64,000 bases of DNA from Thuidium tamariscinum (Eukaryota > Streptophyta > Bryopsida > Hypnales > Thuidiaceae). Of the stretch, positions 1-64,000 are shown piece after piece (the stretch's first letter is position 1; every line of letters begins with the position of its first letter). Made by a program: the position numbers and the translations under genes. The stretch covers positions 20,227,501 to 20,291,500 of the forward strand of contig OX344749.2 in assembly GCA_947034885.2 (NCBI GenBank), written 5' to 3'. The notes beneath the pieces were generated by a model. It did no database searches, had not been told where the DNA came from, and saw nothing but the letters and a program-made list of their open reading frames with translations.

Positions 1-2361
1 ACAACTGACCAACGTGAAGTTGATTGATTCTGCAGAAAACCAACGAACACTTATCAGATGCCTCTTTCAGTGGAGACCCATACCACTGTTACATTAGACT
101 AGTTAGATTATCTTCCAGTACAGTTGAAAACCTAAAAAACTCACCTGTGATTCAGATGTTCCGAACTTGAAAGGTGGCTCCGAGGATGAAGGTAATCTCC
201 TTTTACTACCAACAGCACCAGAGGTGCCAGAGCCTTTCACTTCCGCTAAAAAGGCAGCCTTGCTCTGCTTAGCAACCACTGCAAATCCAGACACTCAAAT
301 TAGAATACTCTTGAACTAGATTAGGTACAATCTAATATAAAACTCCATCCTCACATAAAAACAATTCAAGACGTCAGACTGCCTCGATTCTCTTAAATTA
401 CCTTGGGCATCACGGCCATCTGCACTAGCCTGTACCTTCTGTGCTTTGCTTACCTGTAAATTTTCAATAAAAGTATTAAATATTAGCGTTGTACAAGAAT
501 AAATATAAATGCAAAACCAACAAGCTAATAATCATCGACATTCAGATCATTTCTGAAGACTACCCTAACACCAACTATGGAGAACAGTAAGTAGCTACAT
601 TCTCGAATATAGAAATAATAAGGATAATTACCGCATTGAAAAGTTTCACAACTGCTCTCCAGGAAACCACCCCGCAATAGCATGCAACCACAAACAAAGG
701 TGAGACACCAACCCACATGAAGATATACAAAACCGCCGCAAAAACAAATTATATTAATGGTCATACTACAAATTAAAAACGGTACTTGTATAAGCAATTG
801 ATAATACACTTATGGAAACACGACGAGATAAAGCACCTCCTCTTGTCGCCAATTTCACAAGATCTTTTTCTTTGGTATCAGTAAACGATTGCGGGTACAA
901 GTGGGCCTTCTCCCGGAGCTACAGCCACAGAGCACAACCACAGATCAGACTTGTGATGGAGACACATCGTCAGGAATATATATATATACTCTTTTAAAAG
1001 GTTATTAATACTATTGCAATGACAGCATGCGGCACGCTGTTCAATATAGATCAGAACGACTTTGCTCTGCGGTCCTAAGGAACCCAATTTCGCCATATCA
1101 AAGGTATATCCCAGTCTCGCATGATAGATGATAAGATCAGACAGACATGTTCGGTACTCCGACGATAAAACCAATTCATAAACAAAAGTCTAACTCAAGA
1201 ATCAAAATTCCAAAATGGGCGTAATATGCACAATAACAATAATACCTCCTTTTTCTCTATCCTCGTGCCTTTACTGTCCTTGGTTTCTCCGGCGTCTTCC
1301 TCAAGCTTCCTTGCTACGAGTGTCTGCCTCGCTGCCAAGACAGGACCCTGAGACCACAATTCACGGGAGCCTACCAGATTAGGGAATCTTAGCGCATTCG
1401 TAAAATCCACAGGTCAAAGTGATCGACCTCTAGGAGACCTCTACAATTCACTAAATCAGTTAGTCTGCTAATAACACTTCTCCATGCAAAAGGATGGCCA
1501 AGCAAGAAATGCCAAAATACTACAGGACAGATATGAAATTTCACGTACAGTGTCGGATTCCTTCGCTGCTTTGCTCTGAAGAATTTTGCTGAAGGCGCGA
1601 CTGTAGGCAGAAGACTTCGTACTACCACCTTCAGTACCTCTGTCACTGTCACCACCCTCTGAAGCGGAAGGCTCTCCTTCACTCTGGCCCTCCTCTGCAC
1701 CCAAACGCTCATCTTCTTCCTCATCCTCCTCACCCTCACCCTCACCCTCACCCTCATCCTCATCGTCTTCGTCTTCCTCCTCTACCTCTTCCTCTTCCTC
1801 TTCCTCCATCTCCACCGCCTCGTCACCACTTTTCTCCCCGTCGTCTAAAACCCTAACCTCGGCACCGTCGCCACCACTTCCACTCGCTGCCCCTGCACTC
1901 TTCCCCTCGTCCTCCGGCGCCGAAGTCGAACTCGGTCCACCTGCTTCCTTCCACGCGCTCTCAGCAGTATCGTCATCGTCCAACCTCCTGGCGCTTCCTA
2001 TATCACGCAAATCCTCCTCACTCCGACTCCGACTCCCTTCCATGGAATCCCCCTCCGAAGTAGTGTACCCCATTTCCAACATCTTCGGATTCGCAACCAC
2101 CTGCTCCACGAAAGTCTTCATCGTTCCCCCGTCTCTCAGCTCCTCGTCTTCATCACTCTCATTCTCACTTTTCAAATCCGAATCCAACGATTCGTCACTG
2201 TCCACATCGAACAAGCGCAAGTAATCGTCCTTCAGCACGCTCTTGTCGTCGTCGTCGGATCCGTCTTCATCGTTCTCGGAGTCCATGGGCGCCACGACCT
2301 GGGGAGGAACCTCTGCTCGGCGCTTCTTGCGAGCCTCGTCGACTGGCTGTTGCCTGACCAT
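1..2361 (-). CDS. RRP15: RRP15-like ribosomal RNA processing protein, multi-exon, 3' end outside window
   Basis: RRP15 proteins act in the nucleolus in early pre-60S particles and are needed for 27S pre-rRNA processing. Seven minus-strand exons, all with GT-AG introns and consistent phases: 1549-2361, 1246-1347, 837-918, 632-651, 402-453, 145-278 and the start of a seventh at 1-29. The first six give 401 codons. Exon 1 (271 codons) is a Ser/Asp/Glu-rich, disordered N-terminus with a near-pure Glu/Asp run, typical of nucleolar factors. The family core follows: GPVLAARQTLVARKLEE (exon 2), LREKAHLYPQSFTDTKEKDL (exon 3), ATRGVVKLFNA across exons 3-4, VSKAQK (exon 5) and VVAKQSKAAFLAEVK (exon 6). 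Exon 7 begins with a segment ending RWSV, fitting the conserved Trp near the plant C-terminus. The start at 2361 is chosen for its GCCATGG context; the frame stays open upstream only to a TTG. Family call strong; exon 7 less sure. Confidence 0.9.
632..651 (-). other. 20-nt microexon of the RRP15 gene
   Basis: Twenty nucleotides between an upstream AG (…GAGAGCAG) and a downstream donor GTAATT supply the VKLFNA part of the conserved VVKLFNA block; the first Val codon is shared with the last base of exon 3. Exon 3 ends in phase 1 and exon 5 starts in phase 0, so without these 20 nt the frame and the motif are both lost. That makes the microexon nearly certain even though it is too short for ordinary ORF detection. 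Confidence 0.85.
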
Positions 2362-2388
2362 GGCGGACGAGACGAGAACAGACAAGAA

Positions 2389-2397
2389 TTAGGGTTT
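2389..2397 (-). promoter_or_regulatory. telo-box AAACCCTAA upstream of RRP15 start
   Basis: On the gene strand AAACCCTAA ends 27 bases before the ATG. Telo-boxes near the transcription start are a known promoter element of plant ribosomal-protein and ribosome-biogenesis genes, usually paired with site II (TGGGCY) motifs. I see no perfect site II in the next 200 bases, only AGGGCC near 2448-2453. The location suits the 5' UTR or core promoter. Confidence 0.6.
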
Positions 2398-2592
2398 GGC
2401 GCTCTCCGACAACAAGCACAAGTTGGAATTACAACTGCTGAGTGATGAGGCCCTTCAGTTCCTTGTCCCGTGACCTAATTCTAACTACCCCCTTTCACCT
2501 CAGGGATGAATGAATGCACGCATGGATGGATAGGTGGATGAACGTCGTTCTAAAATGATCACAGCAAACTAATATACCCTGTGCCCCACTAA
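2398..2592. other. intergenic sequence upstream of RRP15
   Basis: Likely promoter region of the leftward gene. It holds a short purine-rich stretch with ATGAATGAATG/CATGGATGGAT near-repeats at 2506-2540. No clear TATA box was found. Nothing else recognised. Confidence 0.4.
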
Positions 2593-3160
2593 GGTGGGTA
2601 CACCTAAAAGCGCCACAAATTGGTCTGGCTCTTGTGAAGGCTGAATGATGACTAGTAGAAAATCAAATAGATGTGTTTATGAGGAAGAGATGCACAATCA
2701 ATTTAGTCATTGTGGCAACTATGAGAGCACAGTAGGCTTGCAAAGTTTTGCATGTAGGGTGATTTAAAGAGCTCATAGACTACATTAGAAAGAGCATGGC
2801 CCTACCCAATATGGCCCTCACTCGATGTCAGAAGGAATACAAATGCTCAACCATTGTGCCATTAAAAAATAAAAAAATAAAGGAGTTTGGGGAATAAAGA
2901 AGTAGCAGAAGAAACTACTAAAGTGTAACACCATCCTCTCATCAGTGACATTTAACTCATCATCCTCTAAAATGCTTTAGTTGTCACTTAAAGACTCTTA
3001 ATGATGTCCATAATCTGACATGAATTCTCTAATAAAAACCTTGACAACTTCTAAAACTACCCATATAAATGAATGACCATTCTTTGTATATGCCAAAGCC
3101 ATTGTAGTGCCTTTTCTAGCTAGCGGTTTTAGACATAGGGCAATTTTAGGTGTACCCACC
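2593..3160. mobile_element. 568-bp MITE-like element with 17-bp perfect terminal inverted repeats
   Basis: GGTGGGTACACCTAAAA at 2593-2609 is exactly inverted at 3144-3160, and the repeat may extend slightly. The interior is non-coding and AT-rich. The left flank is TAA and the right flank TTTAAA, so a 3-bp TAA/TTA duplication as in PIF/Harbinger elements is possible but not exact. Superfamily not assigned. Confidence 0.55.
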
Positions 3161-3200
3161 TTTAAACATCCAAATGAGGCACAATTTTTGTCCCACTTAA

Positions 3201-3925
3201 CCCCTAAATGCCGGGCCTATGACCACTGTTTGGAAGCTCCCTTGCCCGTCACTCAATTTGTTACCGTTCTAGAACGAATCATGTCTGAAAATTTTTGTTT
3301 TAATTTTCAGAGATGAAAGTATATGTCTTCTGCACTACACAAAAATTTCAGATTTTTTTGAGTAAAATTGATTTTTAAGAGATTTTTTGAAGAAAAAGTG
3401 AAGAAAAAATCATAGAAAATAGAAAATTATTTCAAAAAATCTGAAAAATTCACCATGTGTGTAAATTATAGTGACAAACATCATGCTGTAAACTCAACTT
3501 CAGTGTACACCTATTTTTAGGATGCACTAGACATTAAAAATGCAGCCAAAATTCAAATTGCAATAAAATAATCATTTAAAAGAATTTTTCCAAAATTCCA
3601 ATTAGAGTAAAAACTATAAGAAAAGACCTTCATTTCATTAGTTGGGCTCAAACTCAAAAAATGTCATTTTTAAGGAGAAATTTTAGATTTACTCAATTTC
3701 TCAAAATACACTAAAATGGCAAATTTTGCCATCCATTTTCCATAATTATTTTTAAATTACATGAAAACAAACATTAGTTAGACTGAAAACTCTATTGAAG
3801 ACTCTTTGCAACTCAATATGATTGGTTATTAAACAAAAAATGGATGAAAAAATACTATTCACCCTGTCTCTTGGCCCTAAGAAGTCATCCAAATGCCACG
3901 AAATGGCGCTGGTGGCGTTCGTGGG
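3201..3925. mobile_element. non-autonomous piggyBac-type element A, TTAA flanked
   Basis: 725 bp between TTAA at 3197-3200 and TTAA at 3926-3929. The left end reads CCCCTAAATGCCGGGCC; the right end read inward is CCCACGAACGCCACC, agreeing at CCC and around AA.GCC. TTAA duplication with CCC termini is the piggyBac signature. There is no coding capacity. The inside is AT-rich with several A- or T-rich runs and does not resemble elements B-D. Confidence 0.6.
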
Positions 3926-3929
3926 TTAA

Positions 3930-5532
3930 GAAAGGTCCATTAATTGATTTCAACCATTGAGTAAGTATTTGTTGTGTTGAGCTACCATGTAGGAACAAAT
4001 GAAACAATTTAGGATTATTCCTCTAGCCTAGCAAGATTCGCCTTGCCTATATGAACACGTTGTATTTGTTTGCTTCTTCAAACAATAGTGTTGACAATGA
4101 ATTCAATGTTTACTTGGGCACTAGGAAGATTTGTTCATGGAGTGGGTATAATTTCCATGTTGTGAATATTTAGGTTGAAGAACAAGTCTCTAATAAGAAT
4201 CACATTGTTGTCACCAACCTATAAATCTTCTAGAATGTTAGAGCTAGTAGCATTCACAAACTATGCTGAAATGTGATTTTTTTTTTGTATGGATTTTGAG
4301 TGCCTTAATCATAGTCCCTAAGTTAGAGATTTTACATAGATACTAGTTTTTTGAATGCATGCATTGTTGGCACAATGACCAAAAATATATTTAAACTTTT
4401 ATGGGATAGATTTTGAAAGGTTTTTAGTGGGACAAAGGGAGTAATTATTCGTGTACCTTATATTGTTGCCAAACAATCTAAATAAAAAGTAAAAGTAATT
4501 TTCTCGTTTTGTAATTCATATTAACTTTAAAATTCAATAATTTTCACATTGTAGGCCCAAACGTCACCAAACAAAGCCTATACATACCTCCTAGTCAAGG
4601 GCTTTTTAATAGTATCAAGGAAAATGATTGAGGGATGCATTGTATAGGAGATTGTAACATAACAAACAAACAACCTATTTTAGAGTATGGATATTTACAG
4701 TAATGCTATCTATACAAATTGGTTTAAAAGTAATTTAAGTTTTTACATGTCATAAATTTTTTAATTGAAAGCATGAATATCAATAATATTCAAAGAAGAA
4801 GATTTCTATAAATACTAGTGTGATCTTTGCCATTGCTTGATTGCAATAGTCAAAATATAAATAAAAGTGATTTTTGAATTTTTTTTCATTATTCTACAAT
4901 CCTTTACTTTAGCAATATGTGATTGAATGCCACAAAACAAAGCTTGTGCATTATTCCTTATAGAGAGGTTTCCAACTATACCAAGAATACAACCAAGGGA
5001 CACATGGGCCCAAAAATCTTACAATAATAAACAAACAAAACAAAACAAATAAACAACTTCATTGATTCAAGGTATAGATGGCTTGGTGGTGCACTCCCAT
5101 TTTCTTTACTGTTAACGTGTGATCAAATGAAGGTTAATTTTAATTGCCATGGTGCTAAATTTTAGGCAATTTTTTGAAATAAATTTGGGTCATTGAAATG
5201 GGGGTTAGGGGATTATAAGTAATGAAGGGTAGGGAAAACATTCAGATTTACCTATTTTTTTTCTAAAGTAGCCTAGCTAAAAATGTCCCTCTAAAATCTG
5301 AACTTTTATAATGCAGTATAATTGACTCTACCCAAAATCTCTACATTAGAAACTAACTTACTCTGATAAATGAAAGAAGGATCCAAGGGCTGAAATCATG
5401 TGTGCTATGTGTAGATGGAATTTTAGTTTTTATTGGATGATAAAGTCGTCCATCAAGCTTGGTTGCTTGGATGAAGTGAGTGTGGACAAATTGGCAGCAG
5501 GGTGTCTGTTTTCAAAAAATAGGGTTTCAAGC
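3930..5532. other. AT-rich intergenic sequence
   Basis: No gene, RNA or well-bounded repeat recognised; only short unsupported reading frames. Likely decayed repeat sequence. Confidence 0.4.
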
Positions 5533-5536
5533 TTAA

Positions 5537-6504
5537 CCCCTGAACGTCACATCGGACGTTTTTCATACCCTCTTGAAATGCTGTAACTTCAAAGTGTTGT
5601 AACTTTTGCAACCAAGGTCCAAATTTGATCAAAATTGTTGGAAAAGTTGAGCCTTGTCTTCTAGTTTGTATGGTAAAATTTTCAGATCAATCCACAACAT
5701 AATGAGTTTTTAGCAACCAATCAAAGTTTGCAGGTTCTAATTGAGTTCACAAACTGCATTTTAGGGCTGCAACTTCGGGGGCTTGTATCTCTTTCATCCA
5801 AGGTCCAAATTCAATAAAATTTGTTGGGTTTTTTTCCCCTTGAAGTTTAGTTATTGTGGTAAAAATTTAATGTCAATCCAAGTTGTTTTGAATTTTTGGG
5901 AGCAATTCGAAGTTCAAATCCCTACCTTTTTTGGAGAACAATAAACTTCGGCGACTTGTATCTTCTGCATACAAAGTCCATTTTCAATAATTTATGTTGG
6001 AAAAGTTGCGCATAATAGTCTGGTTTGTGTGGCTAAAATTTTATGTCAATCAAAGAAGTTATGAGTTACTGAGAAGCATTCTAGTAGACGGAGTTTCAAC
6101 CATAGATGTGTTTTTTGCAGTTTTTCTTGCTCTTTTCAAGGTATTTCAAAGCCAATTAGTAACCACAATGAGTCAATTCAATGAATTCTTTTTTACCAAT
6201 GTGTTTGTTTACTAATTTTGAATCATTCTATAGTATAAAGTTTTTTCATTTGAGTAGGTTTAGAAATCAAATTTCACCTCCAAATGTGTTTTTATGGAAA
6301 TTTCAGCATTCATTTTTAGCACTAAAACATTATAATCTTTAAATCTATGCGGTCAAATGACTCCAAATTTGATACACATCTTCTACAACATGTTTACTAA
6401 AAGATTGTATGGTTAAGATCTTAATAACTAAGTGATATTTCGATCTAGGACTCTTCAAATGGAACGACGCTTTAGAACCTATTTGGACTTCAGTCCTTTA
6501 GGGG
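5537..6504. mobile_element. non-autonomous piggyBac-type element B, TTAA flanked
   Basis: 968 bp between TTAA at 5533-5536 and TTAA at 6505-6508. The left end CCCCTGAACGTCACATCGG is the closest match to an end of the 5.8-kb piggyBac element (CCCCCGAACGTCCATCGG, right end read inward). The right end read inward is CCCCTAAAGGACTGAAG. The left half holds three loose tandem units of about 180 bp, each with a 'CAAGGTCCAAATTT'-like block (around 5610, 5800 and 5970). No coding capacity. Confidence 0.72.
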
Positions 6505-6508
6505 TTAA

Positions 6509-7320
6509 GGTGCAAATTGCCTGAGGGTTTAGGATGCGGTTTGCTTCCTGAATTGCTAGAAGCCCAAGGGTTCCAAATGCTGGAAGCTCAAGTATAAATT
6601 GGGTTAGGGTTTACTGTGCACTTTGCTTCTAAATGTCACCCCCTTTTCTACAATTCAAAATCTTTTGCATGTATATTTAGTTTTGTTCAAGGCAATTTGT
6701 GCTTCAATTGCTTTGAAATTGAAATTAGTTTGTCATTGGAGATACTTTGCCTTACAGTGTATTGTATGTTTGAAAATTGCTTGTGAAGTTTGTTGCTTTT
6801 GTAAACCATAATTAATATGGAAAATTATCAATGGCAAGTTCTTGTATCAACCAAGGTAGTATTTGAATTGTTTGTGAAGTTTGCCTATTTTATACATTGT
6901 TTTTGGTATGTCAAGTTGTCAATCACAGGTTTGAGGATGAACTAATGAAGTGTTTGCAATTTTTCTTTTACTAATGTTTAGTATTTATAATGAATATAGA
7001 ATATACAAAAATAGTCTTTTCAATTTTTTTAATGAAATATAGGGCATATAAAATGGAAATAATTTAGAAATTTAGATAAATAAATAGACTTACAAAAATT
7101 CAAAAAATTTACCTACATAGCCTACATGTTATAAGGTTTTGAACACATGGTACTTATGAACATTCTATAAAGTGCACTCCCCAAAATAGATGGTTGGTAA
7201 TAATATTTATAAAGAACCAACATTGATAGTGTTTTTAAATTTGTTAGTATAAATTCCATTTGGTCTTGTCGACTTTTTCAATTTATAAATGTAAAATTTA
7301 CTTCCTAACATGGTTGCTAG
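6509..7320. other. AT-rich intergenic sequence
   Basis: Begins with a GGGTTTAGG/GGGTTAGGGTTT patch at 6525-6615, then AT-rich DNA. Short open frames are unsupported. No element with clear ends. Confidence 0.35.
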
Positions 7321-7534
7321 TATGTGAGCATAGAAAGCATAAGCCTATGAGCCTAGAATTTTATACACCTATTGTATAGGTGTCTATAGTATAGACACCT
7401 CAATGGTTATAGTGTATCTATGTTCTAAGCACCTATATTATAGGTGTTTATGTTATAAATACTTTCAATGAGTGTAGGATACTTGCTTATACTTAGGCTC
7501 AAGGCTCATAGGCTCACACTTTTATGCTCACATA
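7321..7534. mobile_element. 214-bp MITE, TATGTGAGC family, copy 1
   Basis: Ends TATGTGAGCATAGAAAG and, inverted, TATGTGAGCATAAAAG; inversion continues into an AAGCCTATGAGCC block, so each arm is about 40 bp. The centre contains smaller hairpins (for example around 7367-7405, ACACCTATTGTATAGGTGT). A second copy lies at 39429-39663. No convincing target duplication. Confidence 0.6.
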
Positions 7535-7590
7535 CAAGCATCGTTGAAGTTTCTAATTTTATGTATTATAATCTATCTTAGCTAATTTAA

Positions 7591-8393
7591 CCCCTAAATG
7601 CCTAAGCCTTTTCAAGCGTGTTTTGACTATGAAAAAAGTGCATAGGCTTATAGTTATCCCTAGTGAAGCAAATTGATTTTTTTCCAAACTCTAACTGTAT
7701 AGATGTTTAAAGAGCTTGTTTATTAGTAAATACACAAATTTTGAGCACAAAATTGCATAGGAGTTGTGAGATTATAACGAGAGAAGAGTACATTTCCTAT
7801 ATTTAGTATGCTACCTTTTCCTACAATGTTTTTCAAATTTGCATATAAATTTTGGGGGAGATTGAAGGTAACATGAACAACTACAAAGAGTGTTAGCACA
7901 CTAAAATGCACTTCTAAAAAACTTAATTTCACATGAAAAAATATTAAATTCATTACACAATCCACCTTGCAATTGTTGAAATGCAATTATTTTTTATAAG
8001 TAAAAATTGAAAATAACACCAAATCAATAGTTGTATGTTTAAATTTTCAATAGTGAATATCATGAAAACACTTTCTTCTTTCCATTGGAACCATTCTCAA
8101 AGCAAATGGATATGTACAATTTTTTAAATCTCAAATCAAGTGAAATTGCATAAAGCTAGGAAATGAAGTAAAATTGGCAAGCTTTATTCTTCACTTATGG
8201 TACATGTATGCCTTTGAAGACCTCTCAATAATCAAATGTGTACTTTTTTTAATGAAAAATAAAAGTTTTCAATAGTTAATCCTTAAAACTGCTCGTGGTT
8301 TTTTTAAAAACAGTCAAAATAATTTAACTGCTTGTTCATAAATAAGCCTAAAATTTCAGCTCGACCATATATGGTTGATTGGGCAATTAGGGG
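7591..8393. mobile_element. non-autonomous piggyBac-type element C, TTAA flanked
   Basis: 803 bp between TTAA at 7587-7590 and TTAA at 8394-8397. Left end CCCCTAAATGCCTAAGCC, right end inverted CCCCTAATTGCCCAATC: 12 of the first 13 bases agree. The first 13 bases of its left end equal those of element A. The interior is AT-rich with no supported gene. Confidence 0.72.
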
Positions 8394-8397
8394 TTAA

Positions 8398-8880
8398 AAT
8401 CTTTGATGCCAAATGTTCCTTCAAATTTTCCAAAATTTGATCACATAGTGGTAAATAGTAAGTTCCTTTTTCTTATCCTAAAAAAAAGAAGACAAGATCA
8501 AATGAGCTTTAGACCTAAGCCTTATAGTTAGGAGATACCAAAAGAGGTACTTATCGGTGACAACTGTTTCAAAGATATTATCATTGGTGGAAGATAGGAT
8601 AGTTAGAAAATTATTTTTAAAATAAATATGTTATTGAAGGATTATTATTTTATGATAGTTTTTCAATAAAAAAATAAAATTATGCAAGATTTTTTTATTT
8701 TGGCATTTGCCAAATCTATATATTTTTGAGAACATAAGTTTTTTTGAGAAGGTTATATAGACCCCATCATGTTATACTTCTTGTTTTTAGTTTCAACACT
8801 TGAATGTCAAAATAAATATTTCTGGATATTTCACAAATTTTGATCACTATAAAATGAGATGTGGCATTTAAAACTCTTTT
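8398..8880. other. AT-rich intergenic sequence between elements
   Basis: Short A/T runs; no coding or repeat structure recognised. Confidence 0.3.
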
Positions 8881-9384
8881 GTGAGTCATTGCAAGAAAGA
8901 CCTGCTAAAAAGCATAGCGTTTTGCACAGTACTCACTTTTTTCTTTGGAAGTACTATATAAATAGTAAATCAATTTTTTAAAAGGTGAAAAATATGTTTG
9001 ATGTATATATATTTAAGAAGAAGATACCCAAGGAAGGAAAAGCATAGAAAAATTCTCTAAGTAGGAGAATTAGAAAAGTGTTGAATTTCATGAAAATTGT
9101 AACTTTCACTATAGTTTCACATTTTAATTTGTAAAAAATAGGGAAAGTGATTTTTCTTAAAACTAAAAATTTTACATTTGGGAAGACTTTATGGTAAAGG
9201 TATTTCACCAAAATAATGATCCGAAAACTATCTTGATTGTTCAAAAATGTGCACGCAAGGGAGGCCTATTATCACACATGTAGAGGAAAGAGAATAATGA
9301 TTTTTAAAATTTCCTTTAGTAGAAACATGACTACTTAGTGTAGGAATAGAGCCTAGAAATCTGAGCTCTAAATTATTAATTTAA

Positions 9385-9402
9385 CCCTTGAGCGTCACGA
9401 AA
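9385..9402 (+). repeat. piggyBac left terminal repeat
   Basis: CCCTTGAGCGTCACGAAA, directly after the TTAA target copy. It pairs imperfectly with 15140-15157. Confidence 0.75.
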
Positions 9403-9653
9403 GCCCTCTGTGGCCGTAGAGGAGGGTTTCTGGCGTATTCGGAGGGTTTCTGCCTGGATTTAGGGTTAAGCCTATTCGGGAGGGTTGGAGGGCCTGCTTC
9501 AGCGCATCAATTGCCATACTCCGGTGCTCAAAAAACGCAAGAATCTGGGAGTTTAGAGTTAGAATACGTCAAATACCATACGATACGCACAGCACACTGT
9601 ACGCGAGGGGGCCCGGTGATTCAACGGCCCATAGGAGGCGGACATGGCGGCGT

Positions 9654-10274
9654 GTGCTGGAAAGGCAGAGGCGGGAGTGCGCTGGTTTAGGCGGGAGCGG
9701 TGCCATCGGATTCCTCTCCGGCAGAGCAGGTTCCGCAGCTCAAACCACTCTAACAGAATTGCCAAGTATGGACATGAGAATGCGAAATGAGATTTGCTGG
9801 ATGATGGTGCGAGGTAGTAGTACCACATTTGAGGTAGTGGGGTGGATTAGGGATCGTGGGAGGCTTTCTCTTTCACACATGACAGAGGACACAAAGATCA
9901 TTGCTGCGACTGGAAACTACATTAGCAACACTTTGTGGGCGCAATTGTTCATTGCAAGTGGTGGGGGTTTAGGGTTGCATGTGTGCGAGAGGCAGTACAA
10001 GATTGCTGCCCAACATCACGACGCATCCACGATGCAGGTGCCGGATGTACCCCTACATTTACATGAAGAAGCCGAAGTTCTCCGCACTTGGGTAACTGTG
10101 CGTGGAGCAAGTGAGAGGCAGAAAGTTCGCATTGTCGCGCTCTTGGATCAACATTGGATGCAGACCATTGCCCTACCTCCACGGACGTTTCAAAAGCCTC
10201 GAACTCTGGATTACCTGTGGTTGCGATTTCTCTTCCGCAGACACGTTCAGCACATCCTATGGTGGACCACTTGA
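9654..10274 (+). CDS. unknown reading frame in the 5' part of the piggyBac element
   Basis: An open frame of about 206 codons from a GTG; the first ATG in frame is near 9768 and starts MDMRMRNEICWMMVRG. The protein contains ordinary globular-looking sequence (for example GRLSLSHMTEDTKIIAATG and ASERQKVRIVALLDQHW). I do not recognise a family. It could be a 5' exon of the transposase transcript, an accessory protein or captured host sequence. It lies in frame with the transposase start but a stop at 10272 intervenes, so joining would need splicing that I cannot establish. The long overlap with the next frame shows at least one of the two is not used throughout. Confidence 0.3.
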   Translation: MLERQRRECAGLGGSGAIGFLSGRAGSAAQTTLTELPSMDMRMRNEICWMMVRGSSTTFEVVGWIRDRGRLSLSHMTEDTKIIAATGNYISNTLWAQLFIASGGGLGLHVCERQYKIAAQHHDASTMQVPDVPLHLHEEAEVLRTWVTVRGASERQKVRIVALLDQHWMQTIALPPRTFQKPRTLDYLWLRFLFRRHVQHILWWTT

Positions 10275-10359
10275 AGAGAAGAGATTGACCCGCAGGGATT
10301 CGGGAGCGACGTCAACCGCCTCATCAGGGAGATACTCTTCCCGGAGCCTACAATTGCTC

Positions 10360-11409
10360 ATGATGGCGCGACTACGAGCGCAAGCAAGGAAGAAGATCGG
10401 AGTCAGTCACACGGAGGAGGACGGCATCACGAAGAGCGGGGCGGGTGCGCCTGTTGCCCAACATCACAGGGTGACGGTAACGGAGCACACAACGACACCA
10501 TCGGAGACGACCAGCTCGCCTCCTCCACCAAAGCGCCTTCGTTCGGGTCCCATAGACAATCACATTGCCGACAATCTCGTTGCTGCGATAGGGGCGGGAC
10601 CACCAGTGGGTAGTCAGGAGTGTCCGCAGACGCTACCACGAAGTCTGGCGAGCCCGTCATATACGTGGGAGCGCACCAGCCCTGTGAACGGGAAGGACTC
10701 CGGATTGTTTGTTCTCCACCTCGGATCCACGCCGCAAGCATCTTCGATGTCTCGAGATCCACCCAACAAAATAGTGAATCACAAATTGCTGAAGGAGTTG
10801 ATTCACAAGAAATTGAGCCGTCGTCGAAGAGGCGAATGCGGTGTTCGGGGGGGCTTGCAGGATCAGTCACGCAACTCAACATCCACTAATACTCGAAGGC
10901 GACAACAACAGAAGGGGCCTCGTGGGATGGGAAAGTGCGGACTAAGAGGCCGCCATATACATTTGCCACAGCATGAACACACGGCAAGGGGAGAGGGGCC
11001 AGCAGGTTGGGTGCCACCAACTGTTCAGAGTATCATCCGAAGCCCAATTCGACTTCGGCCACGAATCCGAGAAGAGTGCGCCATACAGGTGGGCCGCACT
11101 AGTAGCCTGCATGGGTCAGACCACGACGTGGAGGCCCGTTTTTTCAGCCCTGGAGCGCCTCCTCCAACGGACCTTATTCCAAATCCCGTGCATTCTCCCA
11201 ATGAACATACAACGTTAGATGAAGGTGTTTTCACGAAGGACTTGCGCGTGAGGGTACAAAGTGAGGTCTTGGATCTCGATCCAAGCCTTGTTGGTGACGG
11301 CAATGGACTTAGTGGCATCGTGGTTTCACGTGTTTACCATTACATCACTGGGACCCCATGTTCGAGTACGATTTTGGAGGTGCCATTGGCAACCGCTCGA
11401 TCCGTGTGA
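10360..11409 (+). CDS. Ser/Thr/Pro/Arg-rich reading frame upstream of transposase, function unknown
   Basis: The open frame runs from 10102 to 11409 (435 codons), with the first ATG pair at 10360, giving about 349 residues. Composition is low-complexity: a TETTSSPP-like Pro run, a KRLR basic patch that could be a nuclear signal, and Arg-rich clusters (RRRRGECG). Such disordered basic regions occur at the N-terminus of some DDE transposases, so it may be an upstream exon. It overlaps the transposase start at 11358 in another frame. An unbroken 1.3-kb frame is suggestive but partly explained by the higher G+C here. Confidence 0.35.
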   Translation: MMARLRAQARKKIGVSHTEEDGITKSGAGAPVAQHHRVTVTEHTTTPSETTSSPPPPKRLRSGPIDNHIADNLVAAIGAGPPVGSQECPQTLPRSLASPSYTWERTSPVNGKDSGLFVLHLGSTPQASSMSRDPPNKIVNHKLLKELIHKKLSRRRRGECGVRGGLQDQSRNSTSTNTRRRQQQKGPRGMGKCGLRGRHIHLPQHEHTARGEGPAGWVPPTVQSIIRSPIRLRPRIREECAIQVGRTSSLHGSDHDVEARFFSPGAPPPTDLIPNPVHSPNEHTTLDEGVFTKDLRVRVQSEVLDLDPSLVGDGNGLSGIVVSRVYHYITGTPCSSTILEVPLATARSV

Positions 11410-14039
11410 GCGACTCAACAGTGGACACAGTGAGGATGTATGGGGATACGGTGCGAACACTCTTCCCGAATTCAGGTGACGGGAATGGCGATGATGCAGG
11501 ACCGTCAGAGCACTTTGAAGACCCTAACGTTGAAGGCCTTGCAGGGGTTGCCGAAGTTGAGCTCCTGGAGGTGTCAGACAATTGCAACAACGACCCTGAT
11601 TGGCAAGGAGAGTGGATTGATTTTGTCTCAAAAGTCGAGGCAGGTGATGATGGGTCTGATTGCGAGCCGGTATTAACGGAAGACCCAATGTTGGAGCTGG
11701 GGTTGTATGACTGCCATGAAGACGTCTCAACTTGGCCATTTCAAAGGGTTTTTGCAAACGATCAATGGCAAGATCCAGCCATTACCCTTGACCATGACAC
11801 CGATAATTTTTCAAGGCCACTGCCAAGACCGACCTCAGCTACTACAAGCCGTCCCACTGAGTATTTCGCACGTTTCTCGCCTCCGCATATTCTCCAACGT
11901 GTTGTGGACGAGACAAGCAGGTTCATTTTCTTCTGTATTCCGCCTTGTGCAATTTCAGTTTTGCTATGTGTCTTTCTGTTCATATCAGATCGCACGGACC
12001 GCCTTGTTCATTTCAGTTTTGGTAGTCAGCATTTTTCCAAACAATATATTGCCTTGGTCGTTTTTGATGCTACACGGCACCCAGTGGCCTTCTTAGTACC
12101 GGTACCTTCATTACATAATGGTATGTTCCTACTTACTTCTATGTCGTGGTGAATGTGATCTAAGTGTGACTTTGCACGATGCAGGTACGCGTCTCAACCA
12201 TTAGTATTGAATCCGGCAGTGACGAATGGGCGTAGTGATTGGACGCTATTGGGGGCCGAGGAGTTGCTTGCTTGGTTTGGCATCCTAATATTAATGGGGC
12301 TCAAAGAGTTTCCCAATATTTGGTGCTATTGGGACCGTCGTGCATTCTACAACTGCCCTCTCATCTCCAAAGCAATGTCACGGAACCGCTTCAAGTCAAT
12401 CGTTCGATGTCTGCATTTGGTTGACAACCAAACGCTTGTCACTGATCGCACGGACCCATCATATGACAAATTGGCTAAAGTGCGTTGGTTGTGCGAGTCC
12501 TTCGTCAGCATGTCCCAGAGTCTGTACAACAATGAAAGAATTCTGACAGTAGACGAGATCATGATTCCGTACAAAGGGCGTTTCTGCAGCATCCGGCAGT
12601 ACATGAAATCGAAACCTGTCAAGTTTGGTGTCAAAGTGTGGGCCCTAGAGAATTCAAAGAGCAGGTGCGAAGTCTTAAAACCATTGAGAATTTTCTATTG
12701 TATTGTGCATGGTTTGGTGTTGTGAATTGAAGTACATGTCAATGATGTCTCTTTGAATTAGGTAAGGCAGTGGTTGCTCTAATCTCATGTGAACATGTTG
12801 TGTTCTTATTTGGGATTGGCTGTGTACCAAATTCTGTACTGTGTTGCTATTGGGGTTGGGTGTGGCCATTGGGGGCTCAACGGTTGTGGTGGTTTGGCGT
12901 GGGTGTTTATATGTGGGGTGGCTGCACATATGTGTCATTGGGGTTGTTGGCGGAAGTGGGTTACTTTGTTTACGTGCGGCATTGCTATCAATTCGGAATG
13001 ACAATTTCGACAAGCTGCTTTGAATTAGGGTCGGAGTTCACTGATTGGTTTCGCAGGGGCTTCACATTCGTGGTATTGTAAGGTAGCAGTCATTTCTTTG
13101 ATTTGGGTAGGCAGGTCTCGATGCTTGTGGCTGACACAGTTGTGGTTGTAGGCTAGGTATGTATCAAACATTATCGTCTATCTAGGGGCCAATGACGCAC
13201 GCAATGAAGGTGACTCTGTCGGAGAAGATGCGGTGCTCACTGCAATTAGTGGTCTTGAAGGGCGCGGCCACGTCATTGTGACCGATAATTTCTTCACATC
13301 CCCTCGCCTCTTCATGGAGCTACTTCGACGCGGCTTCTGGGCTACTGGGACGTGCAGGAAGACAAGGAAGGGATTTCTCGCAAGTCTGGCTGGATTTGCA
13401 AATGCGGACTTACCCGAGCGTGGGCACTTGGTGTTGAAAATGCACTGTAGTCGCAAGATTGCTACGATCTGCTGGATGGATGCTAAACCTGTGTTCCTCT
13501 TATCTACAACTTGCAATCCAATTGGAGAAGACTCGTATGCAGGATGTTGGGTGGGGCGTGAACGCGTGGAATTTCCAACCGGCCTGATACTTTTGCAGTA
13601 CTAAGAAGGGATGCGTGGCGTGGATCTGGTCGACCAACAACGACAGGACTATACCATGCAGTTGCACTCCCACAAGTGGTGGCACCACATCTTCATGTTT
13701 GTATTAGACTCTCAATTGTTGAACTCGTACATCTTGTACGCATGTGATCGCTGTGCCTTGGGCTTACTTGTTCAGTCACGGCTTCTTTGGCATTACAATG
13801 TGGCAGTGGACTTGATTCAGCCTCGAATGGCTGCGGGGCACATTAGAGGCCCAATTCGGAATTTGGCATCAGGAGGTCTTCATTATTCTTTGGGCCACCC
13901 TGTACTACGTCGTCGTTGCGTTGTATGCTTTCGCAGGACTCGCCGAATGTGCCCAGGTTGTTCCGGAATGTTCCAGTGCGAGGGCGCTTGTTTTCTCCGA
14001 GTCCACACACAACGTGGGTACCAAGCGGGGGGGCCGTAG
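11358..14039 (+). CDS. piggyBac (DDE_Tnp_1_7) transposase, three exons, one in-frame stop
   Basis: Exons 11358-11920, 12185-12664 and 13157-14039, joined by two GT-AG introns each splitting an Arg codon (AG|G), total about 640 codons, near the family norm of 550-650. Order: acidic N-terminus; RPTEYFARFSPPHILQRVVD, the piggyBac domain entry; WDRRAFYNCPLISKAMSRNR; VDEIMIPYKGR with the first catalytic Asp (12552); VTDNFFTSPRLF with the second (13284); MRGVDLVDQQ with the third and its partner Asp (13623, 13632); HSHKWWHHIF; then a Cys-rich finger, CVVCFRRTRRMCPGCSG…C…C…H, typical of the C-terminal DNA-binding domain. One TAA at 13602-13604 interrupts the frame between the second and third Asp. 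Frame and similarity continue on both sides, so this looks like a single nonsense change. Start at 11358 is the first ATG in frame; upstream exons are possible. Confidence 0.88.
11921..12184 (+). other. intron 1 of the piggyBac transposase
   Basis: GTTCAT…GATGCAG, 264 nt. Splicing joins …VVDETS-R to YASQPLVLNP, matching the family pattern EETNRYA. Unspliced reading breaks the domain. Confidence 0.75.
12665..13156 (+). other. intron 2 of the piggyBac transposase
   Basis: GTGCGA…GGCTAG, 492 nt. Splicing joins WALENSKS-R to YVSNIIVYLG, matching the family pattern ADSKTGYV..F.VYTG. The 3' site has a weak pyrimidine tract; the protein match decides it. Confidence 0.7.
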
Positions 14040-14559
14040 GAGCGGTGTAACCACAGCAGGAGTTGATTACGACTACGAGGTTGTAGTTCGGCAAAGGGTT
14101 TCGGTTACGTTGGTTGACAGGATGGGAAGAGGGTGACAGATTGGGAGTGCATTCGTTGCGTGTAGCACGGGACTCAATTGACGGGAATGGCTATGAGGGT
14201 GTTGTGAGCGCGTTCGTTGTTTCTGATGTGAGCGTAGAGTGGGTTCACAGAGAGTGAGGAATCCTCCGTTTTTGTGTTGTAGGGTATAGTTCCTCCATTT
14301 TGGCATTTTGATCGAGGCAGTAGGGGAGGGAATATAAGTAGGTACAATTTTCTTGATAGGCCGTGTGTGTGGGCAGCTCCGGAGGCATTCAATATTGCTT
14401 TTTCTATACACGTTTCTCAACTCTTGGTGGCCCTGAAGTGGAAGCACACAAACAATGTGTAACCGATATTATGAATCGGAATTCATCAATTTGATTGACA
14501 TTTGCGTGATTTGTTTGCATTGTGATTAGCAATGAACTTGACCCTTAATTGTCTGCCTT

Positions 14560-15128
14560 GTGCTATTGGTGACTGCACGCTCAGCGGTTCAGCGTGTCCT
14601 GATGTGCGGAAGGGGTGCGGTTGATTCGTTACCCTCCCGCCATTTTCAAAGAGGACTCTACGTGGACGGCCTACCTAGCACGTTGTCGCGCCGTTGTACA
14701 GGCGCACCTTCGGCCACAACGGCAGCAATGGCAAGCGTATTTTCAACAGACCCCGTGCATTTCCGGGCGACCCGCCTCCCTTGTCTATTGATTGGACATC
14801 GCCGAATTAGCTTCGTGGAGTCTCCGTTACGCGTGCAATTTTTTCTAGGAGTCACTGACGTCATTGTAAATGAGCCCACCGGAGCGATTTTGCTACTGAG
14901 GACTCTGGCATTTTTCAGAAAACAATTTCGGAACCCTCCCACAGGTCGCCGTTCTTTTTTGTACAACGCTGTGAAGTTTGCTGTCATTGCCGGCACCTGA
15001 CGCTGCGGGAAAATTTGAGGGTTCCCTACGTTCGCACACAATGCAATCGGACCGGCTACAATTGCGCCCGAACATCGAAGGACTTCTTGAAATTCCTGCA
15101 CATTCGTATGCGACGGATACGACGCCAT
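14560..15128. other. 3' region of piggyBac element with opposed unknown reading frames
   Basis: Two overlapping frames of similar size: plus 14560-15000 (146 codons) and minus 15128-14658 (156 codons). The minus one starts with a true ATG only 30 bases inside the right end, so its promoter would have to lie in the terminus or in flanking DNA. Neither is recognised. The G+C-rich composition could produce both by chance. It may be a captured fragment or merely the transcript's 3' region. Confidence 0.25.
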
Positions 15129-15139
15129 AGAGCCAGACC

Positions 15140-15157
15140 CCGATGGACGTTCGGGGG
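15140..15157 (-). repeat. piggyBac right terminal repeat
   Basis: Reads CCCCCGAACGTCCATCGG inward from the TTAA at 15158-15161. It is closest to the left end of element B (CCCCTGAACGTCACATCGG), linking the non-autonomous elements to this one. Confidence 0.75.
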
Positions 15158-15474
15158 TTAAAGTACTCCCCAGTACTAAAAACCCCTAAACCACAAAGAG
15201 TGACAAATTAGAGAACTTAGAATTTAAATATAAAATTATTTTTGAAAATTTCTGAAAAATAAGGGTTTTGATAACTATCAAGTCAGCCATCTTCAATAAA
15301 AATTTCAAGTTCAAAGAGTTAATGCTTCAAAAGTTATAGCTCATGACAACTCCGTCACTCAAAGTGTGACGCCAAATAGTACAAGTTTTTCTTGCATTCA
15401 CCCTTGCGTTGTAGACTTAACGTCAAAAATACATTTTAAAAATACAACATATGAAAATCGCTTAATCATATCTA

Positions 15475-16879
15475 CATATAGTGGGGTACCAATCAAAATG
15501 TCGTTTTTGAATGCGCAGTGAGAAAAATTTCAGTACTGCCAACTTTGAAAGCCTACCGAGAGCTCAAAAATTGGTATTTTACCACGAAATTTTTACCACA
15601 GCATCATCTTTAAGTTAATGATATGTATGCCAAATTCCAAGCCCAAAAGATTCATCAAAAAGAAGTTATTCAAAATCTACCAACATGGATAGTGGTGAGA
15701 AACATTTCACTATTTTCAACTTTGACACCTTCCTAAGGATTGAGTTTTTTTTCTTTTGCCATGAAATTTTTGTCATGAAATGATCTTTATGTTTTTAATA
15801 TGTTTAAAAAATTTCCAAGGTAAAAATAATTTGTTTTAAGAAGATATTTGAAACCTCCCAACAAGTGTAGTTTTGAGAAAATTTTCACAATTGCCAACTT
15901 TGGCACCCTCCTAAGGGCTGAAAAATTGGTTTCTTTCCATGAATTTTTTTTGGTGAAGTCATCTCTATGTTGATAATAAGTGATATAAATTTCAAGTTCA
16001 AATGAATTACCAAAGATAAGATATACAAAGTCTCCCAACATGTGTAGTTGTGAGAAAATTTTCACTATTGCCAACTTTGACACCCTCCCAAGGGCTGAAA
16101 ATTTGTCTATTTAACATGAATTTTTTTGAATAAGATCAAATTTATGTTAATAATATATATTCCAAATTTCAAGTTCAAAACACTTATCCAAAAAAAAATA
16201 TTCAAAATCTCTCAACATGTGTAGTTATGAGGTTGAATTTCTACATTTGTGTCAAACTTTGCTTCACAAAATAACACTATACTAAGGGCTCAAAAACTCC
16301 TCCTCACAACTACACATGTTGGGAGATTTTGTATATCTTTTCTTTGGTAATTCATTTGAACTTGAAATTTAGATCACATATTATCAACATAGAGATGACT
16401 TCACCAAAAAAAATTCATGGAAAGAAACCAATTTTTCAGCCCTTAGGAGGGCGCCAAAGTTGGCAATTGTGAAAATTTTCTCAAAACTACACTTGTTGGG
16501 AGATTTCAAATATCTTCTTAAAACAAATTATTTTTACCTTGAAATTTTTTATATATATTAAAAAAATAGATGTTGTTTCATGACAAAAATTTCATGGCAA
16601 AAGAAAAAAAACTCAATCCTTAGGAAGGTGTCAAAGTTGAAAGTAGTGAAATGTTTCTCACCACTACCCATGTTGGTAGATTTTGAATAACTTTTTTTTG
16701 GTGAATTTTTTGGGCTTGAAATTTGTCATAAATATAATTAACTTAAAGATGATGCTGTGGTAAAAATTTCGTGGTAAAATACCAATTTTTGAGCTCTCGA
16801 TAGGCTTTCAAAGTTGGCAGTACTAAAATTTTTCTCACTACGCATTCAAAAACGACATTTTGATTGGTACCCCACTATA
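15475..16879. repeat. foldback-type long inverted repeat made of 177-bp units
   Basis: The left arm 15475-16051 and right arm 16303-16879 are inverted copies, by eye above 90% identical over much of their length, sharing outer ends TATAGTGGGGTACC. Each arm holds three tandem units of 176-178 bp (left starts 15520, 15698, 15875; right boundaries 16303, 16480, 16656, 16834). A fourth unit (16052-16228) and about 75 bp of unrelated sequence form the centre. Long inverted repeats of internal tandem units are the Foldback transposon plan. Flanks CATATCTAC and CATTAGTAC agree at 6 of 9 bases, a possible decayed 9-bp duplication. A transcript would form a ~580-bp hairpin. Confidence 0.8.
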
Positions 16880-16888
16880 CATTAGTAC

Positions 16889-17157
16889 CATTAGATGAAA
16901 TTTGAGGTTTCCAAAGGGCCATTTTTGGGTTTGCTTCCAAAACTATTCTTAATATCATTGGTTGCTGTCAGGCCAATATTTACAAAAAAAATTGAGGTCC
17001 TAAAATTTGAAAATAAATAAATAAATAAATAAATTTTATGATGTGGCAATTTCTTGACCACGTAGGATTCCTATGATTCTACGTTCTTATAATAGTTTTT
17101 GCATTCCTACAATTTGGGAATTCACAGTCTTCCGAAGGCCTCATGTTTCATCTAATG
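16889..17157 (-). mobile_element. CATTAG-family MITE, 269 bp
   Basis: Perfect 12-bp ends CATTAGATGAAA / TTTCATCTAATG. Read on the minus strand it aligns with the elements at 53513-53795 and 21556-24095, sharing a central block ATCCTACGTGGTCAAG and, near the 3' end, a TAGTTTTGGA block. It contains an ATAA/TTTA microsatellite. It lies 9 bases from the foldback repeat. Target duplication unclear. Confidence 0.7.
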
Positions 17158-18120
17158 CATTTTCATTAAAAGTTTAACTAAAATGTCATAGTAGAAAATA
17201 AATATTAATAAAAATTGGATGTAACATATTCATTCAAAGCTTATATTGAAATATAGTTGTAGAAAATGTAAAATAAAAAAAACTGAATTTATTAATTTGT
17301 AGACTAATCAAGAATTATTGAAGGTCAAATTACCAAAACACTCATTTTGGTCATCTAGAAGTAGTGTACTTTATATATCAATGCATACCAAAGTTGAAAA
17401 ACTTGATAGAAAATATTAAAAAATTCATAGAAAAAAATAGTGTCTTTTATTGTATAATATCTACTTGTGGATGGACTACATATATTTATTTTTCTCTATT
17501 GAATTTTTAAAAAAATTATATGAAAGGAGTCATTTTAGATTGTTCTTCTATATCTTAAAGGACTAATATAATTGTTGTTTAACTTCTAAGCAATAAGTAT
17601 TCTAGCAATGGATATTTGTCTCTCCAAATTTAAAAAATAGTTTGAAAGCCAATATATAGACTCGCACCATGAAAATAAAATAAAATAAAATAATATATAT
17701 ATAAAAGGAAGAATGGGATACTAAGTCAAATAGAGTAGGTTCATAGGTTCACGAAGTTAGTGTACATTGGTTCCACAAATCAAGCTACAGAAACAACGTT
17801 GTGGAATTTAATGCCCTTACATTCAACAACCAAGAAGACCAAAGAAGGGTTGATTACATACTATTGACAGGCTTTTTAGTACCATATGAGAAGGGGGTAG
17901 TATTCATTCTCCACTCTTGGGCTTGCCATTCTCTAATGTTGTAAGAGTGTAAGGATGAGGGTTGGGATTTACAATATAAGTGCAATTGAAGTGTTAGGGA
18001 GTGATTTAGAAAATTGTATGTACTAGATACTCATGGTCTCCAAAATTTTGATGGACAACTACATTTTGTCCATAGTCGTGACAAACAGAGATAGTAGAAA
18101 GCAAGATGTATTTGAATCAG
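17158..18120. other. AT-rich intergenic sequence
   Basis: Contains an AAATA microsatellite followed by TATATA near 17670-17705. No gene or bounded repeat seen. Confidence 0.35.
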
Positions 18121-18463
18121 TAGAAGAAAACTACACTATTCATGCCAAAAATTGCGTTAAGCTTGCCAAACCTACGTTTTACTTAATAAAGATTGCGTTG
18201 GAATTGCGTTGCGTTCAACGTAACATGTGGAGTGGATTGTGTTGAGTTCTCCTTTCATAACGCAAAATTCTACGTTTCAACGTGTCAACACAAAATTGAA
18301 TAAGGAAAATGTAGAATTCAACAAGGAAAATCGCAAATTTTGTGTTAGAATGAAAAATTCTGCATGACAAAGTAGGACTTCAAGACAATCTACTCCACGC
18401 GTTACGTTTAATGCAACACAATTTCAACACAGTTTTTGTCAAATACAACGTAGTTTTCTTCTA
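18121..18463. mobile_element. 343-bp MITE with ~150-bp inverted arms, GCGTT-rich
   Basis: TAGAAGAAAACTAC at 18121-18134 is exactly inverted at 18450-18463, and similarity continues inward: CAACGTAACATGTGGAGT on the left against AAACGTAACGCGTGGAGT on the inverted right. The arms carry repeated GCGTT/AACGC words rare in the surrounding DNA. A TCA on each side, one base outside, may be a 3-bp duplication. Superfamily unassigned. Confidence 0.6.
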
Positions 18464-20160
18464 GTCAATCTTTAGCTTCAAAAGTTGTATCTATAGTGAG
18501 CTTTATTGACAAAGTACAAAATAAGATTTCATCCTAAAGAATGTGGAGAAAGAGCAATTGGTGCTTTGTGGAGGATGTAAGGCAGCAAAAGATTTCATAT
18601 AGGGTTCTTCAAAAGAAGATATAGCAAGCACACAAGCATCTGAAGGCAAAAGCACCCTTAGAAGCATCCTCTAAAGGTTGTCTCCAACTTCACAAAGAGC
18701 TTCTTGTAGTGTAGTCATTTACAATAGATGAACTATTGATAAATTCCTATAATAAAGTTCGTTTGCAAGGAGGTGTAGAGTGCTCTATGGTAATTCTCAA
18801 TATAGTGATTTAAATTAACTCCTAGGTTTGTACAAAATTGAGGATAAGGAAAAATTTCCAACCTAACACTTTCAATAGATAAGATTATTTTTATTATAAT
18901 TAAACCAAAGTTGATGACTTATCCGATTGATATATTCTAAATTCCATAGCTCAAGCTTTGTTCCTCAACTTTTTGTCAATCTCACCAACCACTCTAGTAC
19001 AATCTCCAATTGTTTTTTTTGCCCATCTCTATAGCATCTCTAATTGATTCTACCTTCACCACCATCTTTTATTTTTCAACCAATTCTTTGTAGCATCTAT
19101 TGATTCTACTTTACAGATTCTCTCTAGCTTCCATCAATTGAACTTTAATGTCTAATTTTCTTCCATTGAAACACCTTTATCCTCACATTCTACTCATTAT
19201 TCTTCCAATCAACAATAGATTTTAAATTTTATTCACTTTTAACTCTAGGCGTAATTATACTATAGCAATTTCCAATTGTTTTACTATAGCACATGCACTC
19301 AATCCCGGCACTATTGATTTGACAATTAAATCAATCTTCATCAATTGATAATGCATAATTGCAACAAAAGAAATTTTTTTATCAACTCACACCCTGAGTC
19401 CAACATTCTCTACTCAAATTATCATCCAAAATTATCCACTTACAAACCAAGATCTATCGGTCGACCTAATACTCCACATCATAAATACACACATCCATTA
19501 ATTCATTCCAATTTCAATACATAGACCACAAAAGCTTAACACAATAGAAAATCACATCTCCCTAACATAACCATCCATTGCCACAAAGTAGATTCTAACA
19601 ATAGAAAATTCATCACATTAAGCAACTAAATTTAATTAAATCCAATACACACAAATGCCAAAGTTTCAATTAATCTTCACATTATATTTCACCACGAATT
19701 TACAATTGTTCTTCACTTTCTTTATAGCCACTCTACTAATATCTATTGATTCAACGGTACCACAACCTAACACCAGTACAATAGAATCTCGCTCGCTACT
19801 CACACTAAATTAAATTGACACAAAACTATAGATCTTCCTATTGTCAACCTCCACCACACAAGATTGACAAGAACTCTAGATTCCTCTTCTAGACAGGCCA
19901 CCACTACTACCTGACAATTCTTTTTTACTATTGATTTATAGGCTCATAACCGCTACAATAGTTCACACCCCATTCATCCTTTGTTATCATCCATAGATAA
20001 AATTCTATAGTTAAAAACTTCAAAATCATTGGTAATAATTGAATATTAACCTCTAAATACCATAGCATTGTAGAAAATTTGAAAAAGTAACACAAAATGG
20101 AGCCAACACCCAGTCTTCCCTATAGATCTCATACTATACTTCTACTAAATGTGGAATGAA
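18464..20160. other. intergenic sequence, pyrimidine-rich on the plus strand
   Basis: From about 18900 to 20100 the plus strand is rich in C/T/A with few G, with words like ATTGATTCTAC recurring at 19035, 19095 and 19745. No coding signal. Probably decayed retroelement or satellite-like DNA. Confidence 0.3.
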
Positions 20161-20893
20161 GGATCATTGCAAGAAACACTGTCCAAAAAACGTAGCATTT
20201 TTACAGTACTCTTTTTTTCCATCGGGAGGGCTTTAAAATTAAAAAAACCATTTTTTAAAATAATAAAAAATATGTTTCATGCATATATCTTTAAGAAAAA
20301 AGTATAGTAGAAAGGAAAATTACAGGAAAAATCTCTAAGTAGGAGAACTAGAAAAGTGCAAAATCTCATGAAAATTGGTACTTTTACATTTTAATTTGTA
20401 AAAAATAGGAAAATAAATTTTTTTTTAAACTAAAAATTTTCCATTCTTAAAGAGTTGATTTCGATGGGATTTCACCAAAAGAACAATCTTAGAACCATCT
20501 TCAATGTTCAGAAATTATGCGCAACGGAAAAAATTTTGCACTCATGTGGAGGACATGAAATAACATATATTTGGATTTCATTCAAAATTTATAAATTTTA
20601 CACCTATATGTATAGACCATGAAAGTTTTGTTTATAAATCATTAAATTTGGGCACTCATAACGTAGTGATTTTTGTAAACTACAAATTGTGACGCTCAAC
20701 GAAAATGATTTTCAAATATAATTTTTTTTTTTTTTTAATTTCTGAAAAATAAGGGATCTAATAACCTTCAAGTTAGGTATGTTCAATAAAAATTTCATGT
20801 TCATTGGACTTAATCTCCAGAAGTTATAGTAGACAACAAAAAAGTGGTTCTCATTGTGACATGAAATAGGACCGGTGTTTCTTACAATGACCC
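20161..20893. mobile_element. 4-bp-TSD DNA element (family S) copy 2, uninterrupted
   Basis: 733 bp, ends GGATCATTGCAAGAAAC and, inverted, GGGTCATTGTAAGAAAC. It is flanked by TGAA on both sides (20157-20160, 20894-20897), an exact 4-bp duplication. It carries an unoccupied TTAA at 20642-20645 where copy 1 holds the piggyBac element. No open frame; non-autonomous. Four-base duplications occur in Sola, Chapaev and Ginger; none can be chosen without a transposase. Confidence 0.75.
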
Positions 20894-21555
20894 TGAAATT
20901 GAAGGTGCACTAGAAGAGTGGATGGTGACATGCTACCAAGCTACAATAGATCAAGTTGTGAAACTTAAGGCATATTTGTACAAAGACTTCCTCTTAGAGC
21001 TTATGGAGCCTTTAATCAATCACTTTTAGTCTAAATTATGTTCAAATCATATGAACTTAGTTTACAAAGTTCATTGTAAATCTATATTGTATTTATGGGG
21101 TTGTTTATGGTTTTTAATTTAAACCTTATTAGATTCTTATGCAATTATAGAAGGTTGCAAAAACATTAGGAAAAATCTAAACCTTGTAGAAGGCCATGAG
21201 ACTACTGTCATAGTAGTGCAATTTTCTTTTTAAAGTTTTAAAATAGAAATGATGTTGCACTACCAGTGCTACATTACAATTTCAATTTCTAAGATTTTAT
21301 TTTATTTATTTTTAAAATTATTTTCCCCAAATACTAATTGCTACAAACTTCTTGTAAGTTGTAACTACTATATCACGTTCTATCATCTAATAATACTTCA
21401 AAAATTAGTTCTAAGGAGTCTTTAGAGCACTCCGATATAATTCTAATTAATTCTCCGTGGTTATAAGGAATTGTATCAATCCTTCTATGAACACTCTTTT
21501 TAGCTATTTTTTAAACATAATAACCCTAAAAATGAGCAATAAGTGAAAAAAAAAA
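20894..21555. other. intergenic AT-rich sequence
   Basis: No features recognised. A short patch at 20900-21000 has more balanced composition but no supported gene. Confidence 0.3.
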
Positions 21556-21807
21556 CATTAGGAGAGATTTGAGGGCTCTAGGAGCCCGCGAGTTCCCACA
21601 GCCCGAAATCCTGTAATCTGCCATGGGAACGTAGTTCAACAGGGAATCCTACGTGGTTGAGCGACTGCCAAGTTATTAACTTTTTTTTTGGACTTTTTTT
21701 CATATTTCAGGACCAATTTTTTTCTTTTTTTTCTTTTTTAGACTAAAATTCCAGGATTTTATTCCTTGGTTTTTATTGACAAGTCTACTGCTAGTTTTCA
21801 CAGATTA

Positions 21808-22540
21808 GGGTGATTGCACGAAACACCTATACTATTTGTTGCGTTTTGCAATAGTACTCCTGACTTTTTCTAGAGTATTATTTAATTAGAAAAATAATTT
21901 TTAAAATTTTAAGAAAATATGACTTATGTATACACCTTTAAGACAAAGGTACCTACAAAAGGAATTGTATAGGAAAATTTTCTAAGTAGGAGAAGTGGAA
22001 AAGTGCCAAACCTCAAGAAAATACATACCTTCATGTTTTAATTAGGTAAAAATATTAAAAATAAGTAAATACAAAAAATAAAAAGTGGCCATTTGCAACA
22101 ACTTTATGGAGATGGTCATTCACCAAAGAACCTACCAAAATAATATTTTATATGTTTCAAAATACAAGTAGAATGAAGCTCTCTTTGTAGACCTCCACAT
22201 GACATAAAATTAATTATTTTTGAAAATCCTTTTGTGCAAAGCTAGAAGTCTATTAGAAGACCATCTCATCCAAATTTCATCTCAAAATCATTAAAAAAAG
22301 GTATTCCATAGTACTAAAACCCTCCAAATTGTCACATGTGACATTCAATCACTAGTACTATATTTATATCAAACCATTTTTGTAAATTATCAAAAATTCA
22401 TGTAAGCTACATGATAGTTATGAGTAACTTTTCTAGAAATCTTGAGTCATTTGGAGCAAAAATGCAAAAGTTATGGTCAAAAAACAAATTAGCATGAGAC
22501 GTGTGACGGAAAATAGTACAAGTGTTTCATGCAATTGCCC
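21808..22540. mobile_element. 4-bp-TSD DNA element (family S) copy 3
   Basis: 733 bp, the same length as copy 2. Ends GGGTGATTGCACGAAACAC and, inverted, GGGCAATTGCATGAAACAC; flanks ATTA at 21804-21807 and 22541-22544. It contains TTAA at 22291-22294, the empty counterpart of the piggyBac site in copy 1; downstream TAGTACTAAAACCC matches CAGTACTAAAAACCCC to the right of the piggyBac element. Confidence 0.78.
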
Positions 22541-22544
22541 ATTA

Positions 22545-23980
22545 TGATAAACAAAACACACATATATTTCTTTTAGAATAAATGTGTCCCTGTTGTAAAC
22601 TCATGATTAAATATGGGACGAAGTATCTTGGTTAAACACCTTGATATTCAAATGAGTACTTATATAATCAAGCCATATTGATATATCAACAGGCTGATTG
22701 ATGACAATCTTTTCAGGTATCCTCAATACACTGAGACTCATAATTCAAAAATAGCCTCCAAACTTCTCTCTACATAATATAACTTGACAGTACTTGGAAG
22801 CTCGAGCCTTAACGCTGGTGGCTTTGCATGCTAAACGACGGGTGGTAAGAGCCGTTGGATTCACTGCGCCTGTAATAGGGATCATGGCTCTCCTAGAAAA
22901 CAGATGGTGACCAACTGGGCTTACAAGTCTCAGGGCTCCAGACTGTTTCTTTCTCAGGAGAAACTTTGGGTTTAGGCGTGCGATTTTTTTTTGTATTGTT
23001 GAGTTAATTCACACAAGAAAAAATTCAAGCTGATCTTTAGTGAAGTGGTGTAAGTGGGAAACAAGAACTGGATTGCAACTATGGTGCTTGGGTCTCAAAT
23101 TAGCGGCCAACAGGTGTTACAATAGTCAAGTATTGGACTATCTTTGATGTTCTTTGAACAATTTGTGAATTGTTTTTTGAAGCTTGATTGAAGTTTTTTC
23201 TCTGGTGATTATACAATAATAAGTAGTGGTAACTTGTAGACACTTCATACGCGTCAAATGGCAAACTAATTGTTGGCTGGTTGGCATGGGTACAAGTGAG
23301 GGTTACCACCTTTGGAGGATTTTTTTCAAAAAATCTCAAAATTTTTTACGGGCAGATGAAGAATGCATTTCCTTGCAAAGGAGACTTTGTGCACATTAGC
23401 ACTTATGATCTTTGCAATATCTTTCTAGGCTTGATATGTTTGTTAATTCATGCTCTTGGTCAAAGGAATGAGCAGTTGTAGCCTCACAAAGCTTCCACAG
23501 ATGAAGGAAACATCACAGATAAGCAGTTTGAATTGTCAAGCTTTAGGCTAATCTTTCTCTGGCTTAAGGTTTCATTTTGATGCCCTATAAAAATCAGATG
23601 GTGGATACTATTATACCCCATTTTTTTTGTCGATTGGAGGTGATAATTTTAGTCAGACTATAGTGATGAATCCTTGGGCTTCAAAACTCGGTCTAAAATA
23701 CACAATCGGTTCATGGCTTGCATAGAACAAAAATGTGGAAAGGATCAGACTCAGTCAATCTGTAGCCTTGTAACTTGAACCATACAGTAGTAAATTACTA
23801 CCAAGATAAGAGATCGATCATAAGGTAGTCTCATACTACTTTGTAAGATAACTTTGGGATAGATACATCATTTTTGATCAAAATTTGATGTGGATATTAA
23901 TTTCAAAATTGATTCTCAATAACTAGAAATGAGTAGGAATTTTGAAAAGGAACAGATTCTACTCTGAATATAGGGAAGTA
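22545..23980. other. unexplained insert inside a CATTAG MITE
   Basis: About 1.4 kb with more mixed base composition than its surroundings, including GCATGCTAAACGACGGGTGG near 22830 and a short plus-strand frame at 23281-23481 (66 codons, no recognised family). No terminal repeats resolved. It could be captured host sequence, a remnant of a larger autonomous relative of the MITE, or another insertion. Confidence 0.35.
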
Positions 23981-24095
23981 TTGAAAAAACATTTTTTTTG
24001 AGAAATTCTGGCCCGACAGCGGCTAGCCGTTCCCAAGACCAGTTTCGGGAACAGTCCTGAAACGGACCGTTGGAGCCCTCAAATCCCTCCTAATG

Positions 24096-27000
24096 TCCAA
24101 GTATGGGTGACAACTACGAGACTTACAACCTGCAGTTTTCTAAATGCCCAAAAAACATCTAATGAATCATCTCTATATTTGCAATAGTATGGATTAGCTA
24201 GGGCTCTCCAAATTATTAGGGTAGGGTCTTCTAGCTATTGTCATTGATTGTAGAATATCCCCCGTGGTTTAAGTAAGGCCAAGCTTTCTCTTGGCCAAAG
24301 CCTCCCCACTTGGCTTACACCCACTAGGAGGCTCCTCACAAGGACCCCGCAAAGACTCTAAGTGAAAAGCCAGGTCATACAAGGCCAAACATGCCATTCC
24401 AACCTCTTAGTCTAATTTGTATATTTTGTAATTTAAAGCTTATTTTCTGTAATTTGATGTGAAAGGGAAACTATACTATAGAGAAAATAGAATAGAATAA
24501 GAAGGAAAAGATAGAAGAGAGAATAGAGTAGAATAACTTTAAAACTTGACTTCTCTCAAAACTTCAATTTTCACAAATTCAACTAAAAGAAGTATATGAT
24601 AGAATTTAGATACTCTCATAAGCTCTCAACTTCTTCAAACTCCAAAAGATAAAACTTCCAAGAATAGGTGAGAAGAATAAAGAACATACTTGGGATTTGA
24701 AAGGAAGATTAAGAAGTTGATAGAATAAGTAGAATTCTCAAGAAATAATTACAACCATTAAAATTTAGGCAAGATAATAATTGACTTGGAGAAGTATTAG
24801 GTTGTCAAAAGTCAATTATTATTTTGAAACAATATTCAAGGTCAACCTTTTAATTACAATAATAGAATTAGAATAGTATAGAAGGAAAAGAAATAGAATA
24901 GTGGAAGTCAAATACAACTTCAAACTTGTATTAAAACTTCATTTCAAGTAATGAGAAAAAACTCTCAAATTATTCAACTATAGCAAATGCTTTAATATGA
25001 GAATGCATCATTAACAACCTTCAAAGTGATGTCCTTCTTGAAGTATGTTGTTAATTACTCTACTTTTGATTTTCAAAGTTAACCATTCAAAACTATCAAC
25101 TAAATTTCAAGTTCAAGTTAGAGTATTTATGTTAGTTTTCTTCCAAGATTTAAGTTTAGAATCTTGTAGATTAGGTTTTAAGGTTTTCAAAACCATCTCA
25201 AACTTAAAAAATAGACTTAAAATAAAGAAGATATGAGTAGATGAAGTTTAAAGCTAAAATCAAATGAAAACTAGTTAGAGTTACAACTTTGGAATAACTT
25301 AAAAGAATTGGAAAGAAGCCATCAATTAGAATTCATAAGTGGAAAAAAAAGTTGATTCCAAGTTATAATTTAGAAGAAATAAGTGGATGAAGTTTGATAA
25401 ACCAATTACTTGTTAAACTTCATCCATGAATAATCCCTAGAAGGACAGTCCAAATCATATGTGTCTTAGAAATTTAGAAAGTTAGAATTAGTATTTACAA
25501 GATTAAAACCTGAAATTGCTAAAAATAGCAAGTTAACAAAAGTTGTCCCGAGACTTAATAATCAAGAAGTTTTAATCATGAACTTAGACAATAGATTGAA
25601 GAAGAAAGTTAGCACTATAAACTAATTAAACAAGTTAAATAGAATTAATAGATACCTTACACTTAAAAAAAGACTAAAAAACAAAGATAAATTAGAAGGA
25701 TGAAGTTTTAAGATAAGTTTAGATGAAAATTTAGAGAAAGTAATCTAGTGAGTCTAAACTTAAAGATTAGATAGAAATCCATATCCTAATCATACTTATA
25801 AAGTTTCAAGTCATTTTGAAATGGTAAAGTTGTAGATGAAGTTCAATGAAATAAGTAGCATTGTAGTAATCAAACTTCATCCGTCCATAACAATGTGAAT
25901 AGAAAGGTTGGATAGAAATAAATATAATATTCTTAGAAAGGGCAAAGAATTTTCTACAAGTTCTTAATTTTAGTCTGAAACATCTTGTATAAAAAACCAC
26001 AATAGCTTAGATAATTTGGTCATTTACCTTACTATTAGCATTTAAAGTTGTAATTTGCATTGTTTTTGTGTATTTGAATACCCTTAGGCAATATAAAAAG
26101 ATTCATTTCTTAGAAAGCACAATAGACCAACACCTAGGCGCTATCATGCTGCAAATGCAGATACTATGTAAAAAAATGTACATCTATATACTTTAAGTAG
26201 ATTTTGACATTTGTAACATAATAAATAAGATAACGTCATTTGAGATGGCTTTAGCTGTGAAATTGCATTTGAAGGATGTTTTGAAGGTTTAAACGATGAG
26301 CAGTATTATGGTATGGTGAGGCTTATCGAAGGGAGTCATGGTCACGAACGATGGTTAAAGGGGCCAGTCAACCCTTTAACTTAGGTGAATCATGCCAATT
26401 ATGTTGATGCTACTATCAAACGTATCTTCAAGTTTTTGCAAATGGAATGATTTTGATTAGACTTCTAATTTTTTTAATCTCTAATAGATGTATGTTGAGT
26501 TTTAGTTCTTCATTCCATACTTGGAGTGATTTCTTATAATAAATTTTGTGTTTGTGAAATAGATGGAGGGAAATAATCAAATGGTTTGCCTTCTAGGTGA
26601 ACTTGAAGTGAATTTCTTTCAAAGATAAAGATAAAGAGATAGTTGTAGGACTAAAGAAGTGCTCAATTATTATTAAAGAAGTTTGAGGAGTGAGTTAGAG
26701 TCTGATCCCACTTGTTTGTGTCGTTAAAGTGAAGATAAGGTGGAGAGAAAGGTGGTTATTATTCATCTTTTCTCTTGTTGTGAGTTTAGGAGGACCCGAA
26801 TGTTTGAGGATCTATTGTGTTGTGCGTTTGAAGAAGTTTGAACTGAAAATTGAAGGACTTGTATATCATGGTGTTTAGTTTCTAAATTGATCTCACTTGC
26901 TTGATTTGGAGTTGTGAGCTGAGAATTGTGCTTGTTTGAGTGGAAGGTCTGTTGCCTTTCATGAGGGAGGGCTGAGACTTCGACCGATTATAGAAGACGG

Positions 27001-27681
27001 ACAGTTTTTTGGTTTGCAATGAAATTTTGAGGAAGTGTAGAAAATTGAATTAGCTTTTTAGGAAGATATCACTCATTCTATTTAGAACTTGTATGAGTAA
27101 GTTGTGAGTGTAAAAGTAAAGGAGGGTTTGTTGCCTTTTTTTTTTAAGGCCGAAATTTTGGATGGCCATAGAAATTGGACAGAGTGTTAGAATCACTTGA
27201 AATTTGGAGGAGAAGTACAAGTTTGTGTTAACTTTCCAAAAAGCTATCACTTAATTCTTTTGGATTTGTAAAGTAACGGTGGAACTCTCCCAAAGTTCAG
27301 CTTGAGAATTAGAGTTGCGGTTGGAAGAGTTTTGAAGATTTGTGTGTTTGTGTGTGCGGCTTGTAGCTTTGTAATCTTTGTTGTTACGGGCGGCTCAAGT
27401 AAAACCAACACTAGCCTCATTTTGTATCGTATGCGAGGAAGTGGGGTTAATTGCTCACATGGTCGAATCTAGGTGACGAAGTGGGGTTAATGGTCCACAT
27501 GATTGAGACTTGCTTGTTCTCACAATGAAACTTGTTTCTTATAACTGGTCACCGGGAGTTTGAAAGTTTAAGAGCCAATTTTTCAGACGGCTCAGCTTGT
27601 CGTTTGGCTGTCCCATTTCACCCATCCGAGGACTTGTTTCTTATCACACCCTTACCCTTGGCCCTTTAGAAACCACCGATG
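24096..27681. other. gene-free stretch, purine-rich from 24450 to 25800
   Basis: Plus strand very rich in A and G with GAATAGAA/AAGGAAAAG-like words, then mixed sequence. A near-duplicate, GAAGTGGGGTTAATTGCTCACATGG and its variant, occurs at 27438 and 27478. No gene supported. It may be the interior of a decayed retroelement. Confidence 0.3.
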
Positions 27682-27686
27682 ATAGG

Positions 27687-29702
27687 TGTAGAATAAAGAT
27701 TTTAGTTTTTAAGTTAATTTTTAATTTTTATTAGAAAAGTATGTAGAAAGTAGTCAAAAAAGTAGAAAAATAGCTTAAAAGGAGGCTAAAAACACTATAG
27801 AGCAGAAAGTAGCTGAAAGTAATCTAAAAAGCAGTTTCCAAACTTTATATAGTGTAAATAGGGCTAATTTAGGACAGATCCAAATTTAATTTAAAATTTA
27901 AAATTTTAAAAAAAAAAGAATGAATGGAATATGACTTGGGTTACACCTTTTCAACGAGGTGTAACTGGTCGCCACCTCCGATACAAAGACCTTTTTTTTA
28001 TTTTGAAAATTCATTTGATGATTTTTGTTCAACACTCACTTGTATGTTTTTCGAGATCTAATATATATCTATTTTCTATAATTGGTGTTTTTAGAGTGAA
28101 AATTGTGCATTGGTGTTTTGTTTGTGAGTTTTTCAGACAATTTGGAATGTTATGAGTAACTTATGAATGTGGAATTGGGAAGTGAGTGTGATTGCAAAAT
28201 GCGTGCACTGATCGTGAAGAATCAAAATGGGGAGAAGCCGTAGCCAACATACGCCCTATTCTCTATAAAATTTTTACAATTTCGAAAATTTTCCCAATTG
28301 CAATCAATTAAGAGGTTGGAGAGGAGTATGACAATTGTGTGACAATCAATTCGCTGCGAATTCCAAAGATTGGAGAGAAGAACTAAAAGAAAGCCAAAAA
28401 AATTGAGGAAGTCCGCAGCAGTTATTGTTGATTGAGCTTGCGCCCTCAATTCTCCAAATTTCCTAAAATTTCTGAGCGATTATGTGCGTTCATGGATGGA
28501 AGTGGTTGGGTGAGATAGATGCGACTAAAATTTTTGAAGATTGAAACCTAATCGAAGTGCACAGTGAAAAAGTTCAACGTCAGAGGTTCGCAGACAGAGG
28601 CGGGTGGAGGCGCGGCCTCGCGGACAAGCGTAGAGCTCTAGCGGATTGAACGAGCAGGTCAACGGGACCTACTATCGCACGGCTTTAGGTCGCAGCGCGC
28701 GCTTATAGGCCTCCTTACCCACGGTTATAGGATTGTAGCTCATGGTCATTGGGCTGTGAGTAACTATAGGTCCCCTAGCCTATCAAATAAATTTTATAAC
28801 ATTAAAGTTGAAATTTTGGATTCAAAATTTGGATGATTTGACCTAATTGTTTGACCAAAAATAAAATAAATAAAGGTTTAGATTTTTCAAATGGCCCTTG
28901 GGCTGTGCCTCTAGTTTGGGACTAGGTCCTAGGGTTGTGAGCGGCTATAAGTCCCACAACTTCTAAAATAAATTTTGTAATTTAGATTTTGGGTTTTAGA
29001 ATTGGACAAAATTTGTAGAATTAGTTTCCTTTATGTTTGAAAAATATTTGTGTATGTTTTAGGAACGTCTTACCCCGTGATTTTGGACTTGTTGCCCTAA
29101 GACTTGTGGCCCAATCTTAGAAGAAAGGAGAAAGCTCAAAGACAAGGAATTTGGTATTTTGTCCTAAACATTTCATACTTTACATACTAGACGTGTTGCC
29201 TACTGAGACTGCTATGTGTAGTCATTTTGCACATAGATTCGAAAAGCTCATAAGGAGCAATTACTAGCCCTGTTGCTCCAACACATAAAAATGTATTAAT
29301 TAATGAATTATTTGTATACTTTAAAAGTATTATCTTGTATATATATGATTAGGTCATAGGCTGCATCCATGTATAAGATGTGTTGCCCAACCTGATGTGT
29401 TGCCCACCCTAGAATACTATATAGAACTAAGACTCTTAGAACATTGTGTCTGCATTAGTGGTAATGGACTGTCCACCAAATTGAGAGAATCTGAGAATAA
29501 GGATGGGGAAAGAAAGAGAAAAAGAACAAAAATTTGTTTCCAGGTATGTTGTTTGAAATTAGTTTACATATTACTTACATCTACTTGAAAAAGTGACATT
29601 TGACACATATACGATAGACTATGTTGGCTTATCCTTGGATGAACCCCTATACTAAAGGTGCTTTGTGGAAAAAGTAAAGTTTAAGTGAAAAAGTGCACCA
29701 CA
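27687..29702 (+). mobile_element. solo LTR (family R) copy 1, 2.0 kb
   Basis: Begins TGTAGAATAAAG and ends ACCACA, with ATAGG on both sides (27682-27686, 29703-29707), as expected for an LTR with a 5-bp duplication. It aligns along most of its length with 31267-33386. A TATA-like ACTATATAGAAC near 29413 sits about 290 bases before the end, suggesting U3 then R-U5. No internal coding part of an element is attached. An old, non-coding fossil. Confidence 0.65.
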
Positions 29703-29707
29703 ATAGG

Positions 29708-31128
29708 CCAACGGAAGACTAAATGAAGATTCAAGTGAAGAATCAAGCAAAGATTTGAGTTTCAAGACAATCTTGTTGATACTCAACAACTTGCAGCCAG
29801 ACCCCTCGTGTGTTCCTTAAGCGCGCTCCTCCCAATCCGATAGCGTTCAATTAATTATAAAATCTAAAATGTTAAGAACTTGGTTGTGCTCGGATTTTTT
29901 TACCAAGGGTGAATAAATAAACACTCACAATCCACATTTAAGAAAAATTCTCTTTTCAAATTTAAAAATTATTCTTAGAAAAACGCCACACAATTTGACC
30001 AATTGAAGATAGGACAAAGCTTAATAAAGTACAAAGAGAAAATACACTCTCCCTTTGAAATAAAACACTCTATTTCACTACTTGAGCTTCAAAAACCCTA
30101 ATTAGATATTTACTCTAATGCTAAAATTTATGAATCCTAACATTATCTTAGCAGCCTAACTATATTTAAATTATATTATATAACAATCTCACCTGGATTA
30201 TAGATTAAGTTGGTTTTAGTAGCCTTCATAGACTCTACAACACATCATGAATTCAAACCAACCTTTGAAAACATACACCTAATTGAACTTATATATACAA
30301 ATTCAAGTAAATGAAGAAAGAAAAAATTATCCAACCAATGTGCAATACTCTCAACTCAATATATTTTTTGAAATGCACTAGATTTGACAATACTCACTTT
30401 GATTTTCGATTGCATCTTCCCTCCTAATTTGGAAATTCTCTCAAGCTATTACTTCAAGAAGCTAGTTTGTTTGTCATTCTATTACGTTGTGGTTACGACT
30501 CTAATTTTGATTTGAAGTTCCATCTTCATCCACCATTCAAAAATTTATTTTATTTTAAATTTTATTTATTCAATTATTTTAATTTAATTAAGCATTCTTA
30601 ATTTTTTTAATTATTATTTTTTATAGTGAACTAAAATCTCATTTTTATTTTATCACATTTTTTTTGTATTTATAGTAATTCACTAATTCTATTTCCTATT
30701 TTTATTTTTATTTTGTATTCTTTTGGATAATACTCATTACTTTTGGAAATGACTACCTTCTTTAATAGAATATGTTTGTCTTGCCATTGAATAAATAGAA
30801 TTTAAGCTTATAGCCTTTTATTCTACTTGGAAGAAATTTATCGTCAAAGTTATTAAGCTCTTAAAGTCAATGACATATTAGGTTTTATATCAACTACTTT
30901 ATATACACCTAACCAATAAACTTTTAAATGTTCTAAAACCTTAAAAAATCAATTGTCATAAAGTAACACTAAGCTTCCTTCTTTGAATTCTTTAATTCTT
31001 AATTTACTATTGTAGTATGATTTTATCCTATTTGAGGTAATTAAGGTATTAGGATAAGCTTCACTTCATTTTTCATATAAGGTTTCTAAATTGCCTTATT
31101 TTACTTTCAACCTCTCTTTATTCCCAAA
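29708..31128. other. AT-rich sequence between the two solo LTRs
   Basis: No coding or element structure recognised; long T-rich runs at 30540-30720. Confidence 0.3.
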
Positions 31129-31261
31129 CCTATTTTCTATTGCTACTTTAAAACTTCTATGTTCAATACTTCAATTTCTATTAGCAAAATGACTTCATGG
31201 CTACAAATTGATTAGGAAACATTAAAATTTGTAGTGCTCATATATGTTGTAAGATATGTCC
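31129..31261. repeat. left remnant of a 161-bp tandem array
   Basis: One incomplete unit beginning CCTATTTTCTATTGCTACTT, the same as units at 33387-34380. It is separated from the rest of the array by the solo LTR. Confidence 0.65.
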
Positions 31262-31266
31262 ATAGG

Positions 31267-33386
31267 TGTAGTATAATAAAATTTACTTTTTAGGTTATTT
31301 TTAACTTTTTTTTCAATAAAAATTATAGAAAAGTAATAGAAAAGTAAAAAAAAGTATTAGAAAAATAGTAGAAAAACACTTTAAAATAAAAAGTAGAAAA
31401 AAAAATAAAAATAAAAAAGTAATTTAAATTTTTATAGTGTGAATAGAGCAAAGGGATGAATGGGTACAAATTCAAATGAAAATTTTTAAAAATGGATGGA
31501 AGAGGTGTGAAGTGAATAAATGGGGCGCAAGCACCATCGTCCTGACTTGAAAACTACAAAAAATTGAAATTGTTTTTTCAGTGTTTTAGGATAGATTCAC
31601 TCGTTTTTGTGTGTAGTTTTCTCGCAATTGTAATTCAAATATTTTTTTGTAAATTGATGTGTGTAAATTGTGTAAATCTGTGTTTGTTGTGGGTGTTTGG
31701 CTTTGCAAATCTTGTGAATGGTTTTCTTATATTGCAGATTCTGTCAGACAATCAAATTTTGAATTCAAGTTTCAATGATGATTTCCAAAATTCAATTTTT
31801 TTAAAAACTAAACTAAACTCGGCACTGCGTGATCGGAGCACTTTAGAGGAGAAGGTGCACCATTGGTGTAGATTTTTGCTCAAGATCGGCAAGATTGGAA
31901 TCGGGGAGCCTGTTGCGAGAATTAATAAATTTGAGTTTGAGCAAATCGGTCAAGAAACAAGGACGATCTCCATTTGAGTTTTCTTTGGATCTGTGGTCAA
32001 ATTGTTGTCACTGAGGTGTCTGCATTCTGGATTTCTGTCTCCGGATTCAATCCGTCGATAAGATTTTTTTTCAATATTGGGATTTGAGTAGGAGGCTCTC
32101 GCTTGGCTTGTGTCGATAACGACGAGCATGTGGATGAATCTGTGCAGATTGAAGACAATTAATGAGAGATTGAGTGAGCAAGAATTGTAGGAAATTTCAG
32201 TAATTGCATCGAAAGCAGCCGAAATTGTAGCCCAGGAAGCAAGTGCAAAAGGCGCGATAGTCTACGGAGAGTTGCAGTTCCAGGCGCAGTGGAAGAAAAC
32301 AAAAATTGGAAATTGGAAGCTCCGATCGGCGTCACAGCAACGGCAATTCCTTCCGAAATCAAATTAGGGATTTGGAATCCTAAAACTGTTGTCTGACTTC
32401 GGTGAAGACTTGTTGCCCATGATCATAAGTACAGTCCACGAATATATGCACTTCTTTCCACGGTTATAGAACTGGTCATGCGTTCATTGGACTGTGAGTG
32501 ACTATAGGTCCCCTAATCTATAAAATAAATTTTATAACATTAAAATTGAAATTTTGGAATTAAATTTGTTTGATTTGACCTAATCATTTGACCAAAAATA
32601 AAACAAATAAAGGTTCAAATTTTTCGAATGGCCCTTAGGCAGTGTCCCTGGTTTGGGTCTAGGTCATAGAATTAGGAGTGACTATAAGTCCTACAACCTC
32701 TAAAAAAAAATTTATAATTGAGATTTTGGATTTAGAATTGGACGGAATTTGTGGAATTAGTATTCTTTGTGGTTGATAAATGTTTGTGTGGGTTCTAGGA
32801 ATATCTTACTCCGTGGTTTTAGACTTGTTGTCCTAAGACTTGTTGTCACAACCCTAAAGAAGGAGAAAGCTAAGGACTAGAATCTAGTATTAGTCCTAAA
32901 CACTTCATACTCCTGCACACTGGACCTATTGATCACTATAACAAACTCGTTTAGGCATTTTGCATATAGGTTCAAAAAACTCATGGAGAGCAATTACTAG
33001 ACATGTTGACCCTAATATAAAAAGAAATAAATAATGAATATCTTGTACCTTTTTAAAAATATTATCTTGTATATATAATTAAGTCATAGAGCATGCATAA
33101 ATATAAGACTTGTTGACCAACCTAACTTGTTGCCCAGAATTGTTGCCACTCCCTTAGAACACTATATAGGACTGGGACTTTATACATACATTGGTAATGG
33201 AGTGGCCAACAAATTTTACACAAAGAAATAAGAGTGGTATAATGCTATCCTAAAATTGTAAACCTAGATCTATTTATAACTGACCTTTAGTCACAAAACA
33301 TTAGACTGATTTAACCTTTCCCTAAAACGAAGAACCCCTATACTATTGTTTCATGGATTTTGTGAAATTGCAAAACCTAGTTTACA
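31267..33386 (+). mobile_element. solo LTR (family R) copy 2, 2.1 kb, inside a tandem array
   Basis: Begins TGTAGTATAATAAAA and ends CTAGTTTACA; flanked by ATAGG at 31262-31266 and 33387-33391. Array sequence (…CCATAGG and ATAGGTCACTCTT) resumes across the insertion. TATA-like ACTATATAGGAC lies near 33162. Divergence from copy 1 is roughly a fifth of positions by eye, so both are old. No coding sequence. Array units on both sides argue for a solo LTR rather than half of a pair with copy 1. Confidence 0.7.
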
Positions 33387-34380
33387 ATAGGTCACTCTTT
33401 AAATTTTCATGCCCTAATTTATTTTCTATAGCTACTTTTAGACTTAAAAATTCAAAATTCTATTGGCAAGATGGCTTCTTGACTATAAACTAATTGGAAA
33501 GGGATCAAATTTGTAGAACTTGTATACAACGTGCAATATATCTATAGGACACCTTAGCTACAACTTTTCATCTCCAACCTACCTATCATTGCCTCTTTTA
33601 AACTTGAAAGTTCAAATTCTATTAGCAAAATCACATGTTAGCCATAAACTATTTTAAATTATGGGGTAAAATTTGTGATACTTGTAGATAATGTGTGATA
33701 GGCCTATAGAGAACTTTATAGTTTTTCATCCCAAAACCTATTTTCTATTGCCACTATTGGGCTTGAAAGTTCTAATTTTATTGGCAAAATGGCTTCTTGA
33801 ATTGACCTCAAAATAATTAGAATATAATAAAATTTGTAATACTCATATATGTTGTGTAATAGGTTCCTAGGACACTCTTTAAGTCTTCATCCCCCAACCT
33901 ATTTTCTATTACTACTTTTACACTTAGAAGTTCAAGTTTTGTTGGCAAAGTGACTTTTTGAAGATAAACCAATTGGAAAGGGGTAAAAATTGTAGTACTT
34001 GTAGTAAATAGTGTACAATAGGTCTATAGAGAATTCTATAATCTTTTATCCCCCAACCTATTTACTATTGCCACTTGTAGACTTGAAAGCTCAAGTTTTG
34101 TTGACAAAATGACTTTTTGCCCATAAACTAATTGGAAAGGGGTAAGACTTGTAGTACTTGTATATAGTGTATAATAGGTTCATATTCCATAGAGATTTCT
34201 ATAATTTTTCAATCCCAAACCTATTGTCTATTGCCACTTGTAGACTTTGAAGTTTAAATTCTATTTGCAAAATGGCTTGTTGGCCATAAACTAATTAGAA
34301 AGAAATAAAACCTGTAATACTTGTATGTGTTGTGTAATAGGTCCATAAAACACTTTGTAATTTCTCATCCCAATTTGTAG
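33387..34380. repeat. 161-bp tandem repeat array, about six units
   Basis: The marker CCTATTTTCTATTGCCACTT recurs near 33414, 33577, 33737, 33898, 34058 and 34220, spacing 160-163 bases. Each unit also has a GGCAAAATGACTT-like block and a GTAATACTTGTATAT-like block. Units differ by perhaps 15-25%, so the array is old. Confidence 0.8.
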
Positions 34381-37300
34381 TACAACCTTACTTATGGTTT
34401 TGGTCAAAATTTTGTATAATAACCTATTGGTTTTCATCATTTGCTTATTGGCTACAAGGTGATAAAAAAACAAATTTCCTTTCCTTAATTATGAAACTCC
34501 TTTTAAATTGTTGAATAAATTCAATAAGGAAATGGATACATTCTATCATTTATTGATTTCTTAGAGCATTGAAATCAGAAAACTATATTCTCATAAAGAA
34601 AACAAGAAAAAATTTGTACATCACATTTCTTGAAAGACATGGCTTCTATCCATTTAGTGGCATAATCTATCGCAACTAAAATGTTTTGTTTTTCTTTCAT
34701 TTTTTGGAGCAAGAGATATAGGGCCAACAAAATCTACATTCCATTTTTTAAAAGAGGAAAGGGCTACTAAGAAAATAAAAGGGATAGTAGGAGGATGAAT
34801 TTTTTTTCATGGTTTAGCAAAATTATTAGCATCTTTAAATAGACATAAATGCCAATATCTTGCCAATAGGACTTTTGAAGTCATGGTAGAAGTAAAAAAA
34901 TAACTACCATGAAAATCTCAATGACATCCAAATAAAAAATCTTCATTACACTTTGGTACATACATTTTTTTTATATCTTATTTCAACCTTGTTTATATAA
35001 ACTATAAAGTGTCTCTAATTAAGCTGTTAATTTTTTTCAATTTTTTAAGTAATTGTCTTTATTTTAATTCATAATCCCTTGAAAAGTGTTGATGGATAAA
35101 TAATTCAATATGCCACTATATTCCATATCATGACATTTATTGCAAATGATTGGGCATCTAGGATATCATCATCTATAGAATGAATAGAATTAGTATATAC
35201 TGTTTCTAGTCTCAAAGGTGGTCAACATAACTATGTTATTTTCTAGGTCAAACTATTATTTAAAAACAAATCCTTGTATCAAAAATATTGTAATTTAGAT
35301 TTTGCTTTAGTCTATACTATAATACTAGTATAGGAGCTCTTTTGAAGAGGAAAGGTGTAAATAGTCTATTATTACTTGACTAATGTCACTTTCAATTAGA
35401 ATATAGAATTCAGAAATAATGTATATGATTAATTTTTGGACTTTACAATACAATAGTACTCTTATTCCTGGCCTGTAGATAACAATTTAATTCTCAATCC
35501 ATTACCAATGCTATTGATTGGATGTATATTGTCCCACTCCTACTTAGTGTTCTATAGGGTGGTGAAATATTTAAACAATGATTCAACTTCACGCAATTTG
35601 TCGCACAAGTATATGCTCTATTACTTCATGAAAATACCAAGATAATACTTTGAAATAATATGCACATAGCTTTTTTAATTACTACCTTTAATTTATATTA
35701 TAGTCTAATTGGCCTAGTTAATGTTTTATTTTATAGAGCCTATCTAATTAAATTTTAATGCAAGATGTGTATTGATTCTATAAAACATGTCAAATTCAAT
35801 TAACATGCAAAAAGTATGAAGTTAAGAATTACTACCCTCATTGTTATCATAGTCAATTTTTTCTTTTTTAGTTTTATACATGTATTTAGGTCAATTTTTC
35901 CAATGCACACATAAAAATTTAACTTATACACAAATAGAGATTTAATATTTACTTGTACCGAAACATCAATTGTAAAACTTCATACAATTAATCATAAAAC
36001 CATATAAAGAAATGCTTACAACAATAGATGCAATAGTCCTATATACATGCAAATGGACCTTATGACTATTGTTTAGTATCTAAGACTATGTCTCAAGACC
36101 TATAGCTATTGAATAAAGCAATAGACTATTAGCATAAATTATTCTTGATTAAATAGATAAAAAATGATTTTTTCATAAACTTATTTTGAATATAATATTT
36201 ATTGATCATTGTTCTATAAATATTTGATGCAAAATATATCAAATATTCATATTATTCATAGTTAAAGTTGTAATATTTTGCAAACCATATATAATAATAA
36301 TAATAATAAAATTTATTGTGATTTGAATTTTCAATATTTTCTACAATACACCAATTATAATTTTAGTATATTTTATATTGAAGTTATTATTAAAGGATTT
36401 TATATACTTAATTAAAAAATATTCTTATTAATCATTTATACCAATAGTATATCATACATATGATCTAAATTTGTAAACCATAAGGAATTGTCAAGTTTTG
36501 AATTATAGAGATATGACAAAGAATATTTTCTATTGTTTATCAATTTTTTTACCAATAATTATTTAATATTTTTATGATTTAAAAGATATTATTGTTATAT
36601 TTATACTTATTATTATTTTAAAATCATTATGAATTTTTCAAATCTTAAATTAAATCAATATTTGAAATATTTGAAATATTTAAAAATACATCACAATCTA
36701 ATTGTAAATATTAAATTTTAACCTAATATATACTTTTAAAAATCTATCCAAAATTTTTAATAAGTTGCATCAATACTTGTTATTGACTTATCTCCCTCCA
36801 AGATTAATGCACTTTAAATATCTTTAAGTGTACTTTAGTATTGAGATACTACTCCAATTGAATTGATTTTTAATTATCATTGAATATTTGGATCCATGGG
36901 CCTTAACTCCCAATTCCACATCAATCCAACTATTTTTTGTTGCTTAAACCATTTTTACTTAGAAACCTTGTTATAATCAAAATTTACACAATTTATTTGA
37001 CTTATTCTTTCATTCAACTTGCACTTTAATTTCAATGTGCATTAGCATTGTGGATAAATTGAAATATATTCAAATTTGATGATAATTTTGTAGTGTTTAA
37101 AAAAATATAGATATACTTATTTCACTAACAAAGAAATATTGTCACTGGTTTACAATAAGTTCAAAAGTTATTTCAACAACCAATGCATACAACAGTGTTA
37201 CCAAAGCTATTCTATCTATCATTCAAGTAAGAAGCATTATGTCTTACGAAAAGGTAATTATATTTCAACTTTTACAATGGTTAATAATTTGCTTGATGAT

Positions 37301-39428
37301 GGAGTTGTTTTACATAAATAATCATATGAAATAAAATTTCTACAATAAAGTAATAATCCACATTACTTGATTCACAAGAAATTCAAATTGATTTCAATGT
37401 AAGTTTCTAAAAGACAATAAAAACTTCTAAAACAATGCTTGACAATAAAGCTAAATTAGCATTAATAAAAAGTATGCCCCCTAGTTATAGAACTATATAT
37501 TAAAATGTTATATTTATAATTCAACATAACGATAAATTGTTTTAGTGATTGTTTCTATAAAGTAAATAATTAGAATAACATTCAAAGTTTAACAATACAT
37601 TGTATACAATTCAATAAAACTAGTCTATATATTAAATTAAAGTCAATTAAAATCATTCCAATAAATACTAAGGCAAATGAAAATTTAAATCAAATTATTA
37701 ATTTATAATTTAAAAAATCTAATAAAAAAATGTATTGAGAAATTCAAAGCCTATATCAGAAAGTGTATGCATATTTTAAAATTTAAAAGTATTAAAATAA
37801 AAAATTATAAAATTTTACATTAAAATCCTTAGAAATGTAAATACAAATTCTAATATTTGCACAAAATTGGTAAAGTGTGATTTTAGTTGACTTAGACAAA
37901 TAAATTGTTAGAATCTAATATTTAATTTAAAAATACAAAATTAAATAATAAATAAATAAACTTTGATGAGATAATTTCAATTGCGTCAAAGCTTCATTTT
38001 AGGTTTTAATATATAAATTTTTAAATATTTTCTAACAAAATAAAACTTTCTAGTTACTATAAAATACATTAAATTTATCAAAGTACACAGACAAATAAAA
38101 ATGGCATATGGTTGTAATTACTACAGGAATTAATTTTATTAAAAAATCTGAGTGTCATTTTTTTTCTAAACTTGCAAATAATTTACAAAGTTTGAAGAAT
38201 TTTTCTTACATATATACTTGAATATATCAACAATTCAACACTATTGAATAAATCAAAATAAGTAATAAAAAATTGAAAAGTGAATCAACTTTTTATGCAT
38301 TGAGTGTAATTGCTTATTGTAATTGATATACCATTGTCATGTTAGTAATCATTAATCATTTATGATAAAAAAAATTACTTTAAAATAAATATAATACATA
38401 AACAAAAATTATCATTAACAATACAAATAAAATGATCAAATTTAAATAAATATGTTTATATTAATATTAATATCAATCTTTTATTATATACATTGTAATT
38501 TTGATTTACTGATGATAAATATTTGGATTGGTAATTTTGAATATTTTATTCTAGTAATAAAATAGAATACTATTCTAGTAATTTGGATTCAAAATTTTAA
38601 TTTAGTGATTATATTTTTCAAATTTTTATAATTGTACAATGACAATAAAACAATTTCATATATTATATTGTTGGAGTCAATAAAGATTAAGTAAATAACT
38701 ATGTAGTATAAATATCAATGCTCAAATCTACTTAAAAATATGAATAGAAAAGATCATGATGGAAATATTGTACAATTTTAGGTGAAGAGATTGTTTAAAT
38801 TCTTAAAATATAATTATAGATTCATTATAAAATGCAAAATTTTGATTTTAAAAATTACATTGGCCATAGTATACAAAAACAAATCATTTAGAATGTAAGA
38901 AAACTTTTATTTAATTATCCCAATACTATGTTTTAAAAATCACTAGAAATTATATTGGTTGATGTTTGGAAGTATAAAAAAAAAATTATTTTATATATTA
39001 TTATTTATAATAGTATCATTATAATATATTATATTATTTACCAATAGACACCTCAAATCTTAAAATGAATAGTAGATTATCAATTTTTTGTAAATATAAA
39101 ATATAACATACAAAATTTAGTGGGGATATTTTATTTGTTTAAAGATATCTAAGTTTGATATTTAAACCATATAAATATTGAAAGATATAAAATGAAATTA
39201 CAATAATTATAAAAAAAGAATCTAATCGCCATGACTATCTTGTGGATCTATAGTGTACTAATTTTTTTTTAATGGAATTCTTGTAGGTCTTTCCATTTGA
39301 GCCATCAATTTAATGCTCTACTCTAGTTTTCAACAACTTTTTGTTTATAAGACCCACTCTCAATGTATAATTTTCCATTGAATTATCTCTTGTGTTAAAA
39401 TGAAGGGTCCTATGAACAATGGTACCAA
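34381..39428. other. 5-kb extremely AT-rich gene-free region
   Basis: A+T rises further from about 35.6 kb. It contains a short (TAA)n microsatellite at 36290-36309 and many poly-A/T runs. No gene, RNA or bounded element recognised. Short frames such as 37139-37321 have no support. Confidence 0.4.
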
Positions 39429-39663
39429 TATGTGAGCATAAAAATGTGAGCATGTGAACCTCGAACATGTATACGAGTAGAAATCCTTCAATCATAGAAG
39501 GTGCTTACCCGGGGGTGCTTATAACATAAACACGTATAATATAGGTTTTTATAACATAGATGCACTATAATTATAGAAGATTTCTATATAATACATACTT
39601 ATATCATAGATTATAGTCTTCTAGGTTCATGGGTTCAATGGCTCACACTCTTAGGCTCACATA
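39429..39663. mobile_element. 235-bp MITE, TATGTGAGC family, copy 2
   Basis: Ends TATGTGAGCATAAAAATG and, inverted, TATGTGAGCCTAAGAGTG; same family as 7321-7534, with the TATAACATA/TATAGGT-rich middle also shared in style. Target duplication not seen. Confidence 0.6.
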
Positions 39664-40839
39664 ATAGCAATCATTTTCCTATGAATATATTTTTCACTTT
39701 TTAAAAATAAATTCACTCCATTATTAGTTTAAATTTGTATAGGCATTGGTGAAGGACAAATCGTCCTTTTAATGGATCTACAAATATAAACCATGTTACT
39801 ATAAAACATTCCATATTCAAAGGATCAACATGAGGCTTAATACTTTAATAAAAGAATTCTTATTAAAATGCAATTGACAAACATTTGTTGGAGTTTCATT
39901 AGGACTAACATATACATGATTTGTAAATGATTTGTAGTGCTTGCTTCTTGTTGGAAGTGACAGTTAATGCTTTCACCAAAAGTTGACATTGCACTTTGCG
40001 ATATATTACTTGCTTCATCTCTAATGTCTTTAAATATTTTTTCATTATGAAGAGATACCTTTGATGATTGATATGGAACAACATTCTCCATGATATTATT
40101 TCCCTCATTTGAAGAATAATTGTGATTTATATTTTTATAATATCCTAGTTGTGAATTTTTAGCTTTCTTTTTTACTTTGATTTCTATAAAGAGGAGCACC
40201 TTCATAATAAACATTTGCTAATTTTAATGTAGATTTGCACATACCTTCACGTAACATATGTAGGATATAAATCAAAATAACATGTTCTAAATTCCAAGTA
40301 CTTTGTGTTAAGAGAAATTTTGACACCACCAAAGATTACAAGATATGTCAATATTGTAGGTAGTAAATAATCATCTTCAAACACATCTTCCTATACATAT
40401 TATTTGTTATTGTATTTTTTCATTGTCTCAAGTTCCAATATTGACATATAGTATTACATAAGATATATGATTATTTGGATTTGGATTAATTGAATAAGTA
40501 ATGTGCATTGTTATTCCTATTGGTAGATTTAATGCATGACAAGTAGACTTATATAAATCACAAAATATTTGTAGAATGATTTAGAACCTAGTTAGAAAAT
40601 ACTAAATACTAAGTGTTAAATTCATTCTAGAGAGGTCTTCTAAATATGACTACTTCTAAATACACCTAATTGTCATTGCAACCAAAACTAAGAAAGCAAA
40701 ATGTTCTTTTGAAACCCACAATTAAATATCTTTTCTCACAAAAGTAAGCTCATTACTAATCTACACTCCCCTCTTAAAGGCCACAAGATTAAGTGATCTC
40801 CCAAATTGTCTTTGTCTTCACACTTTAAGCCAACCAATT
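39664..40839. other. AT-rich gene-free sequence
   Basis: A minus-strand frame of 125 codons at 39837-40214 has AT-driven composition (Lys/Asn/Ile-rich) and no recognised family; not called as a gene. Nothing else found. Confidence 0.3.
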
Positions 40840-43760
40840 GAATCTTCAAGCTTTTTCTATTCGGCTCGTCACCATCACAATCTTGATCTTCCTTTAAGTT
40901 CAACATTTACATTTGCTCCTTTACCTACCAAATTGGTCTTGTCCCCTTTCAATTGTACTAGAACATTGTTTCTCACTAATTGGGACTTCAACTATTTTGC
41001 TTTACACACAATTGGATAATATGTTTTATTATAGTATAGACACTTTTTGTATGCCAACTTGGACTTGATTTTCTTGTTCTTCGCATCATCTATTTTTTTC
41101 CACTTGTTCCCAATTCAATTAATAAGACCTTCTCACATATCAATTGGACATAAATTCCTAATCAATAAATGATATTAACTTGAACACTATAAGAAAATCA
41201 ATTACTAAATTATAATCAAATTGATTTATTCTCAACTAGGATCACTCAGCAATTAGCAAACAACCAATTTGGTACACTAAACCCAATTGTACAAGCTATT
41301 ACAACACTATTTTATTTTATTTTATAACAATTTAACACTGAGAACCTTAATTTTTCAATTTTGAAGTCAATTTGTCTTTCCAAGTGTAAATAGGACTTGT
41401 TATTAGTTCCATTTCCATTTCCATGTCCAATAGACTTGTAGAAATTGAAGGAGACTTAAAAGGGTGTAAATTGGATGGATTTGAAAGGGACTAATAGAAG
41501 AAGTAGAAAGACAAGTTGACAATGTACCTCATGATGAAGAGTTGTCTTCACAATTTTGGGACTATATGTCCAAATGTCTAGTTGATTTTTTTTCAGTGCA
41601 TATTGGTAGTATGACTCACAGTGTACTCGCTTTCCAATTGTCAAATATATTCTAAGCTTTTCCCTGTGCAAATTGTATGTGTCTAATTGCCTTGAGCTGA
41701 GACAACAGGTGGCTGTGAGCTCGTTTATTTTTCTTGTCTACTTGTCAACTTGCTTGTGTGTGTGTATTTGTAGCCTTGTTGGTGTTTGCAGACTTTGACT
41801 AATTGCTAGTGCAAGTTTACAGTTTTACATTGCAATTAAATTAGATTCCAGTGTCTAGTAATCAGTGTGATGGAGATAAAGAATGTAGTCTGTGATAGTG
41901 TTATGGAAGTCAATTCGATGGAGCAGCAGGTAGATGAGAGTTAGTCTAATTGAATAAATGGTGAGAAAATAAATCAAGCCAAATCGTCTTGAAGCTGGTT
42001 GTGTTGGTGGAGGAGACTCAGTAGGAAGGACAAACCGATTTACAAAATGGCTCCTAGTATTACCATCCATCGGTGTAAGTATGGTCTAATTGTCTAAGTA
42101 TGAATCTAGTCAATTAGACAGGTGGTGTGTTAACCTGAGTCAATTTGCTTGAGTAATTTTAAAGTAATTGTGGGATGCTGGAGAGATTGTGGAGATGGAA
42201 GGATCTGTATGTGTCAGTGTAGAATTGTTGGCTAATTGACTGAATTTTGTATTAACTTGTATGTCAATTTGACTGGAACTTTCACAATAGAATTATTAAC
42301 TGAATTAGGTTCTTTGGTGTGAACTAATTAGTAATGGATGATGTGTGATTTGTGCCTAATTGATTGGAGAGAGTAAATTAGATGTCAACTAGATATGAAA
42401 ATTATGTGATACAGTGATACATCAAATTAACTAAAAGATACAATTGAATTAATTTATATTCATGGAAGGAGTTTAGCCATCCTATTTGCAAAATTCAGGT
42501 AAGTCTAGTGGACTGGATTGGTAAAAGGGAAAATGTCAAATGGTATGTATAGTTTGCATTGAATTATAATGCTATGTATTCATGTCTACTTGCTTGATGC
42601 ATGTGGGATGGGTATTCATGTCAATTTGCCAACCAGCATAGCATTGTAGACTAGTTGACTGAGTTGTCTGAATCTCCCATTGTGGTAATTGGGAATACTA
42701 GTTCATTGTCTAATTGATTAGTAAAGTCCATTTGATTTAATTATGCTGGTGGTTGTGTGAAATTACAAATTGTTTTAGGAAGAATTCAAAATATGAGATT
42801 CTGTTAAATGATAAGTATGTCAAATTGACTGTGAAGAATTCCAGTCTTAAAAATTATAAAATCTAATTGATTAAATACAATATGAAATTAATCCTTGAAT
42901 TATTACATATTAGGTTGATAAACTGAAATCTTAATTTTCAATTATAATTTTCTATGTCTTTGATTACATTAAGATCAAATCGCCCCTGTGATTAATTTGG
43001 AATGATATAACTTACTATATTAGATTAATAAAATTATTAGGTCAACTGGATACAATGTTTGGAGTAATTTTAATGTTTGGAGTAATTGGAGTAATGTTTA
43101 CTAATTAAAATTTGCTTAGTCTAATAGACTGAGTAAACTGTGTAATTGAATTAATTTGAGTCTAGTGGATTGTAATTCTTTTGATTGATGTTAGGTTCAA
43201 GTTTATGAAATTAAATCTACTTGATTGAGACATAGAGTTGAGTTAGAATTAAAATTGTACATTGCAATTGTTCCCCAAACCACCAACAAATTTGGTAGGT
43301 GGAATTGCTTGTGGTTGTTGGAATTAGATCAATTAGTCTAAAAAGTGAATTTAGGTCTATTAGATGAAGTAGGTAGTATAGATGACTATTTGACATGATT
43401 CCATTCAATTGGAACGGCTGAGACTATTTGACTTGCTAAGAGGATCAAATTGACGACATAAAGAAATAAAACAAAAAGGAAAGAATTTGAATTTCTTTTA
43501 TTTGAAATTAAATTACAAAATTATAATTTAATTAAGAGTAATAAATTTCCATGTAAGAGAAAGAAAAGAGGAAATTAAATTATAAATAAAAATATAATTG
43601 TATATATATATATATTTGCATTAAGTGGCTAGAGCATGCATAAGACAAATTGACTATCCCTGACAAATTGACAAAAAACATTGACATGAGACACCCACTA
43701 GACAGGACTGTGACGCCATATATTTGGTCTATACTATAACATTGGGTATGTGGACTGTGA
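40840..43760. repeat. cryptically repetitive tract rich in AATTG words
   Basis: Words of the type TCAATTTG, CTAATTGA and CAATTGGA recur every few tens of bases over about 2.9 kb (for example 40955, 41146, 41283, 42080, 42110, 42138, 42230, 42262, 42705), far more often than in neighbouring DNA of equal AT content. No fixed period is evident. No gene supported. Possibly a decayed short-unit satellite. Confidence 0.4.
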
Positions 43761-44545
43761 CCAATTGACATTAGATATTTTCCTTGGGTTTATTTTATTC
43801 AAAACAAAACCAAAAACGACATAAAAAAGTATCCAACATACGATTATAGTGACCTTAGTCATACAAACGATAGACTTATAGACCTTTCCATGGAAATAAC
43901 CCTCTAGTTAATTGTCTTGGGATTTTTGTCAAGTAGGCAAAATCTACATTCCAAACACACATTTACATAAATTGTTTTCTAGCCAAATTGGAATTACCTC
44001 CCATCACTCAATCAACCATACATCCTCAAACTATACTTTCATACATATAATTTCACAATATGAATTAATTTGGGAATTCATACACTTCATACACCTCACA
44101 CATTAAATATAGTTTGTAATTTTAGCTTGATATAGCCTCATATTTGATTCCAACTTGATGAATACATCACCATTAAACATATTCATTCCTCTATCTTAAT
44201 ATAGATATGTTATATTTCTAAAATCTCTTTGACTAGGCTTCTCTTCTTCAAATTAACAATTAACTCACTATCCCAACATTAATTTTTCCTCTTGCAACAC
44301 AATTCCTCTTCCACTACCTCACATAATAATTCCAATTTTGGACTTAAAATCTTACCATTCTACTGTCTTTCAAATTCCATACTCCCACTTAGTCATAATC
44401 ATTTCTACTAGTCATCCGATTAGGGAATTACTTGTCTTCTACGGATTGAAATAATTCTTTCTTCACCTACACACTTCTTTAACTTGTCATCACAAACTCA
44501 AACACACATGTTGACCACTCAACACACATACACAATTACATCTTG
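43761..44545. other. intergenic sequence left of the Copia element
   Basis: C/A/T-rich on the plus strand. Similar composition resumes at 49710-50260 on the other side of the Copia insertion. No gene. Confidence 0.35.
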
Positions 44546-44724
44546 TGAATGAAACACTAAGCAAAGTGCTGATGAAATCCAGTTGAGTAATATATTGAAA
44601 ATAATTGTGTACACCAAGAGTAGTCTTTTTATAGAAGAAGAATATATTGTTTAGTTTGATAGAACGATGTAACTACTTATCTACTATAACATTTGAATCT
44701 ACTATTAGTTTCCGTAATAATATG
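44546..44724 (-). repeat. 3' LTR of the Copia element
   Basis: 179 bp, aligned with 49518-49709 across its length. The other copy carries a 13-bp internal duplication (GCAAAGTG block). Confidence 0.8.
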
Positions 44725-47700
44725 CCCCCTTCAGCTACATAATTGAATCTAGTTTGCAAAAACATATACAGCTTTGATGAACATCCCCTTCCTCATGAGC
44801 TGATGTAAGCTTCTGAGAAAAAAAACAGTTTTTATTCGCCCCCTTGCTTTGTGTTGGAAGAAGTGGTATCATTTAGATTTTGTATACAAGTTTGGTGCTT
44901 GACTTTGGGTAAAGAATATGTTAAAATGTCAACCCACATTGTTGACGTTAAAGTATACTCAGGTTGAAAAAGCTTGGCTTGTACTTTCTCACGTAGAAAA
45001 TGAAAGTGAATGTCAATATATTTAAACCAATCATGAAACTTTGGATTTTTACTTAAAGTGATAGATGATTGGTTATCATAAAAGATTGTACTAGGAATTT
45101 GAAGAGAGTAACCAAATTTTGATATAAATGAGTGCAATCATATTAGTTCCTTGATGACTGTTACAGCAGTAATGTATTCGATTTTAATGAAGGATAAAAC
45201 AGCGATTGGCTGCTTACGACTTTTCTAAGATAACAAACATGATGAATTAAGTTGAAAAAGGTAATTGGAGGTGAAATGTCAAGTATCAAGATTGCTGAAC
45301 CAATTTGTATCACTTCATCTGCATAACTTGTGAGGATTAGAAGATGAAGGAACAACAAAATACATAATACCATGCTCAAAAGTACCATGCAAGTAATAAA
45401 AGATTTTCTTGGCACCAAGCTAATGAATTGGAGTAGGATCTTGTATAAATTGGACTAAATGATTGACTGAATAAGCCAAGTCTTAGCGCGTACAAGTTAC
45501 AAGATACTGGAGACTTTCAAGTGCTTGTTTGTAAAGCACCGATGATCGCATCGAAAAGATCACTATGTTGAGATTTAAAATATCGTATTCCAAATTCTAA
45601 AGGAGTTGCAACAGAATTAGTTGTGGTCATATTAAATTCAATGAGAAGATCATGAATAAATTTATCTTGTATTAATGTTAATCTTTTGTTAACTCTATCA
45701 TGTTGTACTTGAAGACCAAGAATATATTCGATCTCTTGGTTGTCAATCATGGAGAATTGGTGCGTGAAAAGAGCTTTTGTAGTTTCGTAGCCGATAACAA
45801 TTCCAGATTTTCATAAATTAAAATGAGATCGTCAATATAAAGGCCCAAATATAAAAGAGAGTTAATAGCACATTTCATATATACATTTGTATCAAAAATA
45901 CATTTTGAAAAACATTGGCTTAATAAAAAGCTATCAAAGAGGTCATACCATACACTTGGAGCATGTTTTAGGCCATAAATTGATTTTAATAGTCGACACA
46001 CGAGGTGTTCTTGACCAAATTGAATGTAACAATTATGTTGTTGAATATAAATTTTTTCTTTGAGGATTAATGGGTCATAAATAGTTGTGAAAATAAAAAG
46101 GATTTGTAAAAAAGTCATTTTAAGAACAAGTGAGAAAGTATCAAAAAAATCAACACCTGCTTCTTGAATAAAATCTCGAGCAACCAATCTAACTTTATAT
46201 TAGGATAAAAAACTGTCAAAATTAAACTTGCGACAAAATATTCATTTTGTACTAAAATTATAGACTTGTTAGAAGGAAGTTTGATGAGGATTCAAGTTGT
46301 TGTTGTTTTTTTATCAAAGATTGGTATTCAACATCCATAGTTTGTTTCCAATGAATAATATCCAACTATTCAGACTTTGAATAGGTTTGGGAATAGAGTA
46401 AGGATCACCAGCATGAGTTATGAAAACAAAAGAGAATAAATTTGCATTACTGAACTTAGTTGATTGCCAAGTGCCTTGAATTTTACGATGGGATGTTCAT
46501 AACTGAGGTAAAAGATCAGATTGCTGATCTTGTTGTAAATGACTGTGTTGATGAAGAGACAAGTCAAGAATAGGGATTTGAAGAGGTCCAAATGGCTTAG
46601 TAGATGAAGATGTATCAGGTGAAGGTGTGTCTGGGCTTTGAAAGGGGCCAAAATCAACTTTAGGAAGGATAGGTGGAGAAAACTTCTTAATATTAGGTGG
46701 ATTTGACACGGATTAAGGAAACGGACAAGAAAGTGGGTTTAGAACATTATAAAAGCCTTCAGAGACTAGCAAAGAATTAAATTTGAAACTTGAAGAATTG
46801 AATTGAAGCAGAGTGTCTTTGGAAAAATAACATCGTGACTTATAATTATTTTATGAGAATCTAGATTATAGAAACGATAATCTTTAACTCAATTAGGTTT
46901 GCCATAGCCAATGAAGATACATTTTAAACTTTTGTGATCAAGTTTCTTGTATCGATGGCCAAGTATGTGAGTATATGCTACACAACCAAATATTCTTAAA
47001 TGAAACAGATTAAATTGAGTACCAGTCTATAATTGATGAGGGGTTGTATTGTTTAAAACATTGGTAAATGATAAGTTTTGCAAATAATATGCTGTGGCAA
47101 TAGCTTCGGTTCAAAAGGAATTGGATAAATTTGCAACCTACAGCATTTTGGGAGCAAATTCGACAAGTATGTGGTCCTTTCGCTCGGACATTCTATTTTG
47201 GGTAGAATTACATGGATTTGAAAATTGATGTTGAATGCTAAATTCAATACAAAACTGATTGAATTGTATAGAAGTAAATTCCCCCCATTATTAGAACAAA
47301 GAAATAAGATCTTTTGGTTAATAAGAATCTCAACAAGTATTTTACATTGTGTAAAAGTGAATGATATTGTAGATTTCTTTTGAAGAAATTTAACATAGAT
47401 ATACCTTAAAAAATCATCAACAAACAAGAGAAAGTATAGAGTACATCCTAAAGATGAAGTGTGTTTTGGTTCACAAAGATTCCTATGGATCAAAGCAAGA
47501 ACCTAAGTTGTACTTGTTACAAAATCAATTGAATAAGTTGATTTAGAGTATTTTTCAAGAAAACAACTTTTATAAATAGACAAGTTAGAATAAATAGAAG
47601 GTAGTCTATCTACTATAGATTTGAATTGCATAATATGTAAATAATAAACATTAATATGTCCTAGGTGACAATGCCAAAGTAAAGTGGTTGTATTTGGCTT

Positions 47701-49517
47701 TAATGTATTTAGAGCATATTATTAGAATCAGTGATTTGAATACCAATGTCTAAAGGATACAAATTGTCTTGTTGCTTTATAGAGTATTCTATAGGGAGAG
47801 ATGATCTTGAAGATTTAGCCTTAAGAATACAATGATCTTGTTTTAAAATTATAATGGTGTTTCCACATTTCATAATTTAGACAACAGAAAGAAGATTGTG
47901 TATCAATCCTAATACAAAAAGTATATCAACTATAAACAATGTGTGTTTAGTTACAAATTGGAGAAGAACTAAACTAAAGCCTATGGCTTCATATGAGTGA
48001 TTATCACCCAAAATAATAATTTGAGGGATATTAAGATGTCGATAATTCCAAAGTAGTGATTTGTATGAAATCTTATGCTGGCTAGCTCTTGAATCAAGAA
48101 ACCATTGATTGGAGGATCCAAAAATTATCTCAACAGTATTGAATAAATAGCCTCGGGTATCACTAGTAAAATTATTGTTGTGGGGTTGAGTAGTTAAATG
48201 AGACTAATCACATTTCTTTTTCCTATAGTCAAGTGATTTGTAACCAGGTATGCCATAATAATGATAGATTATTGAATTGGATGAATTACTTTGTGATGAT
48301 GTAGAATTCAAATTACTTTGAGAAGATGAATTAATTTTTATAAAAGGTAGTCTGTGACCTCGTGAAGAAGATTTGTTACTAGAGTGTTTCATGAATTTCC
48401 CTTTGACATAGAAAGCATAATTAATGTTTTTATCAAGTTTAGATGTGATAAAATTATTCATTTCATTTTGTTGTAAAATATTAGATAATAAGTTTATAAA
48501 AGTAAGATTAGAGATTCCACTTTGAGTTATAATAAATGAACTCTAATTGTTAAGTAAAGATGCTAGAAGCAAATTTACTTGCTGGGAATTTATGAAAATA
48601 CAACTAGTTCACTAATTGTAGCTGCTTCTTATAAGAAAGACTACTAAGTCTTCAAAAACAAAATAACGTCTTCAATTTTGGATAGTGTTATGCGGCACAA
48701 TCACTTATGTAAGTAAACTTGATTAGCCGTATTTGAATGTTTATTTATTTATTTTTTACAATCTCAAACTTCTTTAAAAGTTTTTAGAGGACGTAATGAG
48801 ATAAGTTGTTTGTCTCTACAATGAAGAAGAATGTCAACATGGGCTTTAGCATCTTTTAAGTGCCAAGCTGTAAGACCTGTAACATCAGAAGGAGGAGCAA
48901 TTTCCTTGTCATCCACTACAAACCAAAGTTCAGACCGGATAAGAAGCATTTCGACTTTTATGCTCCAAGTTGCATAATTTGATGCAGTAAGAGTTGATAT
49001 AGAGTATGCTCAGGAGGTAGAGTTAGTCTAAGCAACATTATTAAAAGTTGAAGAAGCCATGCTATAGGATTGATAATTCAAAGCTCTTGATGTAGGTGAG
49101 AAGGTGCAATGTCATAAGAATTGTCTTCAAAGAACAAAAGATTTTTCTCATCAAACTAGCCGGGTTGATTTTGTTGATTTTGGTGTTGATTTTGGTGTTG
49201 ATTTTGTAAATCAATGTAGCCTTTAGGTGCGTTGGAGATTTTCTATGAAATAATTTTGAAATTTGGATTCAAAAGCAATCCAATGTTTTCAATTGCTAAT
49301 TCATCTGCAATTTGAAAGAATCCATTTTGGAAATAATTTTGGAAGAATCTTGTAGTGCGAAATTAGTCATCATTTTCAGTTCACTCTTCTTCTACTCCCA
49401 ATAGTTCAAAAACATCTTTGTTGGCATATTCTTGTAACGGAGTAGGAGTAAAGCACATTTTGAAGTTTTAAATTACTTGTTCATGATGCAGATTGATAAC
49501 TTGGCTCTAATACTATA

Positions 49518-49709
49518 TGAATGAAACACTGAGCAAAGTGCCCAGGCAAAGTGCTGATGAAATCAAATCAAATAATATATTGATAATAATTGTGTATACC
49601 AAGAGTAGTCTTCTTATAGAAAAAAAAGACATTACTTAGTTTGACAGAATGGTGTGACTCTCGATCTACTATAATGTTTGAATCTACTATCAATTTTTGC
49701 AATAATACA
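49518..49709 (-). repeat. 5' LTR of the Copia element
   Basis: 192 bp; on the element strand begins TGTATTATTG and ends TTCATTCA. Confidence 0.8.
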
Positions 49710-50260
49710 TCTCACTTGGAAACACACAACAAAATATAAACATATACAATACGATAGGCTAGGACTCACATCGAATACTCTCACACTAAGTAAATAAAAA
49801 CTCAAGGTGACAAATCTAATAGGGACCAGAAATTGGCGGTTACCAAATTAGAAAAAACAACCTAACAAACATTCAATCACCAAATTAGAACCTCAAATCT
49901 AACCACCTCAAACACATTCAACATCCCATTTGACAAGACATGAAAATCTACCAACGCAAATTAACAACCAATCTACTTATTCCTTTATCAACTAACATAT
50001 TCCAACTTGGAATAAAAACTAAATAGAGTCATTTCCTATCCAACTTAAAAATAAAGAAGAAAAAGAAATCCCAACTTGGATTGAAACATATTAACAAAAT
50101 GATCCAAATTAAACACTCAATTAACCAAAAACTTGTTAAGAACAAACCAAACACACATAAAATCATACAAAAATTAACAAACCCCAAAGCCTAATTGGTT
50201 ATCTACAATACTTCTATTTTATATTGTACAATAGTAGACAAGTATTTCAAAAAAGATTAG
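49710..50260. other. intergenic sequence right of the Copia element
   Basis: A/C-rich, without recognised features. Confidence 0.3.
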
Positions 50261-53200
50261 TGATATTAGAAAAGGAGCTTATTAGAGGCCCCTTATAAGA
50301 ATAAAAATACAAATAAAGTTAGAAATAAAGTTAAAATACATATAAGAGTGTAAATAGGGATATTCTAATTAGGACAAATGAACAGAAAAAAAATTGGATG
50401 AATGGTGTGTGACTTTGGGTCACACCTTTTCAAAAGGGGTATGACCAGCCATTTTCCCCCCGTAAATTTTTTACTTTTGGTTGTTTTTGTTTAGTTGTGA
50501 AGATTGTCATCAATTTAGTAGTAAGCTCTTGCATTTAATTTATATATCTTATTTTACTTTGTCTTTGTAATTATTTTTCAATATTTGTGAAGAAAGTGGA
50601 AGTATTTTTGGTTGTCATCTTTGTGTTTGGTGGATTTGTGTAAAATTGTGAGAATTGTGAGAGAGGAAATTTGAATTATCTGGGGTGTATATTCCCCAAT
50701 TAAAATTTGTTTAGTGAGATTGGTGATTTTATGTTTGATTGAAACACGAGAGACTAATAGAGAATTTGAATATGAATTTTGGACAAGACAAATTGAAGAA
50801 AAGAATCTTTATACAAGGAGAATTTGGTTGAATTAGGAATTGTATTGTTTGACTGGATTTATGAAGATTGTTAATACTATGTAAGGTTGAAAAATTGCAG
50901 GAACAAATTGGGAGGTGCAATCGGATCCTCATACTATGGTGATTTTAATTTGTGAAATCTCAGGACATTGAAGCGAAGCTAGAGTGAGGATGACCAAGAT
51001 TTGTCTCTTCCTTCAAAAGTTAGTTTTTAATTTGGAGAGAGCCTAATCAGAGGAGTAGCATTGATATGAATTGCAAATCGGAATTTTGAAACAATGTAGT
51101 TGTAGTCTAACTTTTTTATCTTTAGAGCTACTTTTTCATTTTTTTGTAAACTTTATATATATATATATCTCATTCTATTTCTAGTATATAGTGGAAATAG
51201 AACTATATTTTACCATATAAGTGTGAAATGGGTTAAGTAAGTAGTAATTAGGGGAAGAAATTAGTAATTGGAAAAGATTAAAGCAAAAGGCAAAAGATAA
51301 AGATAAATATGAAGAAAAAGAAAAAGAAAAAGAACCTAGGGTTTCAGGAGGCGTGTGAGAACGTTGCATTGAAAGCAAGCGCTGCGACCTCTGCAATCAC
51401 CCCTCGAAAATTTGACATTTATCTTACTCCTACTCTCATTTTTTTCTCTCTCCTCCCATGCTGTTCATCGTCTTCATTTTTTTGTGCGTAATTTTGCGCT
51501 GTAAATTCATCTTTTTAATATAATCTATGTGCGTTTATTTTTAATGCTGTGAATTTGGACGATTGTTGTTTGGGGCATGCAATTCATGTTTGTTGAATGC
51601 ATGTGTGTATTTGAAAGATTGTATGCATGTTGTTGAATTGTTTGGCTACTATGTACACTGTAAGTTCCGGTGTTGGTGCGAGTGGAAGATGGTGTGTTGT
51701 TGAGCGGATCGCAGATCAAGTTATTGCGGTGATTGCGGTGGGGAAAATGTTGATTAATTCGAAAACTTGTGAATGTTGGTGAGGAATATTGTGCAACAGA
51801 CTGGTTGGAAGAATCAGAGTTTGCGAGTGGAGCCACGAAATTGATGCTGTGAACAGGGGTGTGTGAGCGGGATTTTGTGAGACGAGAGTTTTGACTCAAT
51901 CATCACAGGACCGAAGGCCCTGATTGCACCAATTTATTACCTGTGAATTTCACGTTGGTGTGGAGAAGCCTGTGAATGTGAGAGAGGACACTAAAATCGC
52001 TCAAGCTTCTACATGTGTGCACAGGCTGGTTTTAATTGGTTGATCAAATAAATTGAATGTAATTACTTTACTAGGATGCATTGTTAGAAGTTAATGTGAG
52101 TGTGCATTGCATTAGAAGTGGCTGAATTCAATTGGAATTTGTAGCCAAGTTGTGAATCGAAAATGTTACAATCATAGTTTTGCAAAATCAGTGAATTTCG
52201 AACTGGAATAACTTCTTGTGTACAAGGAATCAGGAAGTGTAAATCATACTGATGGAAAGAGAAAAGAATTTCAGGCAGGATAGACTCAAGAAATTCTCAA
52301 ATCGGGCTAAAATCGCATGAGATATTAGACGTCGAAATCTAGTCTATGCATACTGCGGGAAAGTATTAGGTTTGGGATTCAGGTCCCAAGACAGGGTGAG
52401 ATGCCCGACGAGGTCCCAAGTTAGAGTTGAGACCTTGGGTGGATCTCAATTGAACTGTTGAAATCTCAATTGTTACCTAGTTCTTGAAACGAGTTGATAC
52501 CTGACTAGAAGTCCGGGAGTCTGCCGGGTATCAACCGGGGTAAAATTGAAATTGAAATTAAAAGATAAAAATAAAAAGTTTAATAAGATATTTATTAAAA
52601 AAAAGAATTTTGATTGGATGGTTGTAAGTATAATGTTTAAATGTGCTTTGTATTGGTTTGGGATTGTAGGTAGTTGCTAACCCTTGATATTGGCCATATT
52701 GTCCTAGAGCCTTGGGGTGACTTATTGTAAGCCTTTCCAAATCCTTAATTCTAATTTGTTTTGAAATATTGAATACATATATTTGTACTATTTTCAAAGT
52801 ACTATAGTGGGCTGTACTAAAGTCTAAGTCCTGCATTGCATCCATACACAAGTCAGTCTACATTGAACTATTGTCCCAAAACTATTGTCACAAGCCCTAG
52901 AACACTAGATAGGACAGAGACGTGCATGTTGAGTCTTTTCATCTTATAATGGACGGATGAGTGTTCCTTGAGGTTTGTAGTGGGAATAAGAGTGAATTTA
53001 CATTCTACTTACTAGATTCTAATACATAACGACATTTGAACACTACACTAGCCTTACATAGATCATTCCATGGCGTTCAAACTCGGTAGTGTTTGGAATA
53101 AGGATTCCAAAAACCTAACTACAGTAGTTGAGTTGAAAATTTGCAACCAACATTTAATTTTGATATTCAATTTTGTGGAACAAAAAATAAACCAATGTCG

Positions 53201-54089
53201 ATTTGGACAATTTGAACTGCATATTTGATCCAAAAGTATCCACAAAAAGCTTAAGGAGAAAGATAAAATTTGGATATAACATCTAAATTCACCATACTTT
53301 ACATTAACTAGGACAATTTGACGTAGTTGACAGAATCGCTAGGCGTTATTGCATTGAACATGATAGGTATAGATTGATTGGCTCATTTGACCTACAAACA
53401 TAAAAAAAGGTATAATCAAGGAATTATTTGTACTATTTTAAAAGTATTATTGTATAATGAGTAGGTCCTAAAGCATTCATTGCATAAGAAAATTTGACCA
53501 AACTTAAAAAATCATTAGGAGAGATTTAAAGGCTCTAAGAGCCCATGGGTTCCCACAATCCAAAATCGCGTAATTTGTTGCGGGAAGGCAGTTTTGTAGG
53601 AATCCTACGTGGTCAAGCAGCTACCACATCATTAACTTCTTCTTTTTTTGAAATTTTCTTTTGGACTCTTTTCATATTTTAGGATCCCAATTTTTTTTTT
53701 GAGAAATGCTGGCCTAACAACGGCTAGTCGTTCCCTAGACCAGTTTTGGAAATAGTCCCAAAACGGACCTTTGGAGCCCTCAAACCCTCCTAATGTGACC
53801 AGAATATTTGACCTCCTTGTAGAATACTAGATTGGACTAGAACTTCATACATTGTATTTATGCATTTGTAATGGATTGAGTGATTGACCAACAAATCATT
53901 ATATCTAAGAATAAGAGTGTTAGTGTATTACAACTCTAAAACTAGGTGTATTTAAGTTTTACATATAAATCTATTTGAAAAGTGACATTAGTCACATGAA
54001 TGATAGACTGAATAAACCTTTCCTTTTATATGAACCCTTATACTTTTGTTTTCTTAGGTTTTAAAAGTTAAGCAAAACCCTGGATTTCA
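50261..54089 (+). mobile_element. longer relative of the family-R LTRs, interrupted by a MITE
   Basis: The first 250 bases align with the start of 27687-29702, including the block GGTCACACCTTTTCAA (50416) against GGTTACACCTTTTCAA. The final part (about 52640-54089) aligns with the TATA-to-end part of both solo LTRs, apparently twice (52640-53040 and 53280-54089), so this copy has an internal duplication or rearrangement. The middle (51300-52540) is different and less AT-rich. The putative ends TGATATTAG and GATTTCA lack a matching flank duplication. Old non-coding fossil. Confidence 0.45.
53513..53795 (+). mobile_element. CATTAG-family MITE, 283 bp, intact copy
   Basis: Ends CATTAGGAGAGATTTAAAGG and, inverted, CATTAGGAGGGTTTGAGGG; a good reference copy for the family. 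It lies within the family-R relative, so it is younger than that repeat. Non-coding. Flanks show no clear duplication. Confidence 0.75.
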
Positions 54090-55112
54090 ATAATGAATCC
54101 TAATATGGTATTGATTTTTTTCTTTTCAATGAAGTATTAGGAGAAGTTTGAACCCCATAGAGGACTGTTAACTATAGTCTAATTTTTGGCTGCAATGTAA
54201 TTATAGAAAAAATAAAAGTTTTTCTGAGTGAGCTAGTGTGAAAGCACTAAGGACTAGCCTTATCGGAATTCGTAGGAGCGGACTTGGCAGGGTTGGATTC
54301 CAACCAGCAATAATGGGAATCCAAAAGGGTCCTAAGAGCGTCACGACGAAGTTAATTCGTCGAGGTTCCCTTGTATGAGAATGACTCCTCCCTAAAGGAA
54401 TTAATTCCACTATAATACCATTTCTACTTCATTTGGAAAGTGTGAGTTTTTAGCAAAACTTTGCGCTTGGCTTTAGGAGGATTCCTAGAAGTTCTCCTAA
54501 AAGTTTCGTAATTTTTTGAATTGCGAAAATGACTCTATGGGAAGTCAACCACTTTTATCGGCAATTGGAAATTCATATAAAATTCCATAGTGATGGTAAA
54601 ATCCCACTAAAAATTAGAATAGTGTGTTTTAGCATAAATAAGGGCAACACCAAATTTCAAGACATTTTGCCTTCAACAAGTACTTGAACCAACAATGGCA
54701 ACAACTTTTAATGGTTTTACGAAATTCCTTATGAATTGACTAGTGTATGGGAAGCATACAGTGTCCAATTTGGATCAACTTAGACTCTTTTCTTGCATTA
54801 TTGTACCTTCCCGACAACCTTGGCTAGTCAAAACTTTTGGGAAAAATCAATTCCAAAAGATAGATTTTCTACCCTTTTCACTAGGTTGTAATTGTTAGCT
54901 TTTCAGCGCAATTGGACTCCGAGAATAAGGGATAAGGGTTCCTTTTGACTAATTTGGGTCTTTTGAAGTTAATGGAGATGTTTGTTTGGCAATTAGATCA
55001 TTTCTTCAAAAGTTAGAATGGTCATAGCAGTAATATAGAATTTTAAAGGTTAATTTTGATTTTTCTAGGTAGATTAGCAAGTAATTTGAAGGGGGAGGAG
55101 GCCTTGAAAACA

Positions 55113-55120
55113 TATAAAAG
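55113..55120 (+). promoter_or_regulatory. TATA box of the family-G repeat, copy 1
   Basis: TATAAAAG followed by a C/T-rich stretch. The same box is conserved in copy 2 at 62398-62405, supporting a real LTR promoter rather than chance. Confidence 0.5.
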
Positions 55121-56778
55121 GCCTCTCCTTCCCCTCACTTCACAACCATTACAACTATATTCCAAACTCTTTATACCATTATACAACCTTACAACCATTA
55201 CATCATCATTTTCATGCCATTTGAATTTTCATTGCACACTACTTAAGCCCTTATTTTTCAAGCTCTTGCACACGTGAAGATTGAAGACATCCTTATTGTA
55301 TTTGGTATTGTCCCAATTCACTATCATTTTGGCTTCAATTTGGCTTCAATTTGGCTTTCAATGAGTCATTTCTTGGTTTGCATTTCTCATTGAAGACAAT
55401 TCTTTTAAGTCTAGTTTTTAAATACTTGAGTGTTTGGTTCATCCCTCATACAAGTTTTGAAATAATGATTCACTTGTTGAAACTATAATACTTTGTGATT
55501 AGCCTCTTCGCGGAATTTATAGCCTAGACTAGCTTATTGAGAATCTCCCTCAAGTCTAGCCGAAGAATTGTGGTACCATTTGTGGAGTTTTGCAATGTTA
55601 GAAAACTCCATAAACAATTTGTGGCAAAGTTTTTGCAAAATTTGCTTTAAATTTGAGGTTGATCCTTCATTACGGCGAAGCTATCACCAAATTTTTGAAA
55701 AATTGAGATAAAAACTTTTCTCCAAAGTTTGGATAAAACTCTTTTCCAAAGCTTGAGTTTTCCTTGAAAAACAAGTGTTTATTTCATTAAACTTTTTTAT
55801 GTTGGTTTTAAGTTTAAAGGGTTTCCATTAAGGAGGCCTAAAAAGATGTGGCGAGCAACGGCCAAAAAGTTTATAATTAGCCAGCTAGAGCCAACTCCAG
55901 CAAAGCTAGCCCCCCAGTCGGTTGACACTAGCTGGGTACCACTAGCGGCCAACAACCCATAGTCGGCAGTCATAGAGTCGGAATCAGTGAGAGCTCTCAG
56001 CTAGTTTGGCACTCCAATTATTAGATACTCACACAAATTCAAAACCTTATAGATGAAGATGATGCCCACTAGGGCCCCCTTCTCCCTTTTTTTTGGAAAT
56101 TTTGAACTCTAAATGTGATTTTTAAGTAAACAAAGTGAGAGGAAAACTAATAAGAGTTGAGCCTTTCCTTGAGGAAATTAGAATCCAGAAGCCAGGGAGG
56201 TAGAGAGAAAGAGTAGATAGAAATTTCCTCCAAAGTATAGTATTTTAATCTTCTCTTTGAAAACCAAACTTCCATTTAAAATTAGGAACGAGGTCCTTTA
56301 ACACTCCAAAATTTCAGATTTTGGGAGGACCAAGGCCAAAATTGCAACAAAGAGCCTTTAGCATCTGAAACTAAAACAAACAACAAGAGTCAGATCATTG
56401 AGGGAGCCAGTCAGCTTGTGATGTGACCGGCATCCCCCTTTTAACCTCAGTTGACCTCACATTGGGATCCAGCATTCTCTCAAGTCTCCTTGGGAGCCTC
56501 CAACACCCTCTCAATCCTAGTCCAACACAAAAAACTCGCCTCATTCTAGCACAAAAACTTGCCTTTTCCTAAAACACTTTCATCCTAGATGCATTTCTTC
56601 ATACACATATAGAATACTAAAACCAAGAGTAAGAGAATGAAAATACTTGTGAGTGAAGGAAAGAGATGAAGGAGAATATATGTTGACTTTTTTAACCAAT
56701 ATTTTAGTTGATAAAAGACAAGGAGAAAAGACGAGAAAAAGAATAGTTTGACTTAGAGGAGATTTAGAGGCTTGTTAA

Positions 56779-57722
56779 CCCCTAAAAGACCAAACTGCAT
56801 TTTTTGGCAACATAGCGATTTCGAGCAACTCACTACGGATGGAGTTTTTATTCTTTTTCTTTGAAATTTTCACACAACATGCGCCCAAGGAGTAGCTTTA
56901 AGGTCCAACAAGTTTCATAACATTTGACTACATAGTCAAAAAGTTATTGCATGATATGTGATTTCCTTTGATCTTTGGGTAGCCTGGGCAGATAAAAAAC
57001 TTCTTTAAAAATAATTTTTTGAAAAAATAAAAAATTTAAATATTTTATTCAGAATTTTGTGTATGCATGAATCTTTGAATCATTCCATTTGGATTAGTGA
57101 GTCAAAAGTTATGAGGAGGTTTAGTTTGAGGTAGTTTGTGGCTAATTACAAAATTCCTATACTACAAAAAAAGTTTGAAATCCTTTATTTAATTCAATTT
57201 TTAATATTTTTGGATAAAAATAATTGAAATAGGTGAAGATTGTTTATTACAACATTTTAACCATTGGGATCAGAATTTTTCAATTCCATAAATAAATTGT
57301 TTACAATTTAGTGTTTTGGCTCATTTTCTACTTCTTTGTACTTGTTATTTTTTCCCTCTATGTTTTACAACTCCAAATGATTTGAATTTTTTTTGCATAT
57401 AGCCAACTTGCCTTTAAGAATGAATCCAGAGAGTAACCACCAATTTGAACTTTTTTTCATACAAATGTAATCTTGTGAAGTGCAGCTGCCCGGATTTCCA
57501 CAGTGGTAAAAAAAGGATTTTTGTCCCTTCAAACACTAATATCTTGCAATCTACATGGCCGAAATTGCTGAAATTTTTATCACATCTTTTTAAATGTGTG
57601 CTCTAAAAGATCCTACAGTTACTTTTGTCAAAAAATGTTTTTTTCTGAAAATTTGGTAGTTGTCTAAAAAATGACAATTTTGAAGTGGTTTTGATGAAAA
57701 CATAGTCAAAAATCTTTAGGGG
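56779..57722. mobile_element. non-autonomous piggyBac-type element D, TTAA flanked
   Basis: 944 bp between TTAA at 56775-56778 and TTAA at 57723-57726. Ends CCCCTAAAAGACCAAAC and, inverted, CCCCTAAAGATTTTTGAC. The paralogous repeat at about 63445 reads GAGCCTTGCTAAATTAGAG where this copy reads GAGGCTTG-TTAA-[element]-TTAA-ATTAGAA, so the empty site has a single TAA and removal of the element plus one TTAA restores the alignment. No coding capacity. Confidence 0.8.
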
Positions 57723-58060
57723 TTAAATTAGAATAAAGTTGAGAGTGCTTAGTTGTAGGGAGATTTGACTTTGAAATCCATTTAGTTAGTAATGAAAAAT
57801 TAAATTTTTTGGGATTTTCTATACTTTGAGTTCAGGATCCTATCAAAAGACAAGGGGATAGATTTAAAAGAGAAAAAAGACAATTAAAAAGAGAAAAAAA
57901 GACCAAGTAAAAGGGTAATACAGAACCCTCAAGGCATAGCGAGGATACACCAAAAACAATTTTTTTATATGAAATCATCAAAATGAAGGTGGAGTTGATG
58001 TATTGAGAAAAAATATTTGGAGGCCATGAAGATTTCGAAGTCGACATGATCGAAGTAAGT

Positions 58061-58649
58061 TTGTAAACTCAAATTTTCTTCTATTTTTTATAATTTATAG
58101 AATTTGTTTTACAAATAGGATAAAACTCATAGAAAACTCTTAGCTAAGGTAAAATTAGAAGGATAGTGATTTTAGAGTGGACGTTGAAGTAAAAGTAAAA
58201 TTAGAAAATATTATCAATCAATTAGGATTGGGAATCCAATTTCAAAAATATTACCAATCAAAGGTTAAATTTTGAAGGTTATTTTTTGTGGATTACTTTA
58301 TTTTTAGTGTAAAAGATATAGATTAAGATAGATTAGGATTATCCAAAAGAAATTACAATTATAGAATCACCTTTAGGCAAGAAAATTAGAATATCTTTAA
58401 AGATATTAGTATTTACCAACCAATTGTTGCCTAAATATTTGCTTAGATAAGGCTAGCTTTGGCAAAGTCATTCATACAAGGACATTGGGCAATTGTCCTC
58501 TACGAAAAAACTAAAAGAAAAGAAAGGTAGGAGTAGAAGTTGAAAAGATCCATTGCTTGAAAGACTAATTTGGATTGCACATAGGTAGACATCCATTAAA
58601 ACCAAGGTATAACATAGAAGAACCCGGTTGTATACACTTTATTCCAAGG
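58061..58649. other. gene-free sequence after family-G copy 1
   Basis: A-rich; may continue the family-G element beyond its LTR-like part. Nothing recognised. Confidence 0.3.
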
Positions 58650-58959
58650 GTAGGAATAAAGCGCCCACATAGGTTCTCGAGCTATGGGAACCCTAAAAAT
58701 GGTACTATGTAGGCAGTCTAATGTGGTCAAGAGACTACCGCGTCAGATTTTATTATTTAATTTTTTTTAAAATTAATTATCAAATATTAAAAAATATTGA
58801 AAATTTTTAAATCAATTTTTAGTTTTTTTATATGTTCTGAAATTTTTGAATTTTTTTACCCCTAAAATTTAGACCAACAATCATTAGTATAGTATATAAG
58901 GAATAGTTTTGGAGAACAACCCTAAAATAGTCTCCTATAAGGCTAAAAAAAATCTAATG
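58650..58959 (+). mobile_element. divergent CATTAG-family MITE
   Basis: The right end AAAATCTAATG and the blocks AATGTGGTCAAGAGACTACC (58712) and AGGAATAGTTTTGGA (58900) match the family. The left end has decayed or is missing, so the start is approximate. Confidence 0.5.
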
Positions 58960-60330
58960 GTGAGCCCTCGATTCATCACAGACTCGAGATTTACTAAATT
59001 TTTTTTCAATTATTTATAAAATTAAATAGAAAAAAACATACAAAAAGCCCTAAAAAGAGTGTAAGACCAAAATAGGCATGCTACATGCTAATTTAGTATT
59101 TGGTCTACATTAGATTATTGCACGTTGTTTCAACCCAAAACCACTTTTAGATAGATTAGAAACCAAAAATTAGGATGAAAATAAGGGTATTCAAGTAATT
59201 GGCTCAACATACAACTACATTTGGCTAATTGGTCTTAGAAAGTTCTAGTGAGGTCATTAGAATAGGATCCTGCAGAGAGATTTTAATTTTTCCATAGCAT
59301 CAACAAAATAGAAGAAATCCCAATTATTGGCATAAAAATGTTACCCACATGAGTTAGGCCAATGGTGGAAATCCACTTACAAATTATGGAAATTCAAGGT
59401 TGGAGTTGTACTAGGGGTTTGGTAGTAGGATCAATTTCCTAAGATTCTCCTTGGTAGAAAGATTTTCCGAATTCTTAGGACCATTTGAAGGGATCGAGAT
59501 TTTCATTAGAGAGAATTTAGGGTCTAGAAGAAGCTATGTGCAGTCAAGGCGGGTGAGCTTGGCCGTGCTTGCATGTAAGTTTTGGCAGTGGTTACGATTG
59601 GTGCCATATTTACTACCAGTAAGAATAGGGAGGGGTGTCGCCAATACAAGTTCATTGGCAATGGATGTACATACAAGAGTGTGGCCAATAGAAGTGGATT
59701 TATTTGGAAGCATGAGTGCTATACCTTTCAACACTTATAATTTAAAAAGTCTAAAATATTGGCCTCTATGTACTATGCCGCTTGAATGGATGTCCTCCAT
59801 GCTGTTGGCAATTCAATATTTTAATCTCTAGTTTGGATATTTTAATATTTGGTTATTGTATTTTATGGGTTTAAGGACTTGAGAGGGGAACCCTATCAAG
59901 TGTCAACCAAGACAGTGACATTCAAAACTTGGCATGCATCAACACATCATGTCATGCTCTATTTAAGAATTAAAAAAAAAGACTTATCTAGCTAGAAGCA
60001 CAATAAAAAAAATGATATGCATCCAAAAGTTTACAATTGTCATGATGTTCAAAGTACCCCTACCTTCCAATTTAGTAATTGTAGCCTTTCAACAAGGAGT
60101 GAAAGTGACCTTGTGTCTACATGGACAACATGCCCAACTCAAAATTCAAACCTAGAGCGTTTGCCTACAAGCCCCTTGTGGAGCCTCTTCTAGATCCCAA
60201 ATCCTTTCTAATGACCATCCTTCTCCAAATGTATAGGGTAATGATGTGAGCCTACATCTACATCTATTTTGTGGGATTCCATAAGAAGTCCAACAAAAAG
60301 TATTGAATGTTTTTTTAGGTGGTCAATCAT
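58960..60330. other. gene-free sequence
   Basis: Includes overlapping opposed frames at 59451-59831, in a slightly less AT-rich patch, with no recognised family; not called as a gene. Confidence 0.3.
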
Positions 60331-61250
60331 TGAAATTTTGGGCGGCAAATTCCTAAGAATTTTCCAACGTGCATTAAAATATCACTAAAAATTAGGATAT
60401 ATTATTTTATGCTAATAAAACACCTCAATAAATTTTAGCACATTCGGATAGTCAAAAGTACTAGAATTGGCAAGATTCTTTGACAACTAGTGAGTTCAAA
60501 AGTTGTGGTAGGGCTGACCGGCAATTCAAAAGCATATAGAATTAGAATAAGATCAATGATAGGTCTTTTTTTACTCCTCTACATGTATTTAAGAGCCTAG
60601 ACAAGTTCCTTTGTGCAAAAAAGTTGAATTCTATAAGTTAAGTTTTTACTCATGTTGGATTTAAAAGTCATGCTAAATTTTGTAGAGATTTTGGATTTAG
60701 AAAAAAAAGTAATAGACTCCCGAAGATTAATAATAATCATCTGAATTCAATGGCGCAATCCATTTGTAATTTGGAGTTAATCTCCAAAAGTTAGTATTTG
60801 GGTTTAACATAAAGTGTAAATTCATAATTATAAGGGTCCTTAGTTCAAATTCAGGTAGGAACCTATGAACTTGGATGTATTCAAAGGGAAAAGTGTAAGA
60901 GCTACGTCAATAGATATAAGTTTTACAATCTAAGGATGTAGAATTCAAGTCAATAAATATAAGCCCAAAGAGTTTAGGTGAAATTTAGGATTTCTAAACC
61001 AAAAAAATGGGGGGATAAATGTCCTAAGCAAGTATAAAAAAGGTGCTCATTTATCCATCAAACTCTCTCTATTTGGCCCCATTTTGATGTGTAAAACAAC
61101 TCTCTTTTATCTACACTTTTATGTGTAGAACCATTGGGTCCAATTAACATTGGAATTCTTGATATTTTAAGCCAAGGAACTTTTTATGGTGTTTTGAGGC
61201 TATTGTAGGGTTAATTGAAATTTTTGGAGGTTTGAAAGCCCTCTTGGTGT
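60330..61250 (+). repeat. diverged third copy related to family G
   Basis: Contains AATATCACTAAAAATTAGGATA (60378-60399), matching AAATCCCACTAAAAATTAGGATA in copy 2 (61865), and other weak colinear blocks. Too diverged to bound. Confidence 0.35.
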
Positions 61251-61513
61251 ATGCAATCCTTAAAATAGGTGGTTGTGAGCCCCGTCATTGTCACTCAGGC
61301 CTCGGATTTTTCTTTTTTTCGCTTATTGCTCGTATTTAGGGTAATTATGGTTAAAATCAACTAAAAAGAGTGCTCACAGTAGGATTGATGCAATTCCTAC
61401 CAATGATGGAGAATTGGGTCTAATTATTTTGGAGTACCTTAAAAGACTCCTTAGAGCCAATTTCTACAACTTATCAGGAGATTAGACATGATATTACGCG
61501 ATTCACAGAAGAT

Positions 61514-64000
61514 TGCACTAGCACCACTGGAGTTTGACAGTCTCCTACGAGCTTCACGGCGAAGCCAACTGATAAAGATTCCCTTGTATGGGAATGATTC
61601 CTCCCCGGAGGAATTAAGCCAACTAGTGGAGATTCCCTTGCACGGGAATGATTCCTCCCCGGAGGAATTAATTCCTCCATGGCGCAAATTCTACTTTGAT
61701 TAGACAGTGTAGGTTTTTAGCAAAACTTTGCACTTGTCATTGGAGGGCTTCCTAGAAGATCCCCTAAAAGTTTCGTAATTTTCTGGATTACGGAAATGAC
61801 TCCATGGGAAGTCAACCGCTTTTACCTGCAATTGGAAATTTATGGAAAATTCCACGGTGATGGTAAAATCCCACTAAAAATTAGGATAGTATGTGTTAGC
61901 CTAAATAAGCGTCCCGCCAAATTTCAAGATATTCTGACATCAACAAGTACCAGAACCGGCAGCGTAGACAAGTCTTGATGGTTTTACCAAAACTCTTGTG
62001 AGTTGACCGGCGCACGGGGAGCATATGGAGTCTGATTCGGGTCAACTTAGACTCTTTTCCAACATTCTTGGACCTTCCCGACAACCTAGGCTAGTCAAAA
62101 CCTTTGGGAAAAATCAATTCCAAAAGATAGATTTTCCACCCTTTTTACCGGTTCGTGAATGTTAGCTTTGGAGCGCATTTGGGCTCCGAGAGTAAGGGGT
62201 AGGGGTTCCTTTAGACTAATTTGGGTCCTCTGGAGCTAATGGCGCTGTCCGTTTGGCGATCGGACCATTTCTCCAAAAGTTAGAATAGCTACAGCAGTAG
62301 AGTAGAATTAGGCCTAGTAGAATTAGAGTTTTTGACAATTTTGGTTGCGTAGGTAGTTTTAGCTCGTAATTGAGGGTAAGTGAGGTCCTTGGAAATGTAT
62401 AAAAGGGGGCCTCACCGACTTCATTTGCACCTCTTTTCTTCATTTGCTTTCCGTTAGGGCGCCACGAGGCCAACTTGTTGTTTCTTTGGCCATTGAGCCA
62501 AAACTTTGCTTAATTTGAGTTTGAACTTGCTTACCTTCTATTTCCTTCTTATTTTGAGTGCCTTTCAAGGACGTTGGGGTCCCTTGGAACCACTTGCTAA
62601 CTTGTGTAGAAGTCTTGATACTAAAATCATTGATTTAAAGTCTTTGGACAAGGGATTCACAGCCTGGATGGGCTTATCGAGGATCCCCCTAGGCTTAAAC
62701 ATTTGATTGAGGTCCTAATCAGAAATTTGGGTAGGATCCAAATTTTCTCTAGTCTGTGAGTAGACAGAACTCTGGCCAAATTATCCTAGAATTTGAGGTT
62801 AATCCCTCTTAGACGGCGAAGCTTCGCTCCTATAGCAAAAATTCCCAAAATTTCTATAGCATTGTTTTGTTTTGTTTTTGCTTGGGCCTTACTTCCCATT
62901 CTAGATAATCCAAATTCCAATTTGAGTTTAGTTAAGGGGTCCCAAAAAAGGACCCAAAGTTGGCGAGCAACGGCCAAGGGTATTGAATCCAAAATTTTGG
63001 ATTAAATCAGTGCTTAGAGACCTAGCCAGTCGGCTTAGAGAGCCAGCCAACCGGCTTGGAGACCAACCAGTCGGCTTGAGTACCGCACAGCCCAAGGAGG
63101 CTCTGTCCAGCTGCCAAGTAACCATCAATCAACTGGCTTGGTCGTACAGAAAGTAACCCTGCATTCCAGGGCTCACAGGGTGCTCACAACCAAACTTTGC
63201 TCATCAAATTGAAACACAAATTGAACAAGAAACACACTGATTCCAATTTGAAGAAGGAAGACAAGTATTAGAAGCTCAAGGTTCACATTAGAAGTTGGGA
63301 GAAGAAGAAGTATTAGAGACAATAGGCTTGGTTGACTTTAGGAACCATTTGATTCTTTTTCTTTGGAGACATAGTTTAGAATTGTTAGAAAGTCAATGTA
63401 GAAAAAACAAATAAAAGAATAGTTTGACTTTAGAGAAGTTTAGAGCCTTGCTAAATTAGAGAAAAGTTGGGAAGCCTTAGTTGTATTAGAATTGACTTTC
63501 AAGACCATTTAGAGATAATTTCAAAAATTAAATTATATTAGGATATTTTAAAGGTTGACCTCGGGGGCCCTTCAAAAGAAAAGGAAGAGGCCCAAAGGAT
63601 AAAGGAAACCACAAAAAAGAGCTAAAAGAAAAGGAGAAGGCTTTGAAGGACAATACTTCATCCGAAGTATTCAAATTATAATCAAACTCAATCGCAAGGA
63701 CATCGGATGGAAGTGGAGCGAGAGCAATTTGGAGAGTTTGTGGAGTGGCATGAAGACCTCGAAGTCGTGATGATGGCGGTTAGTCTTTGACAAATTCCCT
63801 TGTTATCATTTTCTTTCGTAATTTCTTTTGCATAGAATTCAATTACTTATCCCGAAATTAGGAACCATGTTTAAACCCAAGTAGTAAAAATTAGTGAAAT
63901 GAACCATTGTTGAAGATCAAGAGATAACCTAGAACCAACTTAGGATTAGATTCTATAAAAGATATCTTAGAACAGAAAAAACCACATCTACTTTGAATTT
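61514..64000 (+). mobile_element. long LTR-like repeat (family G) copy 2, runs off the window
   Basis: Direct repeat of 54235-58060 without element D. TATA box TATAAAAG at 62398-62405. Near its start a 54-bp direct duplication (61577-61630 and 61631-61684) holds two small hairpins, TTCCC…GGGAA and ATTCCTCC-CC-GGAGGAAT. About 63015-63085 has three imperfect ~22-bp units around CCAGTCGGCTTAGAGA. Non-coding; cut by the window end, so length unknown. Confidence 0.55.
62398..62405 (+). promoter_or_regulatory. TATA box of the family-G repeat, copy 2
   Basis: TATAAAAG in the same context as 55113-55120 (AGG..CTTG before, C-rich after). Confidence 0.5.

Follow-up and report, generated by a model that had tools for sequence, protein, structure and literature searches.

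The window, a 64,000-nt stretch of contig OX344749.2 from Thuidium tamariscinum, contains a piggyBac-type element with a length of 5.8 kb, introns included. This element is probably a decayed, formerly autonomous cut-and-paste transposon with two overlapping coding regions, belonging to a large and partly recent radiation within a moss genome. It ends at TTAA on both sides and encodes a homolog of piggyBac transposases that is overlapped by a second, upstream coding region. Near-identical copies of a related family are located at different TTAA sites of the same genome. The features of the element are as follows.

9381..15161, + strand: whole piggyBac-type element including the TTAA target duplication at both ends (sequence; end pattern recurs genome-wide)
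9385..9396, + strand: left terminal inverted repeat CCCTTGAGCGTC (repeat pair I6; sequence check)
10041..10349, + strand: conserved domain of the upstream ORF (ORF1), ~103 residues (kept in relatives; frame-0 codon pattern; interrupted by TGA)
10363..11920, + strand: transposase (ORF2) exon 1 (up to the frameshift, kept in relatives)
11242..11420, + strand: candidate Tudor/chromo-like module of ORF2, disrupted by the frameshift (alignment and model of the L023 counterpart; weak Foldseek matches)
11921..12184, + strand: ORF2 intron 1, GT..AG (sequence; relatives break at the same point)
12185..12664, + strand: ORF2 exon 2, carrying the first catalytic Asp at 12552-12554 (PF13843, E 3.3e-34)
12665..13156, + strand: ORF2 intron 2, GT..AG (sequence; relatives break at the same point)
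13157..14039, + strand: ORF2 exon 3, with the second Asp at 13284-13286, TAA at 13602-13604, Asp codons at 13623 and 13632, the finger at 13917-14006 and the terminal TAG at 14037-14039
15146..15157, - strand: right terminal inverted repeat CCCCCGAACGTC, read inward (repeat pair I6; sequence check)

Termini of the element

The element is flanked by TTAA at 9381-9384 and 15158-15161, and its ends are TTAACCCTTGAGCGTC and TTAACCCCCGAACGTC. These ends were recovered independently by an inverted-repeat search as a 20-nt inverted repeat with 80% identity. The TTAA duplications and the matching ends that start with CCC, as read in the initial annotation, are thus both present, and short terminal inverted repeats of this type characterize piggyBac. 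Genome-wide, TTAACCCYTGAACGTC, the pattern of the ends, is found at 205 places and its reversed control at three, which excludes a chance origin of the ends. At four other TTAA sites the first 56 bp are 82–84% similar to the left end of the window element. The target duplication is found in the window element and in the relatives L023, L024, L041 and L042.

Transposase and its lesions

The transposase matches PF13843 (DDE_Tnp_1_7) in three pieces with E-values of 3.3e-34, 1.1e-11 and 9.5e-5, the third of which (22.3 bits) lies slightly below the cut-off of 22.4 bits. This core is found in the relatives, too. Among PDB entries, piggyBat (9c0f, E 1.3e-30) and Trichoplusia ni piggyBac (6x67, E 2.1e-24) are matched. 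The spliced transposase proposed earlier is therefore supported, and its three exons hold as transposase sequence; an upstream coding region (~10041-11354) had been omitted. The catalytic Asp codons at 12552, 13284, 13623 and 13632 were checked at the codon level and align in register with piggyBat. All are readable, as had been claimed, but in the window copy an in-frame TAA (13602-13604) precedes the third one. The C-terminal Cys-rich finger is located at 13917-14006 as expected (C-x2-C-x7-C-x2-C-x5-C-x3-C-x4-H); the HMMER alignment of this region with piggyBat is weak (1.2 bits).

Two further lesions are present. A TGA (10272-10274) interrupts ORF1, and the loss of one base between 11354 and 11355 shifts the transposase frame relative to L023, L024 and L028. 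With three lesions the element is not near-intact, as it had been described. From the window copy no complete transposase can be produced, but its ends may remain functional in trans.

Ahead of its core, ORF2 has a long segment with partial conservation. The L023 counterpart of the region at 11242-11420 was modeled with a pLDDT of 81.6. None of its 543 Foldseek matches reached E ≤ 0.001 (best E 0.097); among the 50 matches listed, most are Tudor or chromo domains and eight clearly are not. The model suggests, and does not prove, a Tudor/chromo-like module in the N-terminus of the transposase; modules of this class are SH3-like barrels with an aromatic cage.

Upstream coding region

ORF1 contains a conserved domain of ~100 residues that lies upstream of the transposase in relatives and is described here as new, with no named relative found. 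The domain has neither a Pfam nor a PDB match. Its structure is modeled with confidence as helical (pLDDT 91.3), and a fold search with this model against viral models and the PDB gave no match at E ≤ 0.001. A search of viral contigs for relatives (query A4) found none. A viral source was rejected on these grounds, the lack of a relative in viral contigs and of a viral fold match at that threshold. Strings resembling HW..L and D.GLFVL, noticed by eye in the upstream ORF, had suggested a Ulp1/SUMO protease; this reading was dropped, since there is no Pfam match and the strings are not kept as such in the relatives inspected.

The ORF1 list comprises 224 matches, 148 from one search and 76 of the 149 from a second that appeared new by their coordinates. 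Within 9 kb upstream, 73 of the 116 scored transposases have an ORF1 match, and two controls gave 0 and 0. Within 4 kb the count is 71, compared with a random mean of 0.155. With the two queries, no ORF1 was detected for 43 of the 116.

Junction of ORF1 and ORF2

In the lineage of the window element, ORF1 overlaps the transposase ORF, which is in the +1 frame. The codon-position pattern, pooled from 11 overlapping pairs of six sequences, supports both coding regions with a frame switch between them. No reading frame dominates from 300 to 525 nt, so that an intron there is formally conceivable. Exon 1 of ORF2 starts at an ATG 17–19 nt past FPE in the +1 frame. This ATG has the form NATGG, 16 nt past the ORF1 domain, in all seven elements of the window lineage, and it is the first downstream +1-frame ATG in 17 of 20 junctions.

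ORF1 and ORF2 may be expressed as two separate proteins. Leaky scanning to ORF2 was considered and not adopted; the deficit of ATG triplets in the ORF1 domains (54 compared with 87.8 expected from base composition, 5,376 nt) is mild and not decisive. A programmed +1 frameshift, once favored for its constant phase, was demoted to a rival after inspection of the 20 junctions. According to this rival, +1 ribosomal frameshifting or splicing yields a single fused protein with ORF1 as an extra N-terminal domain. All 24 elements whose open frames reach 900 aa or more (12 distinct classes) have the transposase in +1 phase from ORF1, frame 0 is open well beyond the ORF1 domain in many elements, and in L048, L050, L051 and L052 the ORF1 and transposase regions appear to be separated by an intron. 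The phase counts cover the 71 transposases whose ORF1 match lies no more than 4 kb away, and among the shorter-framed elements only 28 of 47 have the +1 phase. Against a fusion stand the conserved ORF2 ATG, stops in the +1 frame a few codons ahead of this ATG in L046 and L049, and the lack of a shared slippery site in the junctions inspected. A fused protein is judged unlikely.

The piggyBac population of the genome

Scored transposase matches number at least 116 in the genome, and each of the contigs C1–C10 has some. One family of 11 copies is near 100% identical over 5,096 bp. Two of these copies differ at two of 5,096 positions, and their flanks differ beyond the TTAA. One TTAA-end pattern matches 11,590 times in the genome and its reversed control twice. 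Among 100 of these 11,590 places listed, neighbors no more than 1.2 kb apart include 15 convergent, one divergent and two same-strand cases. Elements moved by piggyBac may account for the 11,590 ends.

Aligned transposases are 40–72% identical to L041; L003, L005 and L006 were omitted from protein alignments due to stop codons. In the tree, the window element falls within a clade of 12 rows (support 100/100), all from its own genome, and several well-supported lineages are present inside the genome. The references of this tree are two animal enzymes whose long branches meet, and it has no bearing on an ancient transfer. The tree rows of L023 and L024 consist of little besides the last exon, and those of L030 and L035 are incomplete.

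Host and origin

The assembly has one LEAFY locus, on C4. Its C-terminal exon agrees in 100 of 106 residues (hand count of the alignment) with 4bhk (E 6.8e-71), which is from Physcomitrella, and an Asp at the LEAFY site in question is the moss type. This match identifies the host as a moss, and a piggyBac element in a land plant, as first proposed, is supported by the moss-like LEAFY in the same assembly.

The higher G+C content noted initially is confirmed (0.509 in the element, 0.319 in the flanks sampled). This difference from the surroundings is what could favor a recent horizontal transfer into the plant from an animal or other source, and composition is likewise the only point in favor of contamination of the assembly. 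The G+C content is 0.506 in the 11-copy family and 0.485 and 0.483 in L023 and L024, all of which lie in A+T-rich DNA. In the window, a probable host ORF reaches 0.547. A G+C content of ~50% is a family trait, and the choice between transfer and a young element that had been drawn from it is unsupported. Recent transfer is also opposed by the deep diversity within the genome and by the lack of a relative among the viral contigs, and is very improbable. The window sits at 20.2 Mb of a 54-Mb contig, and the relatives on every one of C1–C10, the 11-copy family, the 11,590 ends and LEAFY belong to the same assembly. Contamination, named initially as a finding that would undo the reading, is thus practically negligible. 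In one fern, 1,230 PiggyBac repeats have been tabulated (PMC6890710). Searches in one open library turned up no report of native moss piggyBacs.

Proposed mechanism and comparison with known systems

The preferred reading is that of a formerly autonomous two-ORF element. Its transposase would pair the element ends and insert them at TTAA. ORF1 may be an accessory protein of transposition that acts in end binding, assembly or nuclear delivery, and the Tudor-like module could read chromatin and so steer insertion. Thousands of TTAA-ended non-autonomous elements would have been mobilized in trans. Tentatively, mosses may host a distinct piggyBac branch with two-protein transposition, combining a new helical accessory ORF1 with a transposase that carries a chromatin-reading barrel. 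In many of its elements the ORFs would overlap at a fixed +1 phase. This branch, recently active, would have spread thousands of non-autonomous elements with TTAA ends through one moss genome.

piggyBac, a common genetic tool, is known mainly from animals, where it is described as having a single transposase gene. A two-gene moss piggyBac would document the addition of a second gene to a transposon family in which one is the rule. The large and partly recent radiation would identify a major contributor to the repeats of a moss genome. Its members, equipped with an accessory gene and perhaps a chromatin-reading module, would offer natural variants for comparison.

The moss element shares with T. 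ni piggyBac and piggyBat the TTAA duplication, short inverted repeats starting with CCC, the DDE_Tnp_1_7 core, aligned Asp residues and a Cys-rich finger. It differs from known piggyBac elements in its 5.8-kb length with introns, the added upstream ORF and the long part before the core. Published descriptions are of single-ORF elements, with 2,074–3,465 bp in beetles (PMC12732532) and 1.23–9.51 kb in animals (PMC10813416).

A second conserved protein beside the transposase is reminiscent of other plant DNA transposons. PIF/Harbinger and others are two-gene systems, and PIF/Harbinger duplicates a 3-bp TWA target and uses a transposase family of its own. The moss element, in contrast, has a TTAA target and a PF13843 transposase, and was therefore not assigned to PIF/Harbinger. 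Its ORF1 has no Pfam match, hence no Myb-like domain is seen. Chromoviruses are retrotransposons that bear a chromodomain, and as in these a chromatin-reading barrel might choose the insertion sites. Unlike chromoviruses, the moss element is a DNA transposon, and its putative module, assigned by a model and a weak fold match, is N-terminal in the transposase.

Structure of the window element

The window element is a piggyBac-type transposon, as the initial annotation had proposed. It comprises the following features:

9381–15161: window element, with TTAA at 9381–9384 and at 15158–15161
10041–10349: domain of the upstream gene (ORF1), about 100 residues, kept in relatives
11921–12184: intron of the three-exon transposase gene (ORF2), GT..AG borders
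12665–13156: intron of ORF2, GT..AG borders

Read inward, the ends are CCCTTGAGCGTC and CCCCCGAACGTC; an unguided repeat search also picked them up, as an inverted repeat of 20 nt at 80%. Removal of the introns restores the continuity of the protein, and breaks at the same positions are seen in several relatives. The exons match PF13843 (E 3.3e-34, 1.1e-11 and 9.5e-5) and the joined transposase matches piggyBat (pdb entry 9c0f, E 1.3e-30) and T. ni piggyBac (6x67, E 2.1e-24). The catalytic Asp codons and the C-terminal Cys-rich finger are both present.

Contrary to what had been stated, the copy is not near-intact. It carries three lesions: an in-frame TAA in ORF2 ahead of the third catalytic Asp (13602–13604), the loss of one base between 11354 and 11355 (compared with L023, L024 and L028, other loci of this genome) and a TGA in the upstream ORF (10272–10274). 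The deletion was hidden because the open frame taken as exon 1 starts past the shift. Apart from the element itself, the genome holds no match to it over the full length. The best relatives share 72–74% DNA identity over the transposase exons. The window copy is now a passenger at best.

An upstream gene accompanies many of the transposases

The window element probably belongs to a radiation of two-gene piggyBacs hosted by a moss. A PF13843 search of the genome gave 659 candidates; the 116 scored were all above the cut-off (open frames of 408–1,214 aa). Of these 116, 73 have a same-strand ORF1 match no more than 9 kb upstream, and none has one on the opposite strand or downstream. Within 4 kb there are 71 cases; 200 random placements averaged 0.155 and never gave more than 1. 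The remaining 43 show no ORF1 by the two queries used, which scored 148 and 149 places in overlapping sets.

The identity of the ORF1 domain is 54–72% within the window lineage (close relatives of the window element) and the domain is still recognisable in a distant lineage of 11 copies. None of seven members matches Pfam, and PDB sequences gave nothing convincing (best E 0.96). The predicted structure is helical and confident (pLDDT 91.3, pTM 0.83, 18 sequences); a fold search with this model against the PDB and viral models found none at E ≤ 0.001.

Substitutions were pooled by codon position from 11 overlapping pairs of six window-lineage sequences. They mass at the frame-0 third position in the first 300 nt (0.50–0.59 versus 0.16–0.41) and at the +1-frame third position at 525–750 nt (0.59–0.60 versus 0.16–0.36), with no outstanding frame at 300–525 nt. 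The transposase is in +1 phase from ORF1 in all 24 elements with open frames of at least 900 aa (12 distinct classes), but in just 28 of 47 with shorter ones. The first ATG past the ORF1 domain is in the +1 frame at 17 of the 20 junctions read. In the window lineage an ATG lies 16 nt past FP[EDN] or a degenerate form, as NATGG (7/7), and the overlapping frame-0 residue is variable (N, D or H). Furthermore, L046 and L049 have a +1-frame stop close before the ORF2 ATG. Taken together, the pair is read as two putative overlapping ORFs; a fused ORF1–ORF2 product is the rival explanation. ORF1 and transposase appear to be separated by an intron in L048, L050, L051 and L052, and in L045 a stop directly follows the ORF1 domain. 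Thus, the arrangement differs among lineages.

In its N-terminal part, ORF2 of L023 has a stretch of 72 residues, aligned with five relatives, that is modelled as a small β-barrel (pLDDT 81.6). Tudor or chromo domains predominate among the best-ranked Foldseek matches (6if4, probability 1.00; 53BP1, 0.99; RBBP1 chromobarrel, 0.97), but none of the 543 matches reaches E ≤ 0.001 (best 0.097), and 8 among the 50 listed are plainly proteins of other kinds. This suggests, but does not prove, a Tudor/chromo-like barrel. The frameshift of the window copy cuts this module.

Most likely, ORF2 carries out cut-and-paste transposition at TTAA. ORF1 may be accessory to this reaction, and the barrel might bias the choice of site. 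What the sequences show is the anatomy, the constraint on the coding regions and the recent dispersal of copies; the biochemical roles are all inferred.

Dispersal in the genome

Some of the moss piggyBacs have dispersed recently. One family numbers 11 copies, each 5,096 bp long and reported as 100% identical; in a direct comparison, two of its members differed at 2 of 5,096 positions and had TTAA ends and unlike flanks. L023 and L024 (98.5% identity) likewise have TTAA and unlike flanks.

TTAACCCYTGAACGTC occurs 205 times in the genome (reversed control, 3) and TTAACCCCTRAANGNC 11,590 times (reversed control, 2). Among 100 listed places of TTAACCCCTRAANGNC, neighbors within 1.2 kb are convergent in 15 cases (spans of 627–932 bp), divergent in one and same-strand in two, as expected of elements ending in inverted repeats. 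One end of the 11-copy family, TTAACCCCTAAACGCC when read inward, is of the same type. Judged by TTAA and end sequence, these thousands of ends probably stem from elements that piggyBac enzymes mobilised. The window holds one high-copy example:

7587–8397: non-autonomous element, 811 bp, TTAA-bounded, ends TTAACCCCTAAATGCC / TTAACCCCTAATTGCC

It has 1,643 first-look candidates in the genome; the 40 scored, including the window's own copy, are nearly full length with 89–100% identity.

Facing TTAACCC-ended pairs at 3197–3929 (733 bp), 5533–6508 (976 bp) and 56775–57726 (952 bp) are candidate non-autonomous piggyBac-like elements. Single TTAACCC/GGGTTAA sites number 15 in the window versus about 7.5 expected from base composition, so single facing pairs could be chance. 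Short non-autonomous elements were also seen in L037 (6188–7098), L038 (from 2376), L039 (5378–6845, holding an insertion) and L040 (2742–3590); their first 56 bp are 82–84% alike to the left end of the window element. Three transposase pairs in opposite orientation, 6–14 kb apart with equal or nearly equal scores (contigs C8:23933884–23942167, C8:19067897–19081635 and C9:19502615–19519018), may have arisen by inverted duplication, by local hops or as folds of the assembly.

Host, composition and age

The window corresponds to C1:20227501–20291500 of an assembly of 363.2 Mb in 19 contigs. One LEAFY locus with two exons was found, on C4. Its C-terminal exon agrees with 4bhk, from Physcomitrella, in 100 of 106 aligned residues (E 6.8e-71); the Asp at the key site of 4bhk is the moss type. 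The host is a moss.

The G+C content of the window element is 0.509. Its relatives have similar values (11-copy family 0.506, L023 0.485, L024 0.483) in flanks of 0.35–0.43. Host-side values are 0.463 for a LEAFY exon and 0.547 for an ORF of the window that is probably the host's (1468–2388, minus strand). This ORF has 306 aa with many Asp, Glu and Ser residues and may be an exon of a host gene. From its high G+C the element had been taken as possibly transferred or else young. This contrast characterises the family and gives no argument for transfer. Youth finds its sole support in the CpG observed/expected ratio (0.88 versus 0.40 in sampled flanks): having kept its CpG, the element need not be very old. 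A tree was built from two animal enzymes and 21 rows of this genome. It places the window element with 11 others in a clade of 12 rows (100/100). Because the two animal branches are very long and join each other, nothing about deeper origin can be read from it.

Elsewhere in the window, 19001–20000 has a GC skew of -0.556, three kilobases at 36001–39000 have a G+C of 0.18–0.21 and a 150-aa ORF (45747–46199, minus strand) resembles, by eye, a Ty1/copia reverse transcriptase remnant.

Comparison with known elements

Among the titles and abstract openings listed by searches of the open PMC literature, none dealt with moss-native piggyBac. An earlier notice elsewhere, for example in subscription papers, Repbase, preprints or the 2017 superfamily survey, is possible. 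PMC10619864 has the term solely as 'piggybacking', PMC8086355 names 'fungi, plants', PMC10813416 names 'insects, fungi and plants', PMC12732532 describes piggyBac as occasional in plants, e.g. red algae, and PMC6890710 gives 1,230 PiggyBac repeats for a fern. N-terminal regions are described as non-conserved and predicted to be disordered (PMC11707139). PMC10813416 and PMC12732532 describe single-ORF elements, of 1.23–9.51 kb in animals and 2,074–3,465 bp in beetles, respectively.
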